Below are positions 1 to 34,016 of a stretch of 34,016 bases of DNA, one piece after another. The notes below the pieces were generated by a model. The model did no database searches, was not told where the DNA came from, and saw only the letters and a list, made by a program, of their open reading frames with translations. The translations under genes and the position numbers were made by a program. The stretch is from a virus. Each line of letters starts with the position of its first letter. The stretch's first letter is position 1. The stretch is taken from positions 1 through 34,016 of IMG/VR virus record IMGVR_UViG_3300046012_000211. One strand, 5' to 3'.

Positions 1-15
1 GGAGGAGCGTCCCGG

Positions 16-201
16 GTGTTCCCCGAGCGTCGCAGGTTTCGCGGAATGCGTCAGATGGCTAGCCCCACCGCCTGGCGCAACCGGATCGTCGGGTCGGAGC
101 TCGTGCCGCCCACCGACCTGCTGGCGAACCCGAACAACGCGGTAGCGATCGAGCGCTGGGAGAGGTTCACCGGCAAGACCGCGGAGCGCCTCGATGGGTA
201 A
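16..201 (+). pseudogene. Deletion remnant of a ParB-like / DNA methylase phage protein
   Basis: This 61-residue frame starts at GTG 16, 8 bases after GGAGGAG; ATG 46 or 55 are alternatives. Residues about 20-40 (WRNRIVGSELVPPTDLLANP) resemble the N-terminus of phage proteins that carry a ParB-like nuclease domain ahead of a DNA methylase. The end, AIERWERFTGKTAERL, resembles the extreme C-terminus of the same family. The normal several-hundred-residue middle, with the ParB core and the methylase motifs, is missing and the two ends are joined in frame. The 3' end overlaps the terminase small subunit start by 8 bases, so the scar may survive for translational coupling. A short functional peptide cannot be excluded. 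Confidence 0.55.
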
Positions 202-655
202 GCGTGGTCCTGCCCCAACACCGGCGAAGCTCCGCGTGCTCCGAGGCAATCCAGGGCGCCGCCCGATTCCCGATGTGCCCGAACCCACGGGGCTGCCAGT
301 CCGGTCCGCCGGCATGAGCGATCGGGCCACGGCAGTCTGGGATCGGATCATCGCCGACTACGGCGCGACCGGCGTCCTCACCGGCGTCGATGCCGATGCT
401 CTCCGCGTCTACTGCGAGGCGGTCGTGCGGTATGAGCATGCCGCCGAACTCTTGGAGCGCAGCGGCCCGCTCGTCAAGGGCGCCCGCCAGGGCGATCTCG
501 TCAAGAACCCGTTGCACCAAGTCGTCCGCGATAACGCCGATCTGGTCCGGGCGTTCGCCCGTGAGCTCGGGTTTACCCCGGCGGCTCGGTCAGCTCTGAC
601 CGATGTCAACAAGAAGGTCATTTCCGATCCGCTCGCCGAATGGGCCGCGCAATGA
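194..655 (+). CDS. terS: Terminase small subunit, P27 family
   Basis: The 153-residue product opens with GKRGPAPTPAKLRVLRGNPG, the basic N-terminal signature of P27-type small terminases. A helical body follows (ATAVWDRIIADYGATGVL, then DALRVYCEAVVRYEHAAELL) and ends in the usual ELGFTPAARSAL segment. The family recognises phage DNA at the packaging start and loads the large subunit. The gene lies directly before the large subunit, which begins at an ATGA overlap with its stop. Length and position fit the family. Confidence 0.93.
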   Translation: MGKRGPAPTPAKLRVLRGNPGRRPIPDVPEPTGLPVRSAGMSDRATAVWDRIIADYGATGVLTGVDADALRVYCEAVVRYEHAAELLERSGPLVKGARQGDLVKNPLHQVVRDNADLVRAFARELGFTPAARSALTDVNKKVISDPLAEWAAQ

Positions 656-2394
656 CCGTGTCGACCCTCGCGCCGCGCGCTCGCCGCCGGATGGAACCGC
701 CGCCACCGCCCCATCCGGTCACGCAGTACGCCCTCGACGTGGTCGCCGGCCGGTACGTCACCGGCGTCTACATTCGCAAGGCAGCCGAGCGTCATCTCGC
801 CGACCTCTCGAACGACCGCGGGCTGTGGTTCGACGAGGCCGCCGCGTCGAAGGCGATCGCGTTCTACGCCCTCCTCCGCCACTACAAGGGCGATCTCGGG
901 CGGGAGGACAACGGCAAGGGCGCGTTCATCCACCTCGAGCCGTGGCAGCTGTTCATCATCGGCGCCGCCTTCGGCTGGAAGCGGGCCGACGGGCTGCGCC
1001 GGTTCCGCCGGCTGTACATCGAGGTCGCCAAGAAGAACGGCAAGACGCTCCTGGGCGCCGGGCTGATGCTGCTCCTCGCGTTCTTCGACAACGAGCCGGG
1101 CGCCGAGTGCTACAGCCTCGCCACCAAGGAAGACCAGGCCAAGCTGTCGTGGTCTGACGGCGTCCAGTTCGCGGCCAAGAACGCCTCGATCGCGGCCCGC
1201 ATCCGGAAGGTCGGCAAGCGCCTCGTCAACGAGACCACGGCGTCGTTCTGGCAGCCCCTCGGGCGCGACTCCGACACCGGCGACCAGGGCATCAACCCCC
1301 ACGGCTTCCTCGTCGACGAGCTCCACGTCCTCGACAGCCAGGATCCGATCGACAACGTCGAGACCGCGACCGCCTCGCGATCCCAGCCGATGGGTGCCTA
1401 CATCACCACGGCGGGCGTGAAACGGGAGTCGGTCTGGGCCACGATGCGGGCCGATGCCCTCGCCGTCGTCGAGGGGCGCGCGACCGACGATTCGATGCTC
1501 GTCCTGATCTACACGCTCGACGAGGGCGACGACCCGTTCGACGAGGCGGTCTGGCCGAAGGCCAACCCGAACCTCGGGGTGTCCGTCCGGGTCGACGCCC
1601 TTCGCGACCAGGCCGCGCTCGCCAAGCGCAGCCCGGCAAAGCTCGCGCCGTTCCTGCGGTTCCGGATGAACGTCCCGACCGGGGTCGCGACGCGGGCCAT
1701 CGACATCGACGAGTGGGACGCGGGCTCGGGGCTCGAGGCCGGCGAGGACTACCACGACTGGGAGGAACGGGTGTTCGCGGGGACGCGGACCGGCTGCGGT
1801 GGGCTCGACCTCGCGTCGGTCCGCGATCTGACCGCGTTCCTGTTCGTGTCCGAGACCGACGACGGCGGATACGACGTGCTGTGCCGGTTCTTCTGCCCGG
1901 AAGACGGCATCGCCCACCGCTCCCGGGTGGACGGCGTGCCCTACGCCGACTGGGTCCGCGACGGCTATCTGATCGCCACGCCCGGGAACGTCACCGACTA
2001 CGACTTCGTGAAGGCCGAGAACCAGACGCTCGCGGAGGCGCACGAGGTCATCGAGATCGGCTTCGACCGCTGGAACGCGACACAGCTCGCGACCGATCTC
2101 GCCGCCGACGGCGCGGCGATGGTCGTGATCCCCCAGACGATGGCCGGGCTCGCGCCGGGCTGGCGCGAGATCGAACGGGCGATCCTCGAGCACAAGCTCC
2201 ACCACGGCGGCCACCCGATCCTCCGCTGGATGGCCGGCAACGTCGAGGTCGAGACGGACGCCGCGGGCAACCAGAAGCCATCCAAGCGCCTGAGCACGGA
2301 ACGGATCGACGGCATGGTCTCGCTCGACATGGCGGTCGCCCGCCTGATGACCCACAGCAACGTCGAGTTCAGCGCCGGCGTGGCGTTCGCATGA
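652..2394 (+). CDS. terL: Terminase large subunit (ATPase/nuclease)
   Basis: The 580-residue product is a Terminase_1-type packaging motor. The Walker A-like motif VAKKNGKTLLGAG lies near residues 125-137 and the Walker B GFLVDEL near 216-222. The C-terminal RNase H-like nuclease starts at GGLDLASVRDLTAF near 382, with a later acidic/aromatic block EIGFDRWNATQ near 466. It cuts and pumps concatemeric DNA into the prohead through the portal. ATG 652 forms an ATGA overlap with terS and is preferred over the in-frame ATG at 640. The next gene begins at an ATGA overlap with its stop. Confidence 0.95.
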   Translation: MTVSTLAPRARRRMEPPPPPHPVTQYALDVVAGRYVTGVYIRKAAERHLADLSNDRGLWFDEAAASKAIAFYALLRHYKGDLGREDNGKGAFIHLEPWQLFIIGAAFGWKRADGLRRFRRLYIEVAKKNGKTLLGAGLMLLLAFFDNEPGAECYSLATKEDQAKLSWSDGVQFAAKNASIAARIRKVGKRLVNETTASFWQPLGRDSDTGDQGINPHGFLVDELHVLDSQDPIDNVETATASRSQPMGAYITTAGVKRESVWATMRADALAVVEGRATDDSMLVLIYTLDEGDDPFDEAVWPKANPNLGVSVRVDALRDQAALAKRSPAKLAPFLRFRMNVPTGVATRAIDIDEWDAGSGLEAGEDYHDWEERVFAGTRTGCGGLDLASVRDLTAFLFVSETDDGGYDVLCRFFCPEDGIAHRSRVDGVPYADWVRDGYLIATPGNVTDYDFVKAENQTLAEAHEVIEIGFDRWNATQLATDLAADGAAMVVIPQTMAGLAPGWREIERAILEHKLHHGGHPILRWMAGNVEVETDAAGNQKPSKRLSTERIDGMVSLDMAVARLMTHSNVEFSAGVAFA

Positions 2395-2537
2395 CCCGTC
2401 GCGCCGATGCCTTCATCCTCGCCGGGCTCGGCCTCGTGGTCGTCGGCATCCTCCTGATCTATCCGCCGCTCGCCCTGATCGCAGGAGGCGCGGGACTTGC
2501 CGCGTTCGGCCTGCTCGGCGTTGAGGTGAAGCGGTGA
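2391..2537 (+). CDS. Small two-segment membrane protein
   Basis: This 48-residue frame is locked between terL and portal by 4-base overlaps on both sides (ATGA at 2391, GTGA at 2534). After a short basic start (MTRRADAF) it is almost wholly hydrophobic: LAGLGLVVVGILLIY, a PP turn, then LALIAGGAGLAAFGLLGV, ending VEVKR. This predicts two short transmembrane helices. Tiny membrane proteins at this position are seen in other phages but their role is unknown. The precise overlaps are the main reason to accept it. Confidence 0.75.
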   Translation: MTRRADAFILAGLGLVVVGILLIYPPLALIAGGAGLAAFGLLGVEVKR

Positions 2538-3895
2538 ACCGTCTCCAATCACTCCTCGGCTCCGCTCGCTCGGCATGGGACGGCGGGCTCGAGATCGCCC
2601 TGATGAACGGCCACAGCTACCCGCTGGCGGGGCTCCACCAGACGATCGGCGGCAAGGTCGAGGACATCGACGTCGGCTACGAGAGCCTCGTCTACCGGGC
2701 GTACATGTCGAACGCGGTCGTGTTCGCCTGCGTCCGCGCCCGGCGGGACCTGTTCACCGAGGCCCGCTTCGCCTTCCAGGACATGCGTGGCGGGCTGCCC
2801 GGCGACTTCGAGGACGGACGGGACGGGCGGAACCCCGCGACCGGCGAGACGGCGCTCCTCGCCCACCCGTGGCCCGGCGCGACGACCGGCGATCTCCTCA
2901 AGTACCTCATCACCGACAACGACTTCGCGGGCAACGCCTTCGTCGCGAGGCGCCGCAACCGGCTCGTCCGGATGCGCCCCGACTGGACCCAGATCATCCA
3001 CGGCTCGCCCGATCCAAACGGGAACCTGTGGGACCTCGACGCCGAACTCCTCGGCTACGCCTACCAGCCGGGCGGCAAGGCGGGCGGCCGGCCCCTCGTC
3101 TTCCTCGACGTGAGCGAGGTCGCCCACTTCGCGACCACTCCGGATCCGCTGACGAAGGTCCGCGGGATGAGCTGGCTGACCCCGATCGTCCGGGAGGTCA
3201 TGGCCGACGAGGCGATGACCGAGCACCGCCTCAAGTACTTCGAGCACGGCGGCACGCCGAACCTCGTGGTCAAGACGCAGTACACCGACGTCAACAAGCT
3301 CACCGAATTCATGAACTACCTGAAGCAGAACCACGCAGGCGTGACCAACGCCTACAAGATGATGGGCTTCACCGCCGGGGTGGACGCGACCGTCGTCGGT
3401 TCGGACCTCAAACAACTCGACTTCAAGGTCGTCCAGGGTGGCGGCGAGACGCGAATCGCGGCGGCGGCCGGGGTGCCGGCGGTCCTCGCGGGGCTGTCCG
3501 AGGGGCTCAGCGGGTCGAGCCTCAACGCGGGCCAGGGCTTCACGAGCGCGATGCGCCTGTTCGCCGACCTGACGATGAGCCCGGCCTGGCGGAACGCCGC
3601 GGGATCGCTCGAGCAGATCATCCGGACCCCGTCGGGCACGAGGCTCTGGTACGACATCCGCGGCATCCCCGCGCTCAAGGACGACATCAAGTCCGCGGCC
3701 GAGGTCCGAGCCCTCGACGCGACCGCCCTGCGGACCCTGTCCGACGGCGGCTGGGACGCCGACGCGATCGTCGATGCGATCGTCGCCAACGACTGGAAGC
3801 GGCTCAAGGGCAAGAAGACCGGGATCTCGGTCCAGATCCAGAACCAGACACCCGCCGGCAACGGCAAACCCGTCACGCCAGGAGCCAAACCATGA
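2534..3895 (+). CDS. Portal protein (HK97-type)
   Basis: The 453-residue product fits the Phage_portal family. Features include the early YMSNAVVFACVRARRDLFTEARF block, a DLLKYLITDNDFAGNAF helix, the WTQIIHG/LWDLDAELLGYAYQPGG wing region, VSEVAHFATTPDPLTKVRGMSWL, and VPAVLAGLSEGLSGSSLNAG near residue 320. It forms the dodecameric ring at the head vertex through which terminase packages DNA and to which connectors bind. It starts at a GTGA overlap with the small membrane gene and ends at an ATGA overlap with the protease-capsid gene. The C-terminus is polar and low in complexity, as usual. Confidence 0.93.
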   Translation: MNRLQSLLGSARSAWDGGLEIALMNGHSYPLAGLHQTIGGKVEDIDVGYESLVYRAYMSNAVVFACVRARRDLFTEARFAFQDMRGGLPGDFEDGRDGRNPATGETALLAHPWPGATTGDLLKYLITDNDFAGNAFVARRRNRLVRMRPDWTQIIHGSPDPNGNLWDLDAELLGYAYQPGGKAGGRPLVFLDVSEVAHFATTPDPLTKVRGMSWLTPIVREVMADEAMTEHRLKYFEHGGTPNLVVKTQYTDVNKLTEFMNYLKQNHAGVTNAYKMMGFTAGVDATVVGSDLKQLDFKVVQGGGETRIAAAAGVPAVLAGLSEGLSGSSLNAGQGFTSAMRLFADLTMSPAWRNAAGSLEQIIRTPSGTRLWYDIRGIPALKDDIKSAAEVRALDATALRTLSDGGWDADAIVDAIVANDWKRLKGKKTGISVQIQNQTPAGNGKPVTPGAKP

Positions 3896-6174
3896 ACCCT
3901 GAAGACCTCGCTGGCGTTCCGCCGGCCCGCCTGCCCTTCCCCGTCACCCGTGCCGAGGCGCGACCGATCACGACCCGGGCGTCGGAGGGGATGCCGACGA
4001 TGGTCGGCCGCTTCTCGACCTTTGGCGACTGGTACGAGGTGGATTCGCTGATCGAGGGCCACTTCCTCGAATCGGTCGGCACCCGCGCATTCGAGAAGAC
4101 GATCAGCGAGAGCCGCGCCTCGATGAAGGTCCTCTACGACCACGGCCACGACCCGCAGATCGGCAACAAGATCCTCGGGCCGATCGAGGAGCTCGGGACG
4201 GACGCGGGCTACGTCGTCCCGCTGTTCGACACGAGCTATAACCGCGATCTCGCCCCGGGCCTCATCGCTGGCGTGTACGGCTCGTCCTTCCGCTTCACCG
4301 TCGAGAAGGACGTCTGGGACTACACCCCGGCGCGCTCCGCGCACAACCCCGACGGCCTGCCCGAGCGGACGATCACCGAGGCCCGCGTCTACGAGTTCGG
4401 CCCGGTGACGTTCCCGGCCAACCCCGCGGCCACGGCGGGGATCCGCTCCACCACCGACAACTTCTACCAGCGCAGCCGCGACCCCGAGGCATTCGAGTCG
4501 CTCCTGCGCTCCGCCCAAGTCGCCCGCACTCCGGCCCCGGCCGGAGCCGCAGCCCGGTCCGATGAGCCGCCGGCGAGCACTCCGAGTGAGCCGCTCGAAC
4601 CGGACACTCCGCGGCCACCCGACCCACCGCCGGCCATGCCGGCCCCCACCGAAGACCCGCTGAGAAGCGGGTCTCTTGATTCTCAGGAGAACCGAACCGT
4701 GGACTACATCACCCGCGACGAGAAGACGGCGCGCATCGACGAGCTCAAGGCCGAGCAGAGTCGGACCGGCGTCGAGTACCCGGGCGTCATGCCGCCCGAT
4801 GTCCAGGCCCGCTGGGACGCGGCCGTCAAGGAGCAGGACGACCTCGAGCGCGACGTCGCCGCATGGGACGCCCGCCAGGCCCGGATCGCGGCCAACGCCG
4901 CGAACGCCCAGCTCCGCGAGACCGCCCCGTACAGCCCGCCGGTCGTCAACCAGATCAACCGCAAGGGCCAGTCCGACATCTACGACATCGGCGGCCTCCG
5001 CAGCGGATCGCGCAGCGACGAGGAGTACCGCTCAGGGCTCCGCGACAACGCGATGCGCTCGGTCGAGACGAGCCGGTTCCCGAACCCGAACATCACCCAG
5101 GACGCGGCCCGCGAGCAGGCGGCCCACCTCCTTGACTTCAAGGACTCGCCCGACAAGGAGATGGCGACCCGCTTCCTCCAGACCGGCAACCCGGCCTACC
5201 GGAGCGCGTTCGAGGCGCTCGTCGCGGGCCGTCACCTGTCCCCCGAGCAGGAGCGCGCCGCGGCCCTCGCGGTCGTCGGCACGACCACGACCGGCGGCTA
5301 CGCGGTCCCGTACATCTTCGACCCGACGATCATCCACACCGGCGCCTACACGAACATCAACCCGTTCCGGCAGATCTGCCGGGTCGAGACGATCGTTGGC
5401 GGCAACGTCTGGCGCGGCGTGAGCGCCGGTGCCATCGCGGCCCAGTACCGGGCTGAGGGTGACGCCATGACCGAGGGCGGCCCGACGTTCGCCCTGCCGA
5501 CCTACACCGCCCAGCGGGCGGACGCCTTCGTGACGCTGTCACGCGAGGCCCTTCAGGACCGGCCCGACTTCGTGTCCGAGCTGTCGTCGATCATCGACGA
5601 GGGCAAGGCCACCAACGAGGAGACCCAGTTCTCCATCGGCGTCGGCACGACCGTCTTCCCCTCGGGCATGTTCGTCAAGGGCAAGTTCACGGTCAAGGAG
5701 ACGATCACCGACAACACGTTCGCGGTCGCCGACCTCGACGCGACCGAGGCGGCCCTGCCGCTCCGCTTCCGTCGGGACGCGGTCTGGATGCTCGCCCGTG
5801 GCGTCATCCGGATCGTCCAGGGCTTCGAGACGGCCTACGGCAAGTACTTCAACTCCACCCTCGGCTACCCGGCCGTCGGCGATCCGGCCAACAACCCGGG
5901 CGGCAACACCGGGCTGAGCCTCCTCGGCTATCCCGTCTGGGAGACGCCCTCGGCTCCGGTCACGGTGACCGGCGACGACACGGTCGTCGGCATCCTCGTC
6001 GCCCCCAAGAACTACATCATCGTCGACCGAGCCGGCATGGAGGTGGAGATCATCCCCAACATGTTCGACGCGACGACGGGCTTCCCCACCGGCCAGCGCG
6101 GCCTCGCCGCCATCTGGCGCAACACCGCCGGCCCGCTCAATGCGGACGCCGGTCGCCAGATCAACATCAACTAA
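3892..6174 (+). CDS. Prohead protease-major capsid protein fusion (HK97 type)
   Basis: One uninterrupted 760-residue frame holds two normally separate proteins. Residues about 20-190 are an HK97-type prohead serine protease: VLYDHGHDPQIG supplies the likely catalytic His (about 84) and GVYGSSFRF the Ser (about 131-132). A Pro/Ala/Glu-rich linker (about 210-265) follows. The capsid part begins near DYITRDEKTARIDELKAEQ (delta-domain-like coiled coil) and continues through TTTTGGYAVP (about 463) into the HK97 capsid fold. No stop separates the parts, but a hairpin, an SD and a GTG lie at the junction, so a separate capsid product may also be made. Protease-capsid fusions are known in HK97-like phages. 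Confidence 0.93.
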   Translation: MNPEDLAGVPPARLPFPVTRAEARPITTRASEGMPTMVGRFSTFGDWYEVDSLIEGHFLESVGTRAFEKTISESRASMKVLYDHGHDPQIGNKILGPIEELGTDAGYVVPLFDTSYNRDLAPGLIAGVYGSSFRFTVEKDVWDYTPARSAHNPDGLPERTITEARVYEFGPVTFPANPAATAGIRSTTDNFYQRSRDPEAFESLLRSAQVARTPAPAGAAARSDEPPASTPSEPLEPDTPRPPDPPPAMPAPTEDPLRSGSLDSQENRTVDYITRDEKTARIDELKAEQSRTGVEYPGVMPPDVQARWDAAVKEQDDLERDVAAWDARQARIAANAANAQLRETAPYSPPVVNQINRKGQSDIYDIGGLRSGSRSDEEYRSGLRDNAMRSVETSRFPNPNITQDAAREQAAHLLDFKDSPDKEMATRFLQTGNPAYRSAFEALVAGRHLSPEQERAAALAVVGTTTTGGYAVPYIFDPTIIHTGAYTNINPFRQICRVETIVGGNVWRGVSAGAIAAQYRAEGDAMTEGGPTFALPTYTAQRADAFVTLSREALQDRPDFVSELSSIIDEGKATNEETQFSIGVGTTVFPSGMFVKGKFTVKETITDNTFAVADLDATEAALPLRFRRDAVWMLARGVIRIVQGFETAYGKYFNSTLGYPAVGDPANNPGGNTGLSLLGYPVWETPSAPVTVTGDDTVVGILVAPKNYIIVDRAGMEVEIIPNMFDATTGFPTGQRGLAAIWRNTAGPLNADAGRQININ
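4654..4673 (+). promoter_or_regulatory. GNRA-loop hairpin at the protease/capsid junction
   Basis: GACCCGCT pairs perfectly with AGCGGGTC around a GAGA tetraloop, an 8-bp stem with a GNRA loop. It is followed by a pyrimidine-rich TCTTGATTCTC and then AGGAGA and GTG 4699. This is the layout expected between two cistrons, yet the reading frame runs through it without a stop. It could be a translational spacer, an RNA stability element or a weak attenuator setting the fusion:capsid ratio. Confidence 0.6.
4699..6174 (+). CDS. Possible internally initiated major capsid protein
   Basis: GTG 4699 lies in the same frame as the fusion and is preceded by AGGAGA at 4685-4690 with an 8-base gap, an ideal Shine-Dalgarno arrangement in the middle of an open frame. 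Starting here gives a 491-residue protein with an N-terminal delta-like coiled coil (RDEKTARIDELKAEQ; DLERDVAAWDARQARIAANA) and the complete HK97 capsid fold. Capsid is needed in hundreds of copies and protease in far fewer, so separate production would make sense. Whether it is used cannot be decided from sequence; the full fusion could instead be cleaved by its own protease. Confidence 0.5.
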   Translation: MDYITRDEKTARIDELKAEQSRTGVEYPGVMPPDVQARWDAAVKEQDDLERDVAAWDARQARIAANAANAQLRETAPYSPPVVNQINRKGQSDIYDIGGLRSGSRSDEEYRSGLRDNAMRSVETSRFPNPNITQDAAREQAAHLLDFKDSPDKEMATRFLQTGNPAYRSAFEALVAGRHLSPEQERAAALAVVGTTTTGGYAVPYIFDPTIIHTGAYTNINPFRQICRVETIVGGNVWRGVSAGAIAAQYRAEGDAMTEGGPTFALPTYTAQRADAFVTLSREALQDRPDFVSELSSIIDEGKATNEETQFSIGVGTTVFPSGMFVKGKFTVKETITDNTFAVADLDATEAALPLRFRRDAVWMLARGVIRIVQGFETAYGKYFNSTLGYPAVGDPANNPGGNTGLSLLGYPVWETPSAPVTVTGDDTVVGILVAPKNYIIVDRAGMEVEIIPNMFDATTGFPTGQRGLAAIWRNTAGPLNADAGRQININ

Positions 6175-6187
6175 TCCCCCTCTCCCC

Positions 6188-6224
6188 AAGCCCCGGCCGG
6201 CGCCCCCTTCCGGCCGGGGCTTCT
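6188..6224 (+). terminator. Intrinsic-type terminator after the capsid gene
   Basis: AAGCCCCGGCCGG (6188-6200) pairs perfectly with CCGGCCGGGGCTT (6210-6222) around a 9-base loop, 13 bp in all. It is followed by a short pyrimidine run rather than a clean T tract. It begins 13 bases after the capsid stop. Terminators or processing hairpins directly after capsid genes are common and raise capsid mRNA abundance over downstream genes. Confidence 0.75.
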
Positions 6225-6256
6225 TCGTCCATCCCGCTAGTCAAGGAGAGCCCAAC

Positions 6257-6511
6257 GTGGCAACCGTTAGCGCGCTTCAGTCGTTCGTCGGCCGTCTGTC
6301 GAAGGACACCAAGGAACCCGATACCAAGCTCGACGGCAAGGTCGTCGCGGGCCGGGTCACCCCCGGCAAGTCGGTCCAGGTCCGGCAGGGCCAGAACTTC
6401 GAGGACAACCACCCGGTCGTCAAGGCGTTCCCCTCGATGTTCGGCGCCGTCGACAGCCTTCACCCGGTCGAGCAGGCGACCGCGGCGCCCGGCGAGAAGC
6501 GAGGCCGCTAG
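6257..6511 (+). CDS. Small conserved-position protein after capsid, function unknown
   Basis: The 84-residue protein starts at GTG 6257, 7 bases after AAGGAGA (6243-6249). It opens VATVSALQSFVGRLSKDTKE and contains VVAGRVTPGKSVQVRQGQNFEDNHPVV, ending in a basic EKRGR. It is hydrophilic with no membrane segment. The position right after the capsid and its hairpin suggests a head-associated or DNA-end-associated protein, but no family was recognised. The next gene's ATG follows its TAG with no gap. Confidence 0.8.
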   Translation: MATVSALQSFVGRLSKDTKEPDTKLDGKVVAGRVTPGKSVQVRQGQNFEDNHPVVKAFPSMFGAVDSLHPVEQATAAPGEKRGR

Positions 6512-7105
6512 ATGAACAAGTCGACCAACATCGCCGCGACGACGGCCGCGGTTCCGAACCGGATCGTTGCCTCGGCCAACATGAAGGTCGGCACGTACAC
6601 GATCGCGAACGCCAGCCCAGTGTGGGCCGGTGGCGCGCTCATCACCGTGACCCACACCCAGGTCGGCGGCGTCACCGACACGCTCGGCACGATCACCGTG
6701 GTCGGGACCGACCTGTTCGGCGTCGCCCTGACCGAGACGATCACGCCGCTCGACGGCACGATCGCCACGGGGACCAAGGTCTTCCGCTCGGTGACCAGCG
6801 TCACGGGCGCGGGCTGGGTCATCAACACCGGCAACGACACGATCGTCGTCGGCGTCACCGCGGGCTCGTACGCCGCGATCGGCGGCGGGCACCTCCACGC
6901 GATCGCCGTCAACACGACCGCGGCCGCCGCGATCACCGTGTCCGACGCGGGCGGGACGATCGCGACGCTGAAGGCGTCGATCGCCGAGGGCGTCTACGTC
7001 TTCGACGTGCCGTGGTCGGGCTTCCTCAAGATCGCCACGACCTCGACCAACGACGTGACCGCGATCCACAGCCCCGGCGTCCCGTCCACCTACGCGATGG
7101 CCTGA
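6512..7105 (+). CDS. Beta-rich phage structural protein, probable head decoration
   Basis: The 197-residue protein is Thr/Val/Gly-rich with short alternating beta patterns such as DTLGTITVVGTDLFGVALTE, ITPLDGTIATGTKVFRSVTS and GNDTIVVGVTAGSYAA. It has no signal peptide or membrane helix. Similar patterns occur in head or tail decoration proteins of siphoviruses. The location between capsid and connector genes suggests an external head protein; that role is inferred from context. Its stop shares a base with the next start (TGATG at 7103-7107). Confidence 0.75.
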   Translation: MNKSTNIAATTAAVPNRIVASANMKVGTYTIANASPVWAGGALITVTHTQVGGVTDTLGTITVVGTDLFGVALTETITPLDGTIATGTKVFRSVTSVTGAGWVINTGNDTIVVGVTAGSYAAIGGGHLHAIAVNTTAAAAITVSDAGGTIATLKASIAEGVYVFDVPWSGFLKIATTSTNDVTAIHSPGVPSTYAMA

Positions 7106-8088
7106 TGGCGTCACCCGTCCGCGGCCTCGCCCCGTTCATCGGCACATGGGACGCCAATACGTTCTACGACCGCGGTGACGTCGTGCTGCGCTCGGGCGTG
7201 CTCTACCAGGCGCGCTCCGACCGCGGTGACACGAAGGACCCGACCTCGGGCGCGGCCTACTGGGCCAATGTCTCGAGCACCATCCTGACCCTCACGGGCT
7301 CAATCGACCCCACCACGGGCGCGGGCATCCCGAGCGCGATCAGCTCGACCTACCACATGGCAGGCACCGCGCTGTACGTCAAGACCGGCTCGGGCGCGAC
7401 CGCGTGGAGCGATCCGGCAGCGGGTGGCGGCGGGGGAGGTAGCACCATCGCCGCCACCGATACCCAGATCGTGTTCATGGACGGGACCGATGCGGTCGGG
7501 AGCGCCAACCTCACCTTCGTCGAGGCCGGTGGCGACGTGACGCTCGGCCTCGCGGCGGGCGAGAACGACCACGCGACGATCAGCACGCTCGGAGTCGGGG
7601 CCGAAATCTCGATCCAGGCGGCAGATGGGGACGCGACCCACGTCGGCGGGGAGCTGACCCTCGTATCCGGCAACAGCGGCGGACAGAACGGCGGCCAGGT
7701 CAACATCTTCGCCGGCGCCGATACCGACGGCGGTGACGGTGGGGCCGTGATCGTCTCGTCCGGCAACGCCCCGTCGGGGAAAGCGGGCGACATCGACCTA
7801 CGGGTTGGCTCCCAAGGAGACAGCGCCGAAGGCGGCAGCATCAACATCGTCGCTGGGACGGGTCAGACCGACGACGGCGGCAGCGTCATCATCCAGGCTG
7901 GTCCGAACGTGACGGGCGGATCGCACGGCTCAGTCCAACTCTACGATGGAAGCTCGAATAACGGGCTCGAACTCAACGCGAACGGCCTGATCTACTTCGG
8001 TGCGGCTCCCGAGGTCCCTGCCACCCCCACGGCGCAGGACATCGTTGACGCCCTCGTCGCCATCGGCTTCATCACCCAAGCGTCGTGA
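7105..8088 (+). CDS. Glycine-rich structural protein with N-terminal CBM5/12-like segment
   Basis: The 327-residue product starts with a carbohydrate-binding-module-like segment (residues about 8-55: GTWDANTFYDRGDVVLRSG, then LYQARSD and AAYW) of the kind seen in chitin-binding type 5/12 modules and phage fibres. A poly-Gly hinge near residues 109-115 leads into repeated beta strands of the type GGELTLVSGNSGG, GGQVNIFAG, GGAVIVSSGN, GGSINIVAG, GGSVIIQAG, spaced about 20 residues apart, suggesting a stacked beta or fibre-like shaft. It may be a head fibre or surface-adhesion protein. It overlaps the next start by 4 bases (GTGA). Confidence 0.7.
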   Translation: MASPVRGLAPFIGTWDANTFYDRGDVVLRSGVLYQARSDRGDTKDPTSGAAYWANVSSTILTLTGSIDPTTGAGIPSAISSTYHMAGTALYVKTGSGATAWSDPAAGGGGGGSTIAATDTQIVFMDGTDAVGSANLTFVEAGGDVTLGLAAGENDHATISTLGVGAEISIQAADGDATHVGGELTLVSGNSGGQNGGQVNIFAGADTDGGDGGAVIVSSGNAPSGKAGDIDLRVGSQGDSAEGGSINIVAGTGQTDDGGSVIIQAGPNVTGGSHGSVQLYDGSSNNGLELNANGLIYFGAAPEVPATPTAQDIVDALVAIGFITQAS

Positions 8089-8405
8089 GGACCATCGGAG
8101 CGATCCTGCTCGTCCTCGCCCTCGCGTCTCCAGTAAGCGCAGCGAAGACGCAAGGCTCGTGCTCGGTCACGCCCAATTCGGTGCAAGCGAACGCCACCCT
8201 CACGATCACCGCCAGCGCGAGCGTCGGGTTCGACTTCTACCTGACCGATCCCACGGCGCAGACGTGGACGTGGCCGCAGGGACCCGCAGGAACCGTGTCC
8301 TACCAGTGGGCGACTCCGCTCACAGGGAACTGGACCGTCACCGTTCGCAATACCCACTACCCGCACCCACAGTCCATCGGCTCGTGCTCGTTCAAGGTGA
8401 CGTAG
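8085..8405 (+). CDS. Secreted small Ig-like protein
   Basis: The 106-residue product begins with a clear Sec signal peptide: MRTIGAILLVLALASPVSAA, with an AxA-like cleavage near residue 20. The mature part is a single beta-rich domain (NATLTITASASVGFDFYLTD; GTVSYQWATPLTGNWTVTVR) with two Cys near its ends (GSCSV and GSCSF) that could form a disulfide outside the cytoplasm. This resembles an Ig-like fold. A secreted protein between capsid and connector genes is odd, because virion proteins are not normally exported. It could act in the host envelope, for example in superinfection exclusion or adhesion. Confidence 0.75.
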   Translation: MRTIGAILLVLALASPVSAAKTQGSCSVTPNSVQANATLTITASASVGFDFYLTDPTAQTWTWPQGPAGTVSYQWATPLTGNWTVTVRNTHYPHPQSIGSCSFKVT

Positions 8406-8939
8406 ATGCTGACGGTCGATGAGTTCCGCCTCCTCGCCACGACCGAGCGGACCGACGCCGCCCTGACGATCCTCCTCGACGCCGCAGCCGAGGACATCGT
8501 CAACGCCATCGGCCCAGCCGGTGCGGTGACCGAGCTGATCGAGGCCGAGGGCGACCTCCTCCGCCTGGGTCGTCCGGCGCAGTCGATCATCTCGGTCGTC
8601 GAGTACGGCTTCGTCTCGGCCTCGGTCGGGACGACGCTGTCCGCCGACGACTACGAGCTGAGCAGCTCGGGCCAGACCCTCCGCCGACTGCGGACCGGGA
8701 CGAACCCGCGCTTCCGCTGGTTCCGCTCGGCCGTGACCTACGAGCCGGTCAGCGACGAATCCAACCGCCGGCGCGTCCAGTTGGAGCTCGTCCAGCTCGA
8801 CCTCTCCTACTCGCCCGGGATCAGCCAGGAGACGATCGGCTCGTACTCGGTGTCGCACGGCTCGAACGCGCAATGGAACTACCAGAAGGAGCGGGCCGCG
8901 ATCCTCGCCACGCTGACCTCGGGGATCGGTGTGGCGTGA
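8406..8939 (+). CDS. Head-tail connector protein (gp6-like)
   Basis: The 177-residue protein has the layout of HK97 gp6/SPP1 gp15 adaptors: an N-terminal helical region MLTVDEFRLLATTERTDAAL, LLDAAAEDIVNAIGP, then a hydrophobic beta region (LRLGRPAQSIISVVEYG) and a YQKERAAILATL helix at the C-terminus. Adaptors form a ring beneath the portal. Its ATG follows the previous TAG directly and its stop overlaps the next GTG by 4 bases. The connector order adaptor, stopper, gp10-like, terminator matches siphovirus convention. Confidence 0.8.
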   Translation: MLTVDEFRLLATTERTDAALTILLDAAAEDIVNAIGPAGAVTELIEAEGDLLRLGRPAQSIISVVEYGFVSASVGTTLSADDYELSSSGQTLRRLRTGTNPRFRWFRSAVTYEPVSDESNRRRVQLELVQLDLSYSPGISQETIGSYSVSHGSNAQWNYQKERAAILATLTSGIGVA

Positions 8940-9331
8940 GCTTCCGCGACCGGCTTATCCATACCCTGCTCATCACCCAGACCGACCCGGCCGCGTCCCC
9001 TGACGGCACGGGCCAGTTGTTCATCGACGAGACGGGCCAGCCGATCGGCGACACGACGAGCACCGCAGGGACCGAGATCGAGTGGCAGGGCGCCATCGAG
9101 GTCCCGGGGCTCGTCCAGGAGATGACCGCCAAGTGGCCCGAGGGTCCGGGCGCCGGACCGGAGCTCGTCGACACCCGCATCTACCTGTTGCCCGACGCGA
9201 GCATCCGCGAGCTGCGCAAGATCCGGCGGACCGACATCGAGCCGCAGCAGACCTACCAGGCGGTGTTCGTCATGGACGCCGGGGGGAAGGGCCACCACCT
9301 CGAGGTCCGCGCCCGGCGGATCCCGCTGTGA
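8936..9331 (+). CDS. Head closure/stopper-like protein
   Basis: The 131-residue protein starts with SFRDRLIHTLLITQTDP and is mainly beta strand (EIEWQGAIEVPGLVQEMTA, VDTRIYLLPDASIRELRKI, YQAVFVMDAGGKGHHLEV). Size, the RLIHTLLI start and the place between adaptor and gp10-like genes match head-closure (stopper) proteins, which seal the packaged head and join the tail. Sequence similarity in this group is low, so the call leans on synteny. Both ends show GTGA overlaps. Confidence 0.7.
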   Translation: MSFRDRLIHTLLITQTDPAASPDGTGQLFIDETGQPIGDTTSTAGTEIEWQGAIEVPGLVQEMTAKWPEGPGAGPELVDTRIYLLPDASIRELRKIRRTDIEPQQTYQAVFVMDAGGKGHHLEVRARRIPL

Positions 9332-9678
9332 GCGTGTTCGGACTGTCCGGCGTTCTCGCGGGGTTCAGCGCGAAGGTCGCCGAGATCGAAGCCGCCGAGC
9401 GCGAGGGCACCGAGGCCGGCGCGAACGTCATCGCGGAGGCGTGGCGGGCGGGCATCCAATCCGAGGGGCTCGTCGATACCGGGCGATACCTGGATTCAGT
9501 CACGGTCAACCGGGATGGCGATCACGTCACGGTCTCGTCCGATGTCCCGTACGGCCCGATCCTCGAGTTCGGCGACAGCCGACAGGCCGCTCATCCGGTC
9601 GCACACCAGGCATCCGAGGAGCGCGCCTCGGAAGTGTTCGACGTGATCGGTGAGCACGTCACGCGGGCGATCCGATGA
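9328..9678 (+). CDS. HK97 gp10-like tail completion protein
   Basis: The 116-residue product has an N-terminal helical stretch (FSAKVAEIEAAEREGTEAGA) and the family hallmark near residues 48-85: GLVDTGRYLDSVTV, then VSSDVPYGPILEFGDS, the strand-turn with YxxxxEFG characteristic of HK97 gp10-family proteins. It ends in a helix (ASEERASEVFDVIGEHV). Members act at the head-tail joint or tail end. GTGA and ATGA overlaps tie it to its neighbours. Confidence 0.85.
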   Translation: MSVFGLSGVLAGFSAKVAEIEAAEREGTEAGANVIAEAWRAGIQSEGLVDTGRYLDSVTVNRDGDHVTVSSDVPYGPILEFGDSRQAAHPVAHQASEERASEVFDVIGEHVTRAIR

Positions 9679-10106
9679 GTGATCCAGAGCTCATCCGGTC
9701 AGCGGTCATCGCGGATGCCACGTTGGAGGCGCTGATCGGCGACCGGATCTACCCGGTCGTCCTGCCGCCGACCATCAAGGACCCCGCCACTGGTGCGGTC
9801 CTGTTCCCGCTCATGCCCGCGATCACCTACCAGCTCTGGACGCAACCCACCGACGCGACCCAGACCGACGAGCAGTACCGCTACCCGCGATGGCGGTTCC
9901 GGATCTGGTCTCTGTCGTACGCCGACCTCACCCCGATCGCGGTCGGGCTCGCGGCCATCTTCGGGAACCGGACCCGGACGCCCTTCGCCAGATCGCACAT
10001 CGAGTACCCACAGAGCCAGGCCGAGGGCCACGAGACCGACACGCACCGCTACTGGCGCGCGCTCGATGTCGTGGCCTTCTCGTCAGCCGGCGCCGTCAGC
10101 CAGTAA
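9675..10106 (+). CDS. Tail terminator (DUF3168-like)
   Basis: The 143-residue protein matches the tail terminator pattern: DPELIRSAVIADATLEALIG at the start, DRIYPVVLPPT, FPLMPAITYQLWTQPTD, RWRFRIWSLSYADLTPIAVG, ending HRYWRALDVVAFSS. Such proteins cap the tail tube and set the tail-head interface. It is the last of four overlapped connector genes; a gap with a strong AAAGGAG site precedes the next gene. Confidence 0.83.
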   Translation: MSDPELIRSAVIADATLEALIGDRIYPVVLPPTIKDPATGAVLFPLMPAITYQLWTQPTDATQTDEQYRYPRWRFRIWSLSYADLTPIAVGLAAIFGNRTRTPFARSHIEYPQSQAEGHETDTHRYWRALDVVAFSSAGAVSQ

Positions 10107-10119
10107 AGGAGCACGACAA

Positions 10120-10746
10120 ATGGCCGCACGAGTCCTCATCGCAGCCCAGAGCGTGGTGGGCAGCTACCCCGTCACGCCGCTCACCGCCAACGCCGCCGAT
10201 CTCGTCGAGACCGCCGGCGACGCGACCAACGGTCACTACACCCCGATCGTCGAGGGCAAGACGGTCGTCATCGCCCACAACACGGGAGCCGGTGCGCGGA
10301 CGGTGACGTTCACCTCGTCGGTCGACACCTACAACCGCCTCGGCACGATCACCGCCTACTCGCTCGGAGCCGGTGAGATCAGCCTGCCGTTCGGGCCGTT
10401 CAAGGTGAACGGCTGGTCGAACGTCGGCCCCGACGTCGCCCTCGCCGACCCGTCGGCCGCGACCGACGACATCATCGACACGACCGGCGCCCACGGCTTC
10501 GCCGTCAACGACGTCGTCCGCTTCACGTCCCTGACCGGCGGCAGCGGGCTCGTCACCGACACCGACTACTACGTCGTGTCCACCTCGCTCGGGTCGACCA
10601 CCTTCCGCGTCGCGGCCAGCCGCTCCGGCGCGCCGCTGGGCTTCAGCACCGACATCACGGCGGGCACGGTCGTCAAGGTCTCGGACTACCTCTGGATCGA
10701 CGAGAGCCATGCCGAAGTGAAGATCGCCGTCATCACCCTGCCGTAG
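10120..10746 (+). CDS. Phage structural protein, tail-associated, function unknown
   Basis: The 208-residue protein starts 8 bases after AAAGGAG (10105-10111). The first half is beta-rich (GKTVVIAHNTGAGARTVTFT; ISLPFGPFKVNGWSNV). Residues about 120-190 contain HGFAVNDVVRFTSLTGGSG, TDYYVVSTSLGSTTFRVA and SGAPLGFSTDITAG, a recurring beta module in phage tail and fibre proteins. It sits directly before the tail tube, so a tail decoration or initiation role is plausible but unproven. Confidence 0.75.
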   Translation: MAARVLIAAQSVVGSYPVTPLTANAADLVETAGDATNGHYTPIVEGKTVVIAHNTGAGARTVTFTSSVDTYNRLGTITAYSLGAGEISLPFGPFKVNGWSNVGPDVALADPSAATDDIIDTTGAHGFAVNDVVRFTSLTGGSGLVTDTDYYVVSTSLGSTTFRVAASRSGAPLGFSTDITAGTVVKVSDYLWIDESHAEVKIAVITLP

Positions 10747-10771
10747 CGCCGGCTGAAAGGAACCAACGCAC

Positions 10772-11173
10772 ATGTCAAACGCTGTCGCCGGCCCCGGCTG
10801 GCTCCTCGCCCACAACGGGAACACGATCGAAGAGGTCATCGACATCTCGGGTCCGGAGCAGAAGGCCGAGAAGGACGACGTCACCAACCAGTCCTCGACG
10901 GGCTTCTACAAGGAATGGATCCCGACGCTGTTGGACGGCGGAGACGTTTCGTTCAACTGCAACTACATCCCGGGCTCGACGACCCAGCAGGGGCTCCTGA
11001 CCGCGATGCAGGCCCGGACGCTCGAGTCGTTCACCCTCACCCCGCCGAGCCCGTACGCCTCGGAGGTCATCAGCTTCTCTGCCTACTGCGTGGACTGGGA
11101 CATCAAGACCCCGCACTCGAAGAAGGCGACCCTCCAGATCAAGCTCGCCGTCACCGGCCCCGTCACCCTCTAG
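10772..11173 (+). CDS. Major tail tube protein
   Basis: The 133-residue product resembles siphovirus tail tube proteins: GWLLAHNGNTIEEVIDISGP, VTNQSSTGFYKEWIPTLLDG, DVSFNCNYIPGSTTQQGLL, then the hydrophobic core strand SEVISFSAYCVDWDIKTP and the terminal KKATLQIKLAVTGPVTL. The G-x-V-x-F-N-C-N-Y-x-P pattern with the DWD strand and terminal ITG/VTG is typical. It has its own SD (GAAAGGAA). The tail chaperone and tape measure follow after one small inserted gene. Confidence 0.85.
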   Translation: MSNAVAGPGWLLAHNGNTIEEVIDISGPEQKAEKDDVTNQSSTGFYKEWIPTLLDGGDVSFNCNYIPGSTTQQGLLTAMQARTLESFTLTPPSPYASEVISFSAYCVDWDIKTPHSKKATLQIKLAVTGPVTL

Positions 11174-11198
11174 CCGTTTGTACCAATAGCGGTGAGAC

Positions 11199-11414
11199 AT
11201 GGGCAATACGCCCCACCGCCCGCAGCGGTCCCTGCTCGTCTGGCGAGCTGGCGACAACTCGGGCGACACCCCGGCCACGATCCTGCTGGCCGTCATTGAG
11301 CGCCTGAAGACCGAGAACCGACTGGAGCCGGACCGTGAGATCAGCCTCGCGATCCAGCGCTGCCAGGAGGGTCTCCACTGGATTCGAGACGTAGAAGAGA
11401 AGAGGTCAAAATGA
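11199..11414 (+). CDS. Acb2/Tad1-like small protein, candidate anti-CBASS
   Basis: The 71-residue protein has a C-terminal helical region with DREISLAIQRCQEGLHW. This resembles the conserved helix of Acb2-type proteins (pattern R-E-x-S-L-A, then E-x-L-x-W), preceded by a helix (ATILLAVIERLKTEN) and a short acidic/Pro turn. Acb2 proteins are small helical multimers that bind cyclic nucleotides and block CBASS immunity. The gene sits between tail tube and tail chaperone where no structural protein is expected, has only a weak GGTGAGA site, and overlaps the next start by 4 bases. The assignment rests on short-motif resemblance and remains tentative. Confidence 0.5.
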   Translation: MGNTPHRPQRSLLVWRAGDNSGDTPATILLAVIERLKTENRLEPDREISLAIQRCQEGLHWIRDVEEKRSK

Positions 11415-11842
11415 CCAGCAAGCCGAAGATCCTGACCCGCGACGACATCCTCGCGAAGCGTGCGCCACGCACCGAACTTGAGCCGACCCCGGAGTGGGGC
11501 GGTGGCAGCGTCATCGTCAAGGCCATGACCGGGGCCGAGCGCGGCGAGTTCGAGATGAGCTCGATGCGGATCATCCCCGGCGCTCCGGGCGAAGCCCCGA
11601 CGACGCAGATCGTCCACCCCGAGCTCGCCCGCGTGCGCCTCGTGTCGATGACAGCGGTTGACGAATCCGGCGCCCGCCTCTTCACCGAGGCCGACCTTGT
11701 CGCGCTCGGCGAGCTCGACGCGGCTCCGCTCGATCGGATCGCTGACCGAGCCCGCCGCCTGTCCGGCCTGACGAAGAAGGACATGGAGGCGTTGACCACC
11801 GGCCTAAAAGCCGACCCGAACGGTTCCTCTGGTTCCGACTGA
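11411..11842 (+). CDS. Tail assembly chaperone, short form (gpG-like)
   Basis: The 143-residue protein has the usual chaperone plan: TRDDILAKRAPRTELEPTPE, a central beta part GGGSVIVKAMTGAERGEFEM, VRLVSMTAVDESGARLFTE and a C-terminal helical segment RIADRARRLSGLTKKDMEAL. It coats the tape measure during tail assembly. As in lambda G/GT, the upstream frame ends soon after a slip-prone stretch (ctaaaag, 11804-11810) and a conserved extension lies in the -1 frame. It starts at an ATGA overlap with the small 11199 gene. Confidence 0.85.
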   Translation: MTSKPKILTRDDILAKRAPRTELEPTPEWGGGSVIVKAMTGAERGEFEMSSMRIIPGAPGEAPTTQIVHPELARVRLVSMTAVDESGARLFTEADLVALGELDAAPLDRIADRARRLSGLTKKDMEALTTGLKADPNGSSGSD

Positions 11843-12039
11843 CCCGTGAGCTCGGTCACCCGTCCGTCGCAGCCTGCCAAGAAGCGGTGAACTCCGCCGA
11901 GTTCTCCGAGTGGATCGCGTTCTGGACCGTCGAGGCCGAGCACCAGCAGCCCGCGGCTGAGCGTCCGCCGACACCGGACGAGCTGACCGCGAAGATCCAC
12001 GCCACGTTCTCCCGGTTCAAGCGTCGCCCGAAGGACTGA
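11804..12039 (+). CDS. Tail assembly chaperone extension (gpT-like) made by -1 frameshift
   Basis: In the -1 frame relative to the 11411 gene, an open stretch ends at TGA 12037-12039 with no credible start of its own. Its reading PERFLWFRLTRELGHPSVAA, then FSEWIAFWTVEAE and a C-terminal basic FSRFKRRPKD, closely resembles the T-part of siphovirus GT chaperones. The likely slip is at cta-aaa-gcc (11804-11812): AAA can re-pair with AAA in -1, while the CTA codon pairs poorly, so a single-tRNA slip on A-AAA-G is more likely than a canonical heptamer. The fusion would be about 210 residues. The tape measure ATG follows 4 bases after the stop. Confidence 0.82.
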
Positions 12040-12043
12040 CTGA

Positions 12044-14677
12044 ATGGCGATTGTCGGCGAGCTCGTCACGGTCCTGCTGGGCAACAACACGCAGCTCATG
12101 GCGAGCGTCGCCCAGTCCGAGGCCGCCCTGAAGGGCTACTCGTCGACCGCATCGAACCATCACAGCATCGTCGCGGGTGCCGCCCACGCGGCGGGCGTGG
12201 CGATGCTCGCCACCGGCGCCGTAGCCGCGGTCGGGTTGGGGTTCGCGGCGAAGTCGGCCGGCGACTTCCAAGAGCAGATGGCGATCATCAACACGATCGC
12301 CCACCAGACGCCCGAGGAGCTGACCAAGACCGGCGACTCGATCCGGGCGATGGCGCAGTCCACCGGCGAGCCGCTCTCGACGATGACCAAGGCGTTCTAC
12401 GACCTCCTCTCGGCGGGCGTGCCAGCGGGTCAGGCGATGGCGGTCCTGAAGGACTCGACGACCCTCGCGATCGGTGGCCTCGCGACGACCGAGCAGACCG
12501 TCGATCTGCTGACGTCCGCGATCAACTCGTACCACCTCAACACCGCTGGGGCCGCGAAGGCGACCGACCAGTTCGCCCTCGCGGTCCAGGACGGCAAGCT
12601 GACCGCCGACCAGATCGCGTCGACCTTCGCCGATGTCGCCCCGCTCGCGAGCCAGATGCACGTCGGCATCGACGAGATCGCCGCGAGCTACGCCGTCCTG
12701 ACCGCCCGCGGCACGCCGGCCGCCGAGACGACGACCCAGATGAACCGGGCGATGGTCGAGATGCTGAAGCCGAACGCGGACCTCAACGATCTCCAGGAGA
12801 AGACGCACCTGAACTTCGCCAAGATCGCTGGCGAGAAGGGCGTCGTCGTCGCCCTCCAGGAGATGCGCGAGGCCGCCGAGAAGAACAACGTCCCGTTCCA
12901 GGACCTGTTCGGCCGGCTCGACGGGTTCAAGTTTGCCCTCGCCACCACGGGTCCGAACTTCGCCGCCTACGCGACCGAGCTCGAGAAGATGCACCACGCC
13001 AACGGCACCGCGGCGGCGCAGGCCGAGGAGCGGATGGGCACGTTCCACCGCCAGACGGCGATCCTCGGCGAGACGTTCGGCAACCTGCTCATCACGGTCG
13101 GCACTCCCCTGCTGCCGTTCCTCACCGACCTCGTCTCGCACATCAGCGCGGGCGTCGATGCCGTCGGGGACTGGATCGACACGTTCCCGAACCTCGGTGC
13201 CGCGCTCGCGAGCATCCCGCCCCACCTCGCGGCGGTCGCCAACGACTTTGTCGGGCGCATCCCGCAGATGGCGCAGGCGTTTGCGGGATGGATCGCTCCG
13301 ATGATCCCGGTGGCCCTTGCTCAGCTCGGTGACTTCGCGGGGCAGATCGGCGCGTGGATCAGCGCGCAGGCTCCCGGCTGGCTGGCGCAAGTTCAGACGT
13401 GGGCCGGTGCCTTCATCGGCTGGATCGGGCCGATGATCCCGCCGGCGCTTGCAGCGCTCGGCGATCTCGCGAGCCAGGTCGCGGCATGGATCGTCGCGCA
13501 GGCTCCGGCGTGGCTCGATCAGCTCGGGGTCTGGGCATCGGCGTTCGTGGACTGGATCGGGCCGATGATCGAGACGGCCATCGGCGCGCTCGGCGATCTC
13601 GCGACTCGGGTCGTTGCGTGGATCGGCGCACAGGACTGGGCCGGCGCGATCCAGAAGTGGGCCGGCATCTTCATCGACTGGATCGGCCCGATGGTCGGCA
13701 GGGCGATCGACGCGCTCGGCGCCCTCGCCACTCAGGTCATCACATGGCTGGGACAGCAGATCGGCCCGATCGGTGCAGCGGCAATCCCGATTGGCGCGGC
13801 CATCGCCAACGCCGTCGTCGGCGCGCTCGGCAAGCTGCCCGGTCTCCTCGGTGATGCGATCGGTAACGCGACCAAGAACTTCGACGCCTCCAAGATCCCA
13901 GGCAACCTCGCGACGATCCTCGGTGGGACAGCGATCCTCGGCGCGGTCGCCGTCGCCGGTCAGGCGGTCGGTGCCGCCTACGCGATGGCGATGGCGAAGG
14001 CAGCCGCGGTTGTAGACCAGATCAAGACACTCCTGTCGGCGGCGCTCAAGGCGGAGCAGGCAGCGATCTCGACGGCCGTTGGGGTCGTCGGTGGGGTGGT
14101 CGGGTCCGCGTTCCAGGCGGCGTTCAGCTTCGCCGCGACGGCACTGTCGGGGTTGCTTGGAGTCTTCAGGGCAGCGCTGACGCCGGTCGCCGCGGAGATG
14201 GCGCTGGCGGCCGGGCCGATCGGCTCCACGATCGGCGTCGCGCTCGATGCCGGGATCGCGACCGGGATCGCGCTCGGTCCAGCCGTGATCGGCGTCGCGC
14301 TCCTCGCCGCGGTGACCGCTGCCGCTGCGAAGCTCGGCCCGCAGTTCGTCCAACCGGATGTGCCGGGTGGCAATGAGGTTGGTCCGATCCTCGGCTACGC
14401 AGACGGCGGCTGGGTCGGGCTCCACGGCCCCCAGATGGCGATGGTCGGCGAGAACGGCCCCGAGTACATCGTCCCGAACCATCAGATCAACCGAGCCGCC
14501 TCGCGGAGCGGTCAGGGTCAGGGTGGCGGTGAGGGCGGCACGACGCATGTCCACAACTACATCACGGTCCAGATCGACGGCGATCAAGTGGCAAAGAAGG
14601 TCGACGAACGGCTGTTCAATACCGCGTCGGGCTTCAACTCTGGCTTCACCTCGCTTCCCGGAACGACGGGCGCGTAG
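12044..14677 (+). CDS. Tape measure protein
   Basis: The 877-residue protein is by far the longest tail protein. The N-terminal third carries the TP901-type tape measure domain: DFQEQMAIINTIAHQTPEEL, FYDLLSAGVPAGQAMAVLKD, TEQTVDLLTSAINSYHLN, FADVAPLASQMHVGIDEIAA, TRGTP-like loop and MNRAMVEML. The middle holds four Trp-rich repeats (13286 onward) and hydrophobic helices. The end has GGWVGLHGPQMAMVGENGPE, the common C-terminal tape measure motif. It sets tail length; at about 1.5 angstrom per residue the tail would be near 130 nm (rule of thumb). Confidence 0.93.
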   Translation: MAIVGELVTVLLGNNTQLMASVAQSEAALKGYSSTASNHHSIVAGAAHAAGVAMLATGAVAAVGLGFAAKSAGDFQEQMAIINTIAHQTPEELTKTGDSIRAMAQSTGEPLSTMTKAFYDLLSAGVPAGQAMAVLKDSTTLAIGGLATTEQTVDLLTSAINSYHLNTAGAAKATDQFALAVQDGKLTADQIASTFADVAPLASQMHVGIDEIAASYAVLTARGTPAAETTTQMNRAMVEMLKPNADLNDLQEKTHLNFAKIAGEKGVVVALQEMREAAEKNNVPFQDLFGRLDGFKFALATTGPNFAAYATELEKMHHANGTAAAQAEERMGTFHRQTAILGETFGNLLITVGTPLLPFLTDLVSHISAGVDAVGDWIDTFPNLGAALASIPPHLAAVANDFVGRIPQMAQAFAGWIAPMIPVALAQLGDFAGQIGAWISAQAPGWLAQVQTWAGAFIGWIGPMIPPALAALGDLASQVAAWIVAQAPAWLDQLGVWASAFVDWIGPMIETAIGALGDLATRVVAWIGAQDWAGAIQKWAGIFIDWIGPMVGRAIDALGALATQVITWLGQQIGPIGAAAIPIGAAIANAVVGALGKLPGLLGDAIGNATKNFDASKIPGNLATILGGTAILGAVAVAGQAVGAAYAMAMAKAAAVVDQIKTLLSAALKAEQAAISTAVGVVGGVVGSAFQAAFSFAATALSGLLGVFRAALTPVAAEMALAAGPIGSTIGVALDAGIATGIALGPAVIGVALLAAVTAAAAKLGPQFVQPDVPGGNEVGPILGYADGGWVGLHGPQMAMVGENGPEYIVPNHQINRAASRSGQGQGGGEGGTTHVHNYITVQIDGDQVAKKVDERLFNTASGFNSGFTSLPGTTGA
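13286..13780 (+). repeat. Four tandem 42-44 residue Trp-rich repeats in the tape measure
   Basis: Repeats begin at 13286, 13418, 13550 and 13676 (periods 132, 132 and 126 bp). Each opens [G/D]WI[G/A]PM[I/V], continues with A-L-G-D-[L/F]-A-x-[Q/R]-[V/I], a Trp, then a second amphipathic helix with W-A and F-[I/V]; the last is partial. Such repeats change tape measure length in steps of about 44 residues. Confidence 0.85.
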
Positions 14678-16360
14678 ATGGCCTACGCGGAGCTGTCGAT
14701 CAACGGCGAGGCCATGCCGGGTCCGGGTGACAGTGCGCCCCACGGGACGTGGGAGTGGGGCGCGACGTGGGAGCAGCGAATCGACGGGGTCGGACAGGCG
14801 AGCGTCGTCGTCCAGGACCGTGACACGAGCTCGTCAGTCGAGTACGCGAAGGGCATCAAGAGCACGCTGGACGACGTCGGAACGTCGGGCTTCCGGGGCG
14901 TCACCGATGGCTGGCGGGACGTCCTGAAGCTGACCGACGGAGCGGGGGCCAACCTGTTCTGGGGCGAGGTGACGAACGCCGATCTCCTGCTCCCGACCGG
15001 TCACCCCTACCGGCGCTGGAACCTGTCGGCGAGCGACTTCAACACCCTCTTTGACCAGCGCCTCGTCGGGGTTCCCGACGGGTACACCTGGATCAGCATC
15101 GACGGCGGGCAGACCCACATCGCGGTCGATCCCAACGCGAAGGGATTGAGCCGCGACGGCGATACGTTGAAAGCGCTGCTCGACACCTACGTCCGGCTTC
15201 CGCTGCTCGAGCCGGCGCCCTCGCACACGGGGAGCACCTGGACGTTCGACGAGCTCGGCTCGACGACCTACGTCCGCAACTGGATCCCGCGCCGGATCAT
15301 GCTCGACCCCGCGACTGGCGAGTCCCGGTTGCAGTGGCGCCAGACGACCCTCCGCGCGGCGATCGACGAGATGCGCGGCCTCGCGGGGTTTCCGATCTAC
15401 TGCTGGATCGACCCCGACCTCGAGGTCCACTGGGAATCGCTGCCCGGTCCCGACATCTCGGACACCTCGGGTGCCCTCCCGCTCCTGCTGCCGAGGCATC
15501 CGATCAACCGACCCGCCCCCGCCACCCTCGTCCACGAGGACGTCGCCAACCACTCCACCTCGATCGGGTTCCGCGACCTGAAGATCACCTATGACGCGAC
15601 GTACATGCCCCAGCAGGCGTACGTCAACGGCACGACCGACTTCGTCTACGCCGGCGCCACCCGCTGGCAGGGGACGGGCTTCGCGCCGCACTTGATCGAG
15701 CGCGACCAGAAGCCCTACTGGCGCCAGATCAGCGTCGATGCGGAAGCGGTGACGGATCGGGAGAAGATCGCCGTCGCGAAGGCGTACCAGTCGTTCAACA
15801 ACCGCTCGCGCATCCGCGGGACCGTGACGGTCGGCTCCGACAAGGACGTCATCGACACCTGGCGGGTGGGACAGCAGATCAAGATCTTCGACGCCCGCCT
15901 TCCCCCGTCCCTGTACGGGAAGGCGATGCCGATCCAGGCCGTCCGGGGATCACTGAAGGCGGGTCAGCCCTTCCGGGTCTACACCCTCGAGTTCGGGGAC
16001 TTCCCGATCGCGCGGTTCAGCCAGAAGTACCGCAGCCAGCCGCAGAAGATCCACCCGACCCGACTGCCGGCGCGCAAGCACAAGATCTACATGCCGACGA
16101 CCCACCTCCGGCCCTCGACCGCGTACACGATCTACTCGCAGATGGTCGATGCCTCGGACAAGCCCGTGCGGCGCGGCGGGATCCCGGTCGATTGGTCGCT
16201 CGTGACGAAGGACCGGGCCGGCGTGGCGGTGTCAGCGGGGACGCTCGTCGCGATCACGTCCGAGACCGACGAGCACGGCCGAACCGCCGCGACGCTGACG
16301 ACCGGGGCGACCACCGACCTCCACTACCACGTCACCGCTCGCACCGCCCCGCAGACATGA
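14678..16360 (+). CDS. Tail/baseplate protein with C-terminal Ig-like domain
   Basis: The 560-residue protein follows the tape measure with no gap, the place of distal tail or baseplate hub proteins. Its first part reads as a siphovirus tail protein: AYAELSINGEAMPGPGDSAP, WEWGATWEQRIDGVGQASVV, WRDVLKLTDGAGANLFWGEV, then a long region with FPIYCWIDPDLEVHWES and VGQQIKIFDARLPPSLYGK. Residues about 475-560 form a Big-1-like Ig domain (LRPSTAYTIYSQMVDASDKP; GIPVDWSLVT; TDEHGRTAATLTTG). It probably links the tail tip to receptor-binding proteins. Confidence 0.75.
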   Translation: MAYAELSINGEAMPGPGDSAPHGTWEWGATWEQRIDGVGQASVVVQDRDTSSSVEYAKGIKSTLDDVGTSGFRGVTDGWRDVLKLTDGAGANLFWGEVTNADLLLPTGHPYRRWNLSASDFNTLFDQRLVGVPDGYTWISIDGGQTHIAVDPNAKGLSRDGDTLKALLDTYVRLPLLEPAPSHTGSTWTFDELGSTTYVRNWIPRRIMLDPATGESRLQWRQTTLRAAIDEMRGLAGFPIYCWIDPDLEVHWESLPGPDISDTSGALPLLLPRHPINRPAPATLVHEDVANHSTSIGFRDLKITYDATYMPQQAYVNGTTDFVYAGATRWQGTGFAPHLIERDQKPYWRQISVDAEAVTDREKIAVAKAYQSFNNRSRIRGTVTVGSDKDVIDTWRVGQQIKIFDARLPPSLYGKAMPIQAVRGSLKAGQPFRVYTLEFGDFPIARFSQKYRSQPQKIHPTRLPARKHKIYMPTTHLRPSTAYTIYSQMVDASDKPVRRGGIPVDWSLVTKDRAGVAVSAGTLVAITSETDEHGRTAATLTTGATTDLHYHVTARTAPQT

Positions 16361-16370
16361 GGACCACCTG

Positions 16371-16808
16371 ATGGCGAATCCGGACTTTCTTCTGGAGGGC
16401 CAAGGAGCCCTCGTCGATTCGATCATCGACATCGACGGAGCGGCGGCGCTCAAGGCCGCGGGCCGGACGATCATCGCGGACGGGGTTGGCGATCCGACCG
16501 CGCCTGCTCTCGTCGAGGACGCGACGCTGCTGGCGGGTCACGGCTCGATCGCCGTTGCGGCCGGACCGACCAGCACTGCCCTGCGCGGGAGCGCGACGCC
16601 CTGCGTGCGGGTCACGGTCAAGGCGTGGGTCACCAACGATGACACGCTCTACGTCGGGGGCGCCACCGTCACCGCAGGGACGAACAACACGACGGGCGGC
16701 TTCCAGCTCTCACCCGGTGAAAGCGTCACGTTCGGCGTCGACGACATCGCCAACGTGTACATCCACGGCACGGCCGCCGAAGGCGCGTCGTTCTTCTACG
16801 AGACATGA
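16371..16808 (+). CDS. Small tail-tip protein, beta-rich, function unknown
   Basis: The 145-residue protein begins after GAGGA and reads ANPDFLLEGQGALVDSIIDI, ending in a beta domain: TPCVRVTVKAWVTNDDTLYV, GATVTAGTNNTTGGFQLSPG, ESVTFGVDDIANVYIHGTAA. The C-terminal part resembles small phage beta-sandwich modules that decorate tails (GGF-x-L-x-PGES-x-x-F pattern). It overlaps the next start by 4 bases (ATGA). A role in the tail tip or fibre base is inferred from position. Confidence 0.7.
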   Translation: MANPDFLLEGQGALVDSIIDIDGAAALKAAGRTIIADGVGDPTAPALVEDATLLAGHGSIAVAAGPTSTALRGSATPCVRVTVKAWVTNDDTLYVGGATVTAGTNNTTGGFQLSPGESVTFGVDDIANVYIHGTAAEGASFFYET

Positions 16809-18151
16809 CCGACGACGCCGCCCTGTTCGGCGAGTCCGGGGGATACGTCCCCTGCGGCGGCGCCGCGGCTGCGCCCCTGCCGCTTGATCCCGACAGCTCC
16901 GCGATCGCGGGCGAGGACGGGGCCTACGCGCCGCTCGGCGAGGGCGCGGCGGCGGAGGACGCACCGGACGAGTCCGCGGCCATCCACGGGTCGGTCGTCG
17001 GGTTCGTCGCGAAGCCGTGCGACTGCTGCGGCGGGCTACCGGGCTCGAGCGGGCTCGTCGATCCGGGTGATACCGCGGGCTCGCCGCACAACGTCATCCA
17101 GTCGACTGCCTCGACCCTCGTCGATACGTTCGGGCGGATCATCACCTGGGACAACGCCCCGACCACCCCCGGACCCAACGGCCAGTGGTATCTGTGGGGC
17201 CAGGCCGACACCGGCCAGCAGTGGTTCGCCGAGACGGACGGCGGGGCCCAGACACCACCACCGCCCAACTCGTTCGAGATCGACGGCGCGACGTTCCTCG
17301 CGACCGGCTGGGACCCAGGCGGCATGGGTTCCGGTGGGCTCATCAACGAACCCTCGCTCGGCGGCTACGACTACGCCGACTACGACTTCGGCTGGCAGCT
17401 CGCCGACCACGGCTTCGACGTCACGACGGACGTCTACTTCGGGCAGTACGGGTTCGACGCCGCCGCGATCAACCAGTTCACGCTCCAGGTCCACCTCGCA
17501 TCGGCCAACCAGTTCAACTTCGCGATGGCGAGCGTCTCGTACCAGATCATCCGCTCGATCGACCCGACGACGCTGTTCATGGAGCGCGGCGGGTCATCGG
17601 CGACCTTCACCCTGCCGACCTTGCTCGCGGCCACGTGGTACACGATCCGCTGGCAAGTCGACGGGCCGGGTTGCGCCTCGCGGGCGAAGATCTGGGTAGC
17701 CGGCACGACCGAGCCCGCCGCGTGGGACGGTGAGACGACGCTCCTCGCCCCGATGCGGGCCAACGCGGCATTCGGGGCCACGATCGGGCGATCTCCGGGT
17801 GGCGTCGCAGTGGCGCCGCAGATCATGCGTCTCGACAACATCAACCTGACGCCCACGAACCTGTACGGCCACACGACGGTCGTCGAGGATTCGGTCACCC
17901 AGCTCGGGCCGCGCCAGTACCAGCTCAAGAACTCCTACCTCCCGAGCACGATCGCCGCCTTCATCGAGCACGCGGGCTATCCGCTCACGGTCGGGAGCCG
18001 GTATCAGTCGAGCGCGAACATCAACGAGGACGACCCGGTCGCGGGGATCTTCAGCTTCCCGGTCACGCTCGACTACTCCCCCGCCTACACCCCGACGATC
18101 ACGACCGGAACCACCGTGACGGCCGCCTACATCGTCCCTCCCAACTGCTAG
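16805..18151 (+). CDS. Putative tail fibre / receptor-binding protein
   Basis: The 448-residue protein has two imperfect N-terminal repeats (LFGESGGYVPCGGAAAA and IAGEDGAYAPLGEGAAA), then a Cys-rich turn PCDCCGGLPGSS near residue 73. A beta-rich region of lectin/concanavalin type follows (STLVDTFGRIITWDNAP, YDFGWQLADHGFDVTTDVYF, WYTIRWQVDGPG, RLDNINL), and a last domain (LYGHTTVVEDSVTQLGPRQY to VTAAYIVPPNC). Position near the end of the late operon and the adhesion-like domain suggest host binding; no specific family is claimed. Confidence 0.7.
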   Translation: MTDDAALFGESGGYVPCGGAAAAPLPLDPDSSAIAGEDGAYAPLGEGAAAEDAPDESAAIHGSVVGFVAKPCDCCGGLPGSSGLVDPGDTAGSPHNVIQSTASTLVDTFGRIITWDNAPTTPGPNGQWYLWGQADTGQQWFAETDGGAQTPPPPNSFEIDGATFLATGWDPGGMGSGGLINEPSLGGYDYADYDFGWQLADHGFDVTTDVYFGQYGFDAAAINQFTLQVHLASANQFNFAMASVSYQIIRSIDPTTLFMERGGSSATFTLPTLLAATWYTIRWQVDGPGCASRAKIWVAGTTEPAAWDGETTLLAPMRANAAFGATIGRSPGGVAVAPQIMRLDNINLTPTNLYGHTTVVEDSVTQLGPRQYQLKNSYLPSTIAAFIEHAGYPLTVGSRYQSSANINEDDPVAGIFSFPVTLDYSPAYTPTITTGTTVTAAYIVPPNC

Positions 18152-18159
18152 GTGACCCG

Positions 18160-18654
18160 ATGAGTGGATCAAGCGGACTCCGCAAGCACGACCACAGCTC
18201 GGCGGGTCAGGGCGGGACCGTCGCCGGCGGCGGGGGCGCGCAGTTCGACGACGACGTCCCGGCTCTCCGGTTCCAGACGGGCTACCACCGGCTCGGGGAG
18301 ATCGACCCCGGCACGGGGCGAGATGCCTACCTGAACCTTCAGAGCGACCAGGCCAAGCTCGTCGCGGGCGACGGCACCGATGGCGCCGACATCACGATCG
18401 CGGGCTCCGCGTTCTCGAAGGCCGCGATCATCAGCGTGTCGGACAACTCTGGCGCGGACTTCTCATCGGTCGACATCGAGCCCACGTCGATCGATCTGTT
18501 CACCGCCGGTCCCGTGACGATCGAAGGCGCCGGCGTCGTGTTCCCGAGGCTGACAGCCGACCCCGGTTCGCCCGTCGAAGGCCAGACCTACATGAACACG
18601 ACGACCCACAAGCTGCGCTGCTGGGACGGCTCCGCTTGGCAAAACCTGTTCTAG
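18160..18654 (+). CDS. Short tail fibre-like protein
   Basis: The 164-residue protein starts GSSGLRKHDHSSAGQGGTVA, a glycine/His-rich opening common in phage fibre proteins. It continues with beta repeats (DAYLNLQSDQAKLVAGDG, DITIAGSAFSKAAIISVSDN) and ends with a common fibre C-terminus: PGSPVEGQTYMNTTTHKLRC, WDGSAWQNL. It is the last plus-strand gene of the late block. Its stop overlaps the stop of the minus-strand membrane gene. Confidence 0.75.
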   Translation: MSGSSGLRKHDHSSAGQGGTVAGGGGAQFDDDVPALRFQTGYHRLGEIDPGTGRDAYLNLQSDQAKLVAGDGTDGADITIAGSAFSKAAIISVSDNSGADFSSVDIEPTSIDLFTAGPVTIEGAGVVFPRLTADPGSPVEGQTYMNTTTHKLRCWDGSAWQNLF

Positions 18655-18968
18655 CCGACCCGCTGGTACGTCCAGCCCTGCTCGACCCGCTTGCGGGCCT
18701 CCTTCTCCGAGACCATCACCTGTTGCCCGTCGGGGCCGTAGACCGTGACGTTCTCCTTGGGCCGCGTCCCGAACCAGACGAGGGCCAACGGAGCCAGCAC
18801 GAGCAGCCAGAGCACGATCAGGAAGGTGACCCCGAGCGTGGCGATGCCCGCCGCGTAGTTCGGGTCCGCCGAGACCTTGCCGGACGCCCCGATCGCCGAG
18901 CCCATCCAGAGCACCATGAGGACCGTCCAGATCACGATCACCCAGGTCGTCTTCCGCCACCGTCTCAT
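18651..18968 (-). CDS. Two-TM membrane protein antisense to the late operon end
   Basis: The 105-residue protein starts at the minus-strand ATG at 18968, placed 6 bases after GGAGGAA; an upstream in-frame ATG at 18983 lacks such a site. A basic start (MRRWRKTTW) leads to two strong hydrophobic segments, WVIVIWTVLMVLWMGSAIGA and IATLGVTFLIVLWLLVLAPL, then a cytoplasmic tail with VTVYGPDGQQVMVSEKEARK and VEQGWTYQRVG. It is the only minus-strand gene besides the repressor, so it may be expressed in the prophage. A superinfection-exclusion role is possible but not shown. Confidence 0.8.
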   Translation of the reverse strand: MRRWRKTTWVIVIWTVLMVLWMGSAIGASGKVSADPNYAAGIATLGVTFLIVLWLLVLAPLALVWFGTRPKENVTVYGPDGQQVMVSEKEARKRVEQGWTYQRVG

Positions 18969-18983
18969 CGCCGTTCCTCCCAT

Positions 18984-19013
18984 GCCGCCGTCCTTCGGGA
19001 CGGCGGCTCTTTT
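18984..19013 (+). terminator. Intrinsic terminator with UUCG loop
   Basis: GCCGCCGTCC (18984-18993) and GGACGGCGGC (18998-19007) pair perfectly around TTCG, followed by TCTTTT. This is a textbook rho-independent terminator reading on the plus strand and should end late transcription. It lies about 330 bases after the last plus-strand gene, beyond the minus-strand membrane gene, so late transcripts are antisense to that gene. On the minus strand the hairpin has no T tract. Confidence 0.88.
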
Positions 19014-19183
19014 GCGTTGCCCGCGCGCACCACGTCAGCCTGTAACGAAAACGTGCGGATGCAACGGGTTTCTGTAATGCGGTATCGTCGGGATTGACCG
19101 AGCCGTTCGGTCGCCTGACACGCAACCTGACGCGGCCCGCCGTCATCGTCGCCTCGATATCGAGGCAAGCTACGGGGTGGGCC
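19014..19183. promoter_or_regulatory. Intergenic region with inverted repeats
   Basis: Between the terminator and the PAS-like gene lie two CTGTAA copies (19040 and 19072), an inverted repeat GACCGA-gccgt-TCGGTC (19096-19112) and a perfect 16-bp palindrome GCCTCGATATCGAGGC (19151-19166). The promoter of the minus-strand membrane gene should also be here. No clear -35/-10 pair could be fixed on either strand. A longer frame from TTG 19094 into the PAS-like gene is open but its extension looks non-coding. Confidence 0.5.
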
Positions 19184-19513
19184 ATGCTGGCTCTGTTTCG
19201 CGGAGAGCGTCTCGTCTGCGAGTGGGCGGACGACGAGTGGATCGCGCTCACCGACCGACCGATGGTCGGGCTGCCACTCGATGAGGCGTACCAGGAAGAC
19301 ACCTGGAAGCCGTACATCGCGCTCATGCGGGAGACGCTCCGAGACGGCCAGCGCCGGCGCCTTCCATTTGGGCTGACGATGATTGAGTTCCGCCAGCGCT
19401 GCGAGCAGGGCCGGCCGGTTGGGGTTGCGGTATACGTGACTTCAGTTCGGCAAGCGCCCGTTCCGCAGCCTCGATCTGATCGTCAATCGAAAGAGGTTGC
19501 GCCAGTCGGCTGA
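19184..19513 (+). CDS. PAS-like small sensor protein
   Basis: The 109-residue protein from ATG 19184 resembles a single PAS fold: LALFRGERLVCEWADDEWIA, LTDRPMVGLPLDEAYQED (the N-A-x-x-x-x-x-G-x-P-x-x-E region), WKPYIALMRETLRDGQRRRL and a last strand VGVAVYVTSVRQA. No output domain is attached. The 3' part overlaps the minus-strand repressor by 191 bases tail to tail, an unusually long convergent overlap, and the last 20 residues may be poorly conserved. PAS domains bind small ligands or partner proteins; a role in sensing host state for the lysogeny switch is speculation. Confidence 0.5.
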   Translation: MLALFRGERLVCEWADDEWIALTDRPMVGLPLDEAYQEDTWKPYIALMRETLRDGQRRRLPFGLTMIEFRQRCEQGRPVGVAVYVTSVRQAPVPQPRSDRQSKEVAPVG

Positions 19514-19856
19514 GGCGGAGTTCCTCGACGAGCTCGCCGATCGCCTTCGTCTGCGCGGCGAGTGCTTCGATGAGGGCGGCGGGGTCGGCGGCCGTCACAC
19601 CGCCCGACCCCGCCGAATGGTCGAAGTCCGGGATCGCGCCGAACACCGCCTCGATCGCCTTCCGCTGTTCAACGGTCGGCGGTCGGTTTCCGGCTTCGAT
19701 GTCGCGATAGGCTCCGAACGAGACTCCGGGGACGGCTGCCTCAAGACGGCGGACCGTCTCAGCTTCCTTCCACCCGTTCGGTAGGCCCGGACGCGGCGCG
19801 CGCCGCTGGGCGCGGAGCCAAGTGGCAAATCGCCCGCGTGCCTCGTCGGACTTCAC
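19323..19856 (-). CDS. Repressor-like helix-turn-helix protein
   Basis: The 177-residue minus-strand product starts at GTG 19856. Residues about 9-77 form an XRE/Cro-CI-like DNA-binding domain: RFATWLRAQRR, KEAETVRRLEAAVPGVSFGA, YRDIEAGNRPPTVEQRKAIE, AVFGAIPDF. A helical, coiled-coil-like second half (AALIEALAAQTKAIGELVEE; QIEAAERALAELKSRI) may mediate oligomerisation, and the last 35 residues are Gly/Ala/Ser-rich. It is divergent from the Cro-like gene across an operator cluster, the layout of a phage immunity switch. It is the best candidate lysogeny repressor. Confidence 0.82.
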   Translation of the reverse strand: MKSDEARGRFATWLRAQRRAPRPGLPNGWKEAETVRRLEAAVPGVSFGAYRDIEAGNRPPTVEQRKAIEAVFGAIPDFDHSAGSGGVTAADPAALIEALAAQTKAIGELVEELRLSRLAQPLSIDDQIEAAERALAELKSRIPQPQPAGPARSAGGTQSSSAQMEGAGAGRLGASPA

Positions 19857-19876
19857 CTACGCACCGTAACGGCAAA

Positions 19877-19949
19877 TGTCGCGACACGTCGCAACTTCAT
19901 GTTGCGACATCGCCGTACGTCTGCGACGTATTGACAAACGTCGCGACGT
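19877..19949. promoter_or_regulatory. Cluster of GTYGCRAC operator sites
   Basis: Between the divergent regulators are TGTCGCGACA (19877-19886), GTCGCAAC (19888-19895) paired with GTTGCGAC (19901-19908) across TTCAT, a half-site TGCGACGT (19922-19929) and the perfect palindrome ACGTCGCGACGT (19938-19949). All share the core GTYGCRAC. Such a cluster in a divergent repressor/Cro intergenic region is the expected operator array. Confidence 0.85.
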
Positions 19950-19967
19950 ATGGACAATGACGGCATG
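19931..19967 (+). promoter_or_regulatory. Early promoter with operator in the spacer, probably leaderless
   Basis: TTGACA (19931-19936, consensus -35) is followed 16 bases later by GACAAT (19953-19958, four of six match to -10). The operator ACGTCGCGACGT fills the spacer. Transcription would start about 7 bases after the -10, at or next to A19965 of the preferred ATG, giving a leaderless mRNA. Bound repressor would block RNA polymerase directly. Confidence 0.75.
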
Positions 19968-20168
19968 GCAACCACAGGCAAGGAACTCAAGCTCGAGCGG
20001 GTGGCCGCTGACGTGAAGGCCGGGGACCTGGCCGCACGGATGGGGGTCGCCCGCTCGACTGTCTGGATCATCGAGAAGTCGGCGAGCCCTCAGGTCGAGC
20101 AGGTCACTGCCTACCGGGCCGCCCTCGCGACGTTCAAGAACGTTGCGACAGAGCAGGGAGCCGCGTGA
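19965..20168 (+). CDS. Cro-like helix-turn-helix protein
   Basis: From ATG 19965 the 67-residue protein reads ATTGKELKLERVAADVKAGD, then the helix-turn-helix LAARMGVARSTVWIIEKSAS (residues about 26-45) and a closing helix VEQVTAYRAALATF. It is the first gene of the rightward early operon and faces the repressor. ATG 19950 is in frame but overlaps the presumed -10, so it would not be transcribed. The stop overlaps the next GTG by 4 bases. It may be Cro-like or an early activator. Confidence 0.8.
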   Translation: MATTGKELKLERVAADVKAGDLAARMGVARSTVWIIEKSASPQVEQVTAYRAALATFKNVATEQGAA

Positions 20169-20434
20169 CGATGGCGCTCGCCGCTCCGGCCTCCATTCGC
20201 AAGCAGGACGTTCGCGGCCAGCTCGCGGACTCTCGCGTTGAACTCGCTGCCAACCGCTCCCACGAGCTGACGTTCATCCGGCGCGTCCGCAACGACGCCT
20301 CCGTGGTGATCCGGCTCCTGACCAACGACCAGACGGCCGAGGCCTGCACCGTCCTCGGTGGACTGGTTCACGCCAGCACACGACGGCTCGGTCAACTGGC
20401 CGTCGACTTTGACGACGAGGGGACCGCCGCATGA
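20165..20434 (+). CDS. Early protein of unknown function
   Basis: The 89-residue frame is joined to both neighbours by 4-base overlaps. After MALAAPASIRKQDVRGQL it is mainly helical (VELAANRSHELTFIRRVRND, VIRLLTNDQTAEACTVLGGL, RRLGQLAVDFDDE). There is no membrane segment, Cys cluster or recognised motif. Co-transcription with the Cro-like gene suggests an early regulatory or host-takeover role, without direct evidence. Confidence 0.65.
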   Translation: MTMALAAPASIRKQDVRGQLADSRVELAANRSHELTFIRRVRNDASVVIRLLTNDQTAEACTVLGGLVHASTRRLGQLAVDFDDEGTAA

Positions 20435-20661
20435 TCGCCGAGCATTCGTGTGAATTTTTGTTTCTCCCGCAGCACGACGGCGCGGACACCGCGCTCTTCC
20501 GGCAGACGGGCCGGCGCGGTCACTGGATCGCGTGCCAGGCGTGCGTGACGCATCTCGCGTCGATCGGCATCACCCTCCACCCGGAGCGGCGGGCGGATCC
20601 TCAGCGCGCTGACCGGGGACGGTTCTCGCTCGGCCCCCTCCTGAAGAGGCAGGCGGCATGA
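20431..20661 (+). CDS. Small early protein with possible zinc site
   Basis: The 76-residue frame begins and ends at ATGA overlaps. The N-terminal part has AEHSCEFLFLPQHDG and HWIACQACVTHLASIGITLH, giving one CxxC plus nearby Cys/His (C, H, H, C-x2-C, H) that could bind a single metal ion. The C-terminal part is basic and probably unstructured. No family was recognised. Confidence 0.62.
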   Translation: MIAEHSCEFLFLPQHDGADTALFRQTGRRGHWIACQACVTHLASIGITLHPERRADPQRADRGRFSLGPLLKRQAA

Positions 20662-20822
20662 AGCCGCGCGTGTTAGTCGAGCGGGACGACTGGCTGACGC
20701 CGCGCGACGGCTTTGCGCGGATGACCGTCCGGCGTCGCCTGCTGAACCTCGTCTACGGGACGGCGCTCTGCCTGCTGGCGCTCGCGTTCGTCTTCACGCT
20801 CGGCCTGACGGATATCCACTGA
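20658..20822 (+). CDS. Small single-pass membrane protein
   Basis: The 54-residue frame fills the space between two genes, with a 4-base overlap upstream and a 1-base overlap (TGATG) downstream. It reads MKPRVLVERDDWLTPRDGFA, RMTVRRRLLNLVYG, then one transmembrane helix TALCLLALAFVFTLGLTD, ending in IH. Basic residues before the helix predict a cytoplasmic N-terminus. Function unknown. Confidence 0.65.
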   Translation: MKPRVLVERDDWLTPRDGFARMTVRRRLLNLVYGTALCLLALAFVFTLGLTDIH

Positions 20823-21076
20823 TGAACCGGTTTCGCGAAGAGCTCGACCGCGAGGAGGATGTGCGGGGCGCGCTCCATCCGGTCGTCTGCGACCACGACC
20901 ATGACCACCAGACGGCGCCGGAGATTTGGCGGTGCGTCATCGCAGCGCAAACCGCGATCGCGGCCCTTGGGCGCGGAGCCGACATGGCGTGCGTGGTCGA
21001 TGCCCGTGTCGTCGACGCGATTGACGAAGCGCTCTACTTCAGGGCCAGCCGACGGCGCCGGAGCACGCGGCCATGA
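20822..21076 (+). CDS. Early protein with His/Asp-rich stretch, function unknown
   Basis: The 84-residue protein starts MNRFREELDREEDVRGALHP followed by VVCDHDHDHQTAPEIW, a Cys plus alternating Asp/His run that could bind metal. It then has a helical region (VIAAQTAIAALGRGADMACV, ARVVDAIDEALYFRA) and a basic tail (SRRRRSTRP). It is tied to its neighbours by short overlaps. No family was recognised. Confidence 0.6.
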   Translation: MNRFREELDREEDVRGALHPVVCDHDHDHQTAPEIWRCVIAAQTAIAALGRGADMACVVDARVVDAIDEALYFRASRRRRSTRP

Positions 21077-21357
21077 CCGCCCGTCTGAACCGTTCGCTGT
21101 ACCTCGGCGCCACGGCCACGCTGGCGCTCGACGGACTGGCGTTCGTCCTCTGGATCGTCCCCGGCCATGCGATCGAGCGGAACCCCCTCATCGCGAACAT
21201 CGACCCGGCCAGCGCGGTCCTCGCGAAGCTCGCGCTGATCGTCCTGCTCGGCTCGCTGACGGTCCTCCTGGCCGAGTCTCGGGTGATGACCCTCGTCCTC
21301 GCGCTGGCTGCCTGCGCCGGGCTGTTGGGCTTCGTCTCGACGGCGGCCGCGCTGTGA
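21073..21357 (+). CDS. Three-TM membrane protein (DUF5658-like)
   Basis: The 94-residue protein has three predicted membrane segments: LYLGATATLALDGLAFVLWI, ASAVLAKLALIVLLGSLTVL and VMTLVLALAACAGLLGFVST. The loop GHAIERNPLIANIDPASAVL, with N-P-L-[I/L] after the first helix, recalls the DUF5658 family of small phage and bacterial membrane proteins. Function unknown. The stop overlaps a GTG that starts the next, apparently frameshifted, frame. Confidence 0.7.
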   Translation: MTARLNRSLYLGATATLALDGLAFVLWIVPGHAIERNPLIANIDPASAVLAKLALIVLLGSLTVLLAESRVMTLVLALAACAGLLGFVSTAAAL

Positions 21358-21558
21358 ACGCGCAGCCGACGACCCTGCTCAATCCGATGCAGCTTCCACC
21401 GGGAGCGGTTCGAGCATCTTCCCTGCAAGGCATGTCACGGACGTCACAGCTCTGCGGGCAGGGCGATGGAGTCGACACCCCCCGACTCTCGCTCTGCCCG
21501 GAGCGCTGAGCGCTCCAACGCCGCCGGGGATGCGGACCGAGGGCCGGGCGGGGAGTAG
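21354..21558 (+). pseudogene. Possible frameshifted small zinc-finger gene
   Basis: GTG 21354 overlaps the previous stop and reads VNAQPTTLLNP. That frame continues with no obvious protein character to TGA 21507-21509 (51 residues). If the frame moves forward by one base near 21388, the text becomes CSFHRERFEHLPCKACHGRH and stays open to TAG 21556-21558. The C-x2-H...C-x2-C-H-x2-H spacing looks like a genuine small zinc-binding protein, and this frame has no start of its own. Either the gene is frameshifted (mutation or sequence error) or a programmed +1 shift is used. The plain 51-residue frame is the alternative. Confidence 0.4.
21500..21516 (+). promoter_or_regulatory. Hairpin in the leader of the exonuclease gene
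   Basis: GGAGCGC (21500-21506) and GCGCTCC (21510-21516) pair perfectly around TGA, the stop of the plain 21354 frame. No T tract follows. It lies about 65 bases before the strong AGAGGAGAGG site (21582-21591) of the exonuclease gene, so it may be an mRNA processing or stability element. Confidence 0.4.
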
Positions 21559-21593
21559 GGCACCCGTCCGGCCACAACCCAAGAGGAGAGGAC

Positions 21594-22352
21594 TTGACCG
21601 AAGGACTGACGCGGGACGCCGCGCACCGCTACTACCTCGACGGCGCCGGCCCGATGCCGTCCGTCACGACCGTCACGAAGACGCTCTCGACCGGCGACGC
21701 GCTCGTTGGCTGGGCGAAGCGGGAGACGGCGGCCTGCGCGATCCGCAACCTCGACGTCCTCTCGACGATGGTCAAGGACGGCGGGCCGGCCAGCGCGCAG
21801 TCCTGGCTCCAGTCCATCCCGGACTTCCAGCGGGACACCGCCGCCGACCTCGGCTCGCGGGTCCACGCGCTAGCCGAGGCAACGGTCCGCGGCGAGGACG
21901 TCGAGCTCACCGCTGACGAGACGCCGTTCGTGGAGTCGTACCGGGCCTGGCTCGCGGAGATCCGGCCCGAGTTCATCGTCCTCGAGGAGATGGTCTGCTC
22001 GACGACCCACGGCTACGCGGGAACCCTCGACGCGATCGCCTGGATCGACGGCGAGCGATGGCTCTTGGATATCAAGACCGGGAAGGCGTGCTACCCGGAG
22101 ATGGGGATGCAGCTCGTCGCCTACGCCCGCGCCGACTTCATCGGCCGGGCCGCCGATCCGATCCGCTACACCATCCCGGCCGTCACGAGGTTCGGCGTCA
22201 TCCATGTCCGGCCCGATCGGAGCCGACTGGTCGAGTACACGTCGGTCGATGACTACTGGTCGATGTTCCTGTCGTGCCTCGAGCTCTATCGGCGCAAGGG
22301 CGGACTGAGCGCGGGCATGGGCGAGTGGCGCCGATCGGCGGCGGCGGCATGA
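21594..22352 (+). CDS. PD-(D/E)XK exonuclease (RecB/Cas4-like)
   Basis: The 252-residue protein starts at TTG 21594, 2 bases after an extended AGAGGAGAGG. The nuclease core is clear: Glu in IVLEEMVCSTTHGYAG, Asp146 in GTLDAIAWID, the D-I-K pair (Asp159, Lys161) in WLLDIKTGK and Gln173 in EMGMQLVAYA, the RecB-family motif III/QxxxY layout. The N-terminal YYLDGAGPMPSVTTVTKTL is typical of phage versions. It probably resects DNA ends for recombination or replication restart, with the endonuclease VII and HNH genes downstream. Confidence 0.88.
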   Translation: MTEGLTRDAAHRYYLDGAGPMPSVTTVTKTLSTGDALVGWAKRETAACAIRNLDVLSTMVKDGGPASAQSWLQSIPDFQRDTAADLGSRVHALAEATVRGEDVELTADETPFVESYRAWLAEIRPEFIVLEEMVCSTTHGYAGTLDAIAWIDGERWLLDIKTGKACYPEMGMQLVAYARADFIGRAADPIRYTIPAVTRFGVIHVRPDRSRLVEYTSVDDYWSMFLSCLELYRRKGGLSAGMGEWRRSAAAA

Positions 22353-22867
22353 AGACGACCGAACGCCAGCGCGCCGCCAACCGCGCGTACTACCGCGCGC
22401 ACCGCGAGACGCTGCTGGCGCGTGAGAAGGCCCGCTACCAGGCGAACCGGCCGGCCATCGAAGCTCGGCGCCGGGCGCTCGACAACGCCCGCCGTGCAGC
22501 GGATCCCGACGGCTACGCGGCGGCCAGCCGAGCCCGCTACCAGCGGGAGCGTGACGTTCGCCTAGAGCGGGCGCGTGCCAAGCGGGTCGCGCAGCCGAAC
22601 GCCGACCGGCTCAGGGACCACGGACTCACCGACGCTGAGTACGACGCGCTACTGGCGTCGCAAGGCGGACTGTGCGCGATCTGTCGCGGCGGGTTCGGAT
22701 CGCCGGGCGACCGGATCGACCACGACCACGACACCGGCCGCGTCCGCGGACTGCTCTGTCACAACTGCAACGTGGCCCTCGGCCACTTCCGCGATGACCC
22801 ACTGATCCTCGCACGGGCGGCAGCCTATGTCCGCGCCTCGAGGGAAGACTTGAGGAGGGCGGCATGA
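22349..22867 (+). CDS. Recombination endonuclease VII-like nuclease
   Basis: The 172-residue protein has a basic helical N-terminus (RQRAANRAYYRAHRETLLAR and similar Arg/Ala repeats) and a C-terminal endonuclease VII/HNH core: YDALLASQGGLCAICRGGFG with Cys109/Cys112, IDHDHDTGRVRG with His125-Asp-His-Asp128, and LLCHNCNVALGHFRDDP with Cys137/Cys140. The four Cys bind structural zinc and the HDHD block holds the active site. Family members resolve branched DNA. It follows the exonuclease at an ATGA overlap. Confidence 0.92.
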   Translation: MKTTERQRAANRAYYRAHRETLLAREKARYQANRPAIEARRRALDNARRAADPDGYAAASRARYQRERDVRLERARAKRVAQPNADRLRDHGLTDAEYDALLASQGGLCAICRGGFGSPGDRIDHDHDTGRVRGLLCHNCNVALGHFRDDPLILARAAAYVRASREDLRRAA

Positions 22868-23112
22868 CGACCATCACGATCAGCATCACGATCCCCGACG
22901 GGGCCACGGTCAGCGTTGACAACGGTCCGCCCGTGGGCCCGCCCGCGCAGACGTTCACGCCGGTCGAGTCGACGTCGGATTGGGTTTGCCCCGAGCACGG
23001 CGGCGCCCGCGTCGTCCCCGCCGGCGTGTCCAAGAAGACCGGCAAGCCGTACCCCGCGTTCCGCGTGTGCATGCGCCAGGAGTGCGATCAGAAGGAACCA
23101 GCGAACCGCTAG
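22864..23112 (+). CDS. Small zinc-ribbon protein of the recombination module
   Basis: The 82-residue protein has a beta N-terminus (TTITISITIPDGATVSVDNG) and a short zinc-ribbon: WVCPEHGGARVVPAGVSKKT, GKPYPAFRVCMRQECDQKE, with Cys-x2-His and Cys-x4-Cys. The phrase VPAGVSKKTGKPYPAF recurs in phage and plasmid single-strand DNA-binding or annealing-associated proteins. A DNA-binding helper role fits its place between endonuclease VII and replication genes. It starts at an ATGA overlap. Confidence 0.7.
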   Translation: MTTITISITIPDGATVSVDNGPPVGPPAQTFTPVESTSDWVCPEHGGARVVPAGVSKKTGKPYPAFRVCMRQECDQKEPANR

Positions 23113-23150
23113 AACGGCCGAAGGCGACCGTCACCGCCGGAGGGAGACAG

Positions 23151-23564
23151 ATGGCAATAACGACGAGGCCACCGCGGGTCCGGTTGCGGATCACCCGAGA
23201 CCACGACGCCGAGCTCTACTGCTACGGCTGCCGCGACTGGCTACCGATCACCGCCGAGTTCTGGCCGACGCCGCGGTTCTGGCGCTGCAAGGCGTGCGAG
23301 TCCGATCGCTCGAAGCTCTACCAGGCGCGCCGCGCGTTCGATCCCGAGTGGCGCGCGATGCAGATCCGCAAGTCGATCCGCTATCGCGCCTACATCGCGG
23401 GCCTCGATCCGACGATCGCGGCGGCCGAAGCAGCCGAGCGACGGGAACTGGAGGCTGCCCGACAGCGCGCAACTCGAGCGAACACCGAGGCCGAACGTGG
23501 CACTCGCGCATACAAAGCGGCATGGCAACGGGTCCGCCGCGCCGAGATCAAGGACGCGGCGTGA
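23151..23564 (+). CDS. Zinc-ribbon protein with helical basic tail
   Basis: The 137-residue protein starts 6 bases after GGAGGGAGA. Two CxxC pairs (AELYCYGCRDWLPITAEFW; FWRCKACESDRSKLYQARR) make a treble-clef or zinc-ribbon seen in phage proteins next to HNH nucleases. The rest is a long charged helix (EAAERRELEAARQRATRANT; AYKAAWQRVRRAEIKDAA). It is probably nucleic-acid binding. The stop overlaps the HNH gene's GTG. Confidence 0.72.
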   Translation: MAITTRPPRVRLRITRDHDAELYCYGCRDWLPITAEFWPTPRFWRCKACESDRSKLYQARRAFDPEWRAMQIRKSIRYRAYIAGLDPTIAAAEAAERRELEAARQRATRANTEAERGTRAYKAAWQRVRRAEIKDAA

Positions 23565-23971
23565 GCGATGACCGGGCGCGGTTCTATCCGCGCGGCTGGT
23601 TCGATGGACCGCTCGCGATCGTCACGTCGAGCCACGTCCGCATCCACTACCGATCCCAAGAGGAGCCGTGGTGGCACGACGATCGGGCTCTGGCGCGGTG
23701 GTTCCGCGGGCTCGTCGCCGAGAGATCGGCGCAACGGCGGGGTCGGCGCGGCTACATCCCCGATCGGGTCTGGTTGCCGATCCTCGCGGCCTTTGGAAAC
23801 GCCTGCGCCTACTGCGGCGCGACGGACGTTCCGCTCGAGAAAGAGCACCGCGTCGCGGTGTCTCGGGGCGGCACGGACGATCCGTCCAACCTCGTCCCGG
23901 CGTGCAAGCCGTGCAACGTGCGCAAGAGCAACCACGATCCGGCCGACTGGCCGCTCCTGGTGGACGCATGA
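23561..23971 (+). CDS. HNH endonuclease
   Basis: The 136-residue protein carries a classic HNH core at residues about 80-125: NACAYCGATDVPLEKEHRVA (Cys82, Cys85, His96), VSRGGTDDPSNLVPAC (Asn110, Cys115) and KPCNVRKSNHDP (Cys118, final His). The N-terminal 75 residues include RFYPRGWFDGPLAIVTSSHV and a basic RSAQRRGRRGYIPDRVW. It lies within the early operon far from terminase, so a packaging role is less likely than DNA processing or homing. Confidence 0.88.
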   Translation: MSDDRARFYPRGWFDGPLAIVTSSHVRIHYRSQEEPWWHDDRALARWFRGLVAERSAQRRGRRGYIPDRVWLPILAAFGNACAYCGATDVPLEKEHRVAVSRGGTDDPSNLVPACKPCNVRKSNHDPADWPLLVDA

Positions 23972-24708
23972 ATGTCTGGCTCCGCCTGTCTGCCACCTTC
24001 CACGAGCACCCGAAGATGCTAGCCGTCCGCGTTGACGCCGTCGGCAAGGCCGACTCCGCCGAGCTCGGCTGGTATCGCCTGCTCATGGCCGCCAAGCGGT
24101 ACGGACGCTGGACGTTCGCCTCGGAAGCACACCTGGAGCACGTCGCCGGACCGTACTACCGCTTCGTGGCGCTGTACCGCACACACCATCTGCTCGACGG
24201 TCTGACCGTCCACGACGGCGAGACGTACAACGCGATCAAGACGCCCGCCGAGCGGAAGGAAGAGCAGCGTCAGCGTGACAAGGAGTCACGCGGGGGTGTC
24301 ACGGACGATCGTGACATGCCGCGTGACACAAATGTCACGCTAGAGGAGAGAGATAAGAGAGACAAGAAAGAAGAGAGAGATAGTCCGGCATCCGCCGCCG
24401 CCGATCGTGACTGTCTCGACACCTACTACGAGCTGACCCTCTACCGCCCGTGGGGCCAGTGGTCCGGGGACAAGTTGCGCGAAGCCGCAACCACCTACGG
24501 CGACGAGAACGTGTCGGCCGCCATGCGGGCCGAGGCGACCGCGGATCCCGATCGCAAGACGCTGATCGACCGGACCCTCGCCGGCCTCGCTCGAGGCCTG
24601 GAGCGGGAGCAGCGGAACCGCAAGCCGAAGCCGCGGACGATCCGCGTCGTCACCGACGCCGAGCGGGCGGCGGCGATGGAAGAGATCCGGCGGGAGTCGT
24701 TGTCGTGA
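23968..24708 (+). CDS. Putative replication initiator / helicase loader-like protein
   Basis: The 246-residue product has an N-terminal region like phage replication proteins with a winged-helix start (MNVWLRLSATFHEHPKMLAV, SAELGWYRLLMAAKRYGRWT, SEAHLEHVAGPYYRFVALYR, LLDGLTVHDG). A charged linker (about 95-145) and a DnaD-like helical C-terminus (LDTYYELTLYRPWGQWSGDK, LREAATTYGDENVSAAMRAE) follow. The linker DNA contains six alternating GTGAC half-sites, as expected of an origin within an initiator gene (lambda O). No helicase or primase motif is present. It starts at an ATGA overlap with the HNH gene. Confidence 0.7.
   Translation: MNVWLRLSATFHEHPKMLAVRVDAVGKADSAELGWYRLLMAAKRYGRWTFASEAHLEHVAGPYYRFVALYRTHHLLDGLTVHDGETYNAIKTPAERKEEQRQRDKESRGGVTDDRDMPRDTNVTLEERDKRDKKEERDSPASAAADRDCLDTYYELTLYRPWGQWSGDKLREAATTYGDENVSAAMRAEATADPDRKTLIDRTLAGLARGLEREQRNRKPKPRTIRVVTDAERAAAMEEIRRESLS
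24273..24386. other. Candidate replication origin: GTGAC iteron pairs plus polypurine tract
   Basis: Three inverted pairs are seen: GCGTGAC-aagga-GTCACGC (24273-24291), TGTCACG-gacgat-CGTGACA (24297-24316) and GCGTGACA-caaa-TGTCACGC (24321-24340), so six half-sites with cores 10-13 bp apart. A seventh CGTGAC is at 24406-24411. Right after the third pair, 24342-24382 is almost pure purine and far less GC-rich than its surroundings, a plausible unwinding element. The array lies in the linker of the initiator gene. Confidence 0.7.
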
Positions 24709-25022
24709 CCAAGTACGTCGCGTTCAGTCCACCGCATCTGCTCAAGGAATACCTCGGCAAGCCCGGCCACGAGATCGAGGGGCTGGCCCTCCCGCCGGCC
24801 GGACTCCAGGCGCTCGCCGATAGCCGCGTCCTCGGCCACGAGACGCTCGTCGTCCAGGGTCGCTGGGACCACGACGACGGCCGGTTCTATCTCGATCTCG
24901 CCGTCCCGACCGGCCACATCGAAGCCGTGACGAACTACCGCCACGACGGTGGCCGCCTCCGGCTGATCTGCCAGGACTGCGGGATGAAGGACGGCAAGCA
25001 CAAGCGGGGCTGCGCGGCATGA
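24705..25022 (+). CDS. Small early protein with C-terminal zinc motif, function unknown
   Basis: The 105-residue protein starts TKYVAFSPPHLLKEYLGKPG and has a beta-rich middle (LVVQGRWDHDDGRFYLDLAV, PTGHIEAVTNYRHDGGRLRL). It ends ICQDCGMKDGKHKRGCAA, with CxxC, His and Cys able to form one zinc knuckle. It is linked by a GTGA overlap to the replication gene and an ATGA overlap to the next. No family was recognised. Confidence 0.65.
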   Translation: MTKYVAFSPPHLLKEYLGKPGHEIEGLALPPAGLQALADSRVLGHETLVVQGRWDHDDGRFYLDLAVPTGHIEAVTNYRHDGGRLRLICQDCGMKDGKHKRGCAA

Positions 25023-25522
25023 CCGACGAGTGGCCGCCTTCCTTCGACGAACCCCGTGATCCGGTTCGCAACTGCCGCCATCCGAAGTGGAAGCGACGGA
25101 TGTCCGGCGGCGACATCGTGTGCGGCGTCTGCGCCAAGACGATCGACCCCGACGCAATGGACCGCGGGCGAAGGGCAGCCCGGCGAGGGAAGGACATCCA
25201 GCGTCGACAGATCGTCGGCCTCGGCGGGCGGAACCTGGCCGGCAACAACCCGAACCACGACGGGCAGGGGATCATGTTCAGTTACGAATCGAAGTCCGGC
25301 CCGGCCGCGTTCAGCGAGCGGGTGTGGCGCTGGCTCACCGGCATCCCGGTCACAGCCACCCAATCTCGCGTGTTGATCGTGACCGACAAGCCCGGCGCCG
25401 GGCGCAAGGCGCGGGCCTACGTCGTCGTCGAGTACGGCGAATGGAAGCTGCTCCACGGGGAGCTGCGCGACACCGACGACGAGATCCAGCCGGTTGATCC
25501 GTACCTGGAGAAGCTGGCATGA
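25019..25522 (+). CDS. Zinc-motif protein with resolvase-like PD-(D/E)XK pattern
   Basis: The 167-residue protein begins with a Cys/His group (RNCRHPKWKRRMSGGDIVCG, VCAKTID). The second part, RGRRAARRGKDIQRRQIVGL, then GIMFSYESKSGPAAFSERVW, and SRVLIVTDKPGAGRKARAYV followed by VVEYGEWKLLHGEL, resembles small VRR-NUC/Holliday-resolvase-like nucleases with an E-x-K site (Glu-Ser-Lys) and a later Tyr/Trp strand. A clear upstream catalytic Asp could not be fixed, so the nuclease call is tentative. It sits in the recombination/replication operon. Confidence 0.55.
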   Translation: MTDEWPPSFDEPRDPVRNCRHPKWKRRMSGGDIVCGVCAKTIDPDAMDRGRRAARRGKDIQRRQIVGLGGRNLAGNNPNHDGQGIMFSYESKSGPAAFSERVWRWLTGIPVTATQSRVLIVTDKPGAGRKARAYVVVEYGEWKLLHGELRDTDDEIQPVDPYLEKLA

Positions 25523-25914
25523 GGCTGCTCGTCAGTGGGAGCCGCGAGTGGAGCAATCGCGACTACCTGTTCGGCGTCCTCGACGGCATCCACGCCAGCC
25601 AGGACGTGACCGTCCTCATCGAAGGGGAGGCCCGCGGCGCCGACGAGCTGTCTCGCGAGTGGGCCAACGGCCACCGGATCAAGGTGCTCCCGTTCCCGGC
25701 CAAGTGGGACGAACAGGGTCGCGCCGCCGGCGTCATCCGCAACGAATCAATGATCCGCTCCGGCCGGCCCGAGCTCGTCGTCGCCTTCTGGAACGGCACG
25801 TCGAAGGGGACCGCGCACCTGATCTCCGCCGCCCGTGAAGCCGGCCTCGAGGTGTGGATCTTCACCGGGCCGAAGGCTCCGGGCGCAGCCCGGCCTCTTT
25901 CTCAGAGTTCGTGA
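25519..25914 (+). CDS. SLOG-fold (DUF2493/YspA-like) nucleotide-binding protein
   Basis: The 131-residue protein matches the SLOG family: LLVSGSREWSNRDYLFGVLD with the GSR motif, VLIEGEARGADELSREWANG with the G-x-x-x-G-x-D site, VLPFPAKWDEQGRAAGVIRN, and PELVVAFWNGTSKGTAHLIS. This Rossmann-like fold binds nucleotides or nucleotide-sugar ligands; its role in phages is not established. A GC hairpin (CCGGGC-GCA-GCCCGG, 25879-25893) at its 3' end could act as a weak terminator. Confidence 0.83.
   Translation: MRLLVSGSREWSNRDYLFGVLDGIHASQDVTVLIEGEARGADELSREWANGHRIKVLPFPAKWDEQGRAAGVIRNESMIRSGRPELVVAFWNGTSKGTAHLISAAREAGLEVWIFTGPKAPGAARPLSQSS
25879..25903 (+). terminator. Weak terminator-like hairpin
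   Basis: CCGGGC (25879-25884) pairs with GCCCGG (25888-25893) around GCA, followed by CCTCTTTCTC. It lies in the last codons of the SLOG gene, just before a new gene with its own strong SD (GAAGGAGA, 25912-25919). It may mark the end of the replication operon, but the T run is poor. Confidence 0.4.
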
Positions 25915-25925
25915 AGGAGACACCC

Positions 25926-26243
25926 ATGACCGGAGAGAGCCAGGTGGAGACGCGCCAAGGACGGACGAAGATGGCGTCGCGCGGCTCGATCGACGAGCTC
26001 CGGGCGTTCATCGCGGAGGAGTACCGCGGCACGGTTCCGGCGCTCGTCTGGGTCGGCGCGATCCCCGAGGACGAAGGTCTCAGCGGCGTCCGGTACGAGT
26101 ACGCCGACGGATCTCGGATCGAGGCGTGGGGCGAGCGCTGGACGTGGTTCGCCAACGACGGCGCGGCTCCCGAACGCTCTGGCTCATGGGATCCCGCTCG
26201 TCAACCCCAAGGAGCAGATGACGTGAACGGAGGAGAGCAGTGA
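25926..26243 (+). CDS. Accessory small protein, function unknown
   Basis: The 105-residue protein starts 6 bases after GAAGGAGA. Its core is SIDELRAFIAEEYRGTVPAL, VWVGAIPEDEGLSGVRYEYA, DGSRIEAWGERWTWFANDG, an alpha/beta pattern without known catalytic residues. Both ends look flexible (TGESQVETRQGRTK; WDPARQPQGADDVNGGEQ). It is the first of a run of small accessory genes. Confidence 0.68.
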   Translation: MTGESQVETRQGRTKMASRGSIDELRAFIAEEYRGTVPALVWVGAIPEDEGLSGVRYEYADGSRIEAWGERWTWFANDGAAPERSGSWDPARQPQGADDVNGGEQ

Positions 26244-26545
26244 GCCGCAAGCAAACGCTCATCGAGGAACTGCGCGACTGGACGACGCGCTCCGAGCCGT
26301 GGACCGGACCGGCGACATGGACCGGCGAGGACGGCTACAACGCCGCCATCGAGGAGGTCGCCGGGATGCTGAACTATCACCGCGACGAGGAGGACTCGGA
26401 GGAAGAGGCGCGGCGGTTGCTCGGCTACCTCTGGACAGCGACCGGCAAGAACCATCTCCGCCCCGTCAGTGACCTGTTCGCCGAAGACGACCCCATCGTC
26501 GCGGACGTGGAACGGCTCGCCATCTTCGCGGTTCCCGTTCGATGA
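26240..26545 (+). CDS. Acidic helical accessory protein, function unknown
   Basis: The 101-residue protein (GTG start overlapping the previous stop) reads SRKQTLIEELRDWTTRSEPW, NAAIEEVAGMLNYHRDEEDS, EEEARRLLGYLWTATGKNHL, FAEDDPIVADVERLAIFAVP. It is acidic and predicted helical, without membrane segments or metal-binding residues. The negative charge recalls DNA-mimic style proteins, but nothing specific supports that. It ends at an ATGA overlap with the next gene. Confidence 0.65.
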   Translation: MSRKQTLIEELRDWTTRSEPWTGPATWTGEDGYNAAIEEVAGMLNYHRDEEDSEEEARRLLGYLWTATGKNHLRPVSDLFAEDDPIVADVERLAIFAVPVR

Positions 26546-26958
26546 CCACTCCCGAGACACCGAGCGAGCTGACGGGGGAAGGGCTGCGAGAGCCCGACGT
26601 GCGTCGGTTGGCTGCTGCGATGCGAGCGGTCGATGTCGTCGAGAAGCGTCCCGTGGACAAGTACGTTGGGCTCGCCTCGGAGATCGTCGCGGCCATCCTC
26701 GCCGCCCTTCCCAACCGAGAGGCTGCCCCGGAAGGGCTCCGAGAGACGCTGGCCGACTACTTCAAGGCGACCGACGACATTCGCGACGCGGGCGAGGCCC
26801 GTCTCGGCGACCCGCACCTGATCGCCGCGATGTACCGCGATGCTGGTGACCGGAAGCGCAAGGCCGAGGCCGTTCTCCGCGCCGCTCTCGCCACCCCTCC
26901 CGGTGATCCCGACGAGGCGCGCAACCGCGAGCACGACGAGGAGGGCAACCATGTCTGA
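26542..26958 (+). CDS. Modular accessory protein with shared linkers (copy 1)
   Basis: The 138-residue protein consists of an ETPSE start block, a helical module (EPDVRRLAAAMRAVDVVEKR, VGLASEIVAAIL), the linker ALPNREAAPEGL, a second module (ETLADYFKATDDIRDAGEAR, AAMYRDAGDRKRKAEAVLRA), the linker ALATPPGDP and an acidic tail. The three linker blocks recur at nucleotide level in the next gene, while the modules do not resemble each other. No catalytic motif is visible. Its last 8 bases overlap the next gene. Function unknown. Confidence 0.72.
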   Translation: MTTPETPSELTGEGLREPDVRRLAAAMRAVDVVEKRPVDKYVGLASEIVAAILAALPNREAAPEGLRETLADYFKATDDIRDAGEARLGDPHLIAAMYRDAGDRKRKAEAVLRAALATPPGDPDEARNREHDEEGNHV

Positions 26959-27429
26959 GACACCGAGCGAGCGTGATCCCGAGCGAGTCGAACGGTTCCG
27001 GGCGGTGGTCGAGCGCACGATCCACGCTCAGACGTGTCGCGCTCAGGCCCACAAGCCGGGTACGCAGACGCAGTGTCGGTTCCCGACCGCCGAAGCCGAG
27101 CGCTTCCTCGACGAGGCGGAAGCCGCCCTTCCCAACCGAGAGGCTGCCCCAGAAGGGCTGAACGACGCCTATCGCGAACGGAACGCCGTCGTCGCGGCGC
27201 TCATCCGAACGAACGGCTGGCCCTGTTGGCTCGCCGACGCTCCCGACGCGGCCGGCTGGGTCATCGTGTACGCCGAGACGCCGCGCGGTCAGGTGTCATG
27301 GCACGTCGGGCCGGACGACTTCGACCTGTTCGACGGCTTCGGCACCGTCGCGCCGGTCGGCTGGGACGGCCACACGACCGAGGAGAAGTACGGGCGGCTC
27401 GCCGCTCTCGCCACCCCTCCCGGTGATCC
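26554..27429 (+). repeat. Three pairs of direct DNA repeats shared by two adjacent genes
   Basis: Pair S: 26554-26569 and 26957-26972, 16 of 16 bases identical (gene start). Pair M: 26701-26738 and 27122-27159, 37 of 38 identical (ALPNREAAPEGL linker). Pair E: 26881-26909 and 27401-27429, 29 of 29 identical (LATPPGDP linker). The order S-M-E is kept while the sequences between them are unrelated. Confidence 0.93.
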
Positions 27430-27448
27430 AGTAACGAAGGAAGGCTAA
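26951..27448 (+). CDS. Modular accessory protein with shared linkers (copy 2)
   Basis: The 165-residue protein repeats the plan of its neighbour: SETPSE start, a module with Cys pairs (HAQTCRAQAHKPGTQTQCRF), the linker ALPNREAAPEGL, then a second module AYRERNAVVAALIRTNGWPC, WLADAPDAAGWVIVYAETPR, GQVSWHVGPDDFDLFDGF, and GWDGHTTEEKYGRLA, closing with ALATPPGDP. The second module resembles a widespread small phage protein with a GQVSWH...WDGHTTEEKY signature, function unknown. The linkers are nearly identical in DNA to those of 26542-26958. Confidence 0.75.
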   Translation: MSETPSERDPERVERFRAVVERTIHAQTCRAQAHKPGTQTQCRFPTAEAERFLDEAEAALPNREAAPEGLNDAYRERNAVVAALIRTNGWPCWLADAPDAAGWVIVYAETPRGQVSWHVGPDDFDLFDGFGTVAPVGWDGHTTEEKYGRLAALATPPGDPVTKEG

Positions 27449-27451
27449 GCG

Positions 27452-27820
27452 ATGACGAAGGAAGCCGCGCCTGCGGTCGCGGAGGCTACGCCCCGGCCGT
27501 GGTTCTGGGACAGCTACTCGCGCATCTACGGGAGCCCGGCCGTAATGGTGGACGGCGACCCGGCGTACCCGCAAGTCGTCCCGTTGCCGAACCCGACGCG
27601 CGGCGACGTGACAACCCGGCAGGGCGGGGCGGACGCGCGCCTCATCGTCGCGGCGGTCAATGACTATGACCGCCTCCGCCGCATCGAAGCGGCGGCCCGT
27701 CTGACCCGCAACGTCCGTTTCCTCGGAGACGACCTCCCGGCGTTCGTCGGCGAATGGGTCGCGGTCCCGGCCGAGGACTTCGATCGACTTCGTGCCGCCC
27801 GTTCCGAGGTCTCCTCCTAA
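27452..27820 (+). CDS. Accessory protein with EAAP-type leader, function unknown
   Basis: The 122-residue protein starts with a leader TKEAAPAVAEATPRPW, related in style to the EAAP linkers upstream. The body, WFWDSYSRIYGSPAVMVDGD, GGADARLIVAAVNDYDRLRR, matches a common small phage protein in which ADARLIVAAVN-x-[Y/H] recurs; its function is unknown. The C-terminus has EWVAVPAEDFDRLRAARSEV. A GAAGGAAGG-type SD overlaps the previous stop. Confidence 0.7.
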   Translation: MTKEAAPAVAEATPRPWFWDSYSRIYGSPAVMVDGDPAYPQVVPLPNPTRGDVTTRQGGADARLIVAAVNDYDRLRRIEAAARLTRNVRFLGDDLPAFVGEWVAVPAEDFDRLRAARSEVSS

Positions 27821-27825
27821 CGCTC

Positions 27826-28176
27826 ATGGGGGACCTACTGAGTTCCAACGAGGAGGCCGCGCCAAGCGCGGAGGCTGCGCCGCGCCGGATCCAACGTCAA
27901 CGGACGAAGGGCTGGCGCATGCCGCCCGGCGCGGTGTACGTCGGGCGACCGACCCGTTGGGGCAATCGCTGGCCGGTGGGTCGCAGCGTCTGGCGCGTCG
28001 ATGGCCGGGTCACGCGGTACAACCTCAGCGCCGACGCATCGGTCCTGATCTACCGCGCGTGGGTGAAGCGCGAGGGCATCGACGTCTCGCCCCTTCGCGG
28101 CCGCGACCTCGCGTGCTGGTGCCCGTTGGACGAGCCGTGTCACGCCGACGTCCTCTTGGAACTGGCGAACGCTTGA
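27826..28176 (+). CDS. DUF4326 protein with MGDLLS tag
   Basis: The 116-residue protein begins MGDLLSSNEEAAPSAEAAPR, a tag plus EAAP linker, then the DUF4326 domain: GWRMPPGAVYVGRPTRWGNR, VLIYRAWVKREGIDVSPLRG, RDLACWCPLDEPCHADVLLE, with conserved R-P-[T/S]-x-W-G-N and C-W-C-x4-x-P-C-H. DUF4326 is common in phages and its biochemical role is unknown. The first 17 bases are almost identical to the start of the excisionase gene at 28179. Confidence 0.85.
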   Translation: MGDLLSSNEEAAPSAEAAPRRIQRQRTKGWRMPPGAVYVGRPTRWGNRWPVGRSVWRVDGRVTRYNLSADASVLIYRAWVKREGIDVSPLRGRDLACWCPLDEPCHADVLLELANA

Positions 28177-28178
28177 CG

Positions 28179-28523
28179 ATGGGAGACCTACTGAGCCCGG
28201 ACGCGCTCGCACGCAAGCTCGGAGTTTCGCGCGCGAAGTGCATCGCGATGGCGCGGGGCGGTATGCCACACGTCCGGCTCGGCCGGGAGTATCGCTTTGA
28301 CGAAGGGGACGTCGATGCCTGGATCGACCGAAGGAAGTCCTATGATCCCGCCGATGGGGAGGCCGCGACACCGGGGCAACGGGGACGGCACGACGTACCC
28401 GGTTCCGGGGCGAAAGAAGCCGTGGGCCGCAAGCATCACCGTCGGCTGGACGCTCGAGGGCCGGCCCATTCGCAGGGCGCGCTACGCATCGTCGGAACGC
28501 GAGGCGAAGGCCATGCTGCTTGA
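28179..28523 (+). CDS. xis: Excisionase-like MerR-type helix-turn-helix protein
   Basis: Residues 6-55 form an HTH_17/excisionase domain: SPDALARKLGVSRAKCIAMA, RGGMPHVRLGREYRFDEGDV, DAWIDRRKS. It would bind DNA near the attachment site and steer the integrase towards excision. The start MGDLLS repeats that of the DUF4326 gene. The frame then runs 182 bases into the integrase gene in another register, adding an Arg/Gly-rich tail of about 60 residues that looks like a by-product of the integrase sequence. The functional part is probably the first 55-60 residues. Confidence 0.8.
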   Translation: MGDLLSPDALARKLGVSRAKCIAMARGGMPHVRLGREYRFDEGDVDAWIDRRKSYDPADGEAATPGQRGRHDVPGSGAKEAVGRKHHRRLDARGPAHSQGALRIVGTRGEGHAA

Positions 28524-29505
28524 GCTCCGCGCCGCCCGAGACGCGGCCCGCCCGATGCCCGACGACCGGATGACGGTCGGCAAGTGGATGACGCTCTGGT
28601 TCCGATCCTTGGAAACGAGTGACCTCCGCCCCAACTCGATCAAGGTCTACGAACGCTCGATCCGCCTGATCCTGCCCGAGCTCGGCTCCATCCCGCTGCG
28701 CAAGCTCCGCTCGACCAACGTGGAGGCCGCGCTGCGCCTCGTCGCCGAGGGTTCCCGGTCGAACGCCCGCGCCGTCCTGTCGACCGCGATCAAGGACGCC
28801 CAGCGGGCGGGCCACGTCACGTCGAATGAGGCCGCGCTGGCACGGGTCAAGGGCACCCGGACGAAGCTGACGGCACCCGACACCGCGACAGTCCGCGCGG
28901 TCCTTCATGAGTTGGAGACGCATCGGCTCCACGCCCTCTACGTCCTGCTCGCGGGCACCGGCCTACGCATCGGCGAGGCGACCGGGCTCCGCTGGATGGA
29001 TCTGACGACTAACTCTGGCGACATTAGCCGTGAATTAGTAGTTCGATACCAGCTCCAGCGGATCGACGGCGAGCACGTCCTGACCGACCCCAAGACCGAC
29101 TCCGCGGGACGGGTCGCGATCCTCCCGCCATCGGTCCAAGAGGCGCTGCGTACTCACAAGGTCCACCAGGCGCAGGATCGGATCGCGGCCGGTCGCAAGT
29201 GGCGTCGGACCGACGAGGCCGGACCGGGCCATCAGATCGTGTTCACCACCGCCGAAGGACAGCCGCTCGCCGAGACGACGGTGCAGTGGGTCCTCGGAGC
29301 GGCGTGCAAGCGGGCCGGCGTGCGCCACGTTCGCCCACACGACCTCAGACGGTACGCCCTGACCGTCGTCGCCGACGCGATGGGCATGGACGCTGCCCGT
29401 CGATTGGGCGGCCACACCAACGAGCGGATGACCGAGGGCTACGTCGCCCGAACCCGCGAGCTGCTGACCGGGGCGGCAGACGCATTGCAGGAGGCGATCG
29501 GGTGA
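28342..29505 (+). CDS. int: Tyrosine recombinase, phage integrase
   Basis: The 387-residue product from ATG 28342 (5 bases after AAGGAAG) has an N-terminal arm-binding part (RGNGDGTTYPVPGRKKPWAA), a SAM-like core-binding domain (MTVGKWMTLWFRSLETSDLR) and the catalytic domain: Arg209 in GTGLRIGEATGLRW, Lys251 in DPKTDS, His333 and Arg336 in PHDLRR, His358 in LGGHTN and Tyr367 in EGYV. It integrates phage DNA at an att site. Starts at TTG 28297 or ATG 28315 are possible. About 29008-29050 is unusually AT-rich. The next gene overlaps by 4 bases. Confidence 0.93.
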   Translation: MIPPMGRPRHRGNGDGTTYPVPGRKKPWAASITVGWTLEGRPIRRARYASSEREAKAMLLELRAARDAARPMPDDRMTVGKWMTLWFRSLETSDLRPNSIKVYERSIRLILPELGSIPLRKLRSTNVEAALRLVAEGSRSNARAVLSTAIKDAQRAGHVTSNEAALARVKGTRTKLTAPDTATVRAVLHELETHRLHALYVLLAGTGLRIGEATGLRWMDLTTNSGDISRELVVRYQLQRIDGEHVLTDPKTDSAGRVAILPPSVQEALRTHKVHQAQDRIAAGRKWRRTDEAGPGHQIVFTTAEGQPLAETTVQWVLGAACKRAGVRHVRPHDLRRYALTVVADAMGMDAARRLGGHTNERMTEGYVARTRELLTGAADALQEAIG

Positions 29506-29954
29506 GTCTGCGCTACGCCGAGGGCACGTCCGTTCGTGTCGAGCAGTCTCAGACCGAAATCCGGGCGCTCCTCTCAAAGCATGGCGTCAAGCACTTCGCC
29601 TACGCCGAGGAGCCGACCCGCGCTGCGATCCAGTTCAGCCTTCACGGACTGCCGTACCGCTTCGAGGTCGTCAAGCCGACGATCTCCGACATCCGCTCCC
29701 GGTTCCGGACGAACGCCGGTTGGGACGACCGGATCGAGAAGGAATGGCGACGGCGCTGGCGGGCGCGGCTGCTGTGGCTCAGGGCGACGTTGGAGTTCGC
29801 CGCCGACGAGGGTCCGGACGCGGTATCCCAAGCGCTGCTGGCGTACTTGGTCCTTCCCGGTGGCACGACGATGGGCCAGTGGGCCGACAAGCAGCTCCCC
29901 GACGCCTACCGCGATGGCGCGATGCCGCCACTGATGATTGGAGACGGACGATGA
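29502..29954 (+). CDS. Conserved phage protein of unknown function (YAEGTSV family)
   Basis: The 150-residue protein begins SLRYAEGTSVRVEQSQTEIR, then ALLSKHGVKHFAYAEE, AAIQFSLHGLPYRFEVVKPT, RRRWRARLLWLRATLEFAAD, EALLAYLVLPGG-like TMGQWADKQLPDAY, and MPPLMI at the end. This arrangement (YAEGTSV start, strand with F-x-x-x-G-x-x-x-R-F, RRWRALLL helix, LPDG-T-x-G, MPPLL end) recurs in many phage accessory regions, often near DNA-modification genes. The function is unknown. It is coupled to the integrase by a GTGA overlap. Confidence 0.8.
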   Translation: MSLRYAEGTSVRVEQSQTEIRALLSKHGVKHFAYAEEPTRAAIQFSLHGLPYRFEVVKPTISDIRSRFRTNAGWDDRIEKEWRRRWRARLLWLRATLEFAADEGPDAVSQALLAYLVLPGGTTMGQWADKQLPDAYRDGAMPPLMIGDGR

Positions 29955-30229
29955 TCGACACCAAGACTGACGTTGACGAGGCGCTCGATGAGGTCGGCGC
30001 GCCGACCGTGACCGCTGGCGTCTACCACCTTGCGCCAGCGGGCCGGATCCGAGCCCTGCACTTCCAGCTCATCACGGCCCAGAACCTCCAGCGAGGCCGC
30101 TACGTCGCTGCTCGGGACGCGCTCAACGATGCGCTGGAGTATCTGCGCTCGCGTGGTCGGGACAGCACCGGCCAAGAGGTCATCGACCGATGCCAGAAGG
30201 TCATCGACGAAGCGGCCAAACTCGGCTGA
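29951..30229 (+). CDS. Small helical protein, function unknown
   Basis: The 92-residue protein reads MIDTKTDVDEALDEVGAPTV, then AGRIRALHFQLITAQNLQRG, RYVAARDALNDALEYLRSRG, EVIDRCQKVIDEAAKLG. Three amphipathic helices with a TPR-like hairpin (RGRYVAARDALNDALEYL) suggest a small scaffold or binding protein. It overlaps the preceding gene by 4 bases. No family was recognised. Confidence 0.68.
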   Translation: MIDTKTDVDEALDEVGAPTVTAGVYHLAPAGRIRALHFQLITAQNLQRGRYVAARDALNDALEYLRSRGRDSTGQEVIDRCQKVIDEAAKLG

Positions 30230-30494
30230 CCGATGCTGCTGCTATCCCTACTGCTGTCCAGCCCGACGACTCATGCACGAACGGCGGATGAACCGTGCGT
30301 GACTGTGTGAATGGACGTATTCCTCCCAGTGGCTCGGAGCCACCCCGCCGGGACGGCGGATCATGCTCGGTTTCAGCGCGATTGGGCACCGATGGATGAT
30401 GCTCGGCGCGACTCCACTGCCGTCTCTACTGCTGTCCGGGTTTCAGCTCCGGGCCTCTCGATGACTCCTTGGCGTGGTAGATGAGGACGTTGAC
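30230..30494. other. Gene-poor structured stretch downstream of the integrase block
   Basis: No convincing gene is visible. Three hairpins occur: GCACG...CGTGC (30275-30298), GTGGCT-CGG-AGCCAC (30329-30343) and CCGCC...GGCGG (30345-30359). Short direct repeats are CTACTGCTGTCC (30248-30259 and 30426-30437), ATGCTCGG (30363-30370 and 30399-30406) and GGTTTCAGC (30369-30377 and 30439-30447). It may be an attachment site, a small RNA or a promoter region. Open frames here (30233-30310 and 30311-30484) have weak support. Confidence 0.5.
30233..30310 (+). CDS. Possible 25-residue signal-like peptide
   Basis: ATG 30233 lies 3 bases after the preceding stop and opens MLLLSLLLSSPTTHA, a short hydrophobic signal-like segment ending in a THA motif, then RTADEPCVTV with a single Cys. 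No SD is visible, but termination-reinitiation from the upstream gene is possible. It could be a tiny exported peptide or chance. Confidence 0.25.
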   Translation: MLLLSLLLSSPTTHARTADEPCVTV

Positions 30495-30719
30495 GTGACC
30501 TACGATGAAGCCGCGACTGAGGTCACGGAGGCTGCGCCCCTCGATGTGGAACGGCTGGCGCGAGCGATGCATTTGGCGCGGCGGCTTACCGGCATGCAGG
30601 AGCCGTACTGCGATAATCCGCTGACCGACACCGACCTCCGCGCGCACATGGAGTGGGCCGAAGCGATCCTCCACGCCTACACGATGCTGCCACCGTACAC
30701 GCGGCTGCCCGATGGGTGA
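30495..30719 (+). CDS. Small accessory protein with EAAP linker
   Basis: GTG 30495 lies 7 bases after GAGGA and is preferred over GTG 30474, which lacks an SD. The 74-residue product reads TYDEAATEVTEAAPLDVERL, ARAMHLARRLTGMQEPYCDN, ENPLTD-like TDTDLRAHMEWAEAILHAYT. The TEAAP linker followed by D-V-E-R-L-A-R-A-M is like the EPDVRRLAAAM module of the 26542 gene. It overlaps the methyltransferase start by 8 bases. Function unknown. Confidence 0.65.
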   Translation: MTYDEAATEVTEAAPLDVERLARAMHLARRLTGMQEPYCDNPLTDTDLRAHMEWAEAILHAYTMLPPYTRLPDG

Positions 30720-31371
30720 GAGGCCCCGGCTCCTGGACTTATTCAGCGGAGCGGGCGGCGCGGCGCGCGGCTATCAGCTCGCGGGCTTCCATGTCACGGG
30801 CGTCGATATCAATCCACAGCCTCGCTACGCCGGCGACGAGTTCCACCAGGCCGATGCGATGACGTATCCGCTCGACGGGTTTGACGCGATCCACGCCAGC
30901 CCGCCTTGTCAGGGGTTCTCCGATCTTCGCCACATGTACAACGCGCAGCCCCACGATGACCTGCTGACGCCGACTCGCGCCCGCCTGATCCCGCTCGGCG
31001 TGCCCTACGTCATCGAGAACGTGGAGGGTGCGCCGATGGACGACTACATCGTCCTCTGCGGCGGCGCGTTCGGACTCGGTTCGGGTGACGCAGAGCTGCG
31101 GCGCCACCGCCGTTTCGAGGTCGAGCCGAGGCCGATCCTCGTGCCGCCGTGCGCTCACGGCCAACGCGCCCGCGTCATCGGCGTCTACGGCGGCCACGGC
31201 CGGGATCGCCGCCGATCCGTCAACACCCAGGACTTCCCGGTCACGGCCCGACGCGAGGCGATGGGGATCGACTGGATGACCGATGGCGAACTCTCGCAGG
31301 CCATTCCGCCGGCCTACACCGAGTGGATCGGCCAGCAGCTCATCCAAGCCATCGAAGATCGTGCGGCCTAA
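30712..31371 (+). CDS. C5-cytosine DNA methyltransferase
   Basis: The 219-residue protein has motif I LLDLFSGAGGAARGYQLAGF (residues about 7-26) with VTGVDI, motif IV SPPCQGFS with catalytic Cys66, motif VI ENVEG (Glu102-Asn-Val104) and late motif IX/X-like NTQDFPVTARREAMGIDWM and IPPAYTEWIGQQLI. It transfers methyl from S-adenosylmethionine to C5 of cytosine. It is short for the family, so the target-recognition region is small. As a phage gene without a partner nuclease, it most likely protects phage DNA from host restriction. Confidence 0.9.
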   Translation: MGERPRLLDLFSGAGGAARGYQLAGFHVTGVDINPQPRYAGDEFHQADAMTYPLDGFDAIHASPPCQGFSDLRHMYNAQPHDDLLTPTRARLIPLGVPYVIENVEGAPMDDYIVLCGGAFGLGSGDAELRRHRRFEVEPRPILVPPCAHGQRARVIGVYGGHGRDRRRSVNTQDFPVTARREAMGIDWMTDGELSQAIPPAYTEWIGQQLIQAIEDRAA

Positions 31372-31375
31372 TTCC

Positions 31376-31993
31376 ATGACTGATCGTCCAACAGTCGCAC
31401 CACCTGGTACACCGCCACAGGACAATGACGCGATGAGCGACCTGATGACCCGTTCGCAGCGGCCCGACTTTCACGCGACCCTTGAGGCGCACGGCGTCCG
31501 GTGGCGCTTCAACTTCCTCGCGGGCGTTCCGTCGGAGGACGGCGATCTGCCTGATTACCGGGCCGAACCGAAGTGGTCCGAGAAAGACCTGACCCCCGAG
31601 CAGCGCGCCGAGCTCGAGGGCTGGATCGCCGATCATCGCGCCGCCCGTCCGCAGGACGATCCGCAGATGGCTCGGTGGGGGACGATGGAGCACAACGGCG
31701 TCGAGTGCTCGCACCTCCATGGTCGCAAGCCGGTCATCGAGAAGGTGCCGAGCGCCGGGTTCGAGTGCCTGACGTGCCGCGCGATGATCGTGCCGAAGGC
31801 CCGGCCCGAGACGTTCCGGTTCGTGGGCGGCCCGCTCGATGGCTACCACCTCGCGACGAACGGCACGCACTCATGGCGCGTGCCGGACCCGCAGCCGGTC
31901 TCCATCGCGGCGTATGCGAACGACGACGAGCCGGCCCTGTCGATGCCGTTCATCGAGTACGAGCGACGCGGGAACGTCTACGTCCTCCGATGA
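31376..31993 (+). CDS. Accessory protein with MTDRPTVAPPGTP tag and Cys motif
   Basis: The 205-residue product starts with the tag MTDRPTVAPPGTP, shared with the next gene. The body has FHATLEAHGVRWRFNFLAGV, WSEKDLTPEQRAELEGWIAD, a Cys/His region VECSHLHGRKPVIEK...GFECLTCRAMIV that could bind zinc, and RFVGGPLDGYHLATNGTHSW followed by FIEYERRGNVYVLR. The VGGPLDG and Y-[E/R]-[R/L] end resembles short phage proteins of unknown function. It begins 4 bases after the methyltransferase stop. Confidence 0.7.
   Translation: MTDRPTVAPPGTPPQDNDAMSDLMTRSQRPDFHATLEAHGVRWRFNFLAGVPSEDGDLPDYRAEPKWSEKDLTPEQRAELEGWIADHRAARPQDDPQMARWGTMEHNGVECSHLHGRKPVIEKVPSAGFECLTCRAMIVPKARPETFRFVGGPLDGYHLATNGTHSWRVPDPQPVSIAAYANDDEPALSMPFIEYERRGNVYVLR
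31388..31415 (+). repeat. 28-bp exact direct repeat, copy 1 (tag of the 31376 gene)
   Basis: The block encodes PTVAPPGTP and is identical in all 28 bases to 32002-32029, 614 bp away. Its codons (CCA, ACA, GCA, CCT, GGT, ACA) are unlike the G/C-ending codons of surrounding genes, so conservation is at DNA level. Confidence 0.95.
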
Positions 31994-32376
31994 CCGACAG
32001 ACCAACAGTCGCACCACCTGGTACACCGCTGACACCGAGGGAGCTGGCGTGGATCAAGGCGTTCGTCGCGGAGGGCGAGCGCGCGAAGGCCGCCGCCAAG
32101 TTCGTTGACATGGGCGAGGAGGGCTGCGACGTGTGCCGACAAGCGCGGCTTCCGCGAGTCGTTCAAGGATCGGGGCCGCGCGTGACCGAAGCCACGTCTC
32201 GCCAGCTCGAGGCGTGGGAGGCATACGTCGCCACGGGCGGAATGAAGGCCGCCGCCGACCGGCTCGGCATCCATGAGATCACCGTCCGCAAGCGGATCGC
32301 CGAGCTCCGCGACGTGTACGACGTGCGAACGAACGTTCAACTCGCCATCGCGATCGAACGGGCACGCGCCGCCTAA
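31990..32376 (+). CDS. LuxR-type helix-turn-helix regulator with shared tag
   Basis: The 128-residue protein begins with the same MTDRPTVAPPGTP tag and has a LuxR/GerE-like C-terminal domain: TSRQLEAWEAYVATGGMKAA, ADRLGIHEITVRKRIAELRD, VYDVRTNVQLAIAIERARA, with helix-turn-helix at about residues 83-105 and the typical D-V-x-T-N-x-V-Q-L-A close. The middle holds CDVCRQARLP, with one CxxC. There is no sensor domain. It probably regulates nearby phage genes. It is the last gene before a 55-base gap. Confidence 0.8.
   Translation: MTDRPTVAPPGTPLTPRELAWIKAFVAEGERAKAAAKFVDMGEEGCDVCRQARLPRVVQGSGPRVTEATSRQLEAWEAYVATGGMKAAADRLGIHEITVRKRIAELRDVYDVRTNVQLAIAIERARAA
32002..32029 (+). repeat. 28-bp exact direct repeat, copy 2 (tag of the LuxR-type gene)
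   Basis: Identical to 31388-31415. Upstream of it the two start regions still match at protein level (MTDR) but use different codons (CGT versus AGA for Arg), so the exact match begins at codon 5. Confidence 0.95.
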
Positions 32377-32431
32377 CTAGCTACCCCGGTAGTCGCGTCG
32401 ATGTGATACCGGCCGCAGTATCAACTGCGGA
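32377..32431. promoter_or_regulatory. Short gap with two hairpins
   Basis: CTACC-CC-GGTAG (32381-32392) and CCGCAG-TATCAA-CTGCGG (32413-32430) follow the LuxR-type gene. Neither has a T tract. The second ends just before ATG 32432 and could cover its translation start; a regulator-binding site is also possible. Confidence 0.4.
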
Positions 32432-32647
32432 ATGACTGACCGTCACCAGTCCTCCCGTTCCCCCCGTGCGCGCGTACCTCGCGCCACTTCCCTGACCCTT
32501 CCGGCTCCCTGTACCGCGCTGCCTCCCTCCTCCTCGGCGGCGCGGTACACGAGGACTCCCGACGGCGATCACACGATCCTGTTGACGAGGATCATTCCCG
32601 GCGCGAAGCACGATCCGGTCGAACCGGATTACTCGTGGCTCCCGTGA
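32432..32647 (+). CDS. Small protein before the membrane gene, function unknown
   Basis: The 71-residue frame starts MTDRHQSSRSPRARVPR; its first bases (ATGACTGACCGTC) resemble the tag starts at 31376. The C-terminal half, TPDGDHTILLTRIIPGAKHD, PVEPDYSWLP, looks more like real coding sequence than the Ser/Pro/Arg-rich first half. The stop overlaps the next GTG by 4 bases, which supports translation. No SD is obvious. Confidence 0.45.
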   Translation: MTDRHQSSRSPRARVPRATSLTLPAPCTALPPSSSAARYTRTPDGDHTILLTRIIPGAKHDPVEPDYSWLP

Positions 32648-32874
32648 CTGGTCCCGAGGCCAATGATCTCGCGAAGCTGAACGCCCGCCTGTTTGGGCTG
32701 GACGGCTCGGGCGAGTCCGGGGCCATCGGGAAGATCGACGACCGCCTCGATCGGATGGAACGCCTGTTGAACCGGGCGCTCGGCGCGTTCGCCGTCGTCA
32801 CCGCCGTCATCGGCTTCCTCGGTCTCGGTGGACTGCGCGCGATCGCGCAGGCGCTCGGACAGCCGACCCCGTGA
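32644..32874 (+). CDS. Coiled-coil plus single-TM protein (XhlA/holin-like)
   Basis: The 76-residue protein from GTG 32644 has an N-terminal heptad-like region (NDLAKLNARLFGLDGSGESG, IGKIDDRLDRMERLLNRALG) and one membrane helix AFAVVTAVIGFLGLGGLRAI. This is the layout of XhlA-type lysis helper proteins and small phage holin-like proteins. GTG 32635 is an alternative start. Its place before a secreted protein suggests a lysis or envelope role. Confidence 0.6.
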   Translation: MTGPEANDLAKLNARLFGLDGSGESGAIGKIDDRLDRMERLLNRALGAFAVVTAVIGFLGLGGLRAIAQALGQPTP

Positions 32875-32877
32875 CCC

Positions 32878-33114
32878 GTGCTGCTGGACTGGTGGCGCAG
32901 GCTCATGCCACAACCCGACGAGCGGGACGACCTTCCGGTCATGCCCGTGCGGGTGTTCTACCGGGCGCTGCTGATCCGTGGGTTCACACCGCCCGAGGCT
33001 GGGAACCTGACAGCCTGGCGGATGGGGCTCGAGCCGACCGCGAAGGGCTGGACGCTCAAGCAGATCACCGAGCTGATGGCGCGTCGCTGGGAAGAGGAGC
33101 AGAGGACGCGCTGA
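32878..33114 (+). CDS. Small conserved-type phage protein, function unknown
   Basis: The 78-residue protein reads LLDWWRRLMPQPDERDDLPV, MPVRVFYRALLIRGFTPPEA, GNLTAWRMGLEPTAKGWTLK, QITELMARRWEEE. The GFTPPEAGNLTAW-x-x-GL-x-x-x-x-x-GW-T-L-x-Q-I segment recurs in small proteins of actinophages next to lysis or tail genes. It is soluble and helical. Function unknown. Confidence 0.7.
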   Translation: MLLDWWRRLMPQPDERDDLPVMPVRVFYRALLIRGFTPPEAGNLTAWRMGLEPTAKGWTLKQITELMARRWEEEQRTR

Positions 33115-33148
33115 ACGCCTGGGCCGCTGCTCACATGTGGGCTGAACG

Positions 33149-34016
33149 GTGAAGCGGCTCGGCGTCTACGTCGGCGTGGCCGCGCTGATCCTCGCCGGCG
33201 CCTCATCGTCGACCCCCACGCGGTACGACCGTCAGCAGGACGCCCGGATCGCCGCGCTCGAGTCGGCGCTTGCCGCACGGACTCCGACGCCAAACGCTAC
33301 GCCGACCGCGACCCCAACGCCGACACCGACGCCTACGCCGACGGCGACGCCCGCCCCGACGGCGACGCCGACCCCGACACCGACGCCGACCCCGACACCG
33401 ACGCCGAACCCCGGGACGGTCCTCTCACCGGGCGCGGATCTCGCCACCGCCCTGAATGCCTTGCCCGAAGGCGGAACGCTGACCCTTCACGGCGGGACGT
33501 ACACCGTGCCGTCGATCATCACGACGGCCAAGGCGTTCACGCTCCAGGCGTACCCCGGCGAGACGCCCGTCCTCACGAGCTCCGGGCGCCCGGACTTCCT
33601 GTACCTCCGCGGCGGCCCGAACGTCATCACGGGCATCACGTTCAAGGCGGGCGGCGGGACGTACGACGACAGCATGGGATCGGCCCTGCTCGAAGTCGAG
33701 GTCGGGGGCCACGACGTGACCGTCGAGGGCTGCACCTTCCTCGGCCACTCGCTCATGGCGAGCCGCCAGCAACTCTTCTACGTCGCCTCGGCCACGGGTT
33801 CGATCACGATCCGCAACAGCGTCCTCGACGGCGGTCAGATGCGCGGCGCCGGCGTCCACATGTACCACGACCCCGGACCGGCGGGCGTCACCGTGACGGG
33901 CAACACCGTGCGCAACTTCTCGTACGAGGCGGGGATCCTCGTCGATCAGCTCGCGTCGAACGTGCTCGTCGAGTCGAACGTCATCACGAACACGAGCATC
34001 GCGATTGCCTACTGGA
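33149..34016 (+). CDS. Secreted right-handed beta-helix protein with Thr-Pro linker (3' partial)
   Basis: From GTG 33149 the frame stays open to the end of the window (289 codons). It begins with a signal-like segment MKRLGVYVGVAALILAGASS, a short coiled coil DARIAALESALAA, and a Thr-Pro/Ala linker of about 45 residues (33280-33412). Then come parallel beta-helix repeats: GGTLTLHGGTYTVPSIITTA, LRGGPNVITGITFKAGGG, VGGHDVTVEGCTFLGHSLMA, GSITIRNSVLDGG, GVTVTGNTVRNFSYEAGILV, NVLVESNVITNTSIAIAYW. This is a pectate-lyase-like fold, either a glycan-acting enzyme or a cell-surface protein. Thr-Pro linkers of this kind are common in Chloroflexota secreted proteins. Confidence 0.8.
   Translation, partial: MKRLGVYVGVAALILAGASSSTPTRYDRQQDARIAALESALAARTPTPNATPTATPTPTPTPTPTATPAPTATPTPTPTPTPTPTPNPGTVLSPGADLATALNALPEGGTLTLHGGTYTVPSIITTAKAFTLQAYPGETPVLTSSGRPDFLYLRGGPNVITGITFKAGGGTYDDSMGSALLEVEVGGHDVTVEGCTFLGHSLMASRQQLFYVASATGSITIRNSVLDGGQMRGAGVHMYHDPGPAGVTVTGNTVRNFSYEAGILVDQLASNVLVESNVITNTSIAIAYW

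Follow-up and report, generated by a model that had tools for sequence, protein, structure and literature searches.

In bacteriophage lambda and the Stx phages the iterons are located in the middle of gene O and are followed by an AT-rich unwinding tract, and iteron changes that are neutral for the protein abolish plasmid establishment (PMC7466680). Similarly, oriL of SPP1 lies inside gene 38, which encodes the replisome organizer gp38 (PMC6316719), and ORF20 of phage 80alpha cannot be complemented in trans (PMC5499656). The locus described here resembles the lambda and Stx origins in having repeats inside a putative initiator gene with an easily unwound tract behind them, and it resembles SPP1 gene 38 and 80alpha ORF20 in that a replisome-organizer gene would carry its own origin, with repeats adjoining an AT-rich region. 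It differs from lambda, with four iterons, and from Stx, with six, in that those iterons have another sequence and are bound by O whereas six 6-bp half-sites in mixed orientation are found here, and in that its putative initiator, P0001, showed no match to O-like families in Pfam, PHROG or NCBIfam. The SPP1 repeats are described as direct repeats, and the 80alpha linker, for which there is genetic evidence of an embedded origin, is without sites of the CGTKAC type (CGTGAC or CGTTAC). Among lactococcal phages, the rep gene of Tuc2009 is annotated as containing the origin and rep of TP901-1 is an experimentally supported replication protein, which likens both to the present case; as an instance of the same code their origin motif was rejected, as the repeats are different and there is no CGTKAC array. 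Most phage origins are, to our knowledge, unmapped. By analogy, the present locus is best read as an intragenic iteron origin with an unwinding tract, which would work like the lambda ori in O or the SPP1 oriL in gene 38.

The window, i.e. the whole stretch of DNA that was analysed, is an IMG/VR virus record of 34,016 bases. Its relevant features are as follows.

23968-24708, + strand: putative replication initiator gene, an open reading frame which encodes P0001 (246 aa) and contains the array
23968-24279, + strand: N-terminal DNA-binding-type domain of P0001 (residues 1-104), from the predicted structure
24244-24291, + strand: basic arm PAERKEEQRQRDKESR (residues 93-108), compared with the arms of other initiators; its role is presumed
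24274-24279, + strand: half-site 1, CGTGAC, codons CGT GAC (RD)
24285-24290, - strand: half-site 2, GTCACG on the + strand, read as ..G TCA CG. (SR)
24298-24303, - strand: half-site 3, GTC ACG (VT)
24310-24315, + strand: half-site 4, CGTGAC (RD)
24322-24327, + strand: half-site 5, CGTGAC (RD)
24334-24339, - strand: half-site 6, GTC ACG (VT)
24342-24383, + strand: purine tract (39 purines in 42 positions), putative DNA-unwinding element
24406-24411, + strand: seventh, outlying CGTGAC (RD), beyond the purine tract

An earlier reading of this DNA from the sequence alone had placed six GTGAC cores here in three inverted pairs with arms of 7, 7 and 8 bp and spacers of 5, 6 and 4 bp, all of which proved exact on recheck, and the seventh CGTGAC that it reported at 24406 is likewise present. 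Every one of the six cores extends to CGTGAC (GTCACG on the other strand), and half-sites 5 and 6 together form the 20-bp palindrome GCGTGACANNNNTGTCACGC. The order had been described as alternating; the sites in fact run F R R F F R, in convergent, divergent and convergent pairs, and do not alternate strictly. The half-sites had also been placed near one helical turn apart; their starts are in fact 11, 13, 12, 12 and 12 bp apart and thus, with a mean of 12 bp, slightly more than one turn.

With 117 copies against 96 expected the GTGAC core is itself common in the window, and it is the cluster that is uncommon: nowhere else in the 34 kb do at least four cores occur within 68 bp. In 60 genomes simulated with a third-order Markov model (Markov-3) the tightest hexamer cluster that was not of low complexity comprised 3-5 copies, as compared to six in the array. 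When the gene was redrawn 20,000 times with the phage's own codon usage while the protein was kept, GTGAC cores reached a maximum of five (mean 2.05) against the six observed (P<5e-5), and CGTGACA a maximum of three against five. The array is explained neither by chance nor by the encoded protein. Moreover, the half-sites fall in different frames, where they encode RD, SR and VT, and the repeat is therefore a feature of the DNA. Elsewhere in the window, near the end of the record, positions 33301-33420 contain tight repeats of GCCGAC and GACGCC, whose 18-bp period suggests a coding repeat.

The array is followed directly by what the sequence-only reading had called a less GC-rich purine tract, and this description is borne out on the scale of the whole window, whose least GC-rich 45-mer starts at 24328 (GC 0.40) and whose most purine-rich 45-mer starts at 24339 (0.89). 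Both abut the array, and an easily unwound tract is thus predicted next to repeated sites that lie inside the coding sequence of the putative initiator. We consider it very likely that this temperate phage starts its replication at the array, within the gene that encodes its initiator, binding and origin activity being presumed in this reading. Cumulative GC skew, which had been proposed as a check, shows no extreme at 24.3 kb and lends the origin no support.

What kind of protein does the gene encode? The start of P0001 overlaps the stop of an upstream HNH open reading frame (ATGA). Its N-terminal domain carries a WLRL...HPK signature and a predicted helix-helix-strand-helix-two-strand wing order, and its basic arm resembles those of other initiators of the CGTGAC type, for instance AKSPAQRKAEQRQREKEARE in L184. 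BLAST and tblastn found no relatives of P0001 in phages, viral contigs or genomes, and neither its sequence nor its fold matched an entry of the PDB. It has no match in Pfam or NCBIfam, the cut-off of PF09681 (Phage_rep_org_N) not being reached, no significant HMM match to the PHROG replication initiation families 2447, 3926, 2509 and 9474, and no signal of a DnaD-like C-terminal domain. A scan of PHROG returned only two weak matches, the better of which was to phrog_1882 (E 0.022, full library); searched against this one genome, phrog_1882 has P0001 as its sole match in the phage (E 2.4e-4). This family has no assigned function, yet it co-matches with PHROGs 2447 and 3926 in L224 and L521; the initiators of L170, L224 and L521 all match these two replication-initiation families and phrog_1882, the last weakly in L170.

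An HMM was built from the N-terminal domains of 27 further phage initiators that bear arrays; the motif itself and a W-x-[RK] signature had partly guided the choice of this training set. Among 2097 open reading frames the HMM gives P0001 an E-value of 1.5e-7, and the L521 initiator alone outscores P0001; with the basic region trimmed the similarity is weak (E 0.011), P0001 again being next after L521. P0001 thus has an N-terminal W-aliphatic-[KR] domain followed by a basic arm. The protein nearest to it is that of L170 (E 2.5e-10 in the set of 27; 0.0066 when trimmed, in a larger set). AlphaFold2 modelled residues 1-104 with a mean pLDDT of 93.1 from an alignment of 26 relatives (A6), whereas the prediction for full P0001 as a single sequence was useless (pLDDT 45). 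A Foldseek search of BFVD with the 1-104 model gave primosomal protein 1 and replisome organizers as the top named matches (probability 1.00, E 0.03-0.05). By HMM, phrog_1882, model and Foldseek alike, P0001 groups with phage replication initiators, in line with its earlier designation as a putative initiator. Since the alignment steers the model and motif content had a part in selecting the training set, we regard P0001 as a probable rather than a proven phage replication initiator.

The half-sites also lead to initiators when the protein is ignored. When viral contigs were scanned for three CGTGAC half-sites by a DNA pattern alone, blind to protein, 93 loci came up, and they include genes with matches to Phage_rep_org_N and phrog_2509, 9474, 3926, 4880 and 5968. 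Where a locus has at least five sites, these lie for the most part either in the coding repeats of a tail-type protein or in the linker of a phage replication gene, and the initiator linkers so found belong to phages of Firmicutes, Proteobacteria and others. A scrambled motif of equal composition yielded 43 loci with other associations, ParB-like proteins among them, and its commonest matches included no initiator family. In a second motif scan, judged by eye, triplets with a period of 10-11 bp fell almost all in initiator-like genes, whereas those with a 12-bp period were mainly coding repeats, (NVTG)n for example. Across the broader set selected by motif, spacings peak at 10-11 bp, and a site has a purine tract behind it in no more than 23 of the 36 genes; the L170 initiator gene (347-1378) contains 18 CGTGAC sites, mostly 11 bp apart. 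The control scan showed in passing that CGTCAG/CTGACG arrays also cluster in viral contigs (L101, L102, L118), near genes that include ParB-like and DNA-binding families, and these are perhaps another class of site.

Two GTGAC arrays (L085, 322-371; L029, around 1670-1750) are located just upstream of a start codon and not inside the gene. Such placement, and the likeness of CGTGAC palindromes to typical winged-helix operators, would suit the view that the half-sites are operators through which P0001 or a phage repressor controls the early operon while replication starts elsewhere. We consider this unlikely, since six sites deep in a coding linker beside the weakest duplex of the window fit an origin better, and this layout is found again specifically in genes annotated as replication initiators.

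The association of half-sites with initiators is more strongly supported by genes gathered through their protein. Eighty initiators were fetched solely by an N-terminal protein profile of the phrog_2509 family (the motif had served to choose three of its seven seeds; only protein was used in searching), of which 64 are nonredundant. Ranked among 2080 hexamers by over-representation against codon shuffles in which protein and codon usage are preserved, the purine hexamers AGAGAA and AGAAGA come top in these 64 genes, CGTTAC third (181 copies against 46 expected) and CGTGAC tenth (152 against 65). At least three sites within 150 bp are present in 44 of the 64; they occur in all three phases and on both strands, neighbouring sites are 11, 12 or 13 bp apart, and R-to-F pairs within 20 bp are always 13 bp apart. 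In 47 of 50 genes a site is followed, within 40 bp, by the purine-richest 30-mer. Conservation of the half-sites at synonymous positions in homologues, which had been put forward as a check, is thus observed in the phrog_2509 family. Within this family the initiators of Epsilon15 and phiPSA1 are without CGTKAC sites, and the CGTKAC code is therefore not universal.

Could selection at the protein level for a linker rich in RD, SR and VT have produced the motif, with the DNA repeats as a by-product? These dipeptides do recur in the linkers of such initiators, and (NVTG)n-like coding repeats do yield GTCACG arrays in tail-type proteins. Both synonymous-codon nulls, that for the P0001 gene and that for the phrog_2509 set, speak against it, as do the use of several reading phases and both strands, the non-codon periods of 10, 11 and 13 bp and the one-base switches of whole arrays described below; and the comparable array of L085 lies outside the coding region, upstream of the initiator start, where coding cannot explain it. 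We therefore hold this explanation to be highly improbable.

The origin reading accords with the earlier comparison to lambda, with ori inside the initiator gene, in that the same half-sites, spacing and purine tract occur in the linkers of many annotated initiators. The array-bearing initiators of PF09681, phrog_2509/9474 and phrog_2447/3926 share with P0001 the same or a one-base-different half-site at a spacing of 10-13 bp, usually a purine tract behind it, the same N-terminal signature and a basic arm. P0001 differs from them in its divergence, which puts it beyond the reach of PF09681 and the replication-initiation PHROGs, and in the mixed orientation of its sites (F R R F F R), many of the others having more regular arrays of direct sites at 10-11 bp. 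Its gene nevertheless has the features of the CGTKAC type, at least three CGTKAC sites within 150 bp spaced by about 10-13 bp.

CGTTAC is used instead of CGTGAC in phiEf11, phiARI0923, Staphylococcus phage 71, Xanthomonas CP2 and the Rac prophage gene ydaU, and at the level of sequence the replication genes of many phages that look unrelated share these sites, which come in two dialects one letter apart. In two staphylococcal phages whose N-terminal domains are about 90% identical (L273, region 3001-3820, and L349, region 3001-3800) the same five-site array is either all-G or all-T, a difference which, as read from these regions, is a concerted one-base switch from CGTGAC to CGTTAC. An arm pattern of the Q[KR]xR type was found in 24 of 42 CGTGAC genes as opposed to none of 33 CGTTAC genes, in counts that ignore kinship and for a pattern picked after inspection; by eye, the P0001 arm is of the CGTGAC type. 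We conjecture that the basic arm behind the winged helix reads the half-site. CGTKAC may then be one recognition code common to a very broad superfamily of phage initiators, with at least two dialects (CGTGAC and CGTTAC) that switch array-wide with the initiator's reading element, for which the arm is a candidate; we put this forward tentatively, giving it slightly less than even chances. In Rac ydaU (L262, 1228-2016) the CGTTAC sites form two groups of three, which we assume may be related to the Rac origin oriJ.

We found no description of the motif or of iterons in initiator linkers in the open-access literature, and as far as that literature goes the half-site class is undescribed. If it is real, the origins of many phages with winged-helix initiators would be predictable from DNA alone, the odd RD/SR/VT-rich linkers would make sense as DNA sites spelled out in codons, and the one-base dialects, matched by changes in the protein, would constitute a natural experiment on joint change of initiator and origin. 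If the common CGTKAC code is true as well, phage origins could be read directly from sequence and the co-evolution of initiator and origin traced site by site.

Recognised in the window are a terminase large subunit, a fused protease-capsid protein, an exonuclease, an endonuclease VII, an HNH protein, an integrase and a methyltransferase. The protease-capsid protein is an open reading frame of 1199 aa (2575-6174) that matches both prohead protease (S78) and phage major capsid protein, an apparent fusion. Short inverted arrays also mark partition centromeres, packaging sites and recombination arm sites, and the scrambled-motif scan met loci with ParB-like proteins, so that the array might be a site of one of these kinds. 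That seems very improbable to us, as none of the scanned neighbours of the array (HNH, endonuclease VII, exonuclease and unknown proteins) was recognisable as a ParB, a terminase small subunit or an excisionase, the integrase lies 4 kb off, and the shared motifs were found in initiators and not in genes for ParB, terminase small subunit or excisionase.

If the array is the origin, several P0001 molecules would assemble on the six half-sites into a nucleoprotein complex, the purine tract next to them would then be opened, and the host replicative helicase would be recruited, a sequence of events proposed by analogy with lambda and Stx O, SPP1 gp38 and 80alpha ORF20. The helicase would come from the host, loaded directly or by an unrecognised phage loader, because no match to a helicase, primase or helicase loader was found among the open reading frames of the window that were scanned, which take in the small ones only in part.

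No array-bearing close homologue of P0001 was found in phages, viral contigs, genomes or 20 records with related terminases. P0001 is absent from all of these 20, they show no convergent CGTGAC pair except for one in G006, and they carry other replication genes. A search of genomes with the integrase found nothing, and synteny based on the exonuclease was discarded, having led to actinophages, which have a primase/helicase of their own among the genes nearby. Finally, the initiator of a related-terminase phage (L521, 8311-9270) contains different linker repeats (GTGCTAAGCAC, CTTAGCAC and the like), which suggests a third repeat type within the same protein family.

Follow-up and report, generated by a model that had tools for sequence, protein, structure and literature searches.

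An established model explains phage mosaicism by homologous exchange at short boundary sequences (PMC3029335; PMC3233612). In the mycobacteriophage LRRHood, 29-bp direct repeats, one of them at the 3' end of a gene, flank an acquired segment of 1.35 kb (PMC3029335). At the protein level, phage domain mosaicism, in which otherwise unrelated proteins share recently exchanged fragments, is well documented (Smug et al., 2023; PMC10684548). Cluster K mycobacteriophages, finally, carry start-associated sequences (SAS), a fixed-consensus motif found near start codons (PMC12699233).

The locus considered here belongs to a viral record of 34,016 bases (IMG/VR IMGVR_UViG_3300046012_000211), the whole of which was analyzed and is referred to below as the window. 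Genes for a terminase, a capsid and a tape measure protein, as found in phages, are present in it. Two consecutive small plus-strand genes near its right end overlap by 8 bases and share three short blocks, designated A, B and C:

26542..26958, plus strand: gene 1, an ORFan of 138 amino acids, comprising tag A, module 1, linker B, module 2, linker C and a charged tail
26951..27448, plus strand: gene 2, 165 amino acids with its ATG at 26951, comprising tag A, module 1', linker B, a WDGH domain, linker C and a short tail
26554..26569, plus strand: block A (ETPSE), copy 1, 16/16 bases with 26957-26972
26957..26972, plus strand: block A (ETPSE), copy 2, 16/16 bases with 26554-26569
26701..26738, plus strand: block B (AALPNREAAPEGL), copy 1, 37/38 bases with 27122-27159, separating module 1 from module 2 in gene 1
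27122..27159, plus strand: block B (AALPNREAAPEGL), copy 2, residues 58-70 of gene 2, ending where the WDGH domain starts
26880..26909, plus strand: block C (AALATPPGDP), copy 1, 30/30 bases with 27400-27429
27400..27429, plus strand: block C (AALATPPGDP), copy 2, covering the final helix turn of the WDGH domain and the C-terminal tail
27158..27409, plus strand: WDGH domain (PF25311), about residues 70-153 of gene 2

That two adjacent genes share three blocks of near-identical DNA in the same order had been proposed from a sequence-only reading of this DNA, and it is fully borne out, block C being extended to 30/30 from the 29/29 given earlier. The blocks encode 5, 13 and 10 amino acids, respectively, and follow the order A, B, C in both genes. 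Over the 30 bases that flank blocks B and C, identity drops to 23-47%. The spacings between the copies of A, B and C (403, 421 and 520 bases) and the frame offset of the two genes (409 bases) are all 1 modulo 3; every block is therefore read in the same codon phase in both genes. The copies of block B differ by one synonymous change, with a second synonymous difference in the codon at the end of the block, and those of block C show no difference across 30 bases. Of all non-tandem exact repeats in the 34-kb window, blocks B and C supply the two longest; in first-order Markov shuffles the longest exact repeat measured 15-21 bases. Their in-frame match scores (35.5 for B, 30 for C) lie far above the maximum of 18 reached when the codons of the arm's genes were shuffled (40 trials). 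Block A, with an in-frame score of 16, is by itself not significant against this maximum; it adjoins both start codons, and it exceeds the 95% family-wise level of 13.8 in a test of all pairs of the first 75 bases of the genes (codon-shuffle maximum of 16.5 in 200 shuffles). An assembly artefact is an unlikely source of the gene pair because a natural 8-base overlap joins the two genes and because the blocks are shorter than the usual assembly words.

Further short sequences are shared between genes of the same arm, all of them at N-termini:

27461..27494, plus strand: EAAP N-terminal tag of the gene at 27452, 30/34 bases with 30507-30540, score 24
30507..30540, plus strand: EAAP N-terminal tag of the gene at 30495, 30/34 bases with 27461-27494
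27853..27885, plus strand: EAAP-like N-terminal tag of the DUF4326 gene at 27826, of borderline similarity (13.3-13.6)
31376..31415, plus strand: N-terminal tag MTDRPTVAPPGTP of the gene at 31376, 36/40 bases with 31990-32029, score 30
31990..32029, plus strand: N-terminal tag MTDRPTVAPPGTP of the next gene, which encodes a different protein (possibly helix-turn-helix), 36/40 bases with 31376-31415

Both the 31376/31990 and the 27452/30495 pairs surpass every codon shuffle in the N-terminal test. The former encodes the identical peptide MTDRPTVAPPGTP in both genes, with four synonymous differences confined to the first four codons and then 28 exact bases, while all four differences in the EAAP pair are non-synonymous. 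The relatedness previously suggested for the EAAP-type linkers consequently holds for the genes at 27452 and 30495; for the gene at 27826 it is only borderline when measured against 13.8. The MGDLLS starts of the genes at 27826 and 28179 score 14.5, slightly over the 95% level. In frame and counted by eye, 12/15 bases agree between the end of gene 2 (VTKEG) and the beginning of the gene that follows (MTKEA), within 27431-27468, as though the joint had duplicated a few codons. In an apparently non-coding gap downstream of the integrase gene, CTGCTATCCCTACTGCTGTCC repeats match at 18/21 bases (30239-30259 and 30417-30437) and are possibly part of an attachment site. A tandem array at 33281-33430 codes for a Thr-Pro-rich stretch of a protein that runs past the end of the window; this family and the one at 13409/13541 in the tape measure gene are unrelated to the linkers and were set aside.

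The second module of gene 2 matches Pfam PF25311 with 40.2 bits (cut-off 27) over residues 71-151, and the WDGHTTEEK motif at residues 138-146 is invariant in an alignment of 62 sequences, placing gene 2 in the WDGH family. A scan of IMG/VR returned 80 kept loci with WDGH relatives (89 confirmed) at 29-56% identity; most of these matches cover gene 2 from about residue 70 to about residue 153, starting immediately behind block B and ending at the first residues (AAL) of block C. Among plasmid matches, 5/5 start at residues 70-73 and 4/5 end at residues 152-154. In at least 80 other viral contigs, the WDGH domain stands alone or behind other extensions, without the linkers of blocks B and C. 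An AlphaFold2 model of gene 2, built from the 62 sequences, predicts two uncertain helices (residues 10-33 and 46-58), a low-pLDDT linker at 59-67 that corresponds to block B and lies between helices 46-58 and 68-88, and a confident WDGH core (68-154) followed by a coil tail, which is block C. A fold search of the PDB with this model gave no match below E 0.001, and a search of a viral structure library returned other WDGH proteins. In the predicted structure, the blocks thus fall at domain boundaries, with B in the inter-domain linker and C in the tail.

We were unable to find homologues of gene 1 among viral contigs, phage isolates and GTDB genomes, and weak matches to two contigs (L048 and L016) look like chance. 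A single-sequence model of low confidence predicts an all-helical protein (helices 17-34, 44-55, 64-85 and 91-117) in which the helix breaks coincide with the same blocks. Neither a WDGH profile match nor any similarity to this domain was detected in module 2 of gene 1. Consistent with this, the second modules of the two genes share no detectable similarity (shuffle p 0.25), and they probably differ in origin, since a WDGH domain in gene 2 faces a predicted all-helical module without homologue in gene 1. The first modules likewise show no sequence similarity (shuffle p 0.68); as both are predicted to form two helices, with the same linker after them, they could be diverged homologues. The proposition that unrelated modules are joined by common linkers accordingly fits the second modules well, but it is less secure for the first modules given their similar helix layout.

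Related phages with the same linker DNA and other modules between the linkers had been named as a check, and none came to light in IMG/VR, in GTDB or in 15 terminase-relative records. The exact DNA of blocks B and C had no match in IMG/VR, nor had that of block B in GTDB genomes, and no further copies of the blocks were present in the window or the collections. Degenerate LPNREAAP DNA gave five matches, taken as chance because all of them lie in short frames with no similarity around them. Terminase relatives with 60-81% identity (the 15 records, many of them fragments) contained no match to gene 1 or gene 2, and the integrase and the gene at 25019, used as synteny anchors, returned no relatives. 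With no second linker-bearing genome found, an alternative module between the linkers could consequently not be observed. Profiles of defence systems gave nothing relevant in the window.

Parallels in other phages were surveyed in about 1.5 Mb from 100 contigs, as in-frame coding blocks of at least 26 identical bases with unrelated flanks and without start-site overlap. Only a few of the 100 contigs contain such blocks, and for this reason the window stands out as unusually rich in a feature that is occasional in phage accessory arms. In contig L045, 29/29 bases coding for the C-terminal tail (YETTWKWFD; 1372-1400 and 1826-1854) are common to a WDGH gene and the gene directly upstream of it, and the common tail begins directly after the WDGH domain. 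Contig L053 contains an adjacent gene pair with blocks of 21 and 31 bases in the same order, separated by 45 and about 80 bases; a third gene has the second, 31-base block, and a fourth is a diverged copy. All four genes (within 5955-11287) have a C-terminal ERAxVVA...IERGEH domain or its end, and in the adjacent pair the two ends of this domain are identical in DNA while its middle differs in length and sequence. Because of the fourth, diverged gene, we assign these blocks to a paralogous C-terminal domain. The terminase relative G011 shows 44/45 identical bases at two places 3.7 kb apart, one of the frames being possibly spurious. Repeats in L034, L051, L063 and the Mycobacterium phage Purky (L195) cover the ribosome-binding site and start of neighbouring genes and are of a different, regulatory kind; in Purky, two adjacent small genes have 26 bases in common over these elements (11529-11554 and 11839-11864).

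Module swapping at linkers is the best explanation for the gene pair, and we hold with moderate confidence that gene 1 and gene 2 were recently put together as mosaics at short linkers common to both. Related phages would have carried a small accessory gene in two versions, alike in start tag and linkers but different in their modules; recombination at one common block would then have brought both versions into tandem, or the gene would have been duplicated and its modules replaced. A crossover inside a block would leave both products in frame and their domains whole, as the blocks stand in the same codon phase and encode an inter-domain linker or a flexible end. This history of allelic versions is the most economical one, requiring the fewest steps to account for the order, phase and identity of the blocks. 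We infer that the joints arose through homologous pairing at the blocks, that there are allelic versions and that exchange is still going on. The independence of the WDGH domain from the linkers and the recurrence of similar blocks in the arm and in unrelated phages (L045, L053) argue for such mosaics; several parallels in other phages are, on the other hand, single blocks or paralogous C-terminal domains, and these weigh against them, since local copying alone would suffice. Endonuclease VII is encoded by the same phage, together with an exonuclease that, judged from its sequence, may have a recombination function:

21594..22352, plus strand: phage exonuclease (phrog_298, E 2e-41)

Among the frames scanned, none was recognised as encoding a single-strand annealing protein. 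About 30 bp are required by Red-beta (PMC3945230), and a phage annealing protein, if present, would make the 30-38 bases of the longer blocks enough.

The sequence-only reading had further argued that protein selection by itself would not keep linkers so alike next to unrelated modules. The copies of the shared DNA are indeed too similar to date back as far as the modules; giving protein selection no part would nevertheless be too strong, as the differences in block B and in the 31376/31990 tag are synonymous. Hence, the blocks are recent copies, some of which are probably also constrained as peptides, and it is recency rather than an absence of protein selection to which we attribute their DNA identity. 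The idea of a cassette system also drew a mixed response from the data: the position of the blocks at domain boundaries, the occurrence of the WDGH domain elsewhere without linkers and the recurrence of blocks agree with it, but its central element, exchange via the linkers, met with no second linker genome. We consider it unlikely that the accessory arm is a live cassette system in which in-phase linkers at domain boundaries provide homology for continual swapping within and between genomes. If it were, new multi-domain small proteins would arise by in-frame recombination.

The main rival, which we regard as possible but doubtful, is local copying without module exchange, whereby short stretches from neighbouring genes would have been copied through template switching or microhomology-mediated repair, and useful starts, linkers and tails pasted singly onto other genes. 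Single blocks at gene starts or ends occur elsewhere in the arm (27452/30495, 31376/31990) as well as in L045, L034, L051, L063 and Purky, and the 12/15-base likeness between VTKEG and MTKEA at the gene 2 joint would be of the same making; this account has to accept two or three separate copying events that involved one and the same gene pair and agreed in order, phase and domain context. An old tandem duplication, after which the modules diverged while gene conversion and protein constraint preserved the likeness of the linkers, would account for the solely synonymous differences in B, C (none in 30 bases) and the 31376 tag and for the two predicted helices that precede the same linker in both genes. 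We nevertheless judge such concerted evolution to be quite improbable, as the second modules are an alpha/beta WDGH domain in gene 2 and a predicted all-helical module in gene 1 (p 0.25), and as conversion tracts of 30-38 bases between fully diverged flanks would be hard to sustain.

A functional DNA or RNA site kept by selection on nucleotides, be it a protein-binding site, a hairpin or an in-frame mobile palindrome, is a further alternative, and block B is able to form a GCCCTTCC/GGAAGGGC hairpin. Its folding z-scores are, however, only -1.1 to -1.8 (-0.9 to 0.3 for block C), and the single change in block B removes a pair. The blocks occur, moreover, only at protein domain boundaries and in one codon phase, with no further copies in the window or collections, so that we regard this last explanation as very improbable. 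In-frame palindromic elements of the Rickettsia type, which are strongly palindromic and occur in several genes, were likewise dismissed, there being a weak hairpin in block B only and none in C.

The preferred reading, recent mosaics joined at linkers, bears on an old dispute over why boundaries and joints coincide, in which targeted homologous exchange at boundary sequences is set against random joining followed by selection. It is uncommon for joints still to be near-identical in sequence, in phase and placed at domain boundaries, and such joints provide rather direct evidence for targeted exchange at the level of protein domains; they also indicate where live recombinants could be sought in reads. 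Like the short conserved boundary sequences, the locus presents short near-identical DNA at module joints as a possible target of homologous recombination; those sequences are intergenic and are found again in related genomes, whereas the blocks reported here lie inside reading frames at domain linkers and in one genome. LRRHood provides a similar picture in that a direct repeat of about 30 bases, with one copy at the 3' end of a gene, brackets foreign genes of unknown source; it has one repeat pair and a single-copy relative, while here two long pairs are interleaved with two coding modules and no relative was found. The proteins compared by Smug et al. (PMC10684548) share domains or aligned fragments of at least 50 amino acids; blocks of 5, 13 and 10 amino acids fall short of this length, and in our gene pair only these linkers of 5-13 amino acids are shared and the domains differ. 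With SAS, the arm has in common a short sequence repeated at several gene starts; SAS have a fixed consensus, in contrast to the N-terminal tags described here, which are coding and differ between gene pairs, and the motif GGGATAGGAGCCC, allowing up to 2 mismatches, gave 0 matches in the window. Less usual in this case is the position of the shared sequences, which are linkers within genes and occur twice between one pair of genes. Recombination at short shared sequences is known in phages, but at intragenic linkers it has seldom been seen.
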